From assembly GCF_015461835.1 (NCBI RefSeq), contig NZ_JACOPX010000011.1, forward strand, positions 62,001-126,000: a stretch of 64,000 nt of DNA. The letters run 5' to 3'. This document shows, piece by piece, positions 1-64,000 of this stretch (its first letter is position 1; every line of letters begins with the position of its first letter). This stretch comes from Pseudomonas neuropathica. Lineage in GTDB: Bacteria; Pseudomonadota; Gammaproteobacteria; Pseudomonadales; Pseudomonadaceae. The position numbers were made by a program, and so were the translations under genes. The notes below the pieces were generated by a model, which saw only the letters and a list, made by a program, of their open reading frames with translations, was not told the DNA's origin and did not search any database.

Positions 1-999
1 GCTGACTTCTCGGAAAAGGCTTCGGCTTACATCGCTGAAGTTGCGGCCAAAGGCGAAACCATCGCCAGCCGTAAAGCCAGCCAGAACACCCTGAACGCGT
101 TCGGCCCATTGCTGCCGGAACTGCTCGGCGGTTCGGCTGACCTGGCCGGTTCCAACCTGACCCTGTGGAAAGGTTGCAAAGGCGTCAGCGCTGAAGATGC
201 CAGCGGTAACTACATGTACTACGGCGTGCGCGAATTCGGCATGACCGCAATCATGAACGGCGTGACCCTGCACGGCGGTCTGGTGCCTTACGGCGCGACC
301 TTCCTGATGTTCATGGAATACGCCCGCAACGCCGTGCGCATGTCGGCGCTGATGAAGAAACAAGTCATCCACGTCTACACCCACGACTCCATCGGTCTGG
401 GCGAAGACGGCCCGACGCACCAGCCGATCGAACAATTGACCAGCCTGCGTACCACACCGAACCTCGACACCTGGCGTCCAGCCGATGCCGTTGAATCGGC
501 CGTGGCCTGGAAAAACGCTTTGGAGCGCAAGGACGGCCCATCGGCGCTGATCTTCTCGCGTCAGAACCTGCAACACCAGGAACGCGATGCCGGCCAGATT
601 GCCGACATCAGCCGTGGCGGTTACGTGCTGAAGGACTGCGCAGGCGAGCCTGAGCTGATCCTGATCGCCACCGGTTCGGAAGTCGGTCTGGCTGTTCAGG
701 CGTTCGACAAGCTGACCGAACAAGGTCGCAAGGTGCGTGTGGTTTCGATGCCTTGCACCAGCGTGTTCGATGCTCAGGACGCCGGCTACAAGCAAGCCGT
801 GCTGCCGTTGCAGGTCAGCGCACGTATTGCAATCGAAGCGGCACACGCCGACTTCTGGTTCAAGTACGTGGGTCTGGAAGGTCGCGTGATTGGCATGACT
901 ACTTACGGCGAATCGGCTCCGGCTTCGGCACTGTTCGAAGAGTTCGGCTTCACCCTGGAAAACATCCTGGGTCAGGCTGAAGAGCTGCTGGAAGACTAA
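1..999 (+). CDS. tkt: Transketolase, C-terminal part (5' end outside window)
   Basis: The reading frame is open from base 1 and gives the last 332 residues of an enzyme usually about 665 long. Transketolase moves two-carbon ketol units between sugar phosphates with thiamine diphosphate in the non-oxidative pentose phosphate pathway (cytoplasm). The visible part holds the pyrimidine-binding domain and the C-terminal domain. Seen are VREFGMTAI, which carries the Glu that activates the cofactor, and [14 protein letters not shown], with the conserved active-site His. It stops with TAA and is followed by a REP hairpin, then epd and pgk on the same strand, a standard Pseudomonas order. No frameshift is seen. 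Only the N-terminal pyrophosphate-binding half is missing. Confidence 0.97.
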
Positions 1000-1030
1000 G
1001 TCCGACAGTTGTGTTGTCTGGGCTGACGCC

Positions 1031-1095
1031 ATCGCGAGCAGGCTCACTCCTACAGGGTTTTACGTTGCCCATGTAGGAGTGAGCCTGCTCGCGAT
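1031..1095. repeat. Type A REP inverted pair downstream of tkt
   Basis: ATCGCGAGCAGGCTCACTCC and its reverse complement face each other across a short spacer, giving a long perfect stem. It is one of about eleven such pairs in the window. Lying between tkt and epd it may act as a 3' stabilising or terminating hairpin. Confidence 0.9.
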
Positions 1096-1151
1096 AGCGT
1101 CGGTTCAGACAATAAAGAGCTTTCTGATTCACCACGGTAATCGAGAACCCC

Positions 1152-2204
1152 ATGCCTCAACCGCGTCCCTTCAAAGTTGCACTCAACGGCTACGGCCGCA
1201 TTGGTCGTTGCGTCTTGCGTGCGTTGTTTGAGCGAGGCGAGAAAGCCGGGTTTGAAATTGTCGCGATCAACGATCTGGCGGACATGGCCAGCATCGAATA
1301 CCTGACACGCTTTGACTCCACCCACGGCCGTTTTCCGGGCGAGGTGCGAGTAGAAGGCGATTGTCTGCATATTAATGGCGACTGCGTGAAAGTCCTGCGC
1401 AGTGCCACCCCCGAAGGCATCGATTGGGCGTCGCTGGGCGTCGATCTGGTGCTCGAATGTTCCGGTGCCTACAACACTCGTGAAGACGGCCAGCGTTTTC
1501 TCGACGCTGGCGCGCCGCGCGTGTTGTTCTCGCAGCCGATGGCCAGCGAGGCGGATGTCGACGCCACCATCGTCTATGGCGTCAATCAGGATTGCCTGAC
1601 CGGCGACGAACTGCTGGTGTCCAACGCCTCCTGCACCACCAACTGCGGCGTGCCACTGTTGCGCTTGCTCGACAAGGCCATTGGCCTCGATTACGTGTCG
1701 ATCACCACGATTCACTCGGCAATGAACGACCAGCCGGTGATCGACGCCTATCACCACGAAGACCTGCGCCGCACCCGTTCGGCATTCCAGTCTGTGATCC
1801 CGGTGTCCACCGGTCTGGCGCGTGGCATCGAGCGCCTGCTGCCGGAACTTGCCGGGCGAATTCAGGCCAAAGCCGTACGCGTGCCGACGGTCAACGTGTC
1901 CTGCCTCGACATCACGATGCAGACCGCCACCGCGACCGACGCCAATGAGGTCAACCGGATCCTGCGCGAAGCCGCCACCAGTGGCCCGCTCAAAGGCCTG
2001 CTCGCCTATACCGAGTTGCCGCACGCCAGTTGTGATTTCAACCATGACCCACATTCGGCCATCGTCGATGCCAGTCAGACCCGTGTTTCCGGCCCAAGGC
2101 TGGTGAACATCCTGGCCTGGTTCGACAACGAATGGGGTTTTGCCAACCGAATGCTGGACGTTGCAGAACACTATCTGCAAACAGCAACTTCAAAAAAACC
2201 GTAG
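1152..2204 (+). CDS. epd: D-erythrose-4-phosphate dehydrogenase / GapB-type dehydrogenase
   Basis: A 350-residue NAD-dependent aldehyde dehydrogenase of the glyceraldehyde-3-phosphate dehydrogenase superfamily. The Rossmann start KVALNGYGRIGRCVLRAL lies near residue 8. The catalytic motif SNASCTTNC places the nucleophilic Cys at about residue 161, and TTIHSAMNDQ supplies the active-site His. Epd oxidises erythrose 4-phosphate to 4-phosphoerythronate for pyridoxal phosphate synthesis. The family call rather than GapA rests on position between tkt and pgk and on sequence flavour; a GAPDH role cannot be excluded by reading alone. The gap to pgk is only 12 bases, so the two are probably co-transcribed. 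Confidence 0.88.
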   Translation: MPQPRPFKVALNGYGRIGRCVLRALFERGEKAGFEIVAINDLADMASIEYLTRFDSTHGRFPGEVRVEGDCLHINGDCVKVLRSATPEGIDWASLGVDLVLECSGAYNTREDGQRFLDAGAPRVLFSQPMASEADVDATIVYGVNQDCLTGDELLVSNASCTTNCGVPLLRLLDKAIGLDYVSITTIHSAMNDQPVIDAYHHEDLRRTRSAFQSVIPVSTGLARGIERLLPELAGRIQAKAVRVPTVNVSCLDITMQTATATDANEVNRILREAATSGPLKGLLAYTELPHASCDFNHDPHSAIVDASQTRVSGPRLVNILAWFDNEWGFANRMLDVAEHYLQTATSKKP

Positions 2205-2216
2205 GAAGTGCGACCC

Positions 2217-3380
2217 ATGACCGTGTTGAAGATGTCCGACCTCGATCTGCAAGGTAAGCGCGTATTGATCCGCGAAGACCTCAACGTCCCAGTCAAGGAC
2301 GGTGTTGTCACCAGCGATGCGCGAATCCTGGCTTCGCTGCCGACCATCAAGCTGGCCCTGGAAAAAGGCGCGGCCGTGATGGTCTGCTCGCACCTTGGCC
2401 GTCCGACCGAAGGCGAGTTCTCCGCCGAGAACAGCCTCAAGCCTGTCGCTGACTACCTGAGCAAGGCCCTGGGCCGTGAAGTGCCGCTGGTGGCCGATTA
2501 CCTGGGCGGCGTTGACGTCAAGGCCGGCGACATCGTGCTGTTCGAAAACGTGCGCTTCAACAAAGGCGAGAAAAAGAACGCTGACGAACTGGCTCAGCAA
2601 TACGCCGCCCTGTGCGACGTGTTTGTGATGGACGCTTTCGGCACCGCTCACCGCGCCGAAGGTTCGACCCACGGCGTGGCCAAGTTCGCTAAAGTCGCTG
2701 CCGCAGGTCCACTGCTGGCTGCTGAACTGGATGCACTGGGCAAAGCGCTGGGCGCACCGGCTCAGCCAATGGCTGCCATTGTTGCCGGCTCCAAGGTGTC
2801 GACCAAACTCGACGTGCTGAACAGCCTGAGCCAGATCTGCGATCAACTGATCGTCGGCGGCGGCATCGCCAACACCTTCCTCGCGGCGGCCGGTCACCCG
2901 GTTGGCAAGTCGCTGTACGAACCGGATCTGCTCGACACCGCACGCGCCATCGCTGCCAAAGTCAGCGTGCCACTGCCGGTTGACGTAGTGGTTGCCAAGG
3001 AATTCGCCGAAACCGCAGAAGCCACCGTCAAGCTGATCGCTGACGTCGCGGCTGACGACATGATTCTGGACATCGGCCCGCAAACCGCAGCCAACTTCGC
3101 CGAACTGCTGAAATCGTCGAAAACCATTCTGTGGAACGGTCCGGTCGGCGTGTTTGAATTCGACCAGTTCGGCAACGGCACCAAAGTGCTGGCCCAGGCG
3201 ATCGCTGAAAGCTCGGCGTTCTCCATCGCTGGCGGTGGCGACACCCTGGCCGCCATTGATAAATATGGCGTGGCTGAACAAATCTCCTACATTTCCACCG
3301 GTGGCGGCGCGTTCCTCGAATTCGTCGAGGGCAAGGTGCTGCCAGCCGTTGAAGTCCTGGAAAGCCGGGCCAAGGCCTGA
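2217..3380 (+). CDS. pgk: Phosphoglycerate kinase
   Basis: A 387-residue monomeric kinase that transfers phosphate from 1,3-bisphosphoglycerate to ADP. The start is the ATG at 2217, 8 bases after AGGAAG, giving [15 protein letters not shown]; an in-frame GTG at 2208 overlaps that ribosome site and is unlikely. Family landmarks are REDLNVP near residue 20, CSHLGRP near 60, [13 protein letters not shown] near 110, the GSKVSTK segment near 190, and the nucleotide-binding GGGDTLAAI near the C-terminus. It sits directly behind epd and is followed closely by a small lipoprotein gene. Confidence 0.97.
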
Positions 3381-3414
3381 GGCCGCCCGTTTGGCCAGGC
3401 AAAGGAGTGTTTTC

Positions 3415-3636
3415 ATGGTCAAGTCGTTAGCGCTGTTGCTGCTGACCGGTACGCTGGCGGCCTGCGGGAGTAACCCGAAGGCCGAAGCCACGCCGGCGCC
3501 GAGCGAGTCGCAGAAGGGCTGTTATCAGGCCGACTGGCAGGCCGAAACCAACCCGGTGCTGAACAAGCGCTCGGGGCCGGACGGTCTGGACAAATACGAG
3601 ACGCAAACCCCGGCCAAGGAACATGGTTGTCCTTGA
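3415..3636 (+). CDS. Small predicted lipoprotein, function unknown
   Basis: A 73-residue protein starting at the ATG at 3415 behind AAAGGAG. The N-terminus is a short hydrophobic signal ending in a lipobox (TGTLAACGS), so the mature protein should be lipid-anchored at its Cys and only about 55 residues long. The rest is polar, with two further Cys (KGCYQADW and EHGCP-end) that could form a disulfide. It lies 34 bases after pgk. I do not recognise a function; small lipoproteins at this place in the pgk-fba interval are familiar from pseudomonads. Confidence 0.75.
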   Translation: MVKSLALLLLTGTLAACGSNPKAEATPAPSESQKGCYQADWQAETNPVLNKRSGPDGLDKYETQTPAKEHGCP

Positions 3637-3693
3637 CGGGTCTGACTCTTTAACTCAGGGCTGGCGGCGTGTGCCGTCAGTCGAGGAACACGG

Positions 3694-4026
3694 ATGAAAG
3701 GCTTGATCGCCATTGCGGCGTTGGCATTGTTGGGCGGTTGCGCGCAGTTGAACCTGTTTCAGTCTTCTGCCCCGGCAGACAACTGGACCACCTGGACCTG
3801 CGACAGCCAGGCCAAAGTGCTGTGGCGCTACGCCGACGCCGGCCAGAAGGAAGTCGACGTTCGACTGGGTGGCGGTGATCAGGTCTATCGCCTGAAAGAA
3901 GAGCCGGGCGCCTCGGGCACGCTGTACAGCGACGGCATGCTGGCGTTTCACGTCAAGGGAGAGGAAGGCCTGGTGTACTGGGTCGCCACCAATGACCTGA
4001 TCGGCCGCGGCTGCAAGGCTGAATAA
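3694..4026 (+). CDS. MliC-family lipoprotein (predicted C-type lysozyme inhibitor)
   Basis: A 110-residue predicted lipoprotein: hydrophobic signal, then lipobox LLGGC at about residues 13-17. The mature part has the MliC layout: WTCDSQAKVLWRYAD near the start, an alternating beta-strand pattern, and a second Cys close to the end (GRGCKAE) that would pair with the first. MliC proteins sit on the outer membrane facing the periplasm and block C-type lysozyme by inserting a conserved Ser/Lys loop; I cannot confirm the inhibitory residues by eye. It lies 57 bases after the previous lipoprotein gene. Confidence 0.7.
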   Translation: MKGLIAIAALALLGGCAQLNLFQSSAPADNWTTWTCDSQAKVLWRYADAGQKEVDVRLGGGDQVYRLKEEPGASGTLYSDGMLAFHVKGEEGLVYWVATNDLIGRGCKAE

Positions 4027-4064
4027 TTGCAACACCGCAGGCCCAATGTGGAAATCGATCCAAC

Positions 4065-4154
4065 TGTGGGAGCGAGCTTGCTCGCGAAAGCGGTGGATCA
4101 GCTTGCATCAACGTTGACTGTTGAAATGCATTCGCGAGCAAGCTCGCTCCCACA
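4065..4154. repeat. Type A REP inverted pair between mliC-like gene and fba
   Basis: TGTGGGAGCGAGCTTGCTCG and its reverse complement are separated by about 45 bases. It fills most of the gap before fba and may terminate the pgk-lipoprotein transcript. Confidence 0.9.
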
Positions 4155-4296
4155 CGGTTCTGCGCGTTTCTTGAGAATTGGCTTTATCGAATCACCAGAC
4201 CGGGCCTCAACCCCCGATCTGCAATCACTTGAATAGCCGCCGCCGCTCCGGCAGGCTGGCACGATTAACGACCCTCAACCGGGAGAGACACACACA

Positions 4297-5361
4297 ATGG
4301 CACTTATCAGCATGCGCCAGATGTTGGACCACGCAGCCGAATTCGGCTACGGCGTTCCAGCCTTCAACGTCAACAACCTTGAGCAGATGCGCGCCATCAT
4401 GGAAGCCGCTGACAAGACTGACTCCCCGGTGATCGTTCAGGCTTCGGCCGGCGCTCGCAAATACGCCGGCGCGCCATTCCTGCGTCACCTGATCCTCGCC
4501 GCGATCGAAGAGTTCCCGCACATCCCGGTGTGCATGCACCAGGACCACGGCACCAGCCCTGACGTCTGCCAGCGCTCGATCCAACTGGGCTTCAGCTCGG
4601 TGATGATGGACGGCTCCCTCGGCGAAGACGGCAAGACCCCGACCGACTACGACTACAACGTCCGCGTTACCCAACAAACCGTGGCCATGGCGCACGCCTG
4701 CGGCGTTTCGGTAGAAGGCGAGCTGGGCTGCCTGGGTTCGCTGGAAACCGGCATGGCCGGTGAAGAAGACGGCATCGGCGCCGAAGGCGTTCTGGATCAC
4801 AGCCAAATGCTGACCGACCCGGAAGAAGCCGCTGACTTCGTTAAACGCACTCAGGTTGATGCCCTGGCCATCGCCATCGGCACCAGCCACGGCGCCTACA
4901 AGTTCACCAAGCCACCTACCGGTGACGTGTTGGCGATCGACCGCATCAAGGAAATCCACAAGCGCATCCCGAACACCCACCTGGTGATGCACGGTTCCTC
5001 GTCGGTGCCACAAGAGTGGCTGGCGATCATCAACCAGTACGGCGGCGACATCAAAGAAACCTATGGCGTACCGGTTGAAGAAATCGTCGAAGGCATCAAG
5101 CACGGCGTGCGCAAGGTCAACATCGACACCGACCTGCGTCTGGCGTCCACCGGCGCAATGCGTCGCCTGATGGCCACCAACCCGAGCGAATTCGACCCAC
5201 GTAAATTCTTCGGCGCGACTGTGACGGCGATGCGTGATGTGTGTATCGCTCGTTATGAAGCGTTCGGTACTGCCGGTAATGCTTCGAAGATCAAGCCGAT
5301 CTCGCTGGAAGCGATGTATCAGCGTTATCTGAAGGGTGAGTTGAACGCCAAGGTTAACTAA
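4297..5361 (+). CDS. fba: Class II fructose-1,6-bisphosphate aldolase
   Basis: A 354-residue zinc-dependent aldolase that interconverts fructose 1,6-bisphosphate with dihydroxyacetone phosphate and glyceraldehyde 3-phosphate. MHQDHGTSP near residue 85 holds zinc-binding and catalytic residues; GTSHGAYKF near 193 and [10 protein letters not shown] near 230 supply further metal and phosphate contacts; [10 protein letters not shown] near 275 is typical. Length and motifs fit the 'Calvin-cycle' subtype common in pseudomonads. Entner-Doudoroff organisms mainly use it in the gluconeogenic direction. A strong terminator follows at 5389. Confidence 0.96.
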
Positions 5362-5388
5362 GCCTGAGCGTTGAACTGCTTTAAAAGA

Positions 5389-5413
5389 AACCCGCCGTGA
5401 GGCGGGTTTTTTT
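5389..5413 (+). terminator. Rho-independent terminator of fba (copy 1 of duplicated terminator)
   Basis: ACCCGCCGTGAGGCGGGT stem-loop followed by a T run. The same 24 bases recur exactly at 7068-7091 after hipA. Confidence 0.93.
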
Positions 5414-5461
5414 GTGGGTGAAATGTTTGGAAGTGATACTCGGAAATCCGCACTTGAAATG

Positions 5462-5474
5462 TCACATATAGTGA
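5462..5474. promoter_or_regulatory. Candidate HipB operator: TCAC-ATATA-GTGA palindrome
   Basis: A perfect dyad of 4-base arms around an AT core. TATAGT inside it could be a -10 box. A matching GTGACAT lies at 5512-5518, inverted relative to ATGTCAC at 5459-5465, so two half-sites may flank the start. Autoregulation by the antitoxin is the family rule; the operator assignment is inference. Confidence 0.5.
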
Positions 5475-5507
5475 ACTTTAATGGTTTTTATCAGCTTAAA
5501 GTCCTAT

Positions 5508-5771
5508 ATGGGTGACATTTTGATCCTGAGCAATCCTGCGATTTTCGCCGAACGCATTCGTCAGCTGCGAAAAGCCAAGGGCTTCAGTCAGCTAATGCTG
5601 GCGCATAAGGCCAAATGCAGTCGCAAGACCATCATCGATCTTGAGGCCGGTGAAAACGTCGCTTTTTATACCGTGTTCCGGGTGATTGCCGCGTTGGGCA
5701 TGGCGCTTGAAATCGTCGACAACCGAATCGATCTCAAGTCGCTCGCCGATCTGGTAGAGCATGATGAATAA
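5508..5771 (+). CDS. hipB: HipB-like XRE antitoxin / repressor
   Basis: An 87-residue helix-turn-helix protein if the ATG at 5508 is used. An upstream ATG (5481) and a TTG (5520, preceded by GGGTGA) are also in frame, so the start is not settled. The helix-turn-helix runs from about FAERIRQLRKAKGFSQ through SRKTIIDLEAG, followed by a dimerising tail. It overlaps the HipA gene by 11 bases (hipA starts at 5761), the classic tightly coupled antitoxin-toxin order. HipB proteins neutralise HipA and repress the operon through palindromic operators; a candidate lies at 5462. Confidence 0.8.
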   Translation: MGDILILSNPAIFAERIRQLRKAKGFSQLMLAHKAKCSRKTIIDLEAGENVAFYTVFRVIAALGMALEIVDNRIDLKSLADLVEHDE

Positions 5772-7038
5772 GGTCAAACGACTCAACGTGATGACGCCGC
5801 AAGGCTGCTCGGGTGAGCTGTCCAAAGGTTCGCAGTTCTCGTTTACCTACCAGTCGGCGGAAGCGTCCAGGGAAGTCTCATTGGTCATGCCTTATGACCC
5901 GACACCCGCGGTGAGCAATGTGTTGCACCCGATCTTCGATATGAATGTGCCGGAAGGTTTTCTGGCCGATCAGATCAAGCGTCGGATGGCCAAGCATATG
6001 CAGGTCGATGAAATGCGGCTGCTTTCGGTCATTGGCGGCAATCAGATTGGTCGCCTCACCTATGAAAATCCGACTGAGCCACCTAGTGCCGTGCGTGCCC
6101 AAGTCGGTTTACAAGACATTCTGTCTGCCGACGCCTCTCAGGGCGTATTCAACTTTCTGGTTGAAACCTACTTCGAGTCGGGTATTTCCGGAGTGCAGCC
6201 CAAAGTACTGGTGCCTGACCTGGACAAACTCACCGGTAGCCGAAAAACCATGCTTAGCTCCGACCTTATCGTCAAATCAGGAGCCGAGGAGTATGAGCAC
6301 TTGGCCCAGAACGAGTTTTTGTGTCTGGAAGCGGCACGGCTGGCAGGTTTGGAAACGCCACCGTTCTGGCTTTCCGAGAGCGGTGAGCTGTTTGTCATGG
6401 AGCGGTTTGACCTGACGTCGTCCGGCCGGCTCGGCTTCGAAGACATGGCGGTACTGTTGGGTCTGAACAAAGATCCTCACGACAATTACAAGTATTCGCA
6501 GAGCTATGAAACCCTCGCGGCTGTCATCCGCCAGGTATGTCGCCATGCCGATCCGATACGGGAGCTGGAGCGATACTTTTCGTCTGTCTGCCTATCGGTG
6601 ATGGTGCGCAATGGCGATGCACATTTGAAGAACTTCGGCGTTATATACACGCAGCCTGCGGCTCCAGAAACCGTGCAGTTGGCCCCGATTTACGATGTTA
6701 CGACCACCACGGTCTATGAAAACTACAACCCGAAGTCAGGGCGGTCACTGGTTGACCGTACCCTGGCAATCAAAATGAATAAAACCAAAGACTACCCGGA
6801 TCGCCAGCAACTGATCGAGTTCGGCCGCAAACACTGCGCGGTGGATAGACCGGCGTTGATCATTGATCGGATAGCTGAGGCAATGAGTCAGGCACTGACT
6901 GCTCATCGGTCGCGAGTGGACGCTGAATTGTTAGTGGGGATGCAACGCGAATGGGATGCCGGGCGTACAGTTGCCTTGAATGATTCGGTTGGGTCGGGAT
7001 TGAAGCGTAAGCCTGTATTGGGAGATAGCAACGTTTAG
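5761..7038 (+). CDS. hipA: HipA-family serine/threonine kinase toxin
   Basis: A 425-residue HipA-type protein (ATG at 5761 or 5764). The N-terminal coupling domain covers about residues 1-110. The kinase part has the glycine-rich segment SGISGVQPKVLV near 140 (where E. coli HipA has its autophosphorylated Ser loop), FVMERFDL near 210, the catalytic loop NGDAHLKNFG near 285, and the metal-binding YDV motif near 310. All kinase landmarks look intact, so it should be active. Known HipA phosphorylates glutamyl-tRNA synthetase and induces dormancy; the target of this divergent member is unknown. A copy of the fba terminator follows. Confidence 0.88.
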   Translation: MMNKVKRLNVMTPQGCSGELSKGSQFSFTYQSAEASREVSLVMPYDPTPAVSNVLHPIFDMNVPEGFLADQIKRRMAKHMQVDEMRLLSVIGGNQIGRLTYENPTEPPSAVRAQVGLQDILSADASQGVFNFLVETYFESGISGVQPKVLVPDLDKLTGSRKTMLSSDLIVKSGAEEYEHLAQNEFLCLEAARLAGLETPPFWLSESGELFVMERFDLTSSGRLGFEDMAVLLGLNKDPHDNYKYSQSYETLAAVIRQVCRHADPIRELERYFSSVCLSVMVRNGDAHLKNFGVIYTQPAAPETVQLAPIYDVTTTTVYENYNPKSGRSLVDRTLAIKMNKTKDYPDRQQLIEFGRKHCAVDRPALIIDRIAEAMSQALTAHRSRVDAELLVGMQREWDAGRTVALNDSVGSGLKRKPVLGDSNV

Positions 7039-7067
7039 CTACGCTTTAGCGCTTATTGATATTCAGG

Positions 7068-7092
7068 AACCCGCCGTGAGGCGGGTTTTTTA
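7068..7092 (+). terminator. Rho-independent terminator after hipA (copy 2 of duplicated terminator)
   Basis: The same ACCCGCCGTGAGGCGGGT hairpin and T run as after fba, identical over 24 bases. The hipBA module sits exactly between the two copies. Confidence 0.93.
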
Positions 7093-7099
7093 AGGACGA

Positions 7100-7462
7100 C
7101 TATTCCTTCATTTCAACGTGATCCAGCGCCTGATTCACCGCCAGCTCTCCAAGCATGACCACCTGCGCGATGCCCAGTGCGGTCTTGCGGTGGGAGGTGT
7201 CGAGCATGGCGGCGAAGTTGTTGAGCATTTCGCTGGCTGAACCCAGGGTCTCGCTGGCGTTGGCCAGCAGGGATTCGGTGTTGTACTTCGGGTTGGCGAG
7301 GTACATGGGTTCGGGTTTATGCGTACTGGCCATGATGAAGGCGGACGGTTTCAGGTAAAGGTCGAGGGCGCGTTCGGCGGCGTCGTTGAGTTTTTTGGAA
7401 TCGAGGGATTCGTAGGGGGATGCGGGATCTGTTTCTGGCGGGTGTGGCGTTGATTTTGTCAT
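7100..7462 (-). CDS. DUF6124/DUF3077-type Pseudomonas protein, function unknown
   Basis: A 120-residue acidic protein with a proline-rich N-terminus (MTKSTPHPPETDPASPYESL) and a helical rest. The pattern SPYESLDSKKLNDAAERALD and the FAAMLDTSHRKTALGI segment match the small family found in multiple copies in fluorescent pseudomonads (I recall it as DUF6124, formerly grouped with DUF3077). No enzyme motif, signal peptide or membrane segment is seen. The start codon at 7462 directly follows one arm of a 12-base inverted repeat in the leader, suggesting translational control. Confidence 0.7.
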   Translation of the reverse strand: MTKSTPHPPETDPASPYESLDSKKLNDAAERALDLYLKPSAFIMASTHKPEPMYLANPKYNTESLLANASETLGSASEMLNNFAAMLDTSHRKTALGIAQVVMLGELAVNQALDHVEMKE

Positions 7463-7833
7463 TTGCTCGAAACCTGGTTGGAGTGCCCCGCTTTGGCTAC
7501 TAAATCAAAGTGGAGGCAACTGTACGCAGGTTAGTAGACCGGGGTTTCGAGCAAGCCGGCGCACCCGAAGGTGCCCTGCGCACAGCTACCATCAAGCGCA
7601 GGTATGGGAATACCTGACTGACAGATGCTTGTGCACAACGCTTGAAACCTCGGGCTACTAAACCCGATCACTGGAAATCAGTGACGCGAATCAAGTTACC
7701 GATGGCCCGCCAGGCGCACAAGCCGGCGGATTCTGGCGTACCCGTAGGCAACGACGCAAGCTGTTGTAGGCATCCGGAAGTAACCGCCGACAGATCTAAA
7801 CGGCGCTGTTTAAAGCTGGATTTAAAAAACAGG
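7463..7833 (-). promoter_or_regulatory. Structured leader region upstream of the DUF6124-type gene
   Basis: No gene is visible in this 370-base stretch. Read on the minus strand it holds several hairpins: an inverted repeat TTGCTCGAAACC/GGTTTCGAGCAA (7543-7554 and 7463-7474) whose second arm abuts the AUG; GCACC-TTCG-GGTGC (7561-7574) with a UUCG tetraloop; CAGGTAT-N4-ATACCTG (7599-7616); CGGG-N8-CCCG around 7651-7666; and TCACTG-N5-CAGTGA (7668-7684). The sequence TTAGTAG or its complement occurs three times. It may be a cis-acting RNA. Confidence 0.5.
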
Positions 7834-8244
7834 TCAACCAAGCATCGAGCGCTTCAACTGAACGAATAATCCACCGTAAAGCGATGTGTCCGCACTTGAA
7901 TGAGTGCAGTGTTTTGACTGGGGAGGAGGCTTCTCTTTCAAGTGATAGCCGGTCAGGGCATGGCGCCCACCTCCCGTGGCATGAGCGCGGATGGCGCTGA
8001 GTGTCGGGTAACCTCTCAAACAGTCCATTTCTCCTTGCCAGCTGTCTTTTGCATCGGCGATGTCCGTCATGAACCAAACGTCGGTGTAGGTACTGTCTCG
8101 GTGGTAATAAGACCCGGCAATCGGGTAGCTCTGAGCGTTATCTTTCAGCGTGCCCCACAACTGACCGTTGCCTGCGTTTGCATGGGTAATATCGATGCAA
8201 AAGCTGTCGTCATCGTTGCAGAAACTTCCAAGTGGGTCAGACAT
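7834..8244 (-). CDS. Hypothetical protein, unknown function
   Basis: A 136-residue product starting at the ATG at 8244 with AGGAAG about 8 bases upstream. The N-terminal half (residues 5-65) alternates polar and hydrophobic residues with many Gly, Tyr and Trp (GNGQLWGTLKDN, AGSYYHRDST, DVWFMTD) as in small beta-barrels. The C-terminal 40 residues look irregular, so the 3' part could have drifted. No signal peptide. I do not recognise the family. Confidence 0.5.
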   Translation of the reverse strand: MSDPLGSFCNDDDSFCIDITHANAGNGQLWGTLKDNAQSYPIAGSYYHRDSTYTDVWFMTDIADAKDSWQGEMDCLRGYPTLSAIRAHATGGGRHALTGYHLKEKPPPQSKHCTHSSADTSLYGGLFVQLKRSMLG

Positions 8245-8323
8245 AGGTGGGGCTTCCTGGATAATTGTGTGTCAGTCAACGTTATCTATGTGGTTTTCAG
8301 TCGCCCACTGTCAAGATTGATAG

Positions 8324-8506
8324 TTGTTTAGATTGGGTTGGAATAGATATTTAGTTTGTATCGCTTTTTTGGTTGTTTTCTGCATGTTATGTGTTATTGA
8401 GATTTTTTTAATTTCTAAAAGTTATAACAACCTGTCAGAAATTACAGTTGGAAAGGGAGGGTTGTTTTCTTACTGTGGTGCTTCAATTGATTTTTGGAGT
8501 GAATAA
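8324..8506 (+). CDS. Possible small membrane protein (60 aa) in AT-rich patch
   Basis: An open frame with a TTG start giving one strong hydrophobic helix (about residues 8-30, YLVCIAFLVVFCMLCVIEIFLI) and a short polar tail. No clear ribosome site is seen, and base composition is much more AT-rich than flanking DNA. It ends 3 bases before the next gene, which suggests coupling. May be the remnant of a longer gene. Confidence 0.35.
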   Translation: MFRLGWNRYLVCIAFLVVFCMLCVIEIFLISKSYNNLSEITVGKGGLFSYCGASIDFWSE

Positions 8507-8509
8507 ATA

Positions 8510-8926
8510 ATGAACACGTTAAAAAAGGAAGATTTTGATAAAATTCCAAAGATGGACGATTTTGGATGGGTAGAGGTTGCGCTGGAAATTGGAGACGGCC
8601 CCATTAGCTATAAAAGCCGACCTTATAGGCAAGTTGTTGATGACTATTTTTACTTTAAAGCAAAGGGGGACGAGGATTACAGTCAATACTACGTGATGTT
8701 GCGATTTGATCGAATGATGCCTATAGATGAGTACGACATTATATTCAATCATGACAAAATTCTCGCTGCCACGGATTTCCCCGGACAGGGGCAGGTCGAT
8801 TACCGTCATGGAAAATTGATTTTGAAAGAAAACGGCGAATATCCAAAGGGGAGCTTTCTTTTTACGACTGACCGAGGAGTAGAGGTTGTTAAAGGGAGCT
8901 TTGCCTTCAAAGGGGAAAAGAACTAG
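8510..8926 (+). CDS. Hypothetical protein in AT-rich patch
   Basis: A 138-residue soluble, acidic protein starting at the ATG at 8510, with GGAG 10 bases upstream. It is rich in Asp, Tyr, Lys and Phe and has no signal peptide or recognisable motif. Codon use (many AAA, ATT, GAT) differs sharply from neighbouring genes, pointing to recent acquisition. The preceding 60-residue membrane ORF ends just before it. Such pairs of a small membrane protein and a small acidic protein often belong to immunity or toxin-related cargo, but nothing here proves that. Confidence 0.6.
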   Translation: MNTLKKEDFDKIPKMDDFGWVEVALEIGDGPISYKSRPYRQVVDDYFYFKAKGDEDYSQYYVMLRFDRMMPIDEYDIIFNHDKILAATDFPGQGQVDYRHGKLILKENGEYPKGSFLFTTDRGVEVVKGSFAFKGEKN

Positions 8927-8994
8927 TTATTTTGCTCAGGGCAATCGGTGTGGCTCTTATTGTTTATGGTTTTATTGTGAGTAGATAATAAATG

Positions 8995-9036
8995 AGGTGG
9001 CGAAGATGTAAGCTGTTTCGCCACCTGCACTTGTTT
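8995..9036 (+). terminator. Terminator after the AT-rich gene pair
   Basis: AGGTGGCGAA and TTCGCCACCT (8995-9004, 9017-9026) form a 10-bp stem followed by a T-rich stretch. It may serve both this gene pair and the convergent alginate lyase gene. Confidence 0.75.
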
Positions 9037-9074
9037 AATTTTTTCAAAAAAAGTTATTGTTTTTCGTGTGACCA

Positions 9075-9743
9075 CTACTTGTCATGATCAATATCCAACT
9101 TACTGAACGTCACCTGCCCACCCTCACTCGTATACCCGGTGTTGTCCTGCACATAAACCCCAGCCTTGAAGTACAACGGCTTGTTTCGCCAAGTCGCACT
9201 AATCTGTGAGTCCCACTGATACCCCGCCGCACTCACACCCAACGCACCGCCAGGACTCAGGTGAATGAGGTAGTTGAATTCGCGATCCAGTTTGATCCCG
9301 GTCGCCAGCGTGATGACGCGACTCTCATCCTCGTCCGGGTGCATGCGCACCTTGATCACCAGATTGCCGGTCTCGGTTTTGGTTTTGTACTGATATTCAA
9401 GTTTGACCATCGGCTTCTGACTTTCATAAGCATGAATCTGGCCGATGACGATCTTGCCGGAACTCGGCACTTTGTTCACCGTGAGGGTCGCGCGCAGCAG
9501 GTTGTCGGCATCCGGGTAATACCAGTTGCGCAGGGTGCCGTTGCTGTAGGTTTCGCGCAGTTCGGTGCGCGGATAAATGGCGTTTTCGGTTTTTGACCCG
9601 GTAACCGGTGACCAGAAGAACAAGGTGCCGGTGTCGGAATGGAAGTACTGATCTTTGAAGCCGTTCACCAGTTTTGAGGTTTCGACGGTGTATGGCGGGC
9701 TGCCAACGGGAACGCTGAGGTTCCAGGTTGCGAGATCGATCAT
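9075..9743 (-). CDS. Polysaccharide lyase family 7 alginate lyase
   Basis: A 222-residue jelly-roll lyase that cleaves alginate by beta-elimination. The three PL7 signatures are present: YPRTELRE near residue 60, IGQIHAYES near 100, and YFKAGVYVQDN near 190, which together carry the catalytic Arg, Gln, His and Tyr. The start is the ATG at 9743 with GGAAG upstream; an in-frame TTG at 9761 lacks a site. There is no signal peptide, so secretion would need another route, or the enzyme acts on internalised or lysis-exposed alginate. It lies alone beside an AT-rich patch and not in the alginate biosynthetic operon. Confidence 0.88.
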   Translation of the reverse strand: MIDLATWNLSVPVGSPPYTVETSKLVNGFKDQYFHSDTGTLFFWSPVTGSKTENAIYPRTELRETYSNGTLRNWYYPDADNLLRATLTVNKVPSSGKIVIGQIHAYESQKPMVKLEYQYKTKTETGNLVIKVRMHPDEDESRVITLATGIKLDREFNYLIHLSPGGALGVSAAGYQWDSQISATWRNKPLYFKAGVYVQDNTGYTSEGGQVTFSKLDIDHDK

Positions 9744-10064
9744 GTCGGTTCTTCCACTCAAGTTTCACTGCACGTACGTGCCAGAAGCTCTAGCCCGCAC
9801 GTTTTGGGGCGGCCTTTATAAGCGTAGAGGGAAAATTTGTTAACGCCCGTTTGGCAGATGATTGACGTCAACATCCTGTCGAAATGCCATCTCTGCCGGT
9901 TTCCGGGGGCTTCAGCGGTGACCGTTAGTCGGCAAATTCACGCTTTGGTTAAATGATGGCCTGATGACAGCTTCTGCTTTCTTGGATCCAGTACTAGAGT
10001 GAAGGCTCAGTATGTGTACGGTTTTTACCGGAAGCCGACCAAAAGTCCCGACAAGAGAAGCAGC

Positions 10065-12188
10065 ATGGAATGCGCGCAACCCCCGCCAGGTGAAGGCAGC
10101 TCTGTCCTTTTGATCGTTGATGATTACCCTGAAAATCTGATCAGCATGCGCGCGTTGCTGCAGCGTCAGGATTGGCACGTCCTCACCGCAGCCTCCGGTT
10201 TCGAAGCGCTCAATATTCTGCTCTCCCACGACGTCGATCTGGTGCTGCTGGATGTGCAGATGCCGGGCATGGACGGCTTTGAAGTCGCGCGCCTGATGCG
10301 TGGCAGCCAGCGCACGCGCCTGACGCCGATCATCTTTCTGACCGCCAACGAACAATCCCAGGACGCCGTGATCAAGGGCTATGCCAGTGGTGCGGTGGAT
10401 TACCTTTTCAAGCCGTTCGATCCGCAGATTCTCAAGCCCAAGGTGCAGGCGTTGCTGGAACACCAGCGCAATCGCCGCGCGTTGCAGCGCCTGAGTCATG
10501 ACCTGGAAGTGGCGCGCGCCTTCAATGCTTCGGTACTGGATAACGCCGCCGAGGGGATATTGGTGGTGGGCGAGGATGGTTTGATCCGTTTCGCCAACCC
10601 GGCGATTTCGCGGTTATTGAATGCCCCGGTGAAGGAACTGGAAGGTAAGGAATTTCTCGACTACCTGCAGAAACCGCACATTCCGCTGTGGGCCGATTCC
10701 GAGTTTTATGCCAGCTACAAGCGTGGCGAAACGCTAAGGCTGCACGATGCCTTGCTGCGCACTGCGCCCGGCCAGCAGGTGCCGGTGGCCCTGTCCTGCG
10801 CGGCGTTGCCCACCGAACAACACGCGATGGTGGTGACCGTGCTGGACATGTCGGTGGTGCGTCACTTGCACCAGCAACTCGAATTCCAGGCGGTGACCGA
10901 TCCGTTGACCGGTTTGCTCAACCGTCGTGGCTTCTACCAGACCGTGGAAAATCTGCTTCTGCGCGGTGAGCGCAGCGACAGCAGTTGGGTGTTGCTGTAT
11001 CTGGATCTCGACGGCTTCAAACGGGTCAACGATTCGCTAGGCCACGACGCCGGCGATCGGGTGTTGCGCTGGGTTTCCGAGCAATTGAAGGCCTGTCTGC
11101 GGCCGCTCGACATTCTGGCGCGCATGGGCGGTGATGAATTTACCGCGCTGCTGGATCTGGAGTTTCCCGAGCAAGCGGCGAAGATTGCCGAAAAACTCAT
11201 CGAGCGGGTGTCGATCTGTCAGCAGATCGAGGGGTTGGACATCGCTCTCGGCGCCAGCATCGGCATCGCCACTTACCCGGACTGCGGCTCGAACCTTGAT
11301 GGATTGCTGCGTGCCTCCGATATCGCCATGTATGAAGCCAAGCGCGCCGGGCGTCAGCAATATCGGTTCTACGATCACGAAATGAATGGCCGGGCGCGCT
11401 CGCGGTTGATGCTCGAAGAGAGCGTGCGTGCCGCCATCGAGAATCGCGATTTCAACTTGGTGTATCAGCCGCAAGTGGCCATCGACACGGGCCAGATTCG
11501 TGGCTTCGAAGCCTTGTTGCGTTGGCAGCATCCGAGTGTCGGCGATGTCCCGCCGGGGTTGTTCTTGCCGTTGCTGGAGGAGGCGCGGCTGATCAGCCGC
11601 CTCGGCAGCTGGATTTATCATCGTGGTGCCGGTCAGCGCAAAGCCTGGGAAACCCTGTTTGCCGAAGATCTGGTGCTCGGTGTGAGTTTGAGCAACACCC
11701 AGTTCAGCCTGCCGAATCTGGTCACCGAGTTGCGTCAGGTGATGGAGCGGCACGCCTTGCAGCCTCGGCAACTGGAGGTCGAGGTCACCGAAGAAGCGCT
11801 GATGCAGAATCCTGACGAAACCCGCAAACAACTGCGTTTGCTGCGCAATCTGGGCGTGCGAGTGGCGCTGGATGACTTCGGCTCCGGGCCCTGCTCGCTG
11901 GCGCATCTGCGTGATCTGGAACTGGATACCCTCAAGCTTGATCGACATCTTATTGCGCGGTTGCCGGACTCCAAACGCGACGCCTCGCTGGTCAGTACGG
12001 TGATCAGTCTGTGCAAACAATACGGGTTGCTGGTGATTGCCGAGGGAGTGGAAACCATTGAGCAATACCAATGGCTGCAAGCCCATGGCTGCGAATACGT
12101 GCAGGGTTTTCTCGTCGCGCGGCCGCTGATGGCCGAGGACGCGGTCAGCTTCGCCGAGCCGTTTGACTGGAGCGCGCTGCCCGGTTGA
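10065..12188 (+). CDS. Response regulator with PAS, GGDEF and EAL domains (c-di-GMP turnover)
   Basis: A 707-residue cytoplasmic signalling protein if the ATG at 10065 is used (an in-frame GTG at 9999 has no ribosome site). Order: receiver domain (residues about 10-130, phosphoacceptor Asp63 in LLDVQMPGMDG, TAN and KPFDP switch residues present); PAS-like sensor about 150-270; diguanylate cyclase with intact GGDEF near 365; phosphodiesterase with intact EAL (FEALLRW), EVTEEAL, LDDFGSG, KLD and AEGVET motifs. Both output domains keep their catalytic residues, so it may be bifunctional or use GGDEF as a GTP sensor. No kinase gene is adjacent, so its partner is encoded elsewhere. Confidence 0.93.
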   Translation: MECAQPPPGEGSSVLLIVDDYPENLISMRALLQRQDWHVLTAASGFEALNILLSHDVDLVLLDVQMPGMDGFEVARLMRGSQRTRLTPIIFLTANEQSQDAVIKGYASGAVDYLFKPFDPQILKPKVQALLEHQRNRRALQRLSHDLEVARAFNASVLDNAAEGILVVGEDGLIRFANPAISRLLNAPVKELEGKEFLDYLQKPHIPLWADSEFYASYKRGETLRLHDALLRTAPGQQVPVALSCAALPTEQHAMVVTVLDMSVVRHLHQQLEFQAVTDPLTGLLNRRGFYQTVENLLLRGERSDSSWVLLYLDLDGFKRVNDSLGHDAGDRVLRWVSEQLKACLRPLDILARMGGDEFTALLDLEFPEQAAKIAEKLIERVSICQQIEGLDIALGASIGIATYPDCGSNLDGLLRASDIAMYEAKRAGRQQYRFYDHEMNGRARSRLMLEESVRAAIENRDFNLVYQPQVAIDTGQIRGFEALLRWQHPSVGDVPPGLFLPLLEEARLISRLGSWIYHRGAGQRKAWETLFAEDLVLGVSLSNTQFSLPNLVTELRQVMERHALQPRQLEVEVTEEALMQNPDETRKQLRLLRNLGVRVALDDFGSGPCSLAHLRDLELDTLKLDRHLIARLPDSKRDASLVSTVISLCKQYGLLVIAEGVETIEQYQWLQAHGCEYVQGFLVARPLMAEDAVSFAEPFDWSALPG

Positions 12189-12231
12189 ATTCGCTACACT
12201 GGCGCACCTTTTCGAACCGTGTCGCTCGTCC

Positions 12232-12726
12232 ATGACTGTGTTGAAGTACCTCCAGGCCTATCCCGCGCAATTACAGGATCAGGTGCGCCAACTGATTGCC
12301 GAAGGGCGTCTGGGTGATTACCTGAATCAACGCTATTCAGGGCGACACGACGTGCAGAGCGACAAGGCTTTGTACAGCTACGCGCTGGACCTGAAGCAGG
12401 AATACCTGCGCAACGCCCCGGCCATCGACAAGGTGCTGTTCGACAACCGCCTCGACCTGACCCACCGCGCACTGGGTCTGCACACCACGGTTTCACGGGT
12501 GCAGGGCGGCAAGCTCAAGGCCAAGAAAGAGATTCGTATCGCCTCGTTGTTCAAGGACGCCGCGCCGGACTTTCTGAAAATGATCGTGGTGCATGAACTG
12601 GCGCACTTCAAGGAGTCGGATCACAACAAGGCGTTCTATAAATTGTGCGAGCACATGCTGCCGGGGTATCACCAGGTCGAGTTTGATCTGCGTGTGTACC
12701 TGACGTGGCGCGATATGCAGGCTTAA
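12232..12726 (+). CDS. YgjP/M48-type metallopeptidase domain protein
   Basis: A 164-residue protein starting at the ATG at 12232. The zinc-peptidase motif HELAHFKESDHNKAFY (about residues 120-135) gives HExxH plus a downstream His, as in YgjP/WLM-type predicted metallopeptidases. No membrane segment or signal peptide is seen, so it is probably cytoplasmic. The substrate is unknown. It lies 43 bases after the c-di-GMP protein and 24 bases before a small DNA-binding protein. Confidence 0.82.
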   Translation: MTVLKYLQAYPAQLQDQVRQLIAEGRLGDYLNQRYSGRHDVQSDKALYSYALDLKQEYLRNAPAIDKVLFDNRLDLTHRALGLHTTVSRVQGGKLKAKKEIRIASLFKDAAPDFLKMIVVHELAHFKESDHNKAFYKLCEHMLPGYHQVEFDLRVYLTWRDMQA

Positions 12727-12750
12727 CAGTACGCAACCAGGAAGGTGTGG

Positions 12751-13047
12751 ATGGACGTCAGCAAGACCAAAAGCAGTTTCTACCGCCGCTTGTATGTGGC
12801 GTACCTGATCGACAGCGGTCTGGCGCCGAGCGTGCCGACGCTGACCGAAGTGACCGGCATGCCCCGGCGCACGGCGCAGGACACGATTGCCGCGTTGGCG
12901 GATCTGGATATCGTCTGTGAATTTGAGCAGGAAGAGGGCGCGCGTAATCACGCCGGGCGCTATCGGATTCGTGAGTGGGGGGCGATTGATCGCGGGTGGA
13001 TCGAGCGTAATTTGCGGCAGATCAAGGCAGTGCTTGAGTATCCCTGA
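12751..13047 (+). CDS. Winged helix-turn-helix protein
   Basis: A 98-residue basic protein. The ATG at 12751 follows AGGAAGG by about 6 bases; an upstream GTG at 12745 overlaps that site. The fold reads as a winged helix: YRRLYVAYLIDSGLAPS, then TLTEVTGMPRRTAQDTIAALADLDIVC, a wing with NHAGRYRI, and a C-terminal helix. It is probably a local transcription regulator; targets are unknown. Confidence 0.75.
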   Translation: MDVSKTKSSFYRRLYVAYLIDSGLAPSVPTLTEVTGMPRRTAQDTIAALADLDIVCEFEQEEGARNHAGRYRIREWGAIDRGWIERNLRQIKAVLEYP

Positions 13048-13050
13048 AGA

Positions 13051-13233
13051 GCCCCTCACCCCAGCCCTCTCCCAGAGGGAGAGGGGGCCGATTGGGGGAT
13101 ATTGGAGAGGTACGCCGACCTGAAAGTGTTGGTGTGAATCCATAATCGACTCGGTTTTTCAGGTCGGTGGATAGCGCAGCACAACTCGGCCAGTCCCCTC
13201 TCCCTCCGGGAGAGGGCCAGGGTGAGGGGCTGT
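13051..13233. repeat. Type C nested palindrome (copy 1)
   Basis: The outer arms are CCCTCACCCCAGCCCTCTCC with a small AGAGGGAGAGG hairpin at the left and the mirrored sequence at the right. Inner arms CGACCTGAAA and TTCAGGTCGG face each other around 13119 and 13160. It lies between convergent genes, with CTGTTCAGG touching the elaA stop. Confidence 0.85.
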
Positions 13234-13686
13234 TCAGGCACGACGCATCCCAATGTGCGGAATGTCATCCTCCAGATACTCCTCACCCGCCACAACAAAC
13301 CCGTACCGACCGTAATACCCCTGCAGATGCGCCTGCGCCGACAAATAGATCGGCACTTGCGGCCAATGCTTTTCGGCCTGCTTCAGCGCCTGCTCCATCA
13401 TTTCGTGCCCCAGCCCTTTGCCGCGCCCCTGCGGTGCGGTAATCACGCGGCCGATTACCACGTCACCCCCTTGGGATTCCGGGTCCAGCAGGCGCAGGTA
13501 CGCCATCAACTGGTCATCCTCCCACCCCATCAGATGGTAGGTGTCGCCTTCCAGATCCTGGCCGTCGAGGTCCGGATAGGCGCATTTCTGTTCGACCACG
13601 AACACGTCAGAGCGCAGCTTCAACAGCGCGTACAGCTGTTCCTTGCCCAGATCACTGTGATGTTTGCAGACCCATTCGATTGTCAT
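13234..13686 (-). CDS. elaA: ElaA-family GNAT N-acetyltransferase
   Basis: A 150-residue acetyltransferase of the ElaA type. LYALLKLRSDVFVVEQ at residues 18-33 is the ElaA hallmark; the acetyl-CoA loop is VITAPQGRGKGLGHEMM near 82-98; the C-terminal YYGRYGFVVAGEEYLEDDIPHIGM is the typical ending. Cytoplasmic. The physiological acceptor is not known. Convergent with the winged-helix gene. Confidence 0.9.
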   Translation of the reverse strand: MTIEWVCKHHSDLGKEQLYALLKLRSDVFVVEQKCAYPDLDGQDLEGDTYHLMGWEDDQLMAYLRLLDPESQGGDVVIGRVITAPQGRGKGLGHEMMEQALKQAEKHWPQVPIYLSAQAHLQGYYGRYGFVVAGEEYLEDDIPHIGMRRA

Positions 13687-13941
13687 TTGCCGATTCCTTG
13701 AACGTGTCGCCCGATACTAAGCGCCTGTGGCAAAGATGTCTGTATGGCGTAAGAGTCTGTGACAAAGGTCAAAATGCCATCATTCCTTTCTCGCAGTCTC
13801 GGCGACTTTGTGTAATCTGCTGGAGAGCCCTGTGCACTGGCTGCAATGAGCTAATGTTAGGGCCTGGGTTTTGCCGGTAAGGGGCCTTGGGGTTTTGGCT
13901 GAAAACATGCTGGGCAACTTGCCCGCTAAGGATTTTCAAGC

Positions 13942-14679
13942 ATGCCGCGTTTGCATCGAGCCTTTGCTTTGATCGGATTGCTCTTGCTGGCTCAGACCGC
14001 TGCAGCGGATAAGCTGCGGCTGGTGTTTGATATCTGGCCACCCTTTACCGACGACACGCTGGTCAACGGCGGCCTGGCCACCGACATTGTCAGCACCGCG
14101 CTGTCCAGAGCCGGTTACGCCAGCGGTTACGAGCAGGTGCCGTGGGCACGGGCGCTGCTTGGCGTGGGTGAGGGCCGTTACGATGTGCTGGTCAACGCCT
14201 GGTACAACGACGAGCGGACCAGACTCGGGCAATTTTCCGGGGAATACCTGCTCAACCGCATCCGTTTTCTCAAGCGCAAAGACACGCCACTCGACTATTC
14301 CAATCTGCAGCAACTGCACACCTACCCGATTGCGGTGGTGCGCGGCTACGCCTATTCGGCGCCGTTCGATGCCGACACGGCGTTGCAGAAAGTCCCTGTG
14401 CACAACTTCGCCATGGCCGTGCGCATGCTCGCGGCGGATCGGGTCAAGCTGACGCTGGAGGATGAGTATGTGGCGAAGTATTACCTGGCGCGGGAATCCG
14501 CCAAGGTGCGCAATTCGGTGGAGTTTTTACCCAAGCCGTTGAGTGAGAACAGCCTGCATATATTGGTGAGCTTGAAGAATCCGCAGCATGAGCAGATTGT
14601 CGCGGGGTTTGATAAGGCGATTGCGGCGATGAAGGCGGATGGGAGTTATGACAAGTTGTTGAGGCAGCATGGGATGTGA
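13942..14679 (+). CDS. Periplasmic solute-binding protein (amino-acid type, SBP_bac_3-like)
   Basis: A 245-residue protein with a cleavable signal peptide (ALIGLLLLAQTAAA, cut near residue 22). AAGGATTTTC precedes the ATG at 13942. The mature part begins LRLVFDIWPPFTDD and continues with the two-lobe pattern of ABC amino-acid binding proteins, ending KADGSYDKLLRQHGM. No permease or ATPase gene is adjacent, so it is an orphan; such orphans can feed a distant transporter or act as a sensor. Ligand unknown. Confidence 0.82.
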   Translation: MPRLHRAFALIGLLLLAQTAAADKLRLVFDIWPPFTDDTLVNGGLATDIVSTALSRAGYASGYEQVPWARALLGVGEGRYDVLVNAWYNDERTRLGQFSGEYLLNRIRFLKRKDTPLDYSNLQQLHTYPIAVVRGYAYSAPFDADTALQKVPVHNFAMAVRMLAADRVKLTLEDEYVAKYYLARESAKVRNSVEFLPKPLSENSLHILVSLKNPQHEQIVAGFDKAIAAMKADGSYDKLLRQHGM

Positions 14680-14716
14680 GGGCTGATCCAGAATTTTCTA
14701 TGTGGCTGATGGCATC

Positions 14717-14792
14717 TTCGCGAGCAAGCTCGCTCCCACATTGGATTTGTGAACGACACAGAACACATGTGGGAGCGAGCTTGCTCGCGAAG
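14717..14792. repeat. Type A REP inverted pair between convergent genes
   Basis: TTCGCGAGCAAGCTCGCTCC and its reverse complement about 27 bases apart, between the solute-binding protein and yccS 3' ends; likely a bidirectional stop. Confidence 0.9.
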
Positions 14793-14800
14793 GCATCCTG

Positions 14801-16993
14801 TCAGCCAGCGCTGACCTCATTGGTGTCCTTGATCAAGTGCGCCGCCAACGTCCGCAACGGCCCCAACTGCCGGCAAATCAACGCCAGTTGCGTCTGCACC
14901 AACCGCTGTCCTTCATCAATTTCATCAGGCATCTGTTCCAGCTCATTGGCCAGCGCTTCTTCTTCATCACTCTGAATCGCCACCGGCTGCTTGTTCGCCA
15001 GCCCTTGGGCGATTTCGTCGATGCTCGTTGCCAGCTTCACCCCGGCACCATCAATCAAATGCTCACGCACATCCGCCGGCAACTGGGTCTCGCGATGCGC
15101 GCCCAGCCCTGACAGATAACTCAACAAGGTGTGCGACAGCACCAGGAAACGGAAACCGACATCCGCTTCCTTCCGGAAATGCCCCGGCTCCATGAGCATG
15201 TTCGCCAGCGTCGTCGACAGTGCCGCATCGGCGTTGTGGGCGTTGCGGCGGGCCAGCCGATAGGCGAGGTCATCACTCTTGCCGGCGGCGTATTGCTGCA
15301 TGATCTGGCGCAGGTAGATGCTGTTGCAGGTCAGGGTGTTGGCCAGCACTTTGTTCAGGCGGCGGCCCTGCCAGTCCGGCAGGAACAGGAACACCGTCAG
15401 GCCGGCAATCAGGCTGCCGAGCAAGGTATCGAACAACCGTGGCAGGAACAGTCCGTAACCGTCACCGACCTGATTGAAGCAGAACAGCACCATGATGGTG
15501 ATCGCCGCTGTCGCCAGGGTGTAGCGCGTGGTGCGGTTGGTAAAGAACACCACGCCGGCGGCGATGGCGAAACACGACTGCACCAAAGGACTCGGGAACA
15601 GATCGAACAGCGCCCACGCCACGGTCAGGCCGATGGCGGTACCGAAAATCCGCTGACCGAGTTTGCGCCGGGTCGCGCCGTAGTTCGGCTGGCAGACGAA
15701 CAGCGTGGTGAGGATGATCCAGTAACCCTGCGACGGGTGAATCAAATGCACCATGCCGTAACCGATACTCAGCGCCAATGGCAGGCGCAGGGCATGCCGG
15801 AACAGCAGAGACGTCGGCGTCAGCTGCGTGCGCAGGCGCACCCAGACGTCTTTGAGGTTGCGCGGCGAGCGGTCGAGCAGGCTGCTGTCGGTCGCATCGG
15901 CCAAGGCATCGGGATTGCTCGCGTCGCTGAGCAAACGGTCGAGGGTGCCGAGGTTGGCTGCCAGTGCGCGCAACGAACGCAGCAATCCGCGCCAGGCCGG
16001 ATTGCTCTGGATGCGCAGGTGTTCAAGGGAGGCGTCGAGGTCGCTGAGGGCTTCGGCGAAACTTGCGTCATAAATAAATGGCTGGCGCATCTGGATCGAT
16101 TCGGCCAGAGCGCGGCAGGCCTTGCCTTGCTGGCGCAACAGGCGTTGGCAGCGGAACAGCACGTCGCTGTGGAAGAACGCTTCGGCCAGTGCGTTGTACG
16201 GATAGTGCGAAGAACTCGCGCGTTCGTGGATGTCCTGAGCGAGGAAGTACAGTTTCAGGTAACGGCTGACTTTCGATCCGGGGCGGCCATTGCCGACGCG
16301 GTGCAGGATGATTTCCTTGGCACTGTTCAGCGCCGCCACCACGCGACCGTTTTGCTGGGCCAGTTCCAGCCGCCGGGCTTCGACGTCCATCTGCCGGATC
16401 GGCTCGAACAGCGACGATTTCAGCTTCAGGTAAAAACCCAGTTCGCGGAACAGCCGCGCCAGACTCTGCTGCACTGGCTGGTTGGAAAACAGCGCCTGCC
16501 ACAACACCGAGAGCAAGCCGTACCACGCGGCACCGGCGACCAGCAGCATCGGTTCGTGCCAGAAATCGGTGACCGCACCGCCGCGCTGATCGACGCCGAT
16601 CATCGTGTATACGGACAGAATCAGCGTCGCCGAAGCAATCGCGCCATAGCGCTCGCCGAGCGCACCGAGCATGGTCAGGCCGAAACTGGCCAGCGCGAGG
16701 GCAATGGCAAAGACGATCGGGTAGGGGAAGAGCAATTCCACCGACAGCGCGGCGATGCTGAAACACACCAGTGTCACGGCGAGGGCGTTGAGGCGGCCCT
16801 GCCAACTGTCGTCGGTTTCGGCCAGGGCGCTGGCGATAATCCCCAGGAACAACGGGATCAGCAGGCCCATTTCATCCTGATACCAACACAGCGCCATGCT
16901 GCCGGTCAGGGCGATGAACACCCGCACGCTGTAGCTGAATTTATCCAGCGCCCACAGGCGCCGCAAAGACTGACGAAACGAGGTCGAGGACAT
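14801..16993 (-). CDS. yccS: YccS/FUSC-family inner-membrane transporter-like protein
   Basis: A 730-residue membrane protein with two membrane blocks, about residues 20-165 and 400-520, each of several hydrophobic helices, and two cytoplasmic regions (about 170-390 and 530-730). This symmetric layout is that of FUSC/YccS proteins related to aromatic-acid exporters. The N-terminus RRLWALDKFSYSVRVFIALTGS fits the YccS subgroup. The transported substance is unknown. It stands alone; the long open frame on the opposite strand is an antisense shadow. Confidence 0.9.
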   Translation of the reverse strand: MSSTSFRQSLRRLWALDKFSYSVRVFIALTGSMALCWYQDEMGLLIPLFLGIIASALAETDDSWQGRLNALAVTLVCFSIAALSVELLFPYPIVFAIALALASFGLTMLGALGERYGAIASATLILSVYTMIGVDQRGGAVTDFWHEPMLLVAGAAWYGLLSVLWQALFSNQPVQQSLARLFRELGFYLKLKSSLFEPIRQMDVEARRLELAQQNGRVVAALNSAKEIILHRVGNGRPGSKVSRYLKLYFLAQDIHERASSSHYPYNALAEAFFHSDVLFRCQRLLRQQGKACRALAESIQMRQPFIYDASFAEALSDLDASLEHLRIQSNPAWRGLLRSLRALAANLGTLDRLLSDASNPDALADATDSSLLDRSPRNLKDVWVRLRTQLTPTSLLFRHALRLPLALSIGYGMVHLIHPSQGYWIILTTLFVCQPNYGATRRKLGQRIFGTAIGLTVAWALFDLFPSPLVQSCFAIAAGVVFFTNRTTRYTLATAAITIMVLFCFNQVGDGYGLFLPRLFDTLLGSLIAGLTVFLFLPDWQGRRLNKVLANTLTCNSIYLRQIMQQYAAGKSDDLAYRLARRNAHNADAALSTTLANMLMEPGHFRKEADVGFRFLVLSHTLLSYLSGLGAHRETQLPADVREHLIDGAGVKLATSIDEIAQGLANKQPVAIQSDEEEALANELEQMPDEIDEGQRLVQTQLALICRQLGPLRTLAAHLIKDTNEVSAG

Positions 16994-17105
16994 GAAGTGC
17001 GAAGGCCTTCCGAGGCGATGCCGCTAAATTGAGCCAGTAATGACGCTGACGCAATGGCGCCGATCACATCTGACAGCAAAAAGTGTTCCTTGATCGCCCG
17101 CTACC

Positions 17106-17197
17106 CCCTGTAGGAGCTGCCGAAGGCTGCGATCTTTTGATCTTGATCTTAAAAAGCGGGATCAAAAGATCGCAGCCTTCGGCAGCTCCTACAGGGG
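17106..17197. repeat. Type B inverted repeat (copy 1)
   Basis: GTAGGAGCTGCCGAAGGCTG...GATCTTTTGATC faces its near-perfect reverse complement, forming a roughly 40-bp stem with a short loop between divergently placed yccS start and the flavoprotein 3' end. Confidence 0.9.
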
Positions 17198-17209
17198 AAT
17201 TTGTTTCGG

Positions 17210-18388
17210 TCAGGCGTACTGCGCGGCGGCGTAGCCGGAGGCCCAGGCCCACTGGAAGTTGAAACCGCCCAGATGCCCGGTGACGTCGAGCACTTCGCCG
17301 ATGAAGTACAGGCCAGGGCTTTTCAGCGATTCCATGGTCTTGGACGACACTTCGCGGGTATCGACGCCACCGAGTGTTACCTCGGCCGTGCGATAACCTT
17401 CAGTGCCCGCCGGCACCACTTTCCAGCTGCCCAGCTTCTCGGCGATTTCCGCCAGTTCCGCATGGGTGTACTGCTTCATCGGTTTGGACACGAACCAGTT
17501 ATCCGCCAACAGATTGGCCATCTTCTTGGTGAAGATCTCACCGAGCAGGGTCTTCAGCTCGCTGTTCGGACGCTCGGCCACTTGCTGCAGCAGCCAGCTC
17601 GCCGCGTCGTGATCCGGCAGCAGGTTGATCTCCACCGTGTCGCCGGATTCCCAGAACGATGAAATCTGCAAAATCGCCGGGCCGCTGAGGCCACGGTGAG
17701 TGAACAGAATATTCTCGCGAAAGCTCTGATCGTTGCAGCTGACCAGACAATCCACCGACGTCCCGGACAACTCGGTGCACAGTTCCTTGAGCTGATCGGT
17801 GATGGTGAACGGCACCAGCCCGGCGCGGGTCGGCAGCAGTTCATGGCCGAACTGTTTGGCCACTTGATAACCGAAACCGGTGGCGCCCAGCGTCGGGATC
17901 GACAGACCGCCGGTGGCGATCACCAGCGACTGGCACTGGATCTGGCCCAGTGTGGTGTCGAGCAGGTAACCGCTTTCGACCTTCTCGATGGTCTGGATCG
18001 AGGTGTCCAGATGCAGCTCCACACCGACCTGATCGCACTCGGTCAGGAGCATTTCGAGGATGTCGCTGGATTTGTTATCGCAGAACAACTGGCCGAGTTT
18101 CTTCTCGTGGTACGGCACGGCGTGTTTGCCGACCATGCCGATGAAATCCCACTGGGTGTAGCGCGCCAGTGCCGATTTGCAGAAATGCGGGTTCTGCGAG
18201 AGGAAATTGCTCGGTTCGGTGTACATGTTGGTGAAATTGCAACGACCACCGCCCGACATCAGGATTTTCTTGCCGGCCTTGTTCGCGTGGTCGAGCAGCA
18301 AAACCTGACGCCCACGCCCGGCGGCGGTCAGTGCACACATCAACCCAGCAGCGCCAGCGCCAATGATCACGACTTCGGTAGAGCGCAA
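17210..18388 (-). CDS. HI0933/YhiN-family NAD(P)/FAD-dependent oxidoreductase
   Basis: A 392-residue flavoprotein if the TTG at 18388 is used, preceded by AGAGGA; this gives RSTEVVIIGAGAAGLMCAL, with the dinucleotide motif right at the N-terminus as the family expects. A longer frame to 18490 would translate a type B repeat and is rejected. Other landmarks are KKILMSGGGRCNFTN near residue 47, LVIATGGLSIPTLGATGFGY near 155, FTHRGLSGPAIL near 230, and GGVDTREVSSKTMESL...GLYFIGEVLDVTGHLGGFN at the C-terminus. Some relatives (BaiN) act on bile-acid intermediates; the substrate here is unknown. Confidence 0.88.
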   Translation of the reverse strand: MRSTEVVIIGAGAAGLMCALTAAGRGRQVLLLDHANKAGKKILMSGGGRCNFTNMYTEPSNFLSQNPHFCKSALARYTQWDFIGMVGKHAVPYHEKKLGQLFCDNKSSDILEMLLTECDQVGVELHLDTSIQTIEKVESGYLLDTTLGQIQCQSLVIATGGLSIPTLGATGFGYQVAKQFGHELLPTRAGLVPFTITDQLKELCTELSGTSVDCLVSCNDQSFRENILFTHRGLSGPAILQISSFWESGDTVEINLLPDHDAASWLLQQVAERPNSELKTLLGEIFTKKMANLLADNWFVSKPMKQYTHAELAEIAEKLGSWKVVPAGTEGYRTAEVTLGGVDTREVSSKTMESLKSPGLYFIGEVLDVTGHLGGFNFQWAWASGYAAAQYA

Positions 18389-18424
18389 AACGGTGTCCTC
18401 TGAAATGTCACCACAAAACGAACT

Positions 18425-18520
18425 GTGTAGGAGCTGTCGAGTGAAACGAGGCTGCGATCCTTTGATCTTGTTTTTTAAGATCAAGATCAAAAGATCGCAG
18501 CCTGCGGCAGCTCCTACAGG
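18425..18520. repeat. Type B inverted repeat (copy 2)
   Basis: GTAGGAGCTGTCGAG...GCGATCCTTTGATCTTG pairs with the downstream complement. The left inner arm (GTCGAGTGAAACGAGGC) has diverged. It separates the dbpA 3' end from the flavoprotein promoter region. Confidence 0.88.
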
Positions 18521-18535
18521 GGAGTTACGTTGTTC

Positions 18536-19921
18536 TTACAAAATGCGTACGCGCAGCGAACGGCCTTTGATCTTGCCGTCGTTCAAACGCTGCAAGGCCT
18601 GCATGGCCACGGTGCGGTCCACGGCTACATAAGCCTGGAAGTCGAAGATCGCGATCTTGCCAACCTGCGCACCCGGAATACCGGCATCACCCGTCAGAGC
18701 GCCAAGAATGTCGCCCGGGCGAACCTTGTCTTTGCGCCCGGCACCGATGCACAGCGTGGTCATCGGCGGTTGCAGCGGGGCAAGGCCTTGGGACTTGAGG
18801 TTATCGACCTGATCCCAGTTCAGCGGCGACTTCTGCAACTGCTCGATGGCTTGTGCGCGGTGCGCTTCGCCCGGTGCAACCAGACTGATCGCGATGCCTT
18901 TCTCGCCAGCGCGACCGGTACGGCCAACGCGGTGAATGTGGATTTCCGAATCGCGCGCCAGTTCGACGTTGATCACCATGTCCAGCGCATCGATGTCCAG
19001 GCCACGGGCGGCGACGTCGGTGGCAACCAGTACCGACGTACTGCGGTTGGCGAACATCGCCAGCACCTGATCGCGGTCACGCTGTTCCAGGTCGCCGTGC
19101 AGGCCGACGGCGGAAATGCCTTTGGCGGTCAGGTGATCAACGGTTTCCTGAACCTGCTGCTTGGTGAAGCAGAACGCCACGCACGACGCCGGGCGGAAGT
19201 GGTGCAGGACTTTGGTCACCACGCTCATACGATCTTCCGGGGAAATCTCGTAGAAACGCTGCTCGATCTGCGTGTCATCGTGGAACGCTTCGGCTTTCAC
19301 CGTTTGCGGATCACGCATGAATTTCGACGCCAGTTGCTTGATGCCCACCGGGTAAGTCGCAGAGAACAACAGGGTCTGACGGCGTTCCGGGGTCTTGACG
19401 ATGATGTCTTCGATGGCGTCGTAGAAACCCATGTCGAGCATGCGGTCGGCTTCGTCGAGAATCAGAGTATTCAAGCCATCAAGGACCAGCGAACCCTTGC
19501 GCAGGTGCTGCTGGATGCGGCCAGGGGTGCCGACGATGATGTGCGCGCCGTGTTCCAGCGAAGCGATCTGCGGGCCGAACGACACGCCGCCACACAGGGT
19601 CAGGACCTTGATGTTGTCTTCGGCACGGGCCAGACGACGGACTTCCTTGGCAACCTGGTCGGCCAGCTCGCGCGTCGGGCAGATCACCAGTGCCTGGCAA
19701 CCGAAGTAGCGCGGGTTGATCGGGTTGAGCAGGCCGATGCCGAACGCGGCGGTCTTGCCGCTGCCGGTCTTGGCCTGAGCGATCAGGTCCATCCCCTTGA
19801 GGATCACCGGCAAGCTCTGCGCCTGGATCGGCGTCATCTGGGCATAACCGAGGGATTCGAGGTTAGCCAGCATGGCGGCGGACAGCGGCAGAGTATTAAA
19901 AGCGGTGGCGATGGTGGTCAC
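18536..19921 (-). CDS. dbpA: ATP-dependent RNA helicase DbpA
   Basis: A 461-residue DEAD-box helicase that remodels 23S rRNA during large-subunit assembly. The likely start is the GTG at 19921, giving TTIATAFNTLPLS. Motifs in order: Q motif (YAQMTPIQAQSLP), Walker A AKTGSGKT near 50, PTRELA, DEAD in LDEADRMLDMG near 150, SAT near 180, and helicase C motifs VATDVAARGLD and HRVGRTGRAG. The last about 75 residues (VRPGDILGALTGDAGIPGAQ...) are the DbpA RNA-recognition domain that binds hairpin 92 of 23S rRNA. Confidence 0.95.
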   Translation of the reverse strand: MTTIATAFNTLPLSAAMLANLESLGYAQMTPIQAQSLPVILKGMDLIAQAKTGSGKTAAFGIGLLNPINPRYFGCQALVICPTRELADQVAKEVRRLARAEDNIKVLTLCGGVSFGPQIASLEHGAHIIVGTPGRIQQHLRKGSLVLDGLNTLILDEADRMLDMGFYDAIEDIIVKTPERRQTLLFSATYPVGIKQLASKFMRDPQTVKAEAFHDDTQIEQRFYEISPEDRMSVVTKVLHHFRPASCVAFCFTKQQVQETVDHLTAKGISAVGLHGDLEQRDRDQVLAMFANRSTSVLVATDVAARGLDIDALDMVINVELARDSEIHIHRVGRTGRAGEKGIAISLVAPGEAHRAQAIEQLQKSPLNWDQVDNLKSQGLAPLQPPMTTLCIGAGRKDKVRPGDILGALTGDAGIPGAQVGKIAIFDFQAYVAVDRTVAMQALQRLNDGKIKGRSLRVRIL

Positions 19922-20001
19922 GGGACTGGCCTGCAAAACAAAATGTCGCGCAGTGTAGCAGCCCCGTGCCACTTTCTTCGAAAGTTCTGGACGAACAGTG
20001 G

Positions 20002-21429
20002 TTAATGTTCGATGTGTTCTTCCGGACGTTTGGCGCGGCGGCCGTCTTCTTTCGACAGTTGCGAGAAGATCGTCGCGGCCAGCATCGCCATGATCCCGAC
20101 GGTGACGAAGGTCAGCTGGAACGCGCCGAGCACGGTTTCCACGCCATCGTTACCGATCTCTGCGGTAAACCCGCCGAGCAATGCACCGGCGCAGGCAACG
20201 CCAAGACTCAATGACAACTGCGCAACCACCGAGAGCAAACTGTTGCCGCTGCTGGCGCTCGCATCGTCGAGATCGATCAGCGTCACCGTGTTCATCGCGG
20301 TGAATTGCAGCGAGTTGATCGCGCCGAGAATCGCCAGCAGACACAGCAGCAACCAGTACGGCGTCTGCTCGCTGACCAGGCCCATGCTCGCCAGCATGAT
20401 CCCCAGTGCCAGGGTGTTGCCGGTGAGCACGATGCGATAACCGAGCCGCTCAATCAGCGGCCGTGCCATCCACTTGGCAAACATCGCCGCCGCCGCCAGT
20501 GGCAGCATGCTCATCCCTGCTTGCGACGGTGAATAGCCCAGCGCCACTTGCAGCAGCAACGGCACCAGAAATGGCAATGCGCCGCTGCCCAGGCGGGCGA
20601 AGAGGTTGCCGAGAATGCCGACGGCAAACGTGCGGGTCTTGAACAGCGATGGCGCGAACAGCGGGTTTTCGATGTGCCCGGCGCGCAACCAGTACGCCGC
20701 CAGACATGCCAGACCGGCGAACAGCAGCAACATCACCCGCAGATGCGGCAAGTGCAGTTCGCCGAGGCCTTCCATGGCGATGGTGATCAGGATCATCGCC
20801 GCGCCGAACAGCAGGAAACCCAGGCTATCGAAACGCGTGCGCTCGGTGCCGCGCAGGTCGGGAATGAATTTCCACACGGCGTAGCAACCGATCACGCCGA
20901 CCGGCAGGTTGATGAGGAAGATCCAGTGCCACGTCAGGTACTCGACCATCCAGCCGCCCATGGTCGGGCCGATGAGCGGACCGAGCAGGCCGGGGATGGT
21001 GATGAAGCCCATGATCCGCACCAGTTCGGATCGCGGATAGGCGCGCAGTACGACGAGTCGCCCGACCGGTAGCATCAGCGCACCGCCCAGGCCCTGAATC
21101 ACCCGGGCGCCGACCAGCATGCTCAGACTGCTCGACAAGGCGCAGAGCAGCGAGCCGAAGCTGAACAACAAGATCGCGCCGAAGAAGATTTTCTTGGTGC
21201 CGAAACGGTCGGCGATCCAGCCTGAGGCTGGTATCAGCAAGGCCACGGTGAGCATGTAGGCGATGATCACGCCCTGCATGCGCAACGGGTCTTCGGCCAG
21301 GTCGCGGGCCATCGCTGGCAGGGCGGTGTTGAGGATGGTCCCGTCGAGGGACTGCATGAAGAACGCAATGGCGACGACCCACGGCAACCAGCGTGCGGTG
21401 ATGGCGTCGAGAGGCGGGCGGTTGGGCAT
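20002..21429 (-). CDS. mdtD: DHA2-type MFS multidrug transporter, MdtD-like
   Basis: A 475-residue inner-membrane exporter with 12-14 predicted helices. The loop 2-3 signature GWIADRFGTKKIFFGAI and the motif C-like GLLGPLIGPTMGGWMVEY of drug/proton antiporters are present; LDGTILNTALPAMA in helix 1 is typical of DHA2 members. The MdtD label rests on overall resemblance; substrates are unknown. No adjacent membrane-fusion protein, so it probably works alone. Confidence 0.85.
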   Translation of the reverse strand: MPNRPPLDAITARWLPWVVAIAFFMQSLDGTILNTALPAMARDLAEDPLRMQGVIIAYMLTVALLIPASGWIADRFGTKKIFFGAILLFSFGSLLCALSSSLSMLVGARVIQGLGGALMLPVGRLVVLRAYPRSELVRIMGFITIPGLLGPLIGPTMGGWMVEYLTWHWIFLINLPVGVIGCYAVWKFIPDLRGTERTRFDSLGFLLFGAAMILITIAMEGLGELHLPHLRVMLLLFAGLACLAAYWLRAGHIENPLFAPSLFKTRTFAVGILGNLFARLGSGALPFLVPLLLQVALGYSPSQAGMSMLPLAAAAMFAKWMARPLIERLGYRIVLTGNTLALGIMLASMGLVSEQTPYWLLLCLLAILGAINSLQFTAMNTVTLIDLDDASASSGNSLLSVVAQLSLSLGVACAGALLGGFTAEIGNDGVETVLGAFQLTFVTVGIMAMLAATIFSQLSKEDGRRAKRPEEHIEH

Positions 21430-21480
21430 GGAACCTCTTGTTGTTGGGGTTAATGCATATCCAAAGTCGAGCGCGGTCAG

Positions 21481-21570
21481 TGTGGGAGCGAGCTTGCTCG
21501 CGAAAGCGCTAGGTCAGTCGTCATCAATGTTGAACGACATGGCCTCTTCGCGAGCAAGCTCGCTCCCACA
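21481..21570. repeat. Type A REP inverted pair
   Basis: TGTGGGAGCGAGCTTGCTCG and its complement about 40 bases apart, between the mdtD start and the 3' end of the TldE-like gene. Confidence 0.9.
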
Positions 21571-21582
21571 GGTGTCGCGGTG

Positions 21583-22920
21583 TTACAGGGTCAGAGTCAA
21601 ACGGCTAACCAGCGCTCCCGGCAGCAACGCCGATGAGGTATTGCGCTGGCTGTACGTACTCGCCGACAGCAACAACTCACGCTCGGCGGTCAACGCTTCC
21701 AGCTGCGAACCGAGCAGGCTGTAGGCGCTGTCGTCGAAGCGCATGGTGCTGACCGGCGCCTGGATCTCGCCGTTTTCGACCCAGAAGGTCGCAAACCGAG
21801 TCATGCCGGTCATGCGCGCCGCCGGTTGATCCGAGTAGTTCAGGTACCACAGGTTGCTGATGTACAGCCCGGTGCCCAACTGTTTGAGGATCTCTGCTTG
21901 CGCCAGATCTCCCGCCGCCATGTTCAACGCACTAGGCATTTCCCCGCCGCCGGCGCCGTTGGCGGTCAGGCCATATTCCGCTGCACTGCGCGAGCCAACC
22001 AGTTGATCACCGGCCTTGCCTTCGACGATCAGGCGCAAATCGCTGCGCGGATAACCTTCGCCGGAAAACGCCGGGCTCAGCGATTCGCTGACTTTCTCAT
22101 CCAGCGACAGCAGCGGACTGAAGGCCTGATCGCCGACATACAGCTTCTGCAGCGGGCTGCTCTTGCTGGCGATCGACTGCGCCGAGAAACCGCCCCAGCT
22201 CAGCATGCCCATGATTTCTTCCAGCGCCGCCGGTGCCAGATACGCGCGGTACTGCCCCGGCGCCAAGGTGCGCAGTGGGCGGCCGAGAAACTCCAGTTGC
22301 TCGCGAGCCTGGCCGAAGCGCTTGGCGAAGCTTTCGCTGCTCCAGTCATGCCCGACGTAGCTGGCTTTTACTGCTTCGCCGTTCTCGTGGAACAGGCTGA
22401 AGTCGAAGTTGAAGCTGTTGGCCTGATGCCAGCCAAATGCGCCTGAAGAACTGGCGAAACCACGGCTGATCGGGCCGGCGGCATAGAAACCCACCAGATC
22501 CAGACCTTCAGCGGCAGCGCAGATTTCATCGACAACCTGTTCGGTGTCCGGCAGCGGATGCTCCTGCACATTTTTGCTCTGCCAGCCGTTGTGGTTGAGC
22601 AACAGGTACGGATCCTGCGGCAGCAGCGGCAGGGTTTCGCGCAGTTGTTGCAGGCCTTCGGCGAGGCGTTGCAGATCGCCTTCCTGATCACCGGACAAAG
22701 TGACCTGGAGGTCGGCGTGGCGACCGTCGTTGATCAGTTTCAGGACGATATTGGCCTGCTGCACTTGCCCGGCCTGACGCACCTTGGCGTGATTGAAACG
22801 CACGAACGCCGAGGATTCGGCGGCATAGCTGAGGGTGAACTGTTCCGGCTCGCGCACGCTGTCGCGCAGCCAATTGACCATGACCTTGAAGGCGTCGGAC
22901 TGACTCTTCGAAATGCTCAT
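21583..22920 (-). CDS. TldE/PmbA-like subunit of a TldD-type protease pair
   Basis: A 445-residue member of the TldD/PmbA family lacking the metal-binding HExxxH motif, as expected of the non-catalytic TldE partner. Conserved parts include LDLVGFYAAGPISRGFASSSG near 140, ALEEIMGMLSWGGFSAQS near 230, and the C-terminal SNLWYLNYSDQPAARMTGMTRFATFWVENGEI. It overlaps the upstream partner by one base (TGATG). TldD/TldE complexes degrade unfolded or leader peptides. This is probably an extra paralogous pair besides the housekeeping tldD and pmbA; I cannot see those here. Confidence 0.85.
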   Translation of the reverse strand: MSISKSQSDAFKVMVNWLRDSVREPEQFTLSYAAESSAFVRFNHAKVRQAGQVQQANIVLKLINDGRHADLQVTLSGDQEGDLQRLAEGLQQLRETLPLLPQDPYLLLNHNGWQSKNVQEHPLPDTEQVVDEICAAAEGLDLVGFYAAGPISRGFASSSGAFGWHQANSFNFDFSLFHENGEAVKASYVGHDWSSESFAKRFGQAREQLEFLGRPLRTLAPGQYRAYLAPAALEEIMGMLSWGGFSAQSIASKSSPLQKLYVGDQAFSPLLSLDEKVSESLSPAFSGEGYPRSDLRLIVEGKAGDQLVGSRSAAEYGLTANGAGGGEMPSALNMAAGDLAQAEILKQLGTGLYISNLWYLNYSDQPAARMTGMTRFATFWVENGEIQAPVSTMRFDDSAYSLLGSQLEALTAERELLLSASTYSQRNTSSALLPGALVSRLTLTL

Positions 22921-24362
22921 CAGGCGTCTCCCCCAAACACATCAACGTTGCTGAATACGCAGGCCGGCGAAGCGTGGCCGACGCGGATCACCTGGTTCGG
23001 TTCGCCCTTGCCGCAGTTCGGCGTGCCCAGCACCTTGACGGTGTTGGCGTCGCCGACGGCGCGCAGGCTTTTCCAGAAGTGCGCGGAAATCGCCCGGTAG
23101 TTCGGGTTTTTCACCACACCTTTCAGTTCACCGTTTTCGATCAACTGGCCCCATTCACAGCCGAACTGGAATTTGTTGCGCGCATCGTCGATCGACCATG
23201 AGCGGTTGGTGCTCATCAGGATGCCGTTCTCGATGCCTTCGATCAGTTTGTTCAGAGGCTGATCGCCAGGTTCGATATTGAGGTTGGCCATGCGGTCGAT
23301 CGGCGGGCGGTTCCAGCCGCAGGCGCGGCTGTTGGCAACGCCATCGAGACCGGCGCGGAACTGCGACAGCGCACCGCCCAGCGGGCGCAACAACAGGCCA
23401 TCGCGGATCAGGAATTGTTTGCAGGCCTTGCTGCCATCGTCATCGTGGCCATAGCTGGCGAGTTCTTCGGGAATGCCCGGATCGAAGGTCACGTTCAGCA
23501 ATTTGGAACCGTATTGCAGGCTGCCGAAGTCGCTGGCTTTGACGAAACTGGTGCCGGCGTAATTGCGCTCGTCGCCGAGGATGCGGTCGAGTTCCAGCGG
23601 GTGGCCGATGGATTCGTGGATTTGCAGCATCATTTGATCAGGCATCAACAGCAGGTCGCGCGGGCCTTGCGGGGTGTTCGGCGCAAGCAGCAGTTGCAGG
23701 GCCTGATCGGCGACTTGCGGGCCGGCGCCGATCAGGCCGCAGCGGCTGATCACATCAGCGCCGCCCTGTTGGCCGAAATTCTCGCGGCCGAGGCTACGGG
23801 TCTGGCTGTCGTTGCCATCGTAAGCGGTGACGTCGAGGCCCGGGTAGACGAAGCGCTGCGCCTGGCGCAATTGCGCCCCGGCGCTGCTCAGGTAGATCTG
23901 TTCGACGTGGGTAATGCCAATGCTCACTTCCCAATTCACCAGGCGCTCATCCTTTGGCACCGAGGCTGATTCCGCGCCGAGCAGCTCAAAACATTCGCTC
24001 AGGGAAGGGGAGGCTTGGTCGAGATTGGGTGAAAAGTAATCAGCGCGATCGCTGGACACCGGCTGATCGCGCAGGTCGAGCAAGGCGTGCGGCTTGAGGC
24101 GGCGGGCTTGCTGCTCGGCGCGTTCGAGGGCGGCTTGCAGACCTTGTTGCGACAGGTCGTTGGTCGCCGCGTAGGCCTCAACGCCATTGACGCGCACGGT
24201 GAGCATCGCGCCTTCGTCGCGTCTCAGGCTCGGCGGCTCGGCGACATTCTTGCGCACCGACAGATATTGCCCGGACTCGCGTACATACCGCAGGGAAAAA
24301 AACTCAGCGCCCGTGCGCAAGGCAGCAAAGCGCTGCTTGAGCTGGGGGTGGAAATCAAACAT
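22920..24362 (-). CDS. TldD-like metalloprotease subunit
   Basis: A 480-residue TldD-family protein with the zinc site HESIGH (QIHESIGHPLELDR, about residue 245) inside its conserved block and GTSFVKASDFGSLQYGSKLLNVTFD after it. The C-terminal TPNCGKGEPNQVIRVGHASPACVF completes the catalytic domain. With the overlapping TldE-like gene it should form the heterodimer whose internal cavity admits only extended peptides. Cytoplasmic; substrate unknown; no precursor-peptide gene is seen nearby. GGAGGTT precedes the ATG. Confidence 0.88.
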   Translation of the reverse strand: MFDFHPQLKQRFAALRTGAEFFSLRYVRESGQYLSVRKNVAEPPSLRRDEGAMLTVRVNGVEAYAATNDLSQQGLQAALERAEQQARRLKPHALLDLRDQPVSSDRADYFSPNLDQASPSLSECFELLGAESASVPKDERLVNWEVSIGITHVEQIYLSSAGAQLRQAQRFVYPGLDVTAYDGNDSQTRSLGRENFGQQGGADVISRCGLIGAGPQVADQALQLLLAPNTPQGPRDLLLMPDQMMLQIHESIGHPLELDRILGDERNYAGTSFVKASDFGSLQYGSKLLNVTFDPGIPEELASYGHDDDGSKACKQFLIRDGLLLRPLGGALSQFRAGLDGVANSRACGWNRPPIDRMANLNIEPGDQPLNKLIEGIENGILMSTNRSWSIDDARNKFQFGCEWGQLIENGELKGVVKNPNYRAISAHFWKSLRAVGDANTVKVLGTPNCGKGEPNQVIRVGHASPACVFSNVDVFGGDA

Positions 24363-24529
24363 TCGGGAACCTCCTTGTCAGGGGGGAAGCGGTAGAGCCG
24401 CGGCGGGGAGGGGGTGAAACGGTTGCGCGAGGTCTAGAGTAGGCCTGCGTGGGGGTAGGATCAAGTGAAGAGGGGGTGTAGGGGGATTTACTGTGTAGCG
24501 GGGGAATTTGTGCTGAATGGTAGGGCCTC

Positions 24530-24621
24530 ATCGCGAGCAGGCTCACTCCTACAGTTAATCTCCAGTGTTCACATAATGTGTGTTCACTGGAGATCCTTGT
24601 AGGAGTGAGCCTGCTCGCGAT
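24530..24621. repeat. Type A REP pair with extra inner palindrome
   Basis: ATCGCGAGCAGGCTCACTCC and its complement enclose a second palindrome, ATCTCCAGTG...CACTGGAGAT, so the whole 92 bases can fold as one long hairpin. The remaining bases of the 283-base gap (24363-24529) are G-rich on the plus strand with no gene seen. Confidence 0.9.
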
Positions 24622-24645
24622 CAGCCTTGATACGGTGTAACTGAA

Positions 24646-26349
24646 TTACTGAGCAGCAGGCGTGATATCACGCATCGGCTTGCCTTTGACCGGCGCATCG
24701 CCCGCGACGTAGTACGGCGCGGTGCTGCGCGGCAGTGGCTGGCGGCCACGGATCTTGTCGGCGATTTTCTCGGCGATCATGATCGTTGGCGCGTTGAGGT
24801 TGCCGGTGGTGATGATCGGCATGATCGAGGCATCGACCACACGCAGGCTCTGCATGCCGTGCACGCGACCTTCGCCATCCACTACAGCCATCTCGTCGGT
24901 GCCCATCTTGCACGAGCAGGACGGGTGGAACGCGGTTTCGGCGTGCTCACGGATGAACTTGTCCAACTGCTCATCGGTTTGCACTTCGATGCCCGGGCTG
25001 ATTTCTCGACCACGGAAAGCGTCCAGCGCAGGCTGTTGCATGATTTCGCGGGTCAGGCGAATGCCGTCGCGGAATTCCTGCCAGTCTTGCTCGGTGGCCA
25101 TGTAGTTGAACAGGATGCTCGGGTGCTGGCGCGGGTCTTTCGACTTGGCCTGGATGCGACCACGGCTTGGCGAACGCATGGAACCCATGTGCGCCTGGAA
25201 GCCGTGCTCTTTCACACCGTTGCTGCCGTTGTAGTTAATCGCTACCGGCAGGAAGTGGTACTGGATGTTCGGCCATTCGAATTCCGGACGCGAACGGATG
25301 AAACCGCCGGCTTCGAACTGGTTGCTGGCGCCGATGCCGGTGCCGTTGAACAGCCACTCGGCACCGATGGCTGGCTGGTTGTACCAGAGCAGCGACGGGT
25401 ACAGCGAAACCGGCTGGGTGCAAGCGTATTGCAGGTACAGCTCAAGGTGATCCTGCAGGTTTTCACCGACGCCCGGCAGGTCGTGAACCACCGGAATGTC
25501 GAGCGACTTCAGCAGTTCGGCAGGGCCGACACCGGAACGCTGCAGAATTTGCGGCGAAGCGATGGCGCCGGAGCACAGCAGGACTTCTTTACGGGCTTTG
25601 GCTTCAACGCGCTCTTCGGCGTCGCCGACCAGATAACGCACGCCAACCGCACGCTTGCCTTCGAACAGAATCTTGTCGGTCAGGGCGTGGGTGACGATGG
25701 TCAGGGTCGAACGCTTTTTAGCGGTGTCGAGGTAGCCACGGGCGGTGGAAGCACGACGGCCGTTCGGCGTCACGGTGCGGTCCATCGGGCCGAAGCCTTC
25801 CTGCTGGTAACCGTTCAAGTCTTCGGTACGCGGGTAACCGGCCTGCACGCCGGCTTCAACCATGGCGTGGAACAGCGGGTTGTTGCCCGCCTTCGGCGTG
25901 GTCACGCTGACCGGGCCTTCGCCACCGTGGTAATCGTTCGGGCCGATGTCGCGGGTTTCGGCTTTGCGGAAGTACGGCAGGCAGTCGAGGTACGACCAGT
26001 TTTCCAGGCCTGGCAGTTTTGCCCAGCCGTCGTAGTCCATCGCGTTACCACGGATGTAGCACATGCCGTTGATCAGCGAGGAACCGCCGAGGCCTTTGCC
26101 GCGACCGCATTCCATCCGGCGACCGTCCATGTGTGGCTCGGGATCGGTTTCGTACGCCCAGTTGTAGCGACGACCTTGCAGTGGGAACGCCAGGGCGGCC
26201 GGCATTTGCGTGCGGAAGTCGAAACGGTAGTCCGGGCCGCCTGCTTCAAGCAGCAGAACGGTGACGCCTTCGTCTTCAGTCAGACGGGTCGCCAGGGTGT
26301 TACCGGCCGAGCCGGCACCGATGATGATGTAATCGAATTCTTGGGACAT
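24646..26349 (-). CDS. betA: Choline dehydrogenase
   Basis: A 567-residue GMC flavoenzyme that oxidises choline to betaine aldehyde, membrane-associated. Starts at the ATG at 26349 (MSQEFDY) behind AGAGGG. The FAD motif [17 protein letters not shown] is at the N-terminus, [20 protein letters not shown] near 80 is the GMC signature 1, and HPSCSCKMG near 465 carries the catalytic His. It follows betB on the same strand with a REP in between, in the order betI-betB-betA. Confidence 0.96.
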
Positions 26350-26408
26350 TGAATGCACCCTCTTTAGATGTGGTCAGGTCGGGCCTGACGAGTGCTTTGC
26401 ACTCGAAC

Positions 26409-26470
26409 CGCGAGCGGGCTCACTCCCATAGGAGACACTGTTCCAATGTGGGAGCGAGCCTGCTCGCGAA
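26409..26470. repeat. Type A REP pair between betB and betA
   Basis: CGCGAGCGGGCTCACTCCCA and GGGAGCGAGCCTGCTCGCG enclose a short loop inside the bet operon; it may set relative transcript stability. Confidence 0.88.
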
Positions 26471-26502
26471 GACGGCCTCACGAGCAATACAAGACTCGGG
26501 TC

Positions 26503-27975
26503 TTAGAACACCGAGACGTAATCGCCCAGCTCGACCTGTACCGATTTGATGCGGGTGAAGTTGTTCAGCGAGCTGATGCCGTTCTCACGGCCAACACCCG
26601 ACTGCTTGTAACCGCCGACCGGCATTTTTGCGTCGGACTCGCCCCAGGCGTTGATCCAGCAGATACCGGCTTCCAGTTGATGAATCACGCGGTGGGCGCG
26701 GTTCAGGTCTTTGGTGACGATACCGGCGGCCAGGCCGAAGTCGGTGTCGTTGGCGCGGCGGATCACTTCTTCTTCGGTCTCGTAGGAGAGGATCGCCATC
26801 ACTGGGCCAAAGATTTCTTCACGAACGATGGTCATGTCGTCGGTGCAATCGGTGAACACGGTCGGAGCCACGAATGCGCCTTTGGCGAATTCGCCGTCGG
26901 TCAGACGGTCGCCGCCGCACAGGACGCGGGCGCCTTGTTCTTTACCTTTGGCGATGTAGCCCAGCACGCTTTCCATGTGTGCGAAGCTGACCAGTGGGCC
27001 GAAGTTGGTGTTTTCGTCTTCCGGATTGCCGACGCGGATGCGCGCAACGCGCTCAACGATCTTGGCTTCGAAAGCGGCTTTCAGGTGCGCCGGAACGAAC
27101 ACGCGAGTGCCGTTGGTGCAGACCTGACCGGAGCTGTAGAAGTTGGCCATCATTGCAGTGTCGGCAGCGCGATCGAGGTCGGCATCGTCGCAGATGATCA
27201 GCGGAGACTTGCCGCCCAGTTCCATGGTCACGTCTTTCAGCGACGAAGCCGAAGCGCTGGCCATGACTTTCTTGCCAGTGTCGGTGCCGCCGGTGAAGGA
27301 GATTTTTTCGATGCGCGGGTGCTCGGTCAGCCAAGTGCCGACTTCACGGCCGCTGCCGGTCAGTACGTTGAACACACCGTTTGGAACGCCGGCTTCGGTG
27401 TAGATCTCGGCCAGTTTCAGGGTGGTCAGCGAGGTGACTTCGCTTGGCTTGAAGATCATCGCGTTACCGGCCGCCAGGGCTGGCGCGGATTTCCACAGCG
27501 CGATCTGGATCGGGTAGTTCCACGCGCCGATACCGGCGACCACGCCCAGCGGCTCGCGACGGGTGTAGACGAACGAAGTGTCACGCAGTGGAATCTGCTC
27601 GCCTTCGATGGCCGGTACCAGGCCTGCGTAGTATTCCAGCACGTCAGCGCCGGTAACGATGTCGACGTATTTGGTTTCGGAGAAGGATTTACCGGTGTCC
27701 AGGGTTTCCAGCGCGGCCAGTTCATCGTTGCGCTCGCGCAGGATGTCGACGGCGCGACGCAGGATGCGCGAACGCTCCATGGCGGTCATCGCGGCCCAGA
27801 TTTTCTGGCCCTTTTCAGCGCTGACCACAGCACGCTCGACGTCTTCCTTGGTCGCACGTTGCACCAGTGCGAGGACTTCACCGTTAGCCGGGTTGATGGC
27901 TTCGAAGGTGGCATCGCTGCCGGCGTCGGAGTACGCGCCATCGATGTAAAGTTTTTGCAGTTCGAAACGGGCCAT
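26503..27975 (-). CDS. betB: Betaine aldehyde dehydrogenase
   Basis: A 490-residue NAD(P)-dependent aldehyde dehydrogenase that finishes glycine betaine synthesis. The start chosen is the ATG at 27975 ([13 protein letters not shown]), matching known BetB; the longer frame to 28014 adds a non-conserved tail. Catalytic Cys lies in [14 protein letters not shown] near 286 and the general-base Glu in MELGGKSP near 252; [11 protein letters not shown] is the cofactor loop. The betI stop is about 90 bases upstream. Confidence 0.96.
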
Positions 27976-28063
27976 AGTGTCCTCGCAAGTGCATTGGTGG
28001 TTGGCGTTGACCACCGCGGTGAGGCTGCGGTGGCAGTGAGGGGCCGAGCGTTTTCTGTGTGCT

Positions 28064-28657
28064 CTAGCTCACCTTCTTGGCCAATTGGAAATCCATGTAT
28101 TCGTAAGCGATCTGTTGCGCCTGCGCCGTGTCGAAAGCGTCTCCCGACAGCGCGCCGCGCAACCACAAGCCGTCAATCAACGCTGCCAGGCCCCGCGCTG
28201 CGCTGCGCGCATCTTCGAGCGGCAACACACGGCGGAACTCGCAGCACAGGTTGGAATACAGACGGTGATCGTTGATCCGCTGCAACCTGTGCAAAGACGG
28301 CTGGTGCATGCTGGTGGCCCAGAAGGCCAGCCAGGTTTTCATTGCCGGGCCATTGACCTGGCTGGCGTCGAAGTTGCCTTCGATGATCACCTGCAGATGT
28401 GCCCGTGGGCTGTCATCTGCCAGCGCCTGCCGGCGCGCGGTGACGCTCTCGCTGAGGGCGGTCATCAGATACCGCATCGTGGCGGCGATCAGGCCGTTCT
28501 TGTCCTGAAAGTAATGACTGATGATGCCATTCGAGACACCGGCCAAACGGGCGATCAGCGCAATGCTGGCGTCCCCCATTCCGACCTGATCGACCGCCTG
28601 CAAAGTGGCTTCGATCAGTTGTTGGCGGCGGATGGGTTGCATACCGACCTTGGGCAT
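28064..28657 (-). CDS. betI: BetI, choline-responsive TetR-family repressor
   Basis: A 197-residue repressor. The ATG at 28657 is 9 bases after AAGGAG. The N-terminal helix-turn-helix ([25 protein letters not shown], about residues 28-52) is the BetI signature. BetI represses the bet genes and is released by choline or betaine aldehyde. A perfect 20-base palindrome lies 70 bases upstream, between betI and the divergent betT, and is the probable operator for both directions. Confidence 0.96.
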
Positions 28658-29086
28658 CTTGCACATCTCCTTAGGCCTTCCGAGCGGCGAATTACGCCTA
28701 TCGGATTGACGGCCAGTCTATTTTGTTTTGATTGAACGTTCAATCAACAAAGAATAAGATCTGCGACAAATCGTCGCTGCCTACAGCTTTTTCCTACGTG
28801 TAAGTGGCGATAAAACCGACATCCGAAACAGCTCGAAACCTGCGTGGGGCATGGCGCGGTTCGCGATTCGATGGACGTGTTGAAAGGGCAAGACGCTCAG
28901 GGCCAGGTTTCGGATGACCGTCCGTCCACCTTCGGCCACGAAAGCGATTCGCAGCGCCATTTCGGCAGGTTCGGGCTTTTTTCGGGGTGTCTTTATATCA
29001 CCCGCCGGTCGGCTGCCAACTAACCGATTGGTCGGGTTCCGTGTTGCCTTGTGTTCTTCTCTCGCACTGCCTGGAGCATTTGTGCC
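28658..29086. promoter_or_regulatory. betI-betT divergent intergenic region with BetI operator
   Basis: TTGATTGAACGTTCAATCAA at 28728-28747 is a perfect 20-base palindrome and the evident BetI site. The other 340 bases towards betT hold no gene I can support; AAACCTG (28828) and CAGGTTT (28911) are inverted, and ACCGATTGGTCGGG near 29023 is a small hairpin ahead of betT. Confidence 0.85.
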
Positions 29087-31084
29087 ATGAGTTCTGCCTC
29101 GCTTATAAAGACCCCGCCCGAGAAGGTGACGGTCAACGGTTGGGTGTTTTACACCTCTACCGCGCTGATTCTGTTGTTGACCGCCATTCTGATTATCGCC
29201 CCGCAAGAGGCCGGCAGACTGTTGGGTATCGCTCAGGCCTGGTTGTCGCGCAGCTTCGGCTGGTACTACATGGTGGTCATCGCCGCCTACCTGGTGTTTG
29301 TGGTGGGCCTGGCGTTTTCTTCGTACGGCAAACTCAAACTGGGCAGCAAGGACGACACCCCGGATTTCAGTTACGGCGCCTGGGCGGGGATGCTGTTCTC
29401 GTCGGGTATCGGTATTTCGCTGCTGTACTTCGGCGCATCCGAGCCACTGGATCACTACTTCAACCCGCCGGAAGGCGCCTCGGCTACCAACATGGCCGCG
29501 CGCCAGGCGGTACAGCTGACCTTCCTGCACTGGGGCCTGCATGGCTGGGCGATCTACGCACTGGTCGGTCTGGCCGTGGCGTACTTCGCTTACCGTCATA
29601 ACCAGCCGCTGGCCCTGCGTTCGGCGCTGTATCCGCTGGTGGGCGAGCGTTGGGTCAAAGGTGCGGCCGGTCACGCGGTGGACGGCTTCGGCATGTTCGT
29701 GACCCTGCTGGGTCTGGTGACCAACCTGGGGATTGGTTCGCTGCAAGTGTCCTCGGGCCTGGAAAACCTGTTCGGCATGGAACACAGCAACACCAACCTG
29801 CTGATCGTGATCATCGTGATGAGCACCGTGGCGACCATCGCTGCCGTGTCCGGCGTGGAAAACGGCATTCGTCGTCTGTCCAACCTGAACATCGTGCTGT
29901 TCAGCGGTCTGCTGATTTTCGTCCTGCTGTTCGGCCCGACCCTGCACCTGCTCAACGGCTTCGTGCAGAACATCGGCGACTACCTCAATGGTGTGGTGCT
30001 GAAGACTTTCGACCTGTATGTCTATGAAGGCGACAGCGCCAAGTCCGACCGCTGGTTGGGCCTGTGGACTCTGTTCTACTGGGCGTGGTGGATTTCCTGG
30101 GCGCCATTCGTGGGCATGTTCATCGCGCGTATTTCCCGTGGTCGTACCGTGCGTGAGCTGGTGGCGGGTGTACTGCTGATTCCGCTGGGCTTCACCTTGG
30201 CCTGGCTGTCGATCTTCGGTAACTCGGCACTGGATCTGGTGATGAACCAGGGGGCGGTGGAGCTTGGCAAGACGGCGCTGGAACAGCCGTCGATGGCGAT
30301 TTATCAGTTGCTTGAACACTACCCGGCGTCGAAAGTCGTTATCGGTGTGTCGATCTTCGTTGGCTTCGTGCTGTTCCTGACCCCGGCCGACTCCGGCGCG
30401 GTGATGATGGCGAATCTGTCCTGCAAGGGCGGCAACGTCGACGAAGATGCGCCGCACTGGCTGCGGATCTTCTGGTCGGTGGTGATCACCCTGGTGACCA
30501 TCGGTCTGCTGTTTGCCGGTAACTTCGAAGCCATGCAAACCATGGTGGTGCTGGCCGGTCTGCCGTTCTCGGTGGTGCTGGTATTCTTCATGTTCGGCCT
30601 GCACAAGGCGATGCGTCAGGACGTGCAGATCGAACAGGAGCAGGCGCAACTGGCGGAGCGCGGTCGTCGTGGTTTCAGCGAGCGTCTGACGCAACTGGAT
30701 CTGCAACCGAGCCAATCGGTGGTGCAGCGTTTCATGGACAAGCAGGTCAGCCCGGCGCTGGAAGATGCTGCCGCGCAGATGCGTGCACAGGGTCTGGAAG
30801 TGCAGACGCTGCTGGGTAAATCCAAGCGCTGCATGGGTGTGCGTATCGAGATGGAAGAGGGCAACCCTTTCGTCTACGAAGTCAGCCTGGACGGCTATCT
30901 GGCGACCCCGACCGAATCGGCGCAGTCCGATGAAGCGCGCCAGCGTTACTACCGCGCCGAGGTGTACCTGCACAACGGCAGCCAGGATTACGACCTGATG
31001 GGCTTCACGCAGGATCAGATCACGCGGGATGTGCTCGATCAGTTTGAAAGCCATCGGCAGCTCCTTGGCCGGGTGTATAGCTAA
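29087..31084 (+). CDS. betT: BCCT-family choline transporter BetT
   Basis: A 665-residue transporter with 12 predicted helices in the first about 510 residues and a long cytoplasmic C-terminal domain (about 150 residues) as in osmotically regulated BetT. The ATG at 29087 gives MSSASLIKTPPEKV. The choline/betaine cage region is represented by SSGIGISLLYFGASEPLDHY near 100 and FYWAWWISWAPFVGMFIARISRG near 330. It is divergent from betIBA, so imported choline is directly oxidised by the neighbouring enzymes. Confidence 0.95.
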   Translation: MSSASLIKTPPEKVTVNGWVFYTSTALILLLTAILIIAPQEAGRLLGIAQAWLSRSFGWYYMVVIAAYLVFVVGLAFSSYGKLKLGSKDDTPDFSYGAWAGMLFSSGIGISLLYFGASEPLDHYFNPPEGASATNMAARQAVQLTFLHWGLHGWAIYALVGLAVAYFAYRHNQPLALRSALYPLVGERWVKGAAGHAVDGFGMFVTLLGLVTNLGIGSLQVSSGLENLFGMEHSNTNLLIVIIVMSTVATIAAVSGVENGIRRLSNLNIVLFSGLLIFVLLFGPTLHLLNGFVQNIGDYLNGVVLKTFDLYVYEGDSAKSDRWLGLWTLFYWAWWISWAPFVGMFIARISRGRTVRELVAGVLLIPLGFTLAWLSIFGNSALDLVMNQGAVELGKTALEQPSMAIYQLLEHYPASKVVIGVSIFVGFVLFLTPADSGAVMMANLSCKGGNVDEDAPHWLRIFWSVVITLVTIGLLFAGNFEAMQTMVVLAGLPFSVVLVFFMFGLHKAMRQDVQIEQEQAQLAERGRRGFSERLTQLDLQPSQSVVQRFMDKQVSPALEDAAAQMRAQGLEVQTLLGKSKRCMGVRIEMEEGNPFVYEVSLDGYLATPTESAQSDEARQRYYRAEVYLHNGSQDYDLMGFTQDQITRDVLDQFESHRQLLGRVYS

Positions 31085-31096
31085 AGTCAAAAGCTG

Positions 31097-31276
31097 GCCC
31101 TCACCCCAACCCTCTCCCGGAGGGAGAGGGAGCTGACCGAGGTGTCTGGCGTTGTACATCGACCTGAAAGATCGAGTCGATTATGGATTCGGTGAAGCAA
31201 GATCAGGTCGGTGTAGATCTGCAGCATCCCCCGGTCGGTCCCCTCTCCCTCCGGGAGAGGGCTAGGGTGAGGGGCT
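31097..31276. repeat. Type C nested palindrome (copy 2)
   Basis: Outer arms CCCTCACCCCAACCCTCTCC and its mirrored counterpart, inner arms TCGACCTGAAAG and CAGGTCGGTG. About 180 bases, between the convergent betT and cbcV genes. Confidence 0.88.
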
Positions 31277-31291
31277 TTTCCCTGACCCAAT

Positions 31292-31325
31292 AAAAAAGGG
31301 ATCGCTCACCGCGATCCCTTTTTTT
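31292..31325. terminator. Bidirectional terminator between betT and cbcV
   Basis: GGGATCGC-TCACC-GCGATCCC flanked by A6 and T7 runs works in both directions for the two convergent genes. Confidence 0.92.
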
Positions 31326-31333
31326 ATCCCTCC

Positions 31334-32512
31334 TTAACCGAGATTCTTGCCCAGCAACGCGTGATACAGCTCGCTGTCGCCCAAGATCCCCACCACATGA
31401 TTGTTATCGTGCAGCACCAGCTTGTTGCCGGTCTGATAACGAATCTGCAAGGCGTCACGCATGCCGATGTTCGAATCCACCAGCGTCGGCTTGCGCTCCA
31501 GGCCTTCCACCGCTTGCCCCGGTGCCCAGTTCTGCAGGTTCAGCACCGAACCATTCTGCCGCGCACCCTTGATGGTGTTGCCTTCCGCCAGGTCCAGCCA
31601 CGAATCGCCGCCCGGATCGAGGCACACCGAACCATTGATGCGTTTGCACTTGTCCAGCGTGCGCATCAGGCTGCGCCCGCAGAGCACGTTGAGCGGGTTG
31701 GTGTGCGCAACGAAGGTGCGCACATAGTCGTCCGCCGGGTTCAGCACGATCTCTTCCGGCACGCTGTACTGGATGATCCGGCCGTCTTTCATGATCGCGA
31801 TGCGGCTACCCAATTTGAGCGCCTCGTCGAGGTCGTGACTCACGAAGACAATGGTCTTGCTCAGCTTGCGTTGCAGTTCCAGCAATTCATCCTGCAGGCC
31901 CTGACGGATCAGCGGGTCGAGGGCCGAAAACGGTTCGTCCATCAATAGAATGTCGGCATCCATCGCCAGCGCCCGCGCCAGACCGACACGCTGCTGCATG
32001 CCGCCGGAGAGTTCATCGGGCTTCTTGTTGCGCCACTGGGTCAAGCCGACCAGTTCGAGTTTCTCGTCGACGAGTTTCTTGCGTTCCTTCTCCGGGCGAC
32101 CCTGCATTTCCAGACCGAAACTGATGTTCTCGCGCACCGTTAGCCAAGGCATCAGGGCGAACTTCTGAAAGACCATGGCGATGCGTTTGGTGCGCATCAT
32201 TTTCAGTTCGGCGGGGGTACAGGAGGCGATGTCGATCTGACGGTTTTCATGCTCGACGAACAGCTTGCCGCGACTCACGGTGTTGAGGCCGTTGATACAG
32301 CGCAGCAGGCTCGACTTGCCAGAACCGGACAAGCCCATCAGCACGCAGATCTCGCCTTTATTGATGTCCAGCGTGGCTTTTTCCACGCCGACGATCTGTC
32401 CGGTCTTCTTCAGGATCTCGTTGCGGGTCATGCCCTGATCCAGCAGCTTGAGCGCCTCGCGCGGGTCTTTGGAGAAGATTACGTCGACGTCTTCGAAGCG
32501 AATTATGCTCAT
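31334..32512 (-). CDS. cbcV: Choline/betaine/carnitine ABC transporter ATPase
   Basis: A 392-residue ATPase of the ProV/OpuAA type. Walker A GLSGSGKSS near 60, signature LSGGMQQR near 167, Walker B ILLMDEPFSALD near 185, and the switch His in FVSHDLDEA. The C-terminal about 120 residues form the CBS-like regulatory part typical of this subfamily. It overlaps cbcW by 4 bases and is the last gene of cbcXWV. In P. aeruginosa this single core transporter works with several interchangeable binding proteins (CbcX, CaiX, BetX); the names are carried over by synteny. Confidence 0.93.
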   Translation of the reverse strand: MSIIRFEDVDVIFSKDPREALKLLDQGMTRNEILKKTGQIVGVEKATLDINKGEICVLMGLSGSGKSSLLRCINGLNTVSRGKLFVEHENRQIDIASCTPAELKMMRTKRIAMVFQKFALMPWLTVRENISFGLEMQGRPEKERKKLVDEKLELVGLTQWRNKKPDELSGGMQQRVGLARALAMDADILLMDEPFSALDPLIRQGLQDELLELQRKLSKTIVFVSHDLDEALKLGSRIAIMKDGRIIQYSVPEEIVLNPADDYVRTFVAHTNPLNVLCGRSLMRTLDKCKRINGSVCLDPGGDSWLDLAEGNTIKGARQNGSVLNLQNWAPGQAVEGLERKPTLVDSNIGMRDALQIRYQTGNKLVLHDNNHVVGILGDSELYHALLGKNLG

Positions 32513-33354
32513 GCGTCACCCCCTACTTTAGCGTCGGGTTGTTTGCAGATACGGTCGAGCATGATCGCCAGCAGTACGATCGCCAGGCCCGCTTCGAAGC
32601 CCAGGGCGATATCAGCAGTGTTCAGTGCGTTGACCACCGGTTTGCCGAGTCCGTCGGCGCCTACCAGTGCCGCGATCACCACCATCGACAACGACAGCAT
32701 GATGCACTGGGTGATGCCGGCCGCGATGCTCGGCATGGCGTGCGGCAGTTCGATCCGTGAGAGCAGTTGACGACGCGAGCAGCCAAAGGCCTTGCCGGCG
32801 TCCATCAGTTCTTGCGGGACATCGCGGATGCCCAGGTAGGTCAGGCGGATCGGCGCAGCGATGGCGAATACCACTGTGGAGATCAGGCCTGGCACCACAC
32901 CCAGCCCGAAGAGGGTCAGGGTAGGAATGAGGTAAACGAAGGTCGGTACGGTCTGCATCAGATCGAGTACCGGACGCATGACTGTGTAGAACATCGGTTT
33001 GTGCGCGGCGACGATGCCCAACGGCACGCCGATGACCACGCAGACCAGGGTCGCGAACATGACCTGGGCGAGGGTTTCCATGGTCTCCTGCCAGTACCCC
33101 AGATTGAGGATCAGCAGGAAGGAGGCAATGACGAACGCAGTCAGGCCCCATTTACGCTGAATGAAGTGAGCGAGTAGTGCGATCAGGCCAATCAAGACCA
33201 GTGGGTTGAACCAGGTCAGCGCAAACGTCACGCCGTGGATCATCGTTTCCAGGGTCACGGCGATTGCGTCGAAGGTGTTGGCGCCGTGTTGCGTCAACCA
33301 TTCAACGAAGCCCGCGATGTACTGGCCTAAAGGTATTTTCTGATCAATCAGCAT
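32509..33354 (-). CDS. cbcW: Choline/betaine/carnitine ABC transporter permease
   Basis: A 281-residue inner-membrane permease with about six helices. The start is taken as the ATG at 33354 (MLIDQKIPLGQYIAGF); ATGs further up at 33372 would add a non-conserved tail, and no start has a strong ribosome site. The EAA loop reads IRDVPQELMDAGKAFGCSRRQLLSRIELP near 185, which docks on the ATPase. It lies between cbcX and cbcV on one transcript. Confidence 0.92.
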   Translation of the reverse strand: MLIDQKIPLGQYIAGFVEWLTQHGANTFDAIAVTLETMIHGVTFALTWFNPLVLIGLIALLAHFIQRKWGLTAFVIASFLLILNLGYWQETMETLAQVMFATLVCVVIGVPLGIVAAHKPMFYTVMRPVLDLMQTVPTFVYLIPTLTLFGLGVVPGLISTVVFAIAAPIRLTYLGIRDVPQELMDAGKAFGCSRRQLLSRIELPHAMPSIAAGITQCIMLSLSMVVIAALVGADGLGKPVVNALNTADIALGFEAGLAIVLLAIMLDRICKQPDAKVGGDA

Positions 33355-33420
33355 GGTAGTGAACGTCCGCATGCAAGGAAATAAACAGCCCGGGCGGGCG
33401 AACCCACCCGGCATAAGCGA

Positions 33421-34365
33421 TTACTGAAGCTTGGCTTTCACGGCCTCCAGGCCAGGTTTACCGTCAATGGTGGTCACGCCAGCGAGCCAGGTATCGAGCA
33501 CTTGTGGATTCTTTTTCAGCCAGGCCTTCGCGGCCGCGTCAGGCTTCATTTTGTCGTCGAGGATGTTGCCCATCAGTTCGCTTTCCATGTCGACGGTGAA
33601 CTCCAGGTTCTTCAGCAACTGACCGACGTTGCTGCATTCCTCGGCGTAACCCTTGCGGGTGTTGGTCGCTACGGTCGCAGCACCGAAATCGGGGCCGAAG
33701 AAATCATCGCCACCGGTCAGGTATTGAATCTTGAAGCGCTTGTTCATCGGGTGCGGCGCCCAGCCGAGGAAGACCACGGCGGTGTCGCGTTTTTGCGCGC
33801 GATCCACCTGCGAGAGCATGCCCGCTTCCGACGATTCGACGACTTTGAAACCGGCGGTTTTCAGGCCGAAAGCGTCTTTGTCGATCATGCTCTGGATCAG
33901 ACGGTTGCCGTCGTTGCCAGGCTCGATGCCGTAGATCTTGCCGTCGAGTTCTTTCTTGAATTTGGCGATGTCGGCGAAGTCATGCAGACCTTTGTCATAC
34001 AGGGCTTGCGGCACGGCGAGGGTGTACTTGGCGCCCTTGAGGTTGGTGCGCACGGTTTCTACGGTGCCGGCGTCGCGGTAGGCCTTGATGTCGTTTTCCA
34101 TGGTCGGCATCCAGTTACCGAGGAACACGTCCATGTTCTTGCCGTCGGCCAGCGACTTGTAGGTCACGGGCACGGAGATCATGGTGGTCTTGGTCTTGTA
34201 GCCGAGGGCGTTGAGGACAACGGAGGTGGTAGCGGTGGTAGCGGTGATGTCGGTCCAGCCGACATCGGAGAAGTTAACGGTACTGCACTGTGCCGGTTCT
34301 GCAGCTTGCGCCAGTAACGGCAGACTCAGCATGGCGGCCAACAACAACGACGGGGAACCTTTCAT
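33421..34365 (-). CDS. cbcX: Choline-specific periplasmic binding protein CbcX
   Basis: A 314-residue binding protein with a signal peptide (SLLLAAMLSLPLLAQAAEP, cleavage near residue 22). The ATG at 34365 follows AAGGAG. The OpuAC-type domain covers the mature part; aromatic residues near VGWTDITATTATTSVVLNALGY, NWMPTMENDIKAY and GWAPHPMNKRF are those that usually build the quaternary-ammonium cage. CaiX at 42547 has a parallel sequence pattern throughout, consistent with sharing one core transporter. Confidence 0.92.
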   Translation of the reverse strand: MKGSPSLLLAAMLSLPLLAQAAEPAQCSTVNFSDVGWTDITATTATTSVVLNALGYKTKTTMISVPVTYKSLADGKNMDVFLGNWMPTMENDIKAYRDAGTVETVRTNLKGAKYTLAVPQALYDKGLHDFADIAKFKKELDGKIYGIEPGNDGNRLIQSMIDKDAFGLKTAGFKVVESSEAGMLSQVDRAQKRDTAVVFLGWAPHPMNKRFKIQYLTGGDDFFGPDFGAATVATNTRKGYAEECSNVGQLLKNLEFTVDMESELMGNILDDKMKPDAAAKAWLKKNPQVLDTWLAGVTTIDGKPGLEAVKAKLQ

Positions 34366-34801
34366 GGATGGACTCCTTGGTGTTTTTTTTGGCAGTGTTC
34401 CGACTGTGGACCACCGCACTTATAGGTTGCGGTTGGATGGCGTTCTGGAGACAGCTCTGTCACGGCGCCTTGCAATCGAGTCATAACGATCATGTACCAG
34501 TGAAAATCTGACGCCTACAGGGGGGGTCGTATCCAGTACAGGGATGGTCGCATCCAGTGTCAGTGACGTCGCTTACAGCTTTTTTCAGCCCCGAATGGCC
34601 ATCTGAACCGCATAAAAACGGCGAAAAACCGGGGCCAAAATGGCGCGGCGCTGGTGGACATGAGTGCGTCGGTGTCAGACGCCGTGCGCTCCGACAAAAG
34701 CCTGATGATGCGGGCATTCCGGCGGATCGCAGCTTGAGCGTAGCAGCTCCGCCAGCGGGCGCTTCACGCCCCGGACCGGCATCCTCAGGAGCTCTGCAGC
34801 A
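34366..34801. promoter_or_regulatory. cbcX-sdaB divergent intergenic region with paired activator sites
   Basis: This 436-base gap has no gene. On the plus strand GGTCGTATCCAGT (34525-34537) and GGTCGCATCCAGT (34546-34558) form a direct repeat with 21-base period, as expected for an AraC-type activator. GbdR is the likely binder because related repeats precede gbcA/gbcB and caiX/cdhR. Binding in the middle could serve both directions. Confidence 0.6.
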
Positions 34802-36178
34802 ATGGCTATCAGCGTTTTCGACCTGTTCAAAATCGGCATCGGCCCTTCCAGTTCCCACACCGTCGGGCCCATGCGCGCCGCGGCGTTGTTCGTCGAGTCG
34901 CTTCGGGACAAGCACCAGTTGGAACAGGTGCGTCGTATAGAAGTGCAATTGTTCGGATCGCTGTCGGCCACGGGCATTGGCCACGGCAGCGACAACGCGG
35001 TGATCATGGGTTTGATGGGCGAGTGGCCGGACGCAATCGACCCGTCGCAGATCGGCCCACGTATCCAGGCGCTGCGCGAAACGCACACCCTGCTATTGGA
35101 TGGTCGCTTGTCGGTGCCGTTTGTCTGGGCGCGGGACATGCGCCTGATCGACGAGAACCTGCCATTCCACCCCAATGCCATGACTATCGTTGCCGAGGGT
35201 GATCACGGCGAACTGCATCGCGACACCTACTATTCGGTGGGCGGCGGTTTTGTCGTGGATCAAGCGCAGGCGTCCAGCGGAGTGGTCGATCTGGATCGCA
35301 CTGAGTTGCCGTACGACTTTTCCAGCGCGGTTGAGCTGTTGGAGTTGTGCAAGAAAAACAACCTGCGCGTTGCCGAATTGATGATGGCCAACGAAAAGGT
35401 CTGGCGCAGTGAAGAAGAGATCCGCGCCGGGCTGATGAAACTGTGGCGGGCGATGCAGGATTGCGTCGAGCAGGGCCTGAAACACGAAGGCATCCTGCCC
35501 GGCGGACTGAATGTGCGTCGGCGCGCGGCGAAGTTGCATCGCAGCCTGCAGGAACTGGGCAAGCCCAATGTGATCGGCTCGACGCTGAGCGCGATGGAGT
35601 GGGTCAACCTGTTCGCTTTGGCTGTTAATGAAGAAAACGCGGCGGGCGGGCGCATGGTCACGGCGCCGACCAATGGCGCGGCGGGGATCATTCCGGCGGT
35701 GTTGCACTACTTTATGAAGTTCAGTGAAGCGGTGACTGACGCCAACGTGGTCGATTACTTCCTCGGTGCAGCGGCGGTGGGGATTCTGTGCAAGAAGAAT
35801 GCTTCGATCTCGGGCGCTGAGGTGGGTTGCCAGGGCGAAGTCGGTTCGGCGTGTGCGATGGCGGCGGCGGGGCTGGCGGAGATTCTTGGTGCTACGCCGG
35901 AGCAGTTGTGCAACGCAGCGGAGATTGGTCTTGAACACAACCTCGGGCTGACCTGCGATCCGGTCGGTGGTCTGGTGCAAGTGCCGTGCATCGAGCGTAA
36001 TGCGATTGCCGCGGTCAAGGCGATCAACGCGGCGCAGATGGCATTGCGTGGCGATGGTCAGCACTTTATCTCGCTGGACCGGGTGATCCGCACCATGCGT
36101 GATACCGGCGCTGATATGCATGACAAATATAAAGAGACATCGCGTGGTGGATTGGCGGTCAGTGCGGTTGAGTGCTGA
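34802..36178 (+). CDS. sdaB: L-serine dehydratase (iron-sulfur type)
   Basis: A 458-residue single-chain L-serine ammonia-lyase that turns serine into pyruvate and ammonia. The beta domain starts [21 protein letters not shown] at the N-terminus; the alpha domain holds the cluster cysteines in [24 protein letters not shown] (near 330-355) and [17 protein letters not shown] near 385. Its place between cbcXWV and gbdR fits the last step of betaine carbon use: glycine is converted to serine, and serine enters as pyruvate. Confidence 0.94.
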
Positions 36179-36192
36179 GACCGAGTCGCCTC

Positions 36193-36258
36193 CATCGCAA
36201 GCAGGCTCACTCCTACAGGGGAACGCATTCCAATTGTAGGAGTGAGCCTGCTCGCGAT
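36193..36258. repeat. Type A REP inverted pair after sdaB
   Basis: CATCGCAAGCAGGCTCACTC and its complement (one mismatch) close to the sdaB stop. Confidence 0.88.
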
Positions 36259-36693
36259 AGCGTCAGACCAGTCAAAATTGCTCATCAAGTGAACACAGAC
36301 AATAAATCACGCCACCTTTTAGCGCGTCGCAAACAGATAAGAGTCTTTCCCAGCTGTTACATGCATTCAGCACCCCCTACCGTCCGTCACCCGTGCCTGC
36401 GGTGACACTCCCCACAAACTGCGCGCAGGCCAGTTCCCACAAGTGCTACCGATTTGCTCACACCCCTGGGGGCGGGGCGCTCAGCACCGCTGATGGCACT
36501 TCGAAACACCTTTCGTCGGACGGCTCGTATAGACACGTCGCGACGTCGTTTTCAGGAGTTATTGAACAGCCATTCAATTTTAGGCATGGCAATTGCTCTG
36601 TCATAACAAAGCCCGTCTCCCACGCGAGAACGCTGGCAATAACAAGAGCCTCCGCCTGAGGCCATCACCCGCTTTGTGTGAGGAGATACCGCG
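36259..36693 (+). promoter_or_regulatory. gbdR upstream region with sigma-54 promoter and dyad
   Basis: No gene is seen in this 435-base stretch. AGGCATGGCAATTGCT at 36582-36597 fits the sigma-54 consensus, with GG at 36583 and GC at 36595 exactly 10 bases apart, placing the transcript start about 85 bases before the gbdR ATG. GTCACC-N9-GGTGAC at 36386-36406 is a 21-base dyad roughly 180 bases further up, a suitable distance for an enhancer-binding activator. NtrC and CbrB control of gbdR is reported in P. aeruginosa; which protein uses this dyad is inference. Confidence 0.7.
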
Positions 36694-37797
36694 ATGACGT
36701 CGTTCAACTCCGGGGCCCAACCCCAGAACCGTGCGCCTCAATCCATCGGCTTTCTGCTGCTGGACAATTTCACGCTGATTTCCCTGGCCTCTGCAGTAGA
36801 ACCTCTACGCATGGCCAACCAATTGTCTGGTCGCGAGCTGTATCGCTGGAGCACTCTTACCGTCGATGGCGGCCAGGTGTGGGCCAGTGACGGTCTGCAA
36901 ATCACGCCAGACGCCTCCATGCACAAAGCCCCGCCACTGGACACTGTGATTGTCTGCGGCGGCATCGGCATTCAACGCACCGTTACCCGTGAACACGTTT
37001 CCTGGCTGCAAAGCCAGGCGCGTCAGTCCAAGCGCCTCGGCGCCGTGTGCACCGGCAGTTGGGCCCTGGCCTGCGCCGGGTTGCTCGACGGTTTCGATTG
37101 CAGCGTGCACTGGGAATGTCTGGCGGCGATGCAGGAAGCTTTCCCGCGCGTGGCCATGAGCACCCGTTTGTTCACCCTCGACCGTAACCGTTTCACCAGC
37201 TCCGGCGGTACCGCGCCGCTGGACATGATGCTGCACCTGATCAGCCGCGATCACGGTCGTGAACTGTCCGCCGCGATCTCGGAGATGTTCGTCTACGAAC
37301 GTATCCGCAACGAACAGGATCACCAGCGCGTGCCGCTCAAGCACATGCTCGGCACCAATCAGCCGAAGCTGCAGGAAATCGTCGCGCTGATGGAAGCCAA
37401 CCTCGAAGAGCCGATCGACCTCGATGAACTGGCGGTGTACGTCGCCGTGTCGCGTCGACAGTTGGAGCGCCTGTTTCAGAAATACCTGCACTGCTCGCCG
37501 TCGCGTTACTACTTGAAGCTGCGCCTGATCCGCGCCCGGCAGTTGCTCAAGCAAACGCCGATGTCGATCATCGAAGTGGCGTCCGTGTGTGGTTTCGTCT
37601 CGACGCCGCACTTCTCCAAGTGCTATCGCGAATACTTCGGCATTCCGCCGCGTGACGAGCGCGTAGGTTCCAACACCACTCAACAAGTGGCGATGTTGCC
37701 GCTGCCGCAGGCCATCGTGATGTCGCCGCTGTCGGGGCCGATGTCGGCGTTGAGTCAGGCGCGTAATGAGTCGACGTTTGCCAGCGTAAGGCTGTAA
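36694..37797 (+). CDS. gbdR: GbdR, AraC-family activator of betaine catabolism
   Basis: A 367-residue regulator: N-terminal DJ-1/glutamine-amidotransferase-like sensor domain (about residues 17-190, with GAVCTGSWALACAGLL around the nucleophile-elbow Cys) and C-terminal AraC DNA-binding domain (about 225-330, VSRRQLERLFQKYLHCSPSRYYLKLRLIRARQLL and FSKCYREYFGIPPRDER). In P. aeruginosa GbdR senses glycine betaine and dimethylglycine and activates gbc, dgc, cbc and phospholipase genes. CdhR at 43684 is its paralogue. Confidence 0.94.
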   Translation: MTSFNSGAQPQNRAPQSIGFLLLDNFTLISLASAVEPLRMANQLSGRELYRWSTLTVDGGQVWASDGLQITPDASMHKAPPLDTVIVCGGIGIQRTVTREHVSWLQSQARQSKRLGAVCTGSWALACAGLLDGFDCSVHWECLAAMQEAFPRVAMSTRLFTLDRNRFTSSGGTAPLDMMLHLISRDHGRELSAAISEMFVYERIRNEQDHQRVPLKHMLGTNQPKLQEIVALMEANLEEPIDLDELAVYVAVSRRQLERLFQKYLHCSPSRYYLKLRLIRARQLLKQTPMSIIEVASVCGFVSTPHFSKCYREYFGIPPRDERVGSNTTQQVAMLPLPQAIVMSPLSGPMSALSQARNESTFASVRL

Positions 37798-37800
37798 GGC

Positions 37801-37880
37801 AAAAGATCGCAGCCTGCGGCAGCTCCTACAGGGATATGCGTTCCAATGTAGGAGCTGCCGAAGGCTGCGATCTTTTGATC
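37801..37880. repeat. Type B inverted repeat (copy 3)
   Basis: AAAAGATCGCAGCCTGCGGC and its complement around a 14-base loop, between the convergent gbdR and the small gene at 37886. Confidence 0.9.
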
Positions 37881-37885
37881 TGCTG

Positions 37886-38149
37886 TCAGGCGCTATGGTT
37901 TTGCTGATAGTCCGCCAATGCCGGCAGTAATTGTTTGTCGATCGCCTGGCGCACCGCCGGCTGGATACTGGCGCCGCTGGTGTACATGTCCTTGACCATT
38001 TTGCGCAGTTCAAACGCGCGAACATTATCCAGACCGCGCACCGCGCACTCGCAAGCCTTATCGGCAGTAGTGCCACTGGGCACTTGAATACCCAACGCCT
38101 TGAGCTGGCCTAACAAATCTTCCTGATCGATCAAATCGGCATACATCAT
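37886..38149 (-). CDS. Conserved hypothetical protein (PA5381-like)
   Basis: An 87-residue protein taken from the ATG at 38149 (MMYADLIDQEDLLGQLKALG), which follows AAGAAGG by about 9 bases; the longer frame to 38314 adds an unlikely basic tail. It is mostly helical with two Cys close together (DKACECAVRGLD) and the conserved-looking AFELRKMVKDMYTSGASIQPAVRQAID. No known domain is recognised. By position it matches the small gene next to gbdR in P. aeruginosa; role unknown. Confidence 0.7.
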   Translation of the reverse strand: MMYADLIDQEDLLGQLKALGIQVPSGTTADKACECAVRGLDNVRAFELRKMVKDMYTSGASIQPAVRQAIDKQLLPALADYQQNHSA

Positions 38150-38257
38150 GACGCGCATCCTTCTTCGGTAACGGAGGTCGTGGCTCGATTCTGGTAGCCA
38201 TGCGAGAGCACGGCAAGGGCGATTTGTCGCAGTGGCTGCGACGGCTATGAACAGGTC

Positions 38258-38398
38258 GTTTTCGGCTAACTCGCCGCTCAAGGGAGTGGGCACACTGAAC
38301 TCAGCTTGCAACACGAAGGTTTGGTCACCCTCGCTTGGCAGCTCCTCAACAGTACACTCTGCCCCGATCCTGTCACGGCTTGCATCGGGGCTTTTTTT
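38258..38398 (+). ncRNA. Candidate small RNA with intrinsic terminator
   Basis: A strong plus-strand terminator at 38361-38398 (GCCCCGAT...ATCGGGGC then T7) has no protein gene ahead of it on that strand. A plausible promoter, TTGTCG at 38224 and TATGAA at 38246 with 16-base spacing, predicts a transcript of about 140 nt. GTCGCAG-TGG-CTGCGAC (38226-38242) is a perfect dyad overlapping the -35 region and spacer and could be an operator. No open frame of note lies inside. Confidence 0.4.
38361..38398 (+). terminator. Orphan Rho-independent terminator
   Basis: 8-bp GC-rich stem with a 15-base loop and seven T residues; the only visible transcript it could end is the candidate small RNA. Confidence 0.8.
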
Positions 38399-38439
38399 GC
38401 CTGTGAATCAGTCAGCGATTTGTTGTTCCCGCTGACGCT

Positions 38440-38522
38440 TTCGCGAGCAGGCTCGCTCCCGCAGGTGACCGCGTTCATTCAGAGGAATGCGATTAAATGT
38501 GGGAGCGAGCTTGCTCGCGAAG
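38440..38522. repeat. Type A REP inverted pair downstream of the butyrobetaine dioxygenase gene
   Basis: TTCGCGAGCAGGCTCGCTCC and the complementary GGGAGCGAGCTTGCTCGCGA flank a 30-base loop. Confidence 0.9.
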
Positions 38523-38536
38523 AACGATGACGCGGT

Positions 38537-39700
38537 CTACCGCTGCAACACCAGAATCCGCGACAACAACTCATCCCGGTCGACGTAGCAGCCCTGAAAA
38601 TGCCGCGCCCCGGTCGCCGGATCGAAGGCATTACGCGCGTGCAACGTACGGCGATTATCGAAGCACCACAGCTCACCGGAATCAAGCCGCTGCATCAGCC
38701 GAAACCGTGGCTCGCGGGTCATCGCGATAAAGCGTCGATAAGCCCGATACAACCGAGGCATCTGCTCTACCGAGGTATCGAACGCTCCGCGCAGAAAGTT
38801 TGCCATGCGGATTTCCGCCACGCGTCCCAAGGCGTCCAAAGCGATGATCGGCGCCAGACAGCGATAGTCGCTATGGCGATCCTTGTTGCGAAACTCCACC
38901 GGTATTTCACACAGTGCCTGAAACGATGCAGGGTCTTCACTGCGCAACGCATCGGCAATCGCAAAACCGTCGACAAAAATACTCTCGCCACCCTCGGCGT
39001 CATTCACCAGGCAATGCAGAAATTGCAGCCCCGGTTGCAGCTCGCGGGTCGGTAGATCGGTGTGCAACGGCAGGTTGAAAGCGGTGTAGGCATTGCTGTC
39101 AGCATCGGCTTTGGATTGCACGTTGAACAGCACACCGAAGTTGCTCTCGCGAATGAAGGAAATGCGCTGCGCGATGAGCTTCAGTGAACCGGACTCGGTG
39201 GGCACGCCGCGTACTTGCGTCAGGCCGATGTCGCGTAAGGCGAGCAGCCATTGCAGGAGGGCGGCGTTGTCGTTCATCAATGCCGCGTATTCGAACACTG
39301 GCAACTGCAGATCGCTGCGCCACAGATAAGACTTAGGTTTGCCGGCCAAGCGTTCGGCGCGGGATTCATCGTCATAGGCATGTGCGCGCAGCCAGCCGGG
39401 ATCGAAGCGGCTGAGGTGGCCGTCCTGCCAGTCAATGCGCAGGCAGCCGTCGGTATCGATATGCGCGGCGACAGGCTTGAGGTCTTCAGCGGCGTCGACA
39501 ATCTCGAACACCTGCTCGCGGGTGACGTTGTAGACGCACTGCGCGCACGGGCAGTTATCCCGCAACCAGACGTGGTGAAACGGGCTGATGCGACCGTCAG
39601 CCCATTCAATGGCAACGCGATCCGCCAGGGTCTGCACGCCACCGAGCGCGCTGATCAACGGATAAGTACGGAAATCGGCAACAGCGGCAGCGGTGTTCAT
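38537..39700 (-). CDS. Gamma-butyrobetaine dioxygenase (TauD/TfdA superfamily)
   Basis: A 387-residue Fe(II)/2-oxoglutarate oxygenase. The N-terminal about 95 residues are the DUF971-type zinc domain of butyrobetaine hydroxylases, with WLRDNCPCAQCVYN supplying Cys ligands. The catalytic domain carries the iron motif HTD (LPLHTDLPTRELQPG near 215) and the distal His and 2-oxoglutarate Arg region in RRTLHARNAF and TGARHFQGCYVD. It would hydroxylate gamma-butyrobetaine to L-carnitine, feeding the adjacent carnitine pathway. It is the last gene of the caiX-cdhC-cdhA-cdhB cluster, 24 bases after cdhB. I recognise the family firmly; substrate follows from context. Confidence 0.88.
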   Translation of the reverse strand: MNTAAAVADFRTYPLISALGGVQTLADRVAIEWADGRISPFHHVWLRDNCPCAQCVYNVTREQVFEIVDAAEDLKPVAAHIDTDGCLRIDWQDGHLSRFDPGWLRAHAYDDESRAERLAGKPKSYLWRSDLQLPVFEYAALMNDNAALLQWLLALRDIGLTQVRGVPTESGSLKLIAQRISFIRESNFGVLFNVQSKADADSNAYTAFNLPLHTDLPTRELQPGLQFLHCLVNDAEGGESIFVDGFAIADALRSEDPASFQALCEIPVEFRNKDRHSDYRCLAPIIALDALGRVAEIRMANFLRGAFDTSVEQMPRLYRAYRRFIAMTREPRFRLMQRLDSGELWCFDNRRTLHARNAFDPATGARHFQGCYVDRDELLSRILVLQR

Positions 39701-39724
39701 GGCGGCTCCTTGCGATGGATGGAT

Positions 39725-40201
39725 TTACCTTGCAGGTGGCAGCGCGATAACGCGGCCGATGTAAGCGGGAGCAGGCAAGTCTTTCTGATCGGCGACGATG
39801 TCTTGCAGGCGGTTCAAGGTGTCCGGGCTGAACAGCGCCGAGCGCGGGCCGGAGAGATCGACGTGCAACAGCATCTGTTCGTTGCCGGCCATTTCCTGCG
39901 CATCAGCGACCTTGTGCAGGCTGTGATAGAGGTGCAGGCGTTTGCTGTCGTGGCCGATGATTTGCGTGCGTACTTCGACTTCGCTGTCGAGCTTCACTTC
40001 GTGCAGATAGTTGAGGTGCAGTTCAAGGGTGAACAGCGAGTGGCCGCTGGCTTCGCGGTTGTTGCTGTCCATGCCGAGGCGATCCATCAGGGCGTCGGTG
40101 GCGTAGCTGAAAATCAGCAGGTAGAAGGCATCGCGCAGGTGGCCGTTGTAGTCGACCCAGTCGGGGATGATTCGGGTTTGGTAGGTGGTGAGGTGAGGCA
40201 T
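39725..40201 (-). CDS. cdhB: Betainyl-CoA thioesterase CdhB
   Basis: A 158-residue hotdog-fold thioesterase. The 4HBT motif DWVDYNGHLRDAFYLLIFSYATD (about residues 14-36) carries the catalytic Asp, and LHLNYLHEVKLDSEVEVRTQI is the central helix-strand. In carnitine degradation the cleavage enzyme CdhC makes betainyl-CoA and CdhB frees glycine betaine. Its place between the dioxygenase and cdhA supports this. Confidence 0.88.
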   Translation of the reverse strand: MPHLTTYQTRIIPDWVDYNGHLRDAFYLLIFSYATDALMDRLGMDSNNREASGHSLFTLELHLNYLHEVKLDSEVEVRTQIIGHDSKRLHLYHSLHKVADAQEMAGNEQMLLHVDLSGPRSALFSPDTLNRLQDIVADQKDLPAPAYIGRVIALPPAR

Positions 40202-40245
40202 GATTTGGGTTCCGGCAGTGGGCGGGTCGTTAAGATCAAGAGCTA

Positions 40246-40404
40246 CCCCCTCACCCCAGCCCTCTCCCCCAAGGGGGCGAGGGGGAAGGGAGCCGATCGG
40301 GGGCCTTTCAAAACTTGAGTTCGGCTCGATAGATCAGGTCGGTGCGGCTCGCATAAACACCGCGGTCGGTCCCCTCTACCTCTGGGAGAGGGCTAGGGTG
40401 AGGG
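40246..40404. repeat. Type C nested palindrome (copy 3)
   Basis: CCCTCACCCCAGCCCTCTCC at the left, GGAGAGGGCTAGGGTGAGGG at the right, with only the right inner arm (GATCAGGTCGGTG) well kept. It sits inside the carnitine operon between cdhA and cdhB. Confidence 0.85.
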
Positions 40405-40426
40405 CCACGATGTCATGCCAGAAACA

Positions 40427-41392
40427 TCACTCGCTGAACGCCATCCCATGCTTCTCCTTGGTGGTCTTCACCGCCTCAAGCACCGCCAGCAAGCAATCAT
40501 CACGATAGCGTTCCAGCGCCGAAATGCTGTGCCGGCCGAGCTGATCACTGGTGCCATCAACCACATCATCAATCAACTTGTCAGTCAGTTCCGGCGCCGG
40601 TAGATAGGTCCACGGCAACTGCAGCGCCGGGCCGAATTGCGACATGAAGTGGCGCATCCCCGCATCACCACCGGCCAGCGTGTAAGTCAGGAAAGTCCCC
40701 ATGAACGACCAGCGCAGACCAGCGCCAAAGCGGATCGCATCGTCGATCTCGCCAGTGGTCGCGACACCATCGTTGACCAGGTGCAGCGCCTCACGCCACA
40801 GCGCTTCAAGCAAGCGGTCGGCGATAAACCCCGGCACTTCCTTGCGCACGTGCAGCGGACGCATGCCGAGCGATTCGTAGACTTTCATTGCGGCCTGAAC
40901 GGCCTCGGGCGCGGTGTTCTTGCCACCCACGACTTCGACCAATGGCAGCAGATAAACCGGGTTGAACGGATGGCCGACCACGCAGCGTTCAGGGTGCGTT
41001 GAACTCTCGTAGAACTCACTTGGCAGCAGGCCCGAGGTACTCGAACCGATCAACGCATTGGGCTTGGCCGCGGCGCTGATTTTGCTGTGCAGATCGAGTT
41101 TCAGTTCCAGGCGTTCCGGGGCGCTTTCCTGAATGAAGTCGGCATCGCGTACGCATTCTTCGATGGTCGCGACAAAGCGCAGACGATCCTGCGAAGCACC
41201 CGGTGCCAGACCGTTTTTCTCCAGCGCGCCCCAGGCATTGGCCACGCGTTTGCGCAGCGCCGCTTCAGCGCCGGGCGCCGGGTCCCAGGCGACCACGTCG
41301 AGGCCGTGGGCGAGGGCGCGCGCGACCCAGCCACTGCCGATGACACCGCTGCCCAGCGCGGCGAAGGTTTTGATTTCGGTGATAAAGCTCAT
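40427..41392 (-). CDS. cdhA: L-carnitine dehydrogenase
   Basis: A 321-residue NAD-dependent enzyme of the 3-hydroxyacyl-CoA dehydrogenase fold that oxidises carnitine to 3-dehydrocarnitine. The ATG at 41392 gives [22 protein letters not shown], with the Rossmann GxGxxG at residues 13-18. [12 protein letters not shown] near 120 and [20 protein letters not shown] near 140 hold the catalytic His. The longer frame to 41476 runs into a type B repeat and is rejected. Confidence 0.93.
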
Positions 41393-41417
41393 TGGATTTT
41401 TCCCGAGTAAGGTAGTC

Positions 41418-41506
41418 CCTGTAGGAGCTGCCGAAGGCTGCGATCTTTTGATCTTGATCTTGAGAAACAAAATCAAAAGATCGCAGCCTTCGGCAGCTCC
41501 TACAGG
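41418..41506. repeat. Type B inverted repeat inside the carnitine operon (copy 4)
   Basis: GTAGGAGCTGCCGAAGGCTG...TTTTGATC and its complement form a stem of about 40 bp between cdhC and cdhA. Confidence 0.9.
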
Positions 41507-41550
41507 TGAAATTTGGGGGGCAGTTAGAGCCCCATTTTTTGAGCTGAGGG

Positions 41551-42438
41551 TTAACCGCGCTGGGTCAGGCCCATTTTCTTGCGACCCTCAGCTGGGGTCA
41601 GTACGCGGGCGCCGAGGCGGCTGAGGATCTCGGTGGCGCGTTCGACCAGTTGGCCATTGGTCGCCAGCACGCCTTTGTCCAGCCACAGGTTGTCCTCCAG
41701 CCCGACCCGCACGTTGCCGCCGAGCAGCACCGCTTGCGCGGCCATTGGCATCTGCATCCGGCCAATGCCGAACCCGGCCCACACCGCATCGGCGGGCAGG
41801 TTGTCGACCATGGCTTTCATGGTGGTGGTATCCGCCGGTGCGCCCCACGGGATGCCCAGGCACAGCTGGAACAGCGGGTTATCGAGCAGACCCTCCTTGA
41901 TCATTTGCTTGGCGAACCACAGGTGACCGGTGTCGAAAATCTCCAGCTCGGCCTTCACGCCCAGCTCGGTAATGCGCTTGGCGCCGGCACGCAGTTGCGC
42001 CGGGGTGGAGACGTAAATGGTGTCGCCATCGCCGAAGTTCAGCGTGCCGCAATCGAGGGTGCAGATTTCCGGCAGCAATTCTTCAACGTGAGCCAGACGG
42101 GTCAGCGGGCCGACCAGATCGGTGTTCGGGCCGAACTCCATCGGCTTCTCGCCGGCGCCGATCTCCAGGTCGCCGCCCATGCCGGCGGTGAGGTTGACGA
42201 TGATGTCGACGTCGGCCTCGCGGATGCGCTCCATCACTTCGCGATACAGCGCCACGTCACGGCTGAACTTGCCGGTCTGCGGGTCGCGCACATGGCAATG
42301 CACAACGGTGGCGCCGGCCTTGGCTGCTTCAACGGCGGCGGCAGCGATTTGTTTCGGGGTGACCGGCACGTGCGGGCTCTTGGCGGTCGTGTCGCCAGCA
42401 CCGGTGAGTGCGCAGGTGATGATGACGTCGTGGTTCAT
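41551..42438 (-). CDS. cdhC: 3-dehydrocarnitine cleavage enzyme (BKACE/DUF849)
   Basis: A 295-residue zinc-dependent beta-keto acid cleavage enzyme that condenses 3-dehydrocarnitine with acetyl-CoA to give betainyl-CoA and acetoacetate. The start is the ATG at 42438 ([16 protein letters not shown]). [15 protein letters not shown] near 47 provides the HxH zinc ligands, TLNFGD and [14 protein letters not shown] lie in the TIM barrel, and GVGIxR-like GFGIGRMQ and [13 protein letters not shown] finish the active site. Directly downstream of caiX. Confidence 0.93.
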
Positions 42439-42465
42439 GGTGCGGTTTCCTTCAGGCGTGATGGG

Positions 42466-42535
42466 TCTGTCCGCAGCCCTGTTCGGGGCTGCGAAGCTTC
42501 GGTCAGTCGCCTCTCCCATCCGGGAGAGGGGCTTT
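42466..42535 (-). promoter_or_regulatory. Two hairpins between caiX and cdhC
   Basis: CTCTCCC-ATCC-GGGAGAG (42511-42528) and CGCAGCCC-TGTTC-GGGGCTGCG (42472-42492) lie in the 108-base intercistronic gap. They may stabilise the caiX part or attenuate transcription so that more binding protein than enzyme is made. The role is inference. Confidence 0.55.
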
Positions 42536-42546
42536 TCAATAGAGGG

Positions 42547-43491
42547 TTATTTGCTGGTCAGCTGGAGATTTTCAGCGGCCGGTTTGCCATCGAACGTGGT
42601 CACACCCTCAAGCCAGCGCTGCTTGTCTTCGGGGTGATCCTTGAGCCATTGCTTGGCCGATTCGAAGGCGTCCTTGTGGTCGAGCAGCGGCTGCATCATC
42701 CGGCTCTCGTCCTCGGCGGTGAACGTCAGGTTGGTCAGCAGGCGACCAATGTTCGGGCACTGCTCGGCGTATTTCGGCGCAGTGACGGTCCACACGGTGG
42801 CCATGCCTTCGTTCGGGCCGAGGGCGTCGTCGCTGCCGGTCAGATACGTCATCTGCACGTTGACGTTCATCGGGTGCGGAGCCCAGCCAAAGAAGACCAC
42901 GGCCTCTTTGCGGCGCACCGCGCGGTCGACGGCGGCCAGCATCCCGGCTTCGCTGGACTCGACCAACTGGAATTTGCCGAGGCCGAACTGGTTCTTGGCG
43001 ATCATTGCCTTGATCTGCGTGTTGGCGCCCGAACCCGGTTCGATGCCATAGATCTTGCCGCCCAGTTCCTTCTCGAATTTGGCAATGTCGGCGAAGGTTT
43101 TCAGGCCCTTGTCCGCCAGGTAAGTCGGCACGGCGAGGGTCGCACGGGCGTCTTTCAGGCTTGGCGCTTCGAGGACTTTGACCTGATTGGCGTCGACGAA
43201 CGGGGTGATGGTCTGGGTCATCAGCGGGTTCCAGTAACCGAGGAACAGGTCCAGGCGCTGATCGCGGATCCCGGCGAAGATGATTTGCTGGGACGCGCTG
43301 GTTTGTTTGGTGTTGTAGCCGAGGCCGTCGAGCAGGACCTGGGTCATGGCACTGGTGGCAATCACGTCGGTCCAGTTGACCACGCCCATGCGCACGTTCT
43401 GGCACGCTGCCGGTTCGGCCGCCATGACGCTGGCGCTCAAGAAAGCGGTACCGCTGAGTGCAAGAACACAGCTGCTGATCAGTCGTTTCAT
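42547..43491 (-). CDS. caiX: Carnitine periplasmic binding protein CaiX
   Basis: A 314-residue OpuAC-type binding protein with a signal peptide (ISSCVLALSGTAFLSASVMAAEP, cut near 25). It parallels CbcX segment by segment: VVNWTDVIATSAMTQVLLDGLGY, GYWNPLMTQTI, GIEPGSGANTQIKAM, GWAPHPMNVNVQMTYL. In P. aeruginosa CaiX delivers carnitine to the CbcWV core, which explains why no permease gene is adjacent. It is the first gene of the minus-strand carnitine cluster and diverges from cdhR. Confidence 0.92.
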   Translation of the reverse strand: MKRLISSCVLALSGTAFLSASVMAAEPAACQNVRMGVVNWTDVIATSAMTQVLLDGLGYNTKQTSASQQIIFAGIRDQRLDLFLGYWNPLMTQTITPFVDANQVKVLEAPSLKDARATLAVPTYLADKGLKTFADIAKFEKELGGKIYGIEPGSGANTQIKAMIAKNQFGLGKFQLVESSEAGMLAAVDRAVRRKEAVVFFGWAPHPMNVNVQMTYLTGSDDALGPNEGMATVWTVTAPKYAEQCPNIGRLLTNLTFTAEDESRMMQPLLDHKDAFESAKQWLKDHPEDKQRWLEGVTTFDGKPAAENLQLTSK

Positions 43492-43582
43492 GTCGGGTTC
43501 CTCGGCAGGTCGTTTATTGTGGTTTCCGGCGTCTGATGCGCCGGTGATGCCAAGTTACGCAGCTATGCCCCCGTGAAAACGC

Positions 43583-43615
43583 ACTGCGGCGACCGGCATT
43601 TGCACTGTAGCGACC
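43583..43615. promoter_or_regulatory. Paired activator sites between caiX and cdhR
   Basis: ACTGCGGCGACC and ACTGTAGCGACC lie 21 bases apart (43583 and 43604). On the opposite strand they read GGTCGC-N2-CAGT, closely like the repeats before cbcX. They lie about 92 bases above caiX and 69 above cdhR. CdhR is the likely binder. Confidence 0.65.
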
Positions 43616-43683
43616 TGTGCGCTTGAACGCCGACGACAATCGGCGTATCAACGAGCCACGCTACCCGCCGACCGAGTGCGCCT

Positions 43684-44628
43684 ATGTCCCAGGATTTCTA
43701 TTTTTTGCTGATGCCGGGCTTCTCCGCCATCGGCTTTATCTCCGCGATCGAACCGCTGCGTGTGGCCAACCGCTTTCGCGGCGAGTTGTACCGCTGGCAT
43801 GTGCTCAGCGCCGACGGCGGGGCGGTGCTGGCGAGCAATGGCATGTCGGTCAACGCCGATGCGGCGCTGGAGCCGCTGAAGAAAGGTGCGACGTTGTTGG
43901 TGGTGGCCGGGTTTGAACCGCTGAAGTTCGCCACGCCAACCCTTGAACACTGGTTGCGGCGGCTGGATAACGAAGGCGTAACCCTCGGCGCCATCGACAC
44001 CGGCAGCTTTGTCCTTGCTGAAGCGGGGCTGCTCAATGGTCATCGGCTGACCCTTCACTGGGAAGCAATCGATGCGTTCAAGGAATCTTATCCACAGCTC
44101 AGCGTCACCCAGGAACTGTTCGAGATCGATCGTCGACGCATCACCTCGGCGGGCGGCACCGCGTCCATCGATTTAATGCTCGATCTGATCGCCCAGGCCC
44201 ATGGCCCGCAACTGGCGATTCAGGTCAGCGAACAGTTTGTGCTGGGGCGCATCCGTCCGCGCAAAGATCACCAGCGCATGGAAGTCGCCACGCGTTACGG
44301 CATCAACAACAAGAAACTGGTGCAGGTGATTGGCGAGATGGAACAACACAGCGAGCCGCCGCTGACCACGCTGCAATTGGCGGATTCGATCAAAGTGACG
44401 CGGCGGCAGCTTGAGCGTTTGTTTCGGCTGCACCTGAACGACACGCCGAGCAATTTCTATCTGCGTCTGCGCCTGGAAAAGGCCCGGCAGTTGCTGCGCC
44501 AGACCGACATGAGCGTGCTCGAAGTCAGCATCGCCTGCGGGTTTGAATCTCCGTCGTATTTCACCCGCAGCTACCGGGCGAAGTTCGCCCGCTGTCCCCG
44601 CGAAGACCGCCGTACCGCGCAGGCCTGA
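43684..44628 (+). CDS. cdhR: CdhR, AraC-family carnitine-responsive activator
   Basis: A 314-residue paralogue of GbdR. The sensor domain (residues 1-175) includes DFYFLLMPGFSAIGFISAIEPLRVANRF and TLGAIDTGSFVLAEAGLL, where GbdR has Cys and this protein Asp at the elbow position. The AraC domain (about 210-310) has VTRRQLERLFRLHLNDTPSNFYLRLRLEKARQLL and a second helix-turn-helix ending TRSYRAKFARCPRED. It activates the divergent caiX-cdhCAB genes in response to carnitine in P. aeruginosa. Confidence 0.92.
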   Translation: MSQDFYFLLMPGFSAIGFISAIEPLRVANRFRGELYRWHVLSADGGAVLASNGMSVNADAALEPLKKGATLLVVAGFEPLKFATPTLEHWLRRLDNEGVTLGAIDTGSFVLAEAGLLNGHRLTLHWEAIDAFKESYPQLSVTQELFEIDRRRITSAGGTASIDLMLDLIAQAHGPQLAIQVSEQFVLGRIRPRKDHQRMEVATRYGINNKKLVQVIGEMEQHSEPPLTTLQLADSIKVTRRQLERLFRLHLNDTPSNFYLRLRLEKARQLLRQTDMSVLEVSIACGFESPSYFTRSYRAKFARCPREDRRTAQA

Positions 44629-44629
44629 A

Positions 44630-44712
44630 ATCAAAAGATCGCAGCCTTCGGCAGCTCCTACAGGGAAATGCATTCCAATGTAGGAGCTGCCGAAGGCTGC
44701 GATCATTTGATC
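44630..44712. repeat. Type B inverted repeat (copy 5)
   Basis: TCAAAAGATCGCAGCCTTCG and its complement, between convergent cdhR and the DUF3010 gene. Confidence 0.9.
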
Positions 44713-44722
44713 TTGCTGTTGG

Positions 44723-45139
44723 TTACTTCTTCACCAACGCCGAACACGCCGCCTTATAAGCCTCATGCTGATACTTGTTCAACGTCCCCGGCAGTTCAAA
44801 ATTGTGCTTCTTCGCCTGCGCATTGATCGTCTGCGGCGACAACAACGTCACTTCACAGCCATCCAGCAGCTGCAAAATCCCCTCAATCTTGAAAGTGGTC
44901 GGCCCACCGGCAAACTCACCCTTCTTGCTGCGCTTCTTGATCGCAATCCGGTCAACCGAATTCTCCCGCACAAACGACGCCACCTGCGCCGCGAACACTT
45001 TCACGTTGGCCGCGTCGTCATCGTCTTCGAGGGCGATCTTCTTGGTGGCGAGGGGAATGTGGCTCAAGGTCGAACCGTCGAGCGCGGCCACGGCGATGAT
45101 CGCTTCGCTGCCTTTGATTTCGATGCCGCAGATGTTCAT
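44723..45139 (-). CDS. DUF3010-family protein
   Basis: A 138-residue protein with an RNase H-like start (MNICGIEIKGSEAIIAVAAL) and the family features FVRENSVDRIAIKKRSKKGEFAGGPTTFKIEGILQLL and SPQTINAQAKKHNFELPGTLNKYQHEAY. The fold suggests a RuvC/YqgF relative, but no nuclease activity is established. It ends a short minus-strand run with an XRE regulator upstream. Confidence 0.8.
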   Translation of the reverse strand: MNICGIEIKGSEAIIAVAALDGSTLSHIPLATKKIALEDDDDAANVKVFAAQVASFVRENSVDRIAIKKRSKKGEFAGGPTTFKIEGILQLLDGCEVTLLSPQTINAQAKKHNFELPGTLNKYQHEAYKAACSALVKK

Positions 45140-45168
45140 GGGGAATTCCTTGAAGTGAGGAGGGCAGC

Positions 45169-45492
45169 TTACAGCTCTAGCTGATTGGCCGTAATGCCGA
45201 ACGCCGCTGCAATTTTTTCGCGTGTCGCTTTACGTGGCTTGGACACCGTTTCCTGCTGGGCAAACGCCGGTTGCGAAATGCCCATGCGTTTGGCGACTTC
45301 TTCCTGAGTCAGGTTGAGGTGTTCGCGCCAGGCACGGATCGGTGTTGCCCCATCGACCATCCGACTGACGACCTCATGGGGAATCAGGTCGGGCTTCATT
45401 TTTTGCGCAACGTACTGCGCGTACGGAATGACCACGAAGGCCGGTTTGCTCTCGGCGTCGTTGATGATTTGGATATCTGTGGATAACTTCAT
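45169..45492 (-). CDS. XRE-family antitoxin-like regulator without adjacent toxin
   Basis: A 107-residue protein. Residues 1-30 (IQIINDAESKPAFVVIPYAQYVAQK) resemble the N-terminus of Phd/HigA-type antitoxins; residues about 52-100 form a helix-turn-helix (RAWREHLNLTQEEVAKRMGISQPAFAQQET and KIAAAFGITANQLEL). Upstream AATATAAGTCTTTTATAAG could hold its promoter. No RelE/HigB-size toxin gene is adjacent, so it may be an orphan repressor. Confidence 0.75.
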   Translation of the reverse strand: MKLSTDIQIINDAESKPAFVVIPYAQYVAQKMKPDLIPHEVVSRMVDGATPIRAWREHLNLTQEEVAKRMGISQPAFAQQETVSKPRKATREKIAAAFGITANQLEL

Positions 45493-45594
45493 TTTCGGAG
45501 AAATATAAGTCTTTTATAAGATTTCAGAATCTTTGCTTATATTTTTCGCGAAACCAATCAACAAGGTTTGACGGCTTGTTGCGAGTAGTCAGGA

Positions 45595-45996
45595 TCACTC
45601 CTGCCCAATCGACTCCAAAAACTCCGACCGTTCATCACTCATCCTCGCGATGCAGTCATTCTGCGCAATCGTGAAGGCCTTGCTCCCCGCCGTCGCCGGA
45701 AACGCCTCCACCGCGCAATCCGCATCCCGTGTCTTCAGCCACTGCTGCTGGGCGGTTTTGAGTTTGGCGGTGATATCCGCCAATTGCGTGGCGTTCTTGC
45801 CGTACGCGGTCTGCATGCGTTCGGTCAGGCTGGCGTAGTTGTCCTTGAGCAGGTCTTCAGCGGTAGTGCGGCTGTAGGTCGAGCATTCCAGGGTCTGGAC
45901 GTCGTTTTCGACGGCGTCGCACGGGTTGTTGTCGGACTCTTCGGCGGCGTGTACGCCGGTCGCCATCAGTGCCAAAGCCAGGAAGATCGATTTCAT
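45595..45996 (-). CDS. DUF1311/LprI-family periplasmic protein
   Basis: A 133-residue protein beginning at the ATG at 45996 with a signal peptide (SIFLALALMATGVHAAEES). The mature part has four Cys (CDAV, LECSTYS, DADCAVEAF, NDCIARMSDER) and the LprI pattern WLKTRDADC. The mycobacterial LprI inhibits lysozyme; most family members are uncharacterised. The longer frame to 46206 is not supported. Confidence 0.8.
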   Translation of the reverse strand: MKSIFLALALMATGVHAAEESDNNPCDAVENDVQTLECSTYSRTTAEDLLKDNYASLTERMQTAYGKNATQLADITAKLKTAQQQWLKTRDADCAVEAFPATAGSKAFTIAQNDCIARMSDERSEFLESIGQE

Positions 45997-46230
45997 TGTT
46001 GTCGCCGCTCTAATCCAGTGGTGTTTCCAAGATGCCGGAGATTCTGGCTCAAGCTTGCGGGCTTGAACAGGTAGCTGATCGGAGCGTCTGGCGACCCTTT
46101 GTCGCGGATTGACGCTTTCGGCAATTCCCCTGTCGTTTTTGCACCCGGTCGCCCCGGCACCGAGGCATATGCTGGCCCCAAAGCGCCGGCAGACGATTCG
46201 GCGCATGAATCGCCAATAAGGGGACGCCTG
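45997..46230 (+). promoter_or_regulatory. Divergent region before the dipeptidase-dgc operon
   Basis: No gene. TTTGTCGCGGATTG at 46098-46111 resembles the second GbdR-like half-site before gbcB, but a partner at 20-21 bases is not clear; GTCGTT at 46132 is 31 bases away. AAGGGGA precedes the dipeptidase ATG. Confidence 0.35.
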
Positions 46231-47208
46231 ATGAGCCCAGCCGAATTACACGCCGACAGCATCGTTATCGACGGTCTGATCATTGCCAAATGGAACCGCG
46301 AGCTGTTTGAAGACATGCGCAAGGGCGGTCTGACGGCGGCCAACTGCACTGTGTCGGTGTGGGAAGGCTTTCAGGCGACCGTGAACAATATTGCTGCCAG
46401 CCAGAAGCTGATCCGCGAAAACAGCGACCTGGTGATGCCGGTGCGCACCACCGCCGACATCCGCCGCGCCAAAGAGCAAGGCAAGACCGGCATCCTCTTT
46501 GGCTTCCAGAATGCTCACGCGTTTGAAGACCAGATCGGCTATGTCGAGGTGTTCAAGCAGCTCGGCGTCGGCATCGTGCAGATGTGCTACAACACCCAGA
46601 ACCTGGTCGGCACCGGTTGCTATGAGCGTGACGGCGGCCTGTCGGGCTTCGGTCGCGAGATCGTCGCCGAGATGAACCGCGTCGGCGTCATGTGCGACCT
46701 GTCCCACGTCGGTTCCAAGACTTCGGAAGAGGTCATCCTTGAATCGAAAAAACCGGTCTGCTATTCCCACTGCCTGCCGTCGGGTCTGAAAGAGCACCCG
46801 CGCAACAAGTCCGATGAGGAACTCAAGTTCATCGCGGATCATGGCGGTTTCGTCGGCGTGACCATGTTCGCGCCGTTCCTCGCCAAGGGCATCGATTCGA
46901 CCATCGACGACTACGCCGAAGCCATCGAATACGTGATGAACATCGTTGGCGAAGATTCAATCGGCATCGGCACCGACTTCACCCAGGGTCACGGTCAGGA
47001 CTTCTTCGAATACCTGACCCACGACAAGGGCTACGCCCGCCGCCTGACCAGCTTCGGCAAGATCATCAACCCGCTGGGCATCCGCACCGTCGGCGAGTTC
47101 CCGAACCTGACCGAAACCCTGCTCAAGCGCGGCCATTCCGAACGCGTGGTACGCAAGATCATGGGCGAGAACTGGGTCAACGTCCTCAAAGACGTCTGGG
47201 GCGAGTAA
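46231..47208 (+). CDS. Membrane dipeptidase (M19) homologue of the betaine operon
   Basis: A 325-residue amidohydrolase-fold protein of the renal dipeptidase family, without signal peptide. The ATG at 46231 (MSPAELHADSIVIDGLI) follows AAGGGG. Metal-site regions: ADSIVIDGLI near the start (the usual DxHxD is changed to DGLII), LSHVGSKTSEEVI near 155, SHCLPS near 178 and IGTDF near 250. It corresponds to P. aeruginosa PA5396 at the head of the dgc genes. A true peptidase role is doubtful; the substrate in betaine catabolism is unknown. Confidence 0.85.
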   Translation: MSPAELHADSIVIDGLIIAKWNRELFEDMRKGGLTAANCTVSVWEGFQATVNNIAASQKLIRENSDLVMPVRTTADIRRAKEQGKTGILFGFQNAHAFEDQIGYVEVFKQLGVGIVQMCYNTQNLVGTGCYERDGGLSGFGREIVAEMNRVGVMCDLSHVGSKTSEEVILESKKPVCYSHCLPSGLKEHPRNKSDEELKFIADHGGFVGVTMFAPFLAKGIDSTIDDYAEAIEYVMNIVGEDSIGIGTDFTQGHGQDFFEYLTHDKGYARRLTSFGKIINPLGIRTVGEFPNLTETLLKRGHSERVVRKIMGENWVNVLKDVWGE

Positions 47209-47235
47209 CGCTGACTCAAGACCGCCGCCGATCTG

Positions 47236-47269
47236 CCCCCTCTCCTGTGGGAGAGGGCTGGGGTGAGGG
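47236..47269. repeat. Half-size type C hairpin
   Basis: CCCTCTCCTGTGGGAGAGGG followed by CTGGGGTGAGGG: a single end of the type C element, between the dipeptidase gene and the next. Confidence 0.75.
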
Positions 47270-47314
47270 CAGCGGTCACCACTGAATCCACTATTTTTCT
47301 GGAGTTAAGTTTCC

Positions 47315-47845
47315 ATGGCCAAGATCGCCCCGCAATTGCCAATCGAAGTCGACAGCGAGACCGGTGTCTGGACCTCCGATGCCCTGCCAATGCTCTACGT
47401 ACCGCGCCACTTCTTCGTCAACAACCACATGGGCATCGAAGAAGTTCTGGGTGCTGACGCCTACGCCGAGATCCTCTACAAGGCCGGCTACAAGTCCGCC
47501 TGGCACTGGTGCGAGAAAGAAGCTGAATGCCACGGCCTGGAAGGCGTCGCGGTATTCGAGCATTACATGAAGCGCCTGTCGCAGCGCGGCTGGGGCCTGT
47601 TCAAGATCCAGGACATCGACCTCGACAAAGGCACTGCCAGCGTCAAGCTCGAGCACTCGGCGTTCGTCTACGTGTACGGCAAGGTCGGGCGCAAAGTCGA
47701 TTACATGTTCACCGGTTGGTTTGCCGGGGCCATGGATCAGATTCTTGAGGCTCGCGGCAGCAAGATTCGCACCGTCGCCGAGCAAGTCTACGGTGGCTCC
47801 GAAGAAGGCCACGACGACGGCCTGTTCACCGTCAAGCCGTTGTAA
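47315..47845 (+). CDS. DUF5943 protein of the dgc operon (PA5397-like)
   Basis: A 176-residue protein preceded by GGAG. The N-terminal part (LPMLYVPRHFFVNNHMGIEEVLGADAYAEILYKAGYKSAWHWCEKEAE) and the later KLEHSAFVYVYGKVGRKVDYMFTGWFAGAMDQIL are the family core, distantly like 4-vinyl-reductase/V4R ligand-binding folds. Always found beside dgcA in pseudomonads as far as I recall. It ends 15 bases before dgcA, so an accessory role in dimethylglycine demethylation is likely but unproven. Confidence 0.8.
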   Translation: MAKIAPQLPIEVDSETGVWTSDALPMLYVPRHFFVNNHMGIEEVLGADAYAEILYKAGYKSAWHWCEKEAECHGLEGVAVFEHYMKRLSQRGWGLFKIQDIDLDKGTASVKLEHSAFVYVYGKVGRKVDYMFTGWFAGAMDQILEARGSKIRTVAEQVYGGSEEGHDDGLFTVKPL

Positions 47846-47860
47846 GTCGAGGAACCCGCC

Positions 47861-49921
47861 ATGGCTTTCGAAGCAATGTTCCAGCCGATCCAGATCGGCA
47901 AATTGACCATCCGCAACCGCGTGCTCAGCACCGCGCACGCTGAGGTCTACGCAACGGACGGCGGCATGACCACCGACCGCTACGTCAAATACTACGAAGA
48001 GAAAGCCAAGGGCGGCATCGGCCTGGCGATTTGCGGCGGCTCCTCTGTGGTCGCCATCGACAGCCCGCAGGAATGGTGGAGCTCGGTGAATTTGTCCACC
48101 GACCGCATCATTCCGCATTTCCAGAACCTGGCCGACGCCATGCACAAGCATGGCGCCAAGATCATGATTCAGATTACCCACATGGGCCGGCGCTCGCGCT
48201 GGGACGGCTTCAACTGGCCGACGCTGATGTCGCCTTCGGGCATCCGTGAACCGGTACACCGCGCCACCTGCAAAACCATCGAGCCGGAAGAAATCTGGCG
48301 GGTGATTGGCAACTATGCCCAGGCGGCGCGTCGGGCCAAGGCCGGTGGTCTCGACGGCGTTGAGCTGTCAGCGGTGCACCAGCACATGATCGACCAGTTC
48401 TGGAGCCCGCGCGTCAACAAGCGTACCGACGAATGGGGCGGCACCTTCGAAGGCCGGATGAAGTTCGGTCTGGAAGTACTGAAAGCCGTGCGCGCCGAGG
48501 TCGGTGACGACTTTTGCGTGGGCATGCGTCTGTGCGGTGACGAGTTCCACCCGGACGGCTTGTCCCACGAGGACATGAAGCAGATCGCCAAGTATTACGA
48601 CGACACCGGCATGCTCGACTTCATCGGCGTCGTCGGCTCGGGTTGTGACACCCACAACACCCTGGCCAACGTGATTCCGAACATGAGTTATCCACCGGAG
48701 CCGTTCCTGCATCTGGCCGCCGGTATCAAGGAAGTGGTCAAGGTGCCGGTGCTGCACGCACAGAACATCAAGGACCCGAACCAGGCCACTCGGATTCTTG
48801 AGGGCGGTTACGTCGACATGGTCGGCATGACCCGTGCGCACATCGCTGACCCGCACCTGATCGCCAAGATCAAGATGGGCCAGATCGATCAGATCAAACA
48901 GTGCGTCGGCGCCAACTACTGCATCGACCGCCAGTATCAAGGCCTCGACGTGTTGTGCATCCAGAATGCCGCGACCTCCCGCGAATACATGGGCGTGCCG
49001 CACATCATCGAGAAATCCACCGGGCCGAAACGCAAGGTTGTGATCGTCGGTGCCGGCCCGGCCGGGATGGAAGCGGCACGCGTTGCTGCCGAACGTGGCC
49101 ACGACGTGACCCTGTTCGAGAAGAAGGAATTCATCGGCGGGCAGATCACTACCGCATCGAAAGCGCCGCAACGTGACCAGATCGCCGGTATTACCCGCTG
49201 GTTCCAGCTGGAACTGGCACGGCTGAAAGTCGATCTGCGTCTGGGCACGGCGGCTGATGCCGAGACCATCATGGACTTGCGTCCGGACGTGGTGGTGCTG
49301 GCGGTCGGCGGGCATCCGTATCTGGAACAGAACGAACACTGGGGCGCCGCCGAAGGTCTGGTAGTCAGCAGTTGGGACGTGCTCGACGGCAAGGTTGCAC
49401 CGGGCAAGAACGTGCTGGTCTACGACACCATTTGCGAGTTCACCGGGATGTCGGTTGCCGACTTCCTCGCCGACAAGGGCAGCCAGGTCGAGATCGTCAC
49501 CGACGACATCAAACCGGGCGTGGCCATCGGCGGTACGTCGTTCCCGACCTACTACCGCAGCATGTACCCGAAAGAAGTGATCATGACCGGCGACATGATG
49601 CTGGAGAAGGTCTACCGCGAAGGCGACAAACTGGTCGCGGTGCTGGAAAACGAATACACCGGCGCCAAAGAGGAGCGGGTGGTCGATCAGGTGGTGGTGG
49701 AGAACGGCGTGCGTCCGGATGAGGAAATCTACTACGCGCTCAAAGAGGGTTCGCGCAACAAGGGCCAGATCGACGTCGAAGCGTTGTTCGCGATCCAGCC
49801 GCAACCTTCGCTGAGCGAGACGGGCGACGGCTACTTGCTGTTCCGCATCGGCGACTGTGTGGCGCAGCGCAACACCCACGCCGCCATCTACGACGCGCTC
49901 AGACTGTGTAAAGACTTCTAA
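47861..49921 (+). CDS. dgcA: Dimethylglycine demethylase subunit DgcA
   Basis: A 686-residue flavoprotein of the trimethylamine-dehydrogenase/old-yellow-enzyme type. Residues about 5-340 form the FMN TIM barrel (HMGRRSRWDGFNWP, GVELSAVHQHMIDQFWSPRVNKR). Next is the iron-sulfur region, where C348, C354 and C366 are seen but the usual second Cys is Ala351. Residues 385-680 are the dinucleotide-binding part (VVIVGAGPAGMEAARVAAERG). With DgcB and the ETF pair it takes one methyl from dimethylglycine to give sarcosine. Confidence 0.92.
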   Translation: MAFEAMFQPIQIGKLTIRNRVLSTAHAEVYATDGGMTTDRYVKYYEEKAKGGIGLAICGGSSVVAIDSPQEWWSSVNLSTDRIIPHFQNLADAMHKHGAKIMIQITHMGRRSRWDGFNWPTLMSPSGIREPVHRATCKTIEPEEIWRVIGNYAQAARRAKAGGLDGVELSAVHQHMIDQFWSPRVNKRTDEWGGTFEGRMKFGLEVLKAVRAEVGDDFCVGMRLCGDEFHPDGLSHEDMKQIAKYYDDTGMLDFIGVVGSGCDTHNTLANVIPNMSYPPEPFLHLAAGIKEVVKVPVLHAQNIKDPNQATRILEGGYVDMVGMTRAHIADPHLIAKIKMGQIDQIKQCVGANYCIDRQYQGLDVLCIQNAATSREYMGVPHIIEKSTGPKRKVVIVGAGPAGMEAARVAAERGHDVTLFEKKEFIGGQITTASKAPQRDQIAGITRWFQLELARLKVDLRLGTAADAETIMDLRPDVVVLAVGGHPYLEQNEHWGAAEGLVVSSWDVLDGKVAPGKNVLVYDTICEFTGMSVADFLADKGSQVEIVTDDIKPGVAIGGTSFPTYYRSMYPKEVIMTGDMMLEKVYREGDKLVAVLENEYTGAKEERVVDQVVVENGVRPDEEIYYALKEGSRNKGQIDVEALFAIQPQPSLSETGDGYLLFRIGDCVAQRNTHAAIYDALRLCKDF

Positions 49922-49939
49922 AGGCTTGCACACAACCCT

Positions 49940-50029
49940 GTGGGAGCGAGCTTGCTCGCGAAAGCGGTGGATCAGTCGACATCGATGTTGAATGTCAGTC
50001 CGCCTTCGCGAGCAAGCTCGCTCCCACAG
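49940..50029. repeat. Type A REP inverted pair between dgcA and dgcB
   Basis: TGTGGGAGCGAGCTTGCTCG and its complement with about 40 bases between, inside an evident operon. Confidence 0.9.
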
Positions 50030-50085
50030 TGACCGAGTAAGGCAACTCGACCTGCAAGACCCTGCGGTCTTTGGGAGCTTCACCT

Positions 50086-52035
50086 ATGTTGAACACCCTT
50101 CTTCCAATCCTGTTGTTCGCCGCCCTGGGCCTTGGTGTCCTCGGCGCGTTGCGGCGGGTAGCGATGTGGCGTCGGGGCCGGGCCTCGAAGGTCGATCTGA
50201 TCGGCGGCCTGTTCGCCATGCCCAAGCGCTACATGGTCGATTTGCACCATGTCGTGGCGCGGGACAAATACATCGCCAACACCCACGTGGCCACGGCCGG
50301 CGGTGCGGTGGCGTCGATTGTGCTGGCGCTGCTGGTGCACGGTTTCGGCCTGCATAACCGCATACTCGGTTACGCCTTGCTGCTGATGACGGCAGTGATG
50401 TTCGTCGGCGCGATCTTCGTTTATCTGCGTCGGCGCAACCCGCCCGCGCGGCTGTCGAAAGGCCCGTGGATGCGCCTGCCGAAAAGCCTGCTGGCGTTCT
50501 CGGCGTCGTTCTTTCTGCTGACCTTGCCAGTGGCCGGAATTCTTCCGGAGAACTTTGGCGGCTGGATACTCGCGGTCATCCTCGGGATCGGCGTGTTGTG
50601 GGGCGTGTCGGAACTGTTCTTCGGCATGACCTGGGGCGGGCCGATGAAACACGCCTTTGCCGGTGCCTTGCACCTGGCCTGGCACCGTCGCGCCGAACGT
50701 TTTGGCGGCGGCCGTTCCACGGGTTTGAAGCCGTTGGATCTCAATGATCCGTCAGCGCCGTTGGGTGTTGAGAAACCCAAGGATTTCACCTGGAACCAGT
50801 TGCTCGGTTTCGATGCCTGCGTGCAGTGCGGCAAATGCGAAGCGGCGTGCCCGGCTTTCGCCGCCGGCCAGCCACTGAACCCGAAAAAACTGATTCAGGA
50901 CATGGTCGTCGGCCTCGCTGGCGGCACCGATGCGAAGTTCGCCGGCAGTCCGTATCCCGGCAAACCAGTGGGCGAACACAGCGGTAATCCACATCAACCG
51001 ATCGTCAACGGTCTGGTCGACGCCGAAACCCTGTGGTCGTGCACAACCTGCCGTGCCTGCGTCGAGGAGTGCCCGATGATGATCGAGCACGTCGATGCCA
51101 TCGTCGACATGCGCCGTCACCTGACCCTGGAAAAAGGTGCGACGCCGAACAAGGGGGCCGAAGTCCTCGAGAACCTCATTGCCACCGACAACCCCGGCGG
51201 TTTTGCCCCGGGCGGACGGATGAACTGGGCAGCGGATCTGAACCTCAATCTGCTCAGTGAAAAGAAATCCACCGACGTGCTGTTCTGGGTCGGCGACGGT
51301 GCCTTCGACATGCGTAACCAGCGCACTTTGCGCGCGTTCGTCAAAGTGCTGAAAGCGGCGAAAATCGACTTCGCCGTGTTGGGCCTGGAAGAACGTGACA
51401 GCGGCGACGTGGCCCGTCGTCTGGGCGATGAAGCGACCTTCCAGTTGCTCGCCAAACGCAATATCCAGACCCTGGCCAAATACAGCTTCAACCGCATCGT
51501 CACCTGCGATCCACACAGTTTCCATGTGCTGAAAAACGAATATGGCGCCTTCGACGGCAACTACCTGGTGCAGCACCACAGTACCTACATGGCGGAAATC
51601 ATTCAGGCCGGTGCGCTGAACCTCGGCCAGCACAAAGGCAACAGCGTGACCTATCACGACCCGTGCTACCTGGGGCGTTACAACGGCGAGTACGAAGCGC
51701 CGCGCGAAGTGCTGCGTACCCTCGGCATCGAGATCAAAGAGATGCAACGTTCCGGTTTCCGCTCGCGCTGCTGCGGCGGCGGCGGCGGGGCGCCGATCAC
51801 CGACATTCCGGGTAAGCAACGGATTCCTGATATGCGCATGGAAGACATCCGCGAGACCGGCGCCGAACTGGTGGCCGTGGGTTGTCCACAGTGCACGGCG
51901 ATGCTCGAAGGCGTGGTCGAACCGCGTCCGCTGATCAAGGACATCGCCGAACTGGTCGCCGACGCGCTGCTCGAAGACGCTGCGCCAAGCAAGCCTGCCA
52001 CCCCGGCCAAACGTGAACCAGCGGAGGCCCACTGA
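50086..52035 (+). CDS. dgcB: Dimethylglycine demethylase subunit DgcB (membrane iron-sulfur protein)
   Basis: A 649-residue protein; the ATG at 50086 follows GGGAG. About five hydrophobic helices occupy residues 1-200 (one start LNTLLPILLFAALGLGVLGAL). Two ferredoxin motifs follow: CVQCGKCEAACP near 245 and CTTCRACVEECP near 322. The C-terminal half holds two CCG-type cysteine-rich segments (HDPCYLGRYNGEYEAPREVL and RCCGGGGGAPITDI, CPQCTAML) as in heterodisulfide-reductase-like electron carriers. It probably passes electrons between DgcA, the ETF and the quinone pool. Confidence 0.92.
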   Translation: MLNTLLPILLFAALGLGVLGALRRVAMWRRGRASKVDLIGGLFAMPKRYMVDLHHVVARDKYIANTHVATAGGAVASIVLALLVHGFGLHNRILGYALLLMTAVMFVGAIFVYLRRRNPPARLSKGPWMRLPKSLLAFSASFFLLTLPVAGILPENFGGWILAVILGIGVLWGVSELFFGMTWGGPMKHAFAGALHLAWHRRAERFGGGRSTGLKPLDLNDPSAPLGVEKPKDFTWNQLLGFDACVQCGKCEAACPAFAAGQPLNPKKLIQDMVVGLAGGTDAKFAGSPYPGKPVGEHSGNPHQPIVNGLVDAETLWSCTTCRACVEECPMMIEHVDAIVDMRRHLTLEKGATPNKGAEVLENLIATDNPGGFAPGGRMNWAADLNLNLLSEKKSTDVLFWVGDGAFDMRNQRTLRAFVKVLKAAKIDFAVLGLEERDSGDVARRLGDEATFQLLAKRNIQTLAKYSFNRIVTCDPHSFHVLKNEYGAFDGNYLVQHHSTYMAEIIQAGALNLGQHKGNSVTYHDPCYLGRYNGEYEAPREVLRTLGIEIKEMQRSGFRSRCCGGGGGAPITDIPGKQRIPDMRMEDIRETGAELVAVGCPQCTAMLEGVVEPRPLIKDIAELVADALLEDAAPSKPATPAKREPAEAH

Positions 52036-53255
52036 TGAGCGACATTATCCGCCGCGACCCGCGCGCCGAATGGATTGCGCGTAACCGTTTGCATCCGCTA
52101 CACGCGGCCATGCAACCGGCGCAACACAGTTGGATGGGCCCCAACGGCATCATCCGCAAGAACCTGCACGGTATTGGTTTTATCGGCCCCAACGGCATCA
52201 AGCGGATCGATCGCAGCGGCGCGCAACAGGGCGGGGCGGTCAAACGTTCGGCCACAGTTGAAGTGCAATTGCCACTGCATCAGGTGCCGGCCCCGGCGTT
52301 CTATATCAGTGTGGTGCCGGACATGGTCGGCGGCCGCCTGAGCAGCCACGATCGCGACTTGCTCGGCCTCGCTCATCAGCTCGCCGGCAATGACGGCGCG
52401 GTGCTGGCGGTGGTCTTTGGCGAGCACAAGGAAAACGCCTTCGCCACGGCAGGCGTCGATCGCTTGCTGGTGCTGGAGGGCGAAGCCTTTAGTGGTTATG
52501 CACCGGAGCAACGCGTGCAAGGCTTGCGCGCTGTGGATAACCAGTTCAACCCGCGTCACTGGCTGCTCCCAGACAGTCGCAGCGGTGGCGGCGAACTCGG
52601 CCGGCGTTTTGCCGCTGCACTGGGCGAGCGCCCGGCCACGCGGGTCTGGCAGGTCAAGGATCAGGAGTGCATCGGTCGTGCCGGTGCGGGTCTGCAAGAC
52701 CTCGCCCGTCCGCTCGCACGGTTGATTCTCGCCGCCGCCGAATGCGCGGAGCCGGTCAGCGAAACCCGTCATGAAGCCTTGTCGGTGGAGTTATCCACAA
52801 CAGTGGCGCGCAGCCTGTCGCGGATTGAAGATCTCGGCGCCGTGGCGGTCGACCCGGCAGCGATTCCGATGGCCGAAGCGGAGTTCATTTTCTCCGGCGG
52901 CAACGGCGTCAAGGACTGGGCACTGTTCCACGAAACGGCGGCGGCACTCGGCGCTACCGAAGGTGCGTCGCGGGTGGCGGTGGACGATGGCTTCATGGCC
53001 CGTGATCGCCAGGTCGGCGCGTCCGGCACCTGGGTCACCGCGCGGGTGTATGTTGCGGTGGGGATTTCCGGGGCGATCCAGCACCTGCAAGGCATTGGTG
53101 CCTGTGACAAGGTGGTGGCGATCAACCTCGATCCGGGTTGCGACATGATCAAGCGTGCAGACCTCTCTGTGATCGGCGAGAGCGCAGAGATTCTTCAGGC
53201 GTTGATCGAGGCGGTGGCGGCTTACCGCAACGAAGCCAAGCGCGATGCGGCTTAA
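52035..53255 (+). CDS. Electron transfer flavoprotein alpha subunit (dgc-linked)
   Basis: A 406-residue alpha subunit. The C-terminal FAD domain is clear: VDDGFMARDRQVGASGTWVTARVYVAVGISGAIQHLQGI near 330 and AINLDPGCDMIKRADLSVIGE near 380. The N-terminal about 100 residues are longer than in housekeeping EtfA. It overlaps dgcB by one base (TGATG), and the beta subunit follows after 9 bases, so the pair is dedicated to betaine methyl oxidation rather than fatty-acid oxidation. Confidence 0.9.
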   Translation: MSDIIRRDPRAEWIARNRLHPLHAAMQPAQHSWMGPNGIIRKNLHGIGFIGPNGIKRIDRSGAQQGGAVKRSATVEVQLPLHQVPAPAFYISVVPDMVGGRLSSHDRDLLGLAHQLAGNDGAVLAVVFGEHKENAFATAGVDRLLVLEGEAFSGYAPEQRVQGLRAVDNQFNPRHWLLPDSRSGGGELGRRFAAALGERPATRVWQVKDQECIGRAGAGLQDLARPLARLILAAAECAEPVSETRHEALSVELSTTVARSLSRIEDLGAVAVDPAAIPMAEAEFIFSGGNGVKDWALFHETAAALGATEGASRVAVDDGFMARDRQVGASGTWVTARVYVAVGISGAIQHLQGIGACDKVVAINLDPGCDMIKRADLSVIGESAEILQALIEAVAAYRNEAKRDAA

Positions 53256-53264
53256 GGAAACGCT

Positions 53265-54035
53265 ATGAACACGAAAGTAATCAGTCTGGTTTCAATCGGC
53301 GCTCACCCTACTTCCGGGCGGCCACGCCGCGCTGATCAGGACGCACGCGCCGTGGAACTGGGTTTGCAACTGGCTGGGGATAACTTGCAAGTGCTGCATG
53401 CCGGCGACGTTGCGGAGCCGGCCTTGCGCGCCTATCTGGGCATGGGGCTTGAGCAGATGCATGTGCTGGAGCAACCGGCTGGTGCCGATGCGCTGCCGGC
53501 GCTGACCGCGTATCTGCGTGATGCCGGTGCGCAGGTGGTGCTGACCGGCAGCCAGGCGGAAACCGGCGAAGGTTCGGGGATGTTGCCGTTCTTGCTGGCG
53601 GAAGGTCTGGGCTGGCCGCTGGTGGTGGGCCTGGCGCAGGTCGAGTCGATCAACGAAGGTTCGGCGCTGGTGCTGCAAGCGTTGCCGCGCGGGCAACGGC
53701 GCCGGTTGAAAGTGAAGCTGCCGTTTCTGGCGACTGTGGATAACGCTGCGCCGAAGCCTCGGCAGAGTGCTTATGGGCCGGCGCGACGTGGGGTTTTGCA
53801 GGCTGAAGACGTTCAGGTGGTGGACGATGAGTTGCTCGCGGTCGGCACTTTGCAAGCGGCCAAGCCACGGCCGAAACGCTTGAAGGTGATCAAGGCCAAG
53901 AGTGGGGCGGACCGGATGAAGGCCGCGACGGCCAAGGCCAGTGGGGGTGGTGGGCAGGTGCTCAAGGGGGTTACTGCGCAGGCTGGCGCCGAGGCGATTC
54001 TCAAGTTGCTGATCGAAGAGGGTGTTGTTCGCTGA
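53265..54035 (+). CDS. Electron transfer flavoprotein beta subunit (dgc-linked)
   Basis: A 256-residue EtfB homologue with AAGGAAA before the ATG. The AMP-binding Rossmann-like core is seen in ARAVELGLQLAGDNLQVLHAGDV, ALPALTAYLRDAGAQVVLTGSQAETGEGSGMLPFLLAEGLGWPLV. The C-terminal 50 residues are Lys/Ala-rich and low in complexity (KPRPKRLKVIKAKSG). It closes the operon; a type C repeat follows at once. Confidence 0.9.
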   Translation: MNTKVISLVSIGAHPTSGRPRRADQDARAVELGLQLAGDNLQVLHAGDVAEPALRAYLGMGLEQMHVLEQPAGADALPALTAYLRDAGAQVVLTGSQAETGEGSGMLPFLLAEGLGWPLVVGLAQVESINEGSALVLQALPRGQRRRLKVKLPFLATVDNAAPKPRQSAYGPARRGVLQAEDVQVVDDELLAVGTLQAAKPRPKRLKVIKAKSGADRMKAATAKASGGGGQVLKGVTAQAGAEAILKLLIEEGVVR

Positions 54036-54039
54036 AAAG

Positions 54040-54231
54040 CCCCTCACCCTAGCCCTCTCCCAGAGGGAGAGGGGACCGACCGAGTGGTATTGGCTAATTA
54101 CATCGACCTGCGATTGCGCGGTGACCTTGGCTTGGCCAAGCCTGAGATCACAATGTTCGTTCAGGTCGGTGGAGTTTGACCAGGCGATGCGGTCGGCTCC
54201 CTCTCCCTTTGGGAGAGGGCTGGGGTGAGGG
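54040..54231. repeat. Type C nested palindrome (copy 4)
   Basis: CCCTCACCCTAGCCCTCTCC left, GGGAGAGGGCTGGGGTGAGG right, inner arms ATCGACCTGC and TTCAGGTCGGTGG. About 190 bases, directly after the etfB-like stop. Confidence 0.88.
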
Positions 54232-54860
54232 TTAGTGTTTACCCACAATCCCTGTTGGCGGATCTGTGGATAACGTGTTCGCCCATCCCTGCGCCCCGCG
54301 CCAATCAAGCCCTACAGCCCTCCGATCAAAAAACAACCAGCCTAAGTCACGGATTTTCAGGGCTTTTTCGGCAGGATAACTCAGCAAGTTGCCCCCAATC
54401 TCTGTTGGCGCTTCTGTGGATAAGATGTTCGCTATCGTCTGAAAGCCATACAAAACGTGGCTTGCGAAGATGTGATCAAAAAACAGTCAATTCGTCTGTT
54501 TCCATGGAAAACTCCCGCGCAAACCTCGATTTCACACAGCCTCCAACGCTTTTCCACAGATACGGCAAAGTTACCCCCGAACTCTGTTGGCGCTTCTGTG
54601 GATAACATGTTTGCCATCCTCTACAGGCCATGCAGAACGTGGCTTACAAGAATGTGATCAAAAATCAACCAATGCGTCTCGCAAACCGTCCTTCTGGATA
54701 AGTCACGATTTTTCTTCACAAATCAGCAAGTTATTTTTTCACTCATCCACAGTTACCCCCATTTGCTGTGGGTGGCTATGTGGATAACTTGTTTGCCAAA
54801 CCTTGCAAGCCCCGTCCGGCATAGTCCAAACGGCAATTGATCACATTTCATACAGTTCTA
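54232..54860. repeat. Tandem repeats each carrying a DnaA box
   Basis: Four imperfect units, each with a (G)TTRCCCCC-like lead, CTGTTGGCG (degenerate in unit 4), TGTGGATAA and a TGTT(C/T)GCC-like tail. The 9-base TGTGGATAA (reverse of the DnaA box TTATCCACA) is perfect at 54265, 54415, 54597 and 54779, all in one orientation; the last two intervals are exactly 182 bases and the first 150. Near-matches are TTTTCCACA at 54550 and TCATCCACA at 54743; TGTGATCAAAAA recurs at 54470 and 54652. Short open frames here only translate the repeat. Reads as a DnaA-binding locus of the datA or titration kind. Confidence 0.7.
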
Positions 54861-54924
54861 AGACGTTGCCTTGACTTCGATTCCTGCGCTGTCTTCACTG
54901 CAATGGCACAAGGACAGCCGTCAC

Positions 54925-54933
54925 TTATCCACA
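54925..54933 (-). promoter_or_regulatory. Perfect DnaA box TTATCCACA, inverted relative to the tandem array
   Basis: The fifth perfect box lies 138 bases beyond the array and faces the other way. A vestige of the unit lead, GTTGCCCCCATCTGC, occurs near 55132. Confidence 0.6.
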
Positions 54934-54952
54934 TCAGGTTCTGGGAGAACGC

Positions 54953-55039
54953 ATGATGGATAGTCAGCCGCACCGCCCCCCGCCCTCGCCACGCAAGCGC
55001 ACGCTACGACGCGCCGCCAATCAGCACGCTCGTCTGTAG
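54953..55039 (+). CDS. Possible 28-residue Arg-rich leader peptide
   Basis: ATG ATG at 54953 follows GGGAGAAC with good spacing and opens a frame MMDSQPHRPPPSPRKRTL and on to ANQHARL, stopping at TAG 55037. It precedes the GMC oxidoreductase gene by 125 bases. Very short and unsupported by family knowledge; it could be a leader peptide or chance. Confidence 0.25.
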   Translation: MMDSQPHRPPPSPRKRTLRRAANQHARL

Positions 55040-55164
55040 CGCGCCCCACCTGCCAGACCGCTGTGCTGTCGCCGGACTTGATCCGGTGGCCAGGTGCCCG
55101 TTCGCCCATCGATTGCAGGCAACCGCAGAGTTGCCCCCATCTGCCTGATTAGAGGAACCACCTC

Positions 55165-58100
55165 ATGACACGGATCGCAACGCCCATCAGCGAGATCAAG
55201 GAACACTACGATGTGATTGTCATTGGTTCAGGCTACGGCGGCGGCATTGCTGCCTCGCGCCTGTCCCGTGCCGGCAAACGTGTGTGCCTGCTCGAACGCG
55301 GTCGGGAAATCCAGCCCGGCGAATACCCCAACACCATGATCGCCGCCACCGAGGAACTGCAGGTGCATGACCCGGATGGCCATATCGGCTCGCGCACCGG
55401 GCTGTTCGATTTACATGTGAATGCCCAGCAGAACGTCGTGGTCGGTTGCGGCCTCGGCGGCACGTCGCTGATCAATGCCAACGTGGCCCTCGAACCGGAG
55501 CCGGGCGTATTCGATGATCCGCGCTGGCCGCAAGCGGTGCGTGAACACCGCGATACGCTGCTCAAGGACGGTTATGCCCGCGCCCGGGAAATGCTCAAAC
55601 CCAATCCTTACCCGAACACAGCGCCGAACCTGCCCAAACTCGACGCCAACAAGAAATCCGCGGATTACCTCAAGCAAGGCGCGCATTTCTACAAGCCGCC
55701 GATCAACGTGACCTTCGACAAGCTGCCGAACAACCTCAACCATGTCGGCGTCGAGCAACTGCCGTGCAACCAGTGCGGCGACTGCGTGTCGGGCTGTAAC
55801 AACAAGGCCAAGAACACCACGCTGATGAACTATCTGCCGGACGCCTGGAATCACGGCGCGGAGATTTTCTGCCAGGCCGAAGTGCGGCACCTGGAGCGTG
55901 ATGGTGAAGGCTGGATCGTGCACTTCCAGTACCTCGACAGCGGACGGGAGATGTTCAACGCGCCGACGTTGTTCGTGAAGGCCGACATCGTCGTGGTCTC
56001 CGCCGGCACCCTCGGCTCCACGGAAATTCTTCTGCGCACGCGCGACAAAGGTGTGGTGATGTCCGCCCAGCTCGGCGAGAACATGAGCGGCAACGGCGAC
56101 ATCCTCGGCTTCGGCCACAACTGCGAGCAGACCATCAACGGCATCGGTTTCGGCGCGCACCCGGCCAAGGAACTGCACCCGGTCGGCCCGTGTATCACTT
56201 CGGTGATCGACATGCGCACTGAAGGCGACTGGCGCAGCCGCATGGTCATCGAGGAGGGCTCGATCCCCGGCGCGCTCGGCCGGCCGATGGTGCCGGCCAT
56301 GGCCGGGTTTGCCGAGATGATCGGCGTGGCCACGGATGACAGCTTCAGCGGCAAGGTGAAATACAAGGAGCGCGAAGCGGAAAGCTTTCTGCGCGGCCCG
56401 TATTACGGCGCACTGCACAACATGCAGACTTACCTGATCATGAGCCATGACAGCGGCCAGGGGCGGATGGTCCTCGACAGCAAGGATCAACTGCGCATCG
56501 ATTGGCCAGGCGTTGGCGAGCAGGAGAACTTCAAGCTCGGCAACGAACGTCTGCACCTGAGCACCAAGGCACTGGGTGGCGTGTGGGTGGAGAACCCGAT
56601 CTGGACCAAACTGCTCAAGCACAGCATCGTCTCGGTGCACCCGTTGGGCGGTTGCGTGATGGGTGAAGACGCGGCGCAAGGCGTGGTCAATCACAAGGGG
56701 CAGGTGTTCAGCGGCGCCAGTGGCAGCGATGTTTACGCCAACCTGTACGTGACCGATGGCGCGGTGATTCCGACCTCGCTGGCGGTCAATCCGCTGCTGA
56801 CCATTTCCGCTGTGAGTGAGCGCAACATGGGCCTGCTCGCCGCCGACCGTGGCTGGCAGATCGATTACACGCTGCCATCGGCACCACGCAAACCGGTGGC
56901 GCCACCGACTCTCGGCGTGCAGTTCACCGAAACCATGAAGGGCTATTTCTCTCGCGCCTTCACCGCGGCGCAAAGCACTGATCTGAAAGTCTACGAAGCG
57001 GCGGCCAAACGCGGTGAGGCGGACAATTCGCCGATCGACTTCACCCTGACCATCACCGCCAACGACCTCAACCGCATGATCAAGGAGCCCGAGCACGCGG
57101 CAACCATTGTCGGCACGGTGATTGCTCCGGCACTGTCGCCACAACCGCTGACCGCCAGCAATGGCGTGTTCAACCTGTTCGAACAATTCGAGCAACAGGT
57201 CGATACGCGCCACATGAAATACGACATGAAACTGACCGCCGAGGACGGCAACGACTATTTCTTCAGCGCCTTCAAAACTGTGCCGGAAGACAACGGCGTG
57301 CTGAACATCTGGCACGACACCAGCACGCTCTATGTGACGCTGTATCGCGGGCCGGACAAGACCGGTGAGGTGATCGGCTCCGGGGTGATGCACATTCATC
57401 CGACCGATTTCGCCAAGCAGATGACCACCATGAAAGTGCTCAATGCGCGCAACGAACGCGAGCGCATCGAAGGGCTGGCACGCTTCGGCAAGTTCTTCGC
57501 CGGGATCCTCTGGGAAAGTTACGGCGGGGTGTTTGCCGGGGATATTTACTTCAACCCGGATGCACCGCCACGCCTGAAACGGCCGCTGGATGCGCCGACG
57601 CCAGCGGTGCATTTCTTTCCCACCCAGGATGGCGTGGAACTGCGCCTGACCCGGTATCAGGCCGGGAGCAAAGGCCCGGTGATGCTGGTGCATGGTTTGG
57701 GCGTCGGCTCGAATATCTTTTCCACCGACACCATCCAGACCAACCTGCTGGAATATTTGTGCAAGCACGATTACGACGTGTGGCTGCTGGATTTCCGCGT
57801 GAGCATTTTGTTGCCGGCGAGCAAGAAGGAGTGGAACGGCGACCAGATCGCCCAATACGACTTCAAGGCGGCCATCGCGCAGATTCAGCAGCAAACCAAC
57901 GCCAAAGATGTGCAATGCGTGGTGCATTGCTACGGCGCAACAACCTTCTTCATGTCGTTGCTCGCCGGGTTGCAGGGTGTGCGCTCGGTGGTCTGCTCGC
58001 AGATTGCTGCGGACACCGTGGTCGCCACGGCGACTGGGTTGAAGGCCGGATTGCATTTGCCGGGGATGCTCGACGCCATCGGTATCAAGTCGATGACCGC

Positions 58101-58617
58101 TTACGCCGACAGCAAGGAAAACTGGTTCAACAAACTCTACGACAAGGCCCTCAATGGCTACGCGCGGATCGAGGCGCAGGGTTATTGCACCAACCCGGTG
58201 TGCCACCGCATCACCTTTATGTACGCCTCGCTGTATCGCCACGACACCCTCAACGAAACCCTGCACGACAACCTGCACGAGTTGTTCGGCGAGTCGAATA
58301 TCGAAACCTTCGAGCACCTGGCGCTGATCGTGCGCAAAGGGCACCTGGTGGATTTCAAAGGCAACGATGTGTACATGCCGCACTTTGATCGCCTGACCAT
58401 GCCGATCTGCTTCATCAGCGGCGCCGACAACCAGTGTTATTTGCCCGAAAGCACCCTCAAGACTTACCAGCGTTTGTGCGAAGTCAACGGGCCGGAGCGC
58501 TACAGCCGGCAGGTGGTGCCGGGCTACGGTCACATCGACTGCATGTTCGGCAAGAACGCGGTGGTCGATGTCTATCCGATCATCCTTGAACACCTGGAGA
58601 AAACTGCCCTCGGTTGA
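55165..58617 (+). CDS. GMC oxidoreductase fused to alpha/beta hydrolase (cholesterol-oxidase-like)
   Basis: A 1150-residue fusion preceded by AGAGGAACC. Residues 1-560 are a GMC flavoenzyme: FAD motif DVIVIGSGYGGGIAASRL at 15-32, GCGLGGTSLINANV near 92, and VHPLGGCVMGED near 492 with the catalytic His region. Inside it C201, C204, C207 and C211 form a CxxCxxCxxxC ferredoxin-like motif. Residues about 600-800 are an uncharacterised linker domain. From about 815 an alpha/beta hydrolase follows (MLVHGLGVGSNIF), with nucleophile elbow HCYGA (Cys922 in place of Ser) and a late His in GYGHIDCMFG. No signal peptide. Substrate unknown; a sterol-like or hydrophobic alcohol/ester is possible. Confidence 0.85.
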   Translation: MTRIATPISEIKEHYDVIVIGSGYGGGIAASRLSRAGKRVCLLERGREIQPGEYPNTMIAATEELQVHDPDGHIGSRTGLFDLHVNAQQNVVVGCGLGGTSLINANVALEPEPGVFDDPRWPQAVREHRDTLLKDGYARAREMLKPNPYPNTAPNLPKLDANKKSADYLKQGAHFYKPPINVTFDKLPNNLNHVGVEQLPCNQCGDCVSGCNNKAKNTTLMNYLPDAWNHGAEIFCQAEVRHLERDGEGWIVHFQYLDSGREMFNAPTLFVKADIVVVSAGTLGSTEILLRTRDKGVVMSAQLGENMSGNGDILGFGHNCEQTINGIGFGAHPAKELHPVGPCITSVIDMRTEGDWRSRMVIEEGSIPGALGRPMVPAMAGFAEMIGVATDDSFSGKVKYKEREAESFLRGPYYGALHNMQTYLIMSHDSGQGRMVLDSKDQLRIDWPGVGEQENFKLGNERLHLSTKALGGVWVENPIWTKLLKHSIVSVHPLGGCVMGEDAAQGVVNHKGQVFSGASGSDVYANLYVTDGAVIPTSLAVNPLLTISAVSERNMGLLAADRGWQIDYTLPSAPRKPVAPPTLGVQFTETMKGYFSRAFTAAQSTDLKVYEAAAKRGEADNSPIDFTLTITANDLNRMIKEPEHAATIVGTVIAPALSPQPLTASNGVFNLFEQFEQQVDTRHMKYDMKLTAEDGNDYFFSAFKTVPEDNGVLNIWHDTSTLYVTLYRGPDKTGEVIGSGVMHIHPTDFAKQMTTMKVLNARNERERIEGLARFGKFFAGILWESYGGVFAGDIYFNPDAPPRLKRPLDAPTPAVHFFPTQDGVELRLTRYQAGSKGPVMLVHGLGVGSNIFSTDTIQTNLLEYLCKHDYDVWLLDFRVSILLPASKKEWNGDQIAQYDFKAAIAQIQQQTNAKDVQCVVHCYGATTFFMSLLAGLQGVRSVVCSQIAADTVVATATGLKAGLHLPGMLDAIGIKSMTAYADSKENWFNKLYDKALNGYARIEAQGYCTNPVCHRITFMYASLYRHDTLNETLHDNLHELFGESNIETFEHLALIVRKGHLVDFKGNDVYMPHFDRLTMPICFISGADNQCYLPESTLKTYQRLCEVNGPERYSRQVVPGYGHIDCMFGKNAVVDVYPIILEHLEKTALG

Positions 58618-58637
58618 CTATTGACCGAGTCGACTGC

Positions 58638-58702
58638 TTCGCGAGCAAGCTCGCTCCCACAGGGGCACGCATTCCAATGTGGGAGCGAGCTTGCTCGCGA
58701 AA
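58638..58702. repeat. Type A REP inverted pair between GMC and cytochrome genes
   Basis: TTCGCGAGCAAGCTCGCTCC and complement around a 17-base loop. The open frame of the next gene extends into it but should not start there. Confidence 0.9.
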
Positions 58703-58753
58703 GCGGTAGGTCAGGCGCTACACCTCTTGGGTCTGCACAAGGAAATGGATGAC

Positions 58754-60622
58754 ATGGACAGCTACATCCGCTGGTTTCAACGCTTCATCTGGATAGGCAT
58801 TGCGATGAACATGGTGTTCGCCATCCCCGCGCTGTTCGCGCCGGGCTTGCTGACATCGGTGGTCGGGCTGCCGCCACAACTCTCCGATCCATGGCTGGAA
58901 AACGCCGGGATGCTGCTGGTTGGCATCAGCGTGTTTTACATGCCGTCGGGTTTCAACGCGCCGCGTTACGTGGTGCATTCCTGGCTCTGTGTGCTGACGC
59001 GGTTGATCGCCGTGGTGTTCTGGATCTACCTGATCAACACCAGCTCTCAAGGCTCGGTATTCGTGCCAATGCTGATGGGCGATCTGAGCTTCTTTCTGAT
59101 CCTCGGCGTTCTGCTCTACCTCGGTACAACGCCGGAGAATCGCCCTTGGGCATTGCTTTGCGATGGCTGGCGCGAGTGGCGCGCGGCATGGCAGCGGCAA
59201 TGGCAGAGTCACGCCTTCAAGGTTGGCACGCTGATTGTCGTCGCGGTGCTCGGTTTCATCGGTTACGAGACCTGGTATCAGATGCTGCGCGTGGTGCCGG
59301 AGCAGGAATACGCCTCCGACGAAGATCACTACAAGTACGCCGCCATTGGCCTCGGCATCGAAGCACGGATCCCGTATTACCTGTTCGCCGTGCTGCCGCA
59401 GATGTGCCCGGAGAAAATGCCCAAACCCGGTGGCTGGGAAGTCTTTGGCTTCCTCTTCGAAAACGGCAAGGACCTGCCGATCGGCATGGCCAAGCGGCAG
59501 ATCGGTTACCCGACGGTAGAGCCGAACTGCGCGCTGTGCCACACCGGCTCCTACCGGGCCAATGCCAGCGACGTCGCCGTCAATGTGCCTAGCGCACCGG
59601 CCAACACCCTGCAACTGCAAGCCTTCCAGTGGTTCGCTTACGATTGCGCCAGTGATCCGAAATTCACCACCGACGCGGTGATGGCAGCGATCAACAGCAA
59701 GTTCCAGCTGGGCTTCTTCGAGAAACTCTACAACCGCTACCTGATCATGCCGATGGCCAAAAGCGCATTGCTCAAGCAGAAGCAGGCCTACGCCTGGCAG
59801 AAGCTGCGCCCGCAACAAGGCCCGGGCCGCACCGACACCTTCAACCCGACGAAAATGGTGGTGTTCGGCTTCCCGGATGACTCGACGATCGGCACCGTCG
59901 ACCTGCCGCAAGTGTGGAACCAGAAACCACGCGAATCGATGTACCTGCACTGGGACGGCAATAACAACAAGATCCACGAACGCAACTACGCCGCCGCGAT
60001 GGCCGTGGGCGCGACGCCGGAATCGGTGTTGCCGCCGAGCTTCAACCGCGTGACCAACTGGCTGCTCGGGCACAAGGCGCCGGCGTGGCCGTGGGCGCTG
60101 GATCAGGCCAAGGTCGCCCAGGGCAAACCGATCTGGGAGGCCAACTGCGCGGCTTGTCATGACTTCGGGCGCGCCGATACCGGGCAGGTCACGACCAACA
60201 TCGATCAGCTCGGCACTGATCCGCACCGGCTCGACTCGTTCACCACGGGGCTGGTCGCCGCGTTCCACACCTTCAAGAAACCGCCGTTCGATTTCGGCGC
60301 GTATCGCAAGACCCAGAGCTACAGCAACACGCCCACCGACGGCGTCTGGTTGCGCGCGCCGTACCTGCACAACGGCTCGGTGCCGACCCTGTGGGACTTA
60401 CTGCAACCGCCGGAAAAACGTCCGCAGGTGTTCATCACCGGCTCGGATATTTACGACCCGGTCAACGTCGGTTTCGTCACCAGCGGCGCCCAGGCCAAAG
60501 CCTCGGCGGACTTCAAATACGACACGCGCCTGGAGGGCAATCACAACAGCGGTCACCTGTATGGCACGACTCTGTCGGACGACGACAAGCGTGCATTGAT
60601 CGAATTCATGAAAACCCTGTGA
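58754..60622 (+). CDS. Membrane-anchored diheme cytochrome c
   Basis: A 622-residue protein from the ATG at 58754 (AAGGA 11 bases upstream; ATG 58745 is the alternative). Residues 1-130 contain about four membrane helices and a fifth near 155-175 (VGTLIVVAVLGFIGYETW). The rest should be periplasmic, with two heme c motifs, CALCH at 259 and CAACH at 465, and the cytochrome-peroxidase-like ending LRAPYLHNGSVPTLWDLL...LIEFMKTL. It lies 137 bases after the GMC fusion and 25 before the phosphoesterase, so it is the obvious electron acceptor candidate for that flavoenzyme, though the latter lacks an export signal. Confidence 0.85.
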   Translation: MDSYIRWFQRFIWIGIAMNMVFAIPALFAPGLLTSVVGLPPQLSDPWLENAGMLLVGISVFYMPSGFNAPRYVVHSWLCVLTRLIAVVFWIYLINTSSQGSVFVPMLMGDLSFFLILGVLLYLGTTPENRPWALLCDGWREWRAAWQRQWQSHAFKVGTLIVVAVLGFIGYETWYQMLRVVPEQEYASDEDHYKYAAIGLGIEARIPYYLFAVLPQMCPEKMPKPGGWEVFGFLFENGKDLPIGMAKRQIGYPTVEPNCALCHTGSYRANASDVAVNVPSAPANTLQLQAFQWFAYDCASDPKFTTDAVMAAINSKFQLGFFEKLYNRYLIMPMAKSALLKQKQAYAWQKLRPQQGPGRTDTFNPTKMVVFGFPDDSTIGTVDLPQVWNQKPRESMYLHWDGNNNKIHERNYAAAMAVGATPESVLPPSFNRVTNWLLGHKAPAWPWALDQAKVAQGKPIWEANCAACHDFGRADTGQVTTNIDQLGTDPHRLDSFTTGLVAAFHTFKKPPFDFGAYRKTQSYSNTPTDGVWLRAPYLHNGSVPTLWDLLQPPEKRPQVFITGSDIYDPVNVGFVTSGAQAKASADFKYDTRLEGNHNSGHLYGTTLSDDDKRALIEFMKTL

Positions 60623-60647
60623 ACCCTTACGGAGAGAGGATTACACC

Positions 60648-61892
60648 ATGTCACTGGTCAGTCATTGGGAACACGAATACGACAAGGTCAAAGTGCGCAT
60701 TCACGGCTTGTTCACGCGCATGGAAATGGCCTGGATGAAACTCATCAGCGAGCTGGAGCCGCAGGAGTTTCAGGCGATCATCAAGCTGCTGCAACGCGGA
60801 CATGATCAGGCGCAGTACGTGCTGAAGAACGGCGAGTTGCCGGACGACGAACCGAGCGTACCCTGGGAGCTGTCCCACGGTCTGTCGATCCTGCGCATCG
60901 GCAATGCCACGCCGTTGCCGCAATCCACCGATCAACTGGCGACCCGGGTGCTCAAGGACGGCAGCCTGCTCGGCTGTCGCAAGTGGGAACTGCTGGATCT
61001 GCTGTGGAGCGAGGCGCTGCTGAAGTGGATCGAAAACCTGCGCCATCACGCGACCTTCGGTACTGACCCGGCGGTGGTGCAGATGGATCGCGAGGTGACC
61101 CTGGCGATTGCCGGCGACTGGGGCACCGGGCCGTTCGACAGTCATGCGCCGGCGGTGTCGGTGGCCAATCAGATGCAACTGGCCCAGGCCGATTTCACCA
61201 TTCACTTGGGCGATGTGTATTACGCCGGCAGTCACTCCCAGGAAGATGTCGACATGGCTGGCTGGCCGATGGGTACGCATGGCTCGTTCACCCTCAATTC
61301 CAACCACGAGATGTACAGCGGCGCCCACGGTTATTTCAAGGAGCTGGCCAAGCGTTTTCCGGGGCAGAAGGGCACCAGTTACTTCGCCTTGATCAACGAT
61401 GACTGGCTGGTGGTAGGGCTGGATTCTGCGTACGCGTCTGATGCGATGAATTTGTACATGGACGGCACTCTGAACGAGCCGCAGATCGAGTGGTTGAAAG
61501 GCCTGCCAAAACGCAAAAAGATCATGGTGCTCAGCCATCATCAGGGCTTCGATATTTCCGGGCACAACAAGACCGCGCTGTATCAACCGGTGTGCGATGC
61601 GCTGGGGCGTGAACCGGATTACTGGTATTGGGGGCATCTGCACAACGGCATCGTGTATGCGCAGCAGGGCGGTTTGCATGCGCGTTGTGCCGGGCACGGG
61701 GCGATTCCCTATGGCAATGCCAGCGAGCTGGACGGGCATTCGCGGGTGTTGTGGTCGGAGACGCAGGATGCCAAGGACCCGGCATATCCGCTGCGGGTGT
61801 TGAACGGGTACGCGAAAATCAGGTTGGTGGGGGAGGAGATATTTGAGGAGTTTATTGGGGAGGATGGATCGGTGAGGTGGTCATCGAAGTGA
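60648..61892 (+). CDS. Calcineurin-like metallophosphoesterase
   Basis: A 414-residue protein with GGAGAGAGG before the ATG. After a 140-residue N-terminal region without known motif, the metallophosphoesterase core shows AIAGDWGTG near 150, HLGDVYYAG near 183, NSNHEMYSG near 218 (GNHE equivalent), SHHQGFD near 292 and GHLHNG near 326, so both metal sites look complete. No signal peptide. Third gene of the GMC-cytochrome trio; substrate unknown. Confidence 0.87.
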   Translation: MSLVSHWEHEYDKVKVRIHGLFTRMEMAWMKLISELEPQEFQAIIKLLQRGHDQAQYVLKNGELPDDEPSVPWELSHGLSILRIGNATPLPQSTDQLATRVLKDGSLLGCRKWELLDLLWSEALLKWIENLRHHATFGTDPAVVQMDREVTLAIAGDWGTGPFDSHAPAVSVANQMQLAQADFTIHLGDVYYAGSHSQEDVDMAGWPMGTHGSFTLNSNHEMYSGAHGYFKELAKRFPGQKGTSYFALINDDWLVVGLDSAYASDAMNLYMDGTLNEPQIEWLKGLPKRKKIMVLSHHQGFDISGHNKTALYQPVCDALGREPDYWYWGHLHNGIVYAQQGGLHARCAGHGAIPYGNASELDGHSRVLWSETQDAKDPAYPLRVLNGYAKIRLVGEEIFEEFIGEDGSVRWSSK

Positions 61893-61913
61893 TGCAGCGA
61901 TTGTAATGACGCC

Positions 61914-61979
61914 ATCGCGAGCAGGCTCACTCCTACAATTGGAATGCGTTCCCCTGTAGGAGCGAGCCTGCTCGCGAAG
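61914..61979. repeat. Type A REP inverted pair between convergent genes
   Basis: ATCGCGAGCAGGCTCACTCC and GGAGCGAGCCTGCTCGCGA around a short loop, between the phosphoesterase and gbcA 3' ends. Confidence 0.88.
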
Positions 61980-61994
61980 CCTTTGCCTTTGTTT

Positions 61995-63290
61995 TTAGCC
62001 CTGAACCGGGACGCCTTTGAGGTATGGCGCAGGCTCGGCGCCGAGGTTGCTCAACAGGCGCTCGCTGTACCAATCAACGAAGTTGACCACACCAAACTCA
62101 TAAGTCTTGGAGTAAGGCCCGGGCTGGTAGGCGGTGGAGTTGATCCCGCGCTGGTTCTCTTCCGCCAGACGACGGTCCTGATCGTTGGTCGCATCCCACA
62201 CCTGACGCATACGCTCGACGTCGTAATCCACGCCTTCAACGGCGTCCTTGTGCACGATCCACTTGGTGGTGACCATGGTTTCCTGCGCGCTGATCGGCCA
62301 CACGGTGAAGACGATGATGTGGTCGCCCATGCAGTGGTTCCACGAGTGCGGCAGGTGCAGGATGCGCATCGAACCCAGATCCGGGTTCTTGATCCGGCCC
62401 ATCAGTTTCGCGCAGCCCTGTTTGCCGTCGAGGGTCATCGACACGGTGCCCTTGAGCAGTGGCATGCGCACGATACGGTTACGCAGGCCGAAACTGGCGT
62501 GGGCGTAAGGGATCTTCTCGGCTTCCCAGGCGGCAGCGGAGGCGGCGACGTGATCCTTGAACGCCTGATCGGCGCGCGGGTCGGTGACGTCGTCCCATTC
62601 CAGCAGGGTTTTCAGCAATTCCGGGTGCGACGCGTTGCAGTGGTAGCACTCGCGGTTGTTTTCCAGCACCAGTTTCCAGTTGGCCTTTTCCATCAAGGTG
62701 GTGGTGATCGCCACCTTGGTGTTCTCCATGTCGTACGGTTCCATGTAGTGGTTCAGCGTCGACAGGAAGTCATCAATGGCCGGTGGAGTCTCGGCCAGGC
62801 TGATGAAGATATAGCCGCCGGCAGTCTTCACGTTCACCGGTTTGAGGCCGTATTGCTTCATGTCGAAGTCGGCGCCCATTTCGGTACCGGCGAACAGCAG
62901 GCGACCGTCCAGCTCATAGGTCCACTGGTGGTAGTGGCAGACCAGTTTGGCAACCTTGCCTTTTTCGCTGGTGCACAGGCGCGAACCTCGGTGGCGGCAG
63001 ACGTTATGGAAGGCATGCACCACGCCTTCGGCGCCACGGATGACGATGATCGGGTTCTTGCCGACCTGCAGGGTCAGGTAGTTGCCCTTGGCCGGGATCT
63101 CGCAGGTCATGCCGGCGATCAACCACTCTTTCTGGAAGATCTCCTGCATGTCGATATCGAACAACCGTTCATCGCTGTAGAACGGTTGCGGCAGCGAAAA
63201 GGTGCGCTCGCGCTCTTGCAGCATTTGTGCGGTGGCCTTGCGTGCGGGTTCCAGCGGATCGCCCAGGCTGATTTTTGCGGTGACGTCCAT
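61995..63290 (-). CDS. gbcA: Glycine betaine monooxygenase, Rieske oxygenase subunit
   Basis: A 431-residue Rieske non-heme iron oxygenase that removes one methyl from glycine betaine as formaldehyde, giving dimethylglycine. The ATG at 63290 (MDVTAKISLGDPLEPARK) follows TGAGGAT. Rieske ligands: CRHRGSRLC near 100 and CHYHQW near 118. The mononuclear iron site is in ENNRECYHCNASHPELL near 210-226. Divergent from its reductase gbcB with a 297-base promoter region between. Confidence 0.95.
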   Translation of the reverse strand: MDVTAKISLGDPLEPARKATAQMLQERERTFSLPQPFYSDERLFDIDMQEIFQKEWLIAGMTCEIPAKGNYLTLQVGKNPIIVIRGAEGVVHAFHNVCRHRGSRLCTSEKGKVAKLVCHYHQWTYELDGRLLFAGTEMGADFDMKQYGLKPVNVKTAGGYIFISLAETPPAIDDFLSTLNHYMEPYDMENTKVAITTTLMEKANWKLVLENNRECYHCNASHPELLKTLLEWDDVTDPRADQAFKDHVAASAAAWEAEKIPYAHASFGLRNRIVRMPLLKGTVSMTLDGKQGCAKLMGRIKNPDLGSMRILHLPHSWNHCMGDHIIVFTVWPISAQETMVTTKWIVHKDAVEGVDYDVERMRQVWDATNDQDRRLAEENQRGINSTAYQPGPYSKTYEFGVVNFVDWYSERLLSNLGAEPAPYLKGVPVQG

Positions 63291-63587
63291 CGATGTGATC
63301 CTCATGGCCATCTGCGTGGCCGGCGAAAAGTGGCTGATCAGGTGTGCTGCTAACGGTTGCTACGCAAGGTGTAAAGAATCTGTATTGGTGTTGGGGCGAG
63401 TGTGGGGCCGGCGCTGCCGCGAACCTTATCCATGGGCGACATGGTGCAATCTGTTCCCGACGCGCAACCCCCGGTGGTTGGGGGCTGGTCGCGATAAGTA
63501 TGCCGATGTCGCGGATAGGTAAACGGACGGTTCACGCTATACGCAGAATCGCCGACATGAGGCCGACAGTCGGCCGTGGAGAACAGC
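63291..63587. promoter_or_regulatory. gbcA-gbcB divergent promoter region with GbdR-like repeats
   Basis: GGTCGCGATAAGT at 63487 and TGTCGCGGATAGG at 63507 form a 20-21-base direct repeat, about 70 bases before gbcB. The first copy matches the GGTCGC...AGT motif found before cbcX/sdaB and caiX/cdhR. GGCCGACAGTCGGCC at 63561-63575 is a hairpin just above the gbcB ribosome site. No gene otherwise. Confidence 0.6.
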
Positions 63588-64000
63588 ATGTCCAACAGCT
63601 TCCTGAATCCGGTCACCACCCAGACCTGGGCCAATGGCCGACACATCGTCCGTTGCGTCAAAGTCATCCAGGAAACCTGGGACGTGCGCACCTTCTGCTT
63701 TATGGCCGACCAGCCGATCCTGTTCTTCTTCAAGCCCGGGCAGTTCGTGACCCTGGAGCTGGAAATCGAAGGCCAGCCGATCATGCGCTCGTACACGATC
63801 TCCAGTTCGCCGTCGGTGCCGTACAGCTTTTCGGTGACGATCAAACGGGTGCCGGGTGGCAAGGTGTCCAACTGGTTGCACGACACGCTTCATGAGGGGC
63901 AAGAGCTGGCGGTGCACGGGCCGGTCGGGCTGTTCAATGCCATCGATTTCCCGAGCCCGAAAGTGCTGTACCTGAGCGGCGGCGTCGGCATCACGCCGTG
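63588..64000 (+). CDS. gbcB: Glycine betaine monooxygenase reductase subunit, N-terminal part (runs off window)
   Basis: The first 137 residues of a ferredoxin-NAD(P)H reductase-type electron donor for GbcA. The ATG at 63588 follows GTGGAGAA. FKPGQFVTLELE near 50 and MRSYTISSSP near 68 are the flavin-binding RxYS-type motifs; VLYLSGGVGITP at the window edge starts the nucleotide domain. The NAD and 2Fe-2S parts lie outside. Confidence 0.93.
   Translation, partial: MSNSFLNPVTTQTWANGRHIVRCVKVIQETWDVRTFCFMADQPILFFFKPGQFVTLELEIEGQPIMRSYTISSSPSVPYSFSVTIKRVPGGKVSNWLHDTLHEGQELAVHGPVGLFNAIDFPSPKVLYLSGGVGITP

Follow-up and report, generated by a model that had tools for sequence, protein, structure and literature searches.

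The class I cholesterol oxidases (e.g. 1b4v and 1coy) belong to the GMC family and consist of a flavoenzyme without fused domains. Another GMC enzyme, the FAD-GDH of Burkholderia cepacia (BcGDH), has a Tat hitchhiker subunit and a triheme subunit, is accompanied by a membrane-bound cytochrome c and carries a surface 3Fe-4S cluster on Cys212, Cys218 and Cys222 of the catalytic subunit, 6a2u (PMC6719666). Acid lipases, including gastric lipase (1hlg) and lysosomal acid lipase (6v7n), act through Ser-Asp-His. The nucleophile of PHA synthase is a cysteine. Among the cytochromes, RoxA, RoxB and RoxC are rubber dioxygenases, and PA2077 and PA2078 of P. aeruginosa are other diheme proteins that oxygenate fatty acids (PMC4496055). 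Purple acid phosphatases (PAP; 1war from human, and 7ov2) share the metal-ligand motifs GDxG, GDxxY, NH(E/D), H and GHxH. Relatives of these proteins are encoded by three genes of the soil bacterium Pseudomonas neuropathica, within a stretch of 64,000 nucleotides (the window) from contig NZ_JACOPX010000011.1.

The three genes had been placed by a preliminary description, on one strand, between etfB and gbcA, and the ORF list confirms this arrangement at 55165-61892 (Table 1), with etfB at 53265-54035 and gbcA at 61995-63311 on the minus strand. Pfam and NCBIfam identify GMC_oxred_N/C and Abhydrolase_1 within a single chain of 1150 residues and a Metallophos protein as the third gene product. 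The mechanical call for the start of the cytochrome gene (58679) falls inside an inverted repeat pair that we take to be of the REP type; the ATG at 58754, which is preceded by AAGGA and matches the start MDxYIRW of relatives, is the better start. The genes for the cytochrome and the phosphatase are 25 bases apart, as co-transcription would allow. Between etfB and the trio lies a region of about 1.1 kb with DnaA boxes. No RNA family scored above its gathering score in 49000-64000, and a scan of 53900-63900 returned no sigma-70 site and terminators at the shuffled rate.

Table 1. Features of the three-gene locus, in window coordinates
Feature	Position	Strand	Basis
GMC oxidoreductase - beta-barrel - alpha/beta hydrolase fusion, 1150 aa	55165..58617	+	ORF, Pfam, 91-row family alignment
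GMC flavoenzyme domain, residues 1-570	55165..56874	+	Pfam PF00732/PF05199; cholesterol oxidase E 9e-42 by profile
Cys201-x2-Cys204-x2-Cys207-x3-Cys211, predicted Fe-S cluster site	55765..55797	+	Invariant in 91/91 rows
Middle domain (MID), residues 578-812, predicted eight-stranded beta barrel	56896..57600	+	AlphaFold2 mean pLDDT 89.3
Acid-lipase-like alpha/beta hydrolase domain with Cys922, Asn1089, His1123	57580..58614	+	Profile matches 1hlg, 6v7n
REP-like inverted repeat pair, fusion/cytochrome intergenic	58637..58703	not assigned	Read in sequence
Membrane-anchored diheme c-type cytochrome, RoxA/CCP-like (NF040606), 622 aa	58754..60622	+	NF040606 score, two CxxCH, four hydrophobic N-terminal segments
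Purple-acid-phosphatase-like metallophosphoesterase, 414 aa	60648..61892	+	Profile match to PAP 1war, structure match 7ov2

The fusion protein

The N-terminal domain of the fusion is a member of the GMC superfamily (GMC_oxred_N/C, 46.5 and 49.5 bits against Pfam cut-offs of 23 and 24.6). Class I cholesterol oxidase is its best solved relative, and the HPLGGC and NP motifs align between the two, including the His and Asn residues, which as His492 and Asn542 are each conserved in 91/91 rows of the fusion alignment. This alignment includes 36 Pseudomonas rows, some of which are one genome fetched twice; all nine of the motif residues counted are also present in 55/55 of the non-Pseudomonas rows. 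The fusion differs from cholesterol oxidase in the motif CxxCGxCxxGC, which is invariant across the family and is lacking from the aligned stretch of cholesterol oxidase and from four other GMC proteins found in the P. neuropathica genome.

The spacing of Cys201, Cys207 and Cys211 (C-x5-C-x3-C) is that of the BcGDH 3Fe-4S ligands (PMC6719666); alignment did not show the positions to be equivalent. As with BcGDH, a membrane-bound cytochrome c accompanies the fusion; differences are the additional Cys204 between the first two ligand positions, the lack of a cysteine at the place of BcGDH Cys213, a trio with no gene for a triheme subunit or a Tat-signal hitchhiker subunit, and no visible export signal on the fusion. 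When a profile of this stretch was compared with the PDB the best matches were cholesterol oxidases, which lack these cysteines; BcGDH was not among the matches, and ferredoxin-type and other Fe-S proteins appeared only at E values of 0.17 to 0.99. The cysteine spacing suggests that the GMC domain may bind a four-cysteine Fe-S cluster.

For the middle domain, Foldseek with the predicted barrel gave no match at E<=0.001 and a profile search gave no PDB chain at E<=1. The VIA rows, reaching Z 8.7, are for barrels with no relation to one another or to this family (OmpA, Cap15, earthworm haemoglobin and designed proteins), and we therefore assign no function to this domain and reject any substrate deduced from its fold. 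Elsewhere the domain occurs joined to patatin (L179:9802-11340).

The hydrolase domain has the acid lipases as its best solved relatives (E about 1e-13) and resembles them in the region of the catalytic histidine. However, Cys922 and Asn1089 (each 91/91 rows) align with the catalytic Ser and Asp of 1hlg, so that the fusion has Cys-Asn-His, with His1123 in 90/91 rows, in place of Ser-Asp-His. PHA synthase is a weak profile match (E 0.0013); the fusion has the cysteine of this type of enzyme but Asn in place of the acid. The preliminary description had proposed that alcohol oxidation and an alpha/beta hydrolase are coupled in one chain. Both domains are borne out by Pfam, whereas an ordinary serine hydrolase is not what the invariant cysteine indicates.

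The presence in one chain of relatives of cholesterol oxidase and of gastric lipase/lysosomal acid lipase/cholesteryl ester hydrolase could point to sterols or sterol esters from the environment as substrates, with the acid-lipase-like domain as sterol ester hydrolase and the GMC domain as sterol dehydrogenase. We consider this rather improbable. The score against the cholesterol oxidase equivalog NF058674 is 153.7 bits where the cut-off is 850, neither the catalytic Ser nor the catalytic Asp is retained, and no export signal was seen although the external substrate would be insoluble in water. Hosts of the fusion moreover include Nitrosomonas, Methylophaga and Hyphomicrobium, which to our knowledge are not known as sterol users.

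The cytochrome and the phosphatase

The cytochrome has two heme motifs, CALCH and CAACH, and belongs to the Di-heme CytoC_perox subfamily NF040606 (202.5 bits, cut-off 150). It carries the RoxA-like cytochrome domain PF21419 (Pfam), but is far from the rubber dioxygenases themselves, scoring 54.7, 48.6 and 55.5 bits for RoxA, RoxB and RoxC against NCBIfam cut-offs of 1000, 900 and 900, and differs from RoxA-type relatives in its four hydrophobic N-terminal segments. It had been suggested that this protein could take electrons. By plain hydropathy, a test which leaves export together with a partner (hitchhiker) protein possible, no hydrophobic stretch precedes the FAD motif in any of 91 fusion proteins and none is present at the N-terminus of 21 phosphoesterase partners. 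The hemes of c-type cytochromes are attached in the periplasm. Direct electron transfer from a fusion with no export signal to hemes expected in the periplasm is thus unlikely, and we reject it as the likeliest path.

Sequence and fold indicate that the third protein is purple-acid-phosphatase-like: it matches human PAP (1war) by profile (E 2.3e-14) and 7ov2 by structure (Z 19.5 over 245 residues, rmsd 3.8), and the metal-ligand motifs of these enzymes are kept, in alignment with 1war. The residues Gly156-Asp157-Gly159, Gly188-Asp189-Tyr192, Asn219-His220, His297/298 and Gly329-His330-His332 are invariant in a 19-row alignment (A7). It differs from purple acid phosphatases in lacking a hydrophobic N-terminal stretch and in an extra N-terminus of about 140 residues that is largely helical in the model. 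The glycerophosphodiesterase GpdQ is also among the fold matches (Z 17.8).

Conservation and gene neighbourhood

Within the genus the fusion is present in 58/298 genomes (E<=1e-100), and these contain the orthologous cytochrome in 57/58 cases (identity at least 81%) and the phosphatase in 58/58. Among the 240 genomes without the fusion, the phosphatase was found in one (G837) and weaker cytochrome matches in five, of which one (G1009) is 40-43% over about 450 residues, the other four matching at 49-53% and only across the final ~100 residues. The trio is consecutive on one strand at 33/35 Pseudomonas loci, a set in which some genomes were fetched twice, and the matches are separated by 53-244 and 20-51 bases; the exceptions are L132, where the contig ends inside the fusion, and L142, which like G994 lacks the cytochrome. 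Co-occurrence of the three genes is beyond chance, and the grouping, which the preliminary description had made dependent on their being conserved together, holds.

Outside Pseudomonas the full trio was found at 9/65 loci (Chromobacterium, Pokkaliibacter and Acidobacteria), and the deeper unit is the GMC-hydrolase with a phosphoesterase. Phosphoesterases of differing subfamilies lie no more than two intervening genes from the fusion at 24/46 thinned loci, as counted with HMMs built from genes seen beside the fusion, to which Pfam added L074 and L128; for eight of the 24 (L072, L076, L091, L095, L099, L101, L127 and L136) the underlying Pfam scores fall short of the curated cut-off. They are on the same strand in 22 and immediately adjoining in 15; at the other 22 loci these tests gave no phosphoesterase within two genes. 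The 46 are the 100 loci less 35 from Pseudomonas, 14 of 16 from the Burkholderia group, and L078, L079, L093, L123 and L124, the remainder not being strictly thinned by genus. Looser thresholds, applied to eight neighbour proteins that had no Pfam call at 0.001 and to two more, yielded for several of them no more than weak matches to Metallophos or PhoD (E 7e-5 to 0.012). A Pfam comparison that is independent of the neighbour-built HMMs, and cleaner, found that of 91 genes adjoining the fusion nine match Metallophos and six PhoD at E<=0.02 (the two sets may overlap), against at most one per family among 71 control genes four away, one of which (L140:18927-20681) itself belongs to phosphoesterase HMM set c40. 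The phosphoesterase HMMs had no match at any of the 16 loci from the Burkholderia group. At eight loci counted as lacking a phosphoesterase (L090, L104, L110, L133, L137, L139, L141 and L145), ten adjacent genes that were scanned afterwards included no metallophosphoesterase and one PP2C-type phosphatase. Genes were called by a simple and fallible script (L123 was miscalled).

Single chains of about 2000 residues join GMC, hydrolase and a PhoD-like phosphatase at L170 (by Pfam) and at L171 and L172 (by blastp/HMM), and the same parts are joined at L173 with the phosphatase spread over two ORFs. At L179 hydrolase, ADC-like, patatin+MID, GMC and Metallophos proteins are encoded by separate neighbouring genes, and this order recurs at L178 with hydrolase, MID protein, GMC and phosphoesterase. 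The trio is a real, travelling gene module whose core, fusion and phosphoesterase, recurs in distantly related bacteria. Hybrid sensor kinases adjoin or lie near the fusion in several genomes.

The neighbours bear on whether the module might be biosynthetic, producing a lipid, oxidised or acylated, that serves as a signal or modifies the membrane; the hydrolase would then be an acyltransferase and the cytochrome an oxygenase comparable to RoxA or to the oleate diol synthases. A cysteine nucleophile shared with the weakly matching PHA synthase would fit this, as would the RoxA-related subfamily of the cytochrome, the sensor kinases and, if PA2077/PA2078 are related to the cytochrome, their oxygenation of fatty acids. 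Patatin, PhoD and PF04185 phosphoesterase neighbours in some other genomes instead indicate hydrolysis, and biosynthesis seems to us unlikely, if still worth serious consideration.

The preliminary description had also linked the locus to betaine catabolism through a substrate that perhaps yields choline. A choline-bearing lipid broken down to feed the flanking pathway would be consistent with the position of the fusion between etfB and gbcA at 29/29 Pseudomonas loci with both genes in the fetched stretch, and with the GpdQ fold match. However, none of dgcB, etfA, etfB, gbcA and gbcB was found at any of the 65 non-Pseudomonas loci (E<=1e-10, fetched stretches), so that among the genomes examined the module lies beside betaine genes only in Pseudomonas. 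The DnaA-box region parting the trio from etfB, the lack of etfB in the 8.9 kb upstream of the fusion at L132 and the lack of visible export signals also count against this link, which we regard as very improbable and reject on the 0/65 result.

A possible lipid-alcohol pathway

We favour the view that the trio is a lipid-alcohol processing module and not a branch of betaine catabolism. The core probably processes a lipid-like alcohol; the mechanism as a whole is put forward tentatively, its likelihood falling a little short of even. Stepwise action on a hydrophobic ester/phosphate/alcohol substrate is in keeping with the closest relatives of known structure, namely cholesterol oxidase, acid lipase/cholesteryl ester hydrolase and PAP. 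This retains from the preliminary description the idea of stepwise action on a hydrophobic or lipid-like substrate, which some of the neighbours also fit, and drops the choline; no neighbour gene is diagnostic for one lipid. The PAP-like protein would remove phosphate from a bulky hydrophobic substrate in the cytosol, where the cysteine-type acid-lipase-like domain would also cleave or transfer its acyl group, and the fused GMC domain would then oxidise the freed hydroxyl with FAD. A putative Fe-S cluster on the four cysteines would carry electrons out of this domain, with the quinone pool or a soluble carrier as the probable acceptor, and the barrel that lies between the two catalytic domains may bind the substrate or pass it on. 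The diheme cytochrome, which is RoxA/CCP-like, would be a separate, dispensable periplasmic component that more probably works on peroxide or a related substrate than serves as direct electron acceptor.

All of the parts come from known superfamilies. Among open-access papers, judged by title, on the module, its parts, its neighbourhood and the betaine regulon, none was on the module, and the combination was not found described in this literature. Its recurrence in different phyla, with phosphatase partners drawn from different families, suggests selection on the reaction sequence. The module may represent a widespread and undescribed cytosolic lipid pathway of some eight bacterial phyla, centred on a new type of enzyme. 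In it a GMC flavoenzyme with a four-cysteine Fe-S cluster, fused via a barrel that carries substrate to an acid-lipase fold acting through a Cys-Asn-His acyl-thioester, would work with a phosphatase partner repeatedly exchanged for other phosphoesterase families; we think this possible rather than probable. The betaine neighbourhood, seen in one genus only, invites an error of guilt by association which the wider distribution corrects. The Fe-S-like cysteines of the GMC domain and the Cys-Asn-His of the lipase fold are specific motifs and, if these assignments are true, they would represent new enzymology for two large families.

The trio in Pseudomonas

ORF calling places the three genes co-directionally between etfB and gbcA, as the preliminary description had it. 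The start of the cytochrome gene is most likely the ATG rather than the automatically called GTG, because the latter lies inside a REP-like inverted repeat. Among the matches listed, the proteins nearest to the fusion were those of Pseudomonas sp. TH43 (98% identity) and DTU12.3 (97%).

Features of the window and of related loci
Feature	Position or locus	Description	Basis
Fusion, 1150 aa	55165-58617 (+)	N-terminal GMC oxidoreductase, C-terminal alpha/beta hydrolase	Pfam
REP-like inverted repeats, pair	58637-58703	Fusion-cytochrome gap	
Diheme c-type cytochrome	58754-60622 (+); start ATG 58754, automated call GTG 58679	Hydrophobic N-terminal segments	Domain models, hydropathy
Metallophosphoesterase	60648-61892 (+)	Third trio gene	Domain model match
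DnaA boxes	54265-54933; also 52532, 52791, 53735, 44088, 45478		Exact matches
Trio-complete, Chromobacterium	L123, L124, L131		
Trio-complete, Pokkaliibacter	L161		
Trio-complete, Acidobacteria	L096, L106, L118, L129, L156		
Hybrid histidine kinase	L170, L171, L172; L143, other Burkholderia-group loci	Upstream of the ~2000-aa fusions in the first three	
Tandem NF040606 diheme proteins	L188:7201-10156 (genome G1009)	Related to trio cytochrome; no fusion	
Stand-alone hydrolase relative	L177:8302-9474	HGVG replaces HCxG	

The expectation that the three genes would occur together was borne out in a survey of 298 genomes of the genus, source genome included. The fusion is encoded in 58, of which 57 carry an orthologous cytochrome (at least 81% identity) and all 58 the phosphatase; the phosphatase is present in 59 genomes in all, the additional one (G837) having neither fusion nor cytochrome. 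The 63 cytochrome-positive genomes comprise these 57, the 58th fusion genome (G994), in which the query gives only a partial match elsewhere in the genome, and five genomes without the fusion that give weaker matches. In one of the five (G1009) the match is to a tandem NF040606 pair (40-43% identity over ~450 residues; 37-39% by tblastn), and in the other four the identity of 49-53% is restricted to the last ~100 residues.

The trio is complete, in one order and on one strand, at 33 of the 35 Pseudomonas loci examined closely, the two incomplete loci being L132, at a contig end, and L142, without the cytochrome. The fusion lies between etfB and gbcA at all 29 loci whose fetched stretch holds both genes; of the remaining six, five are cut by contig ends and L132 (Pseudomonas fuscovaginae SE-1) has no etfB in the 8.9 kb upstream. 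DNA upstream of the L132 fusion is unlike that of strain IRRI 6609 (L117), a difference ascribed to rearrangement or insertion. The etfB-gbcA site holds fusion and phosphatase without the cytochrome in G994 (L187), and the phosphatase alone in G837 (L186). Because of these two sites and the co-occurrence across the genus, fusion and phosphatase are the more stable pair within the trio.

The 64-kb window also contains ten exact DnaA boxes (TTATCCACA) against 0.21 expected. Five lie between etfB and the trio at spacings of 150, 182, 182 and 146 bases, four of them inside a degenerate 64-nt direct repeat. Four or five boxes occupy the equivalent place in 19 Pseudomonas loci examined, including the fusion-less L186, and genomes of the genus that lack the fusion also have boxes with similar spacing. 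The cluster may be a DnaA-titration site like datA.

Loci outside the genus

Named genomes were scanned with the family alignment and the best 80 of the 528 loci that were confirmed were used, several of them metagenome bins. By record title, these 80 include members of Pseudomonadota, Acidobacteriota, Myxococcota, Actinomycetota, Chloroflexota, Bacteroidota and Gemmatimonadota, plus a Caldithrix MAG. The non-Pseudomonas set comprises 65 loci, 54 from the best 80 of 528 and 11 from other genomes. The whole trio (E<=1e-10) was found at nine of the 65, the cytochrome of L156 having just 28% identity and lacking the first membrane segments. None of the 65 has dgcB, etfA, etfB, gbcA or gbcB and therefore, among the loci examined, the betaine neighbourhood is seen in Pseudomonas only.

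The core of the module is the fusion with a phosphoesterase. At cytochrome-less loci the neighbour of the fusion is often a phosphoesterase from another subfamily, the types being Metallophos (several clusters), PhoD-like and PF04185, the last of these in Sorangium (L128). A phosphoesterase lies at most two intervening genes from the fusion at 24 of 46 thinned non-Pseudomonas loci (8 of the 24 supported by Pfam matches under the curated cut-off), on the same strand in 22 cases and immediately adjoining in 15. In an independent comparison (Pfam, E<=0.02), the 91 genes adjoining the fusion included nine Metallophos and six PhoD matches, against at most one of each among 71 control genes four positions away. 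At L170 (Pfam), L171 and L172 (blastp, HMM), GMC, hydrolase and PhoD-like phosphatase form a single chain of ~2000 residues; at L173 the phosphatase part of this triple fusion is split across two ORFs. At L179 the parts are separate neighbours in the order hydrolase, acetoacetate-decarboxylase-like, patatin with middle domain, GMC and Metallophos, an order repeated at L178 by blastp, where the scan took in neither the second gene nor the N-terminal half of the third. Counting against such a core, the other 22 of the 46 loci gave no phosphoesterase by the Pfam and HMM tests; the phosphoesterase HMMs matched at none of 16 Burkholderia-group loci, and ten genes adjoining the fusion at eight phosphoesterase-negative loci, scanned afterwards, included no phosphoesterase.

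Other neighbours recur. A hybrid histidine kinase with a receiver domain lies directly upstream of or near some fusion genes; a gene from one and the same sequence cluster adjoins phosphatase or fusion at the acidobacterial L106, L129 and L156, the L129 member being a subtilase-family (S8) protein; the fusion-adjoining proteins of L074, L136 and L139 form one cluster; and DUF6765 occurs in three genes adjoining the fusion (Pfam).

Domains, active sites and compartments

Profile, Foldseek and VIA-align comparisons agree on a predicted purple-acid-phosphatase-like catalytic domain in the trio phosphatase (human PAP, profile E 2.3e-14; Foldseek match to this fold, 5.4e-11; 7ov2, Z 19.5, rmsd 3.8 over 245 residues), and the metal-binding motifs of purple acid phosphatases are retained. 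The glycerophosphodiesterase GpdQ likewise matches the model (Z 17.8), which is of middling overall confidence (pLDDT 69.6).

The best solved relatives of the GMC domain are cholesterol oxidases (profile, E 9e-42), yet it scores only 153.7 bits with the cholesterol oxidase equivalog model, far from the cut-off of 850. The motif Cys201-x2-Cys204-x2-Cys207-x3-Cys211 occurs in all 91 aligned fusion proteins, including 55 of 55 from outside Pseudomonas, and in 21 of 22 additional GMC relatives; it is missing from all four further GMC proteins identified in the source genome. Cys212, Cys218 and Cys222 of the Burkholderia cepacia FAD glucose dehydrogenase hold a 3Fe-4S cluster (PMC6719666), and the steps of six and four residues are those between Cys201, Cys207 and Cys211. 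We only infer that the cysteines are equivalent in position, because the Burkholderia enzyme was absent from the profile matches of the Cys-motif stretch. Judged from its sequence, the GMC domain probably bears an Fe-S cluster that takes electrons from FAD, and it is therefore more likely a dehydrogenase than an oxidase.

Gastric lipase and lysosomal acid lipase/cholesteryl ester hydrolase are the best solved relatives of the hydrolase domain (profile, E ~1e-13), followed by PHA synthase (E 0.0013). Its nucleophile elbow is HCxG (Q for H in one row), with Cys in all 91 fusion rows, Asn at the acid position in all 91 and His in 90, the last row having a gap. All three residues recur in the aligned stand-alone and triple-fusion relatives except L177, which has Gly at the nucleophile position and is possibly non-catalytic. 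This Cys-Asn-His set is unlike that of ordinary lipases and makes acyl transfer no less possible than hydrolysis. The middle domain, confidently predicted as a barrel (pLDDT 89.3), gave no convincing relative in a profile search of the PDB, Foldseek or VIA-align; since a relative is fused to patatin, a role in substrate holding or targeting is suggested.

With 202.5 bits against a cut-off of 150, the cytochrome is a member of NCBIfam subfamily NF040606; it also contains a RoxA-like PF21419 segment. Hydropathy indicates four hydrophobic N-terminal segments followed by the heme domain, which should face the periplasm because the attachment of c-type hemes takes place outside the cytosol. By plain hydropathy, applied to starts called by a script, no hydrophobic N-terminal stretch was found in any of 91 fusions or 21 phosphoesterase partners. 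Direct electron transfer from the fusion to the cytochrome is for these reasons unlikely, unless the fusion is exported with a partner protein, which is possible.

Working model

Each part of the module belongs to a known superfamily; judged by title, no open-access paper on the module was found, and we found no description in that literature of the combination or of the two active-site features. With the enzyme classes and their linkage established, we propose that a bulky lipid-like substrate would be dephosphorylated, relieved of an acyl group or subjected to its transfer, and oxidised at an alcohol, all in the cytosol; the substrate, the order of the steps and their direction, breakdown or synthesis, belong to this proposal. 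Electrons would exit through the Fe-S cluster, and the cytochrome would be an optional partner in the periplasm.
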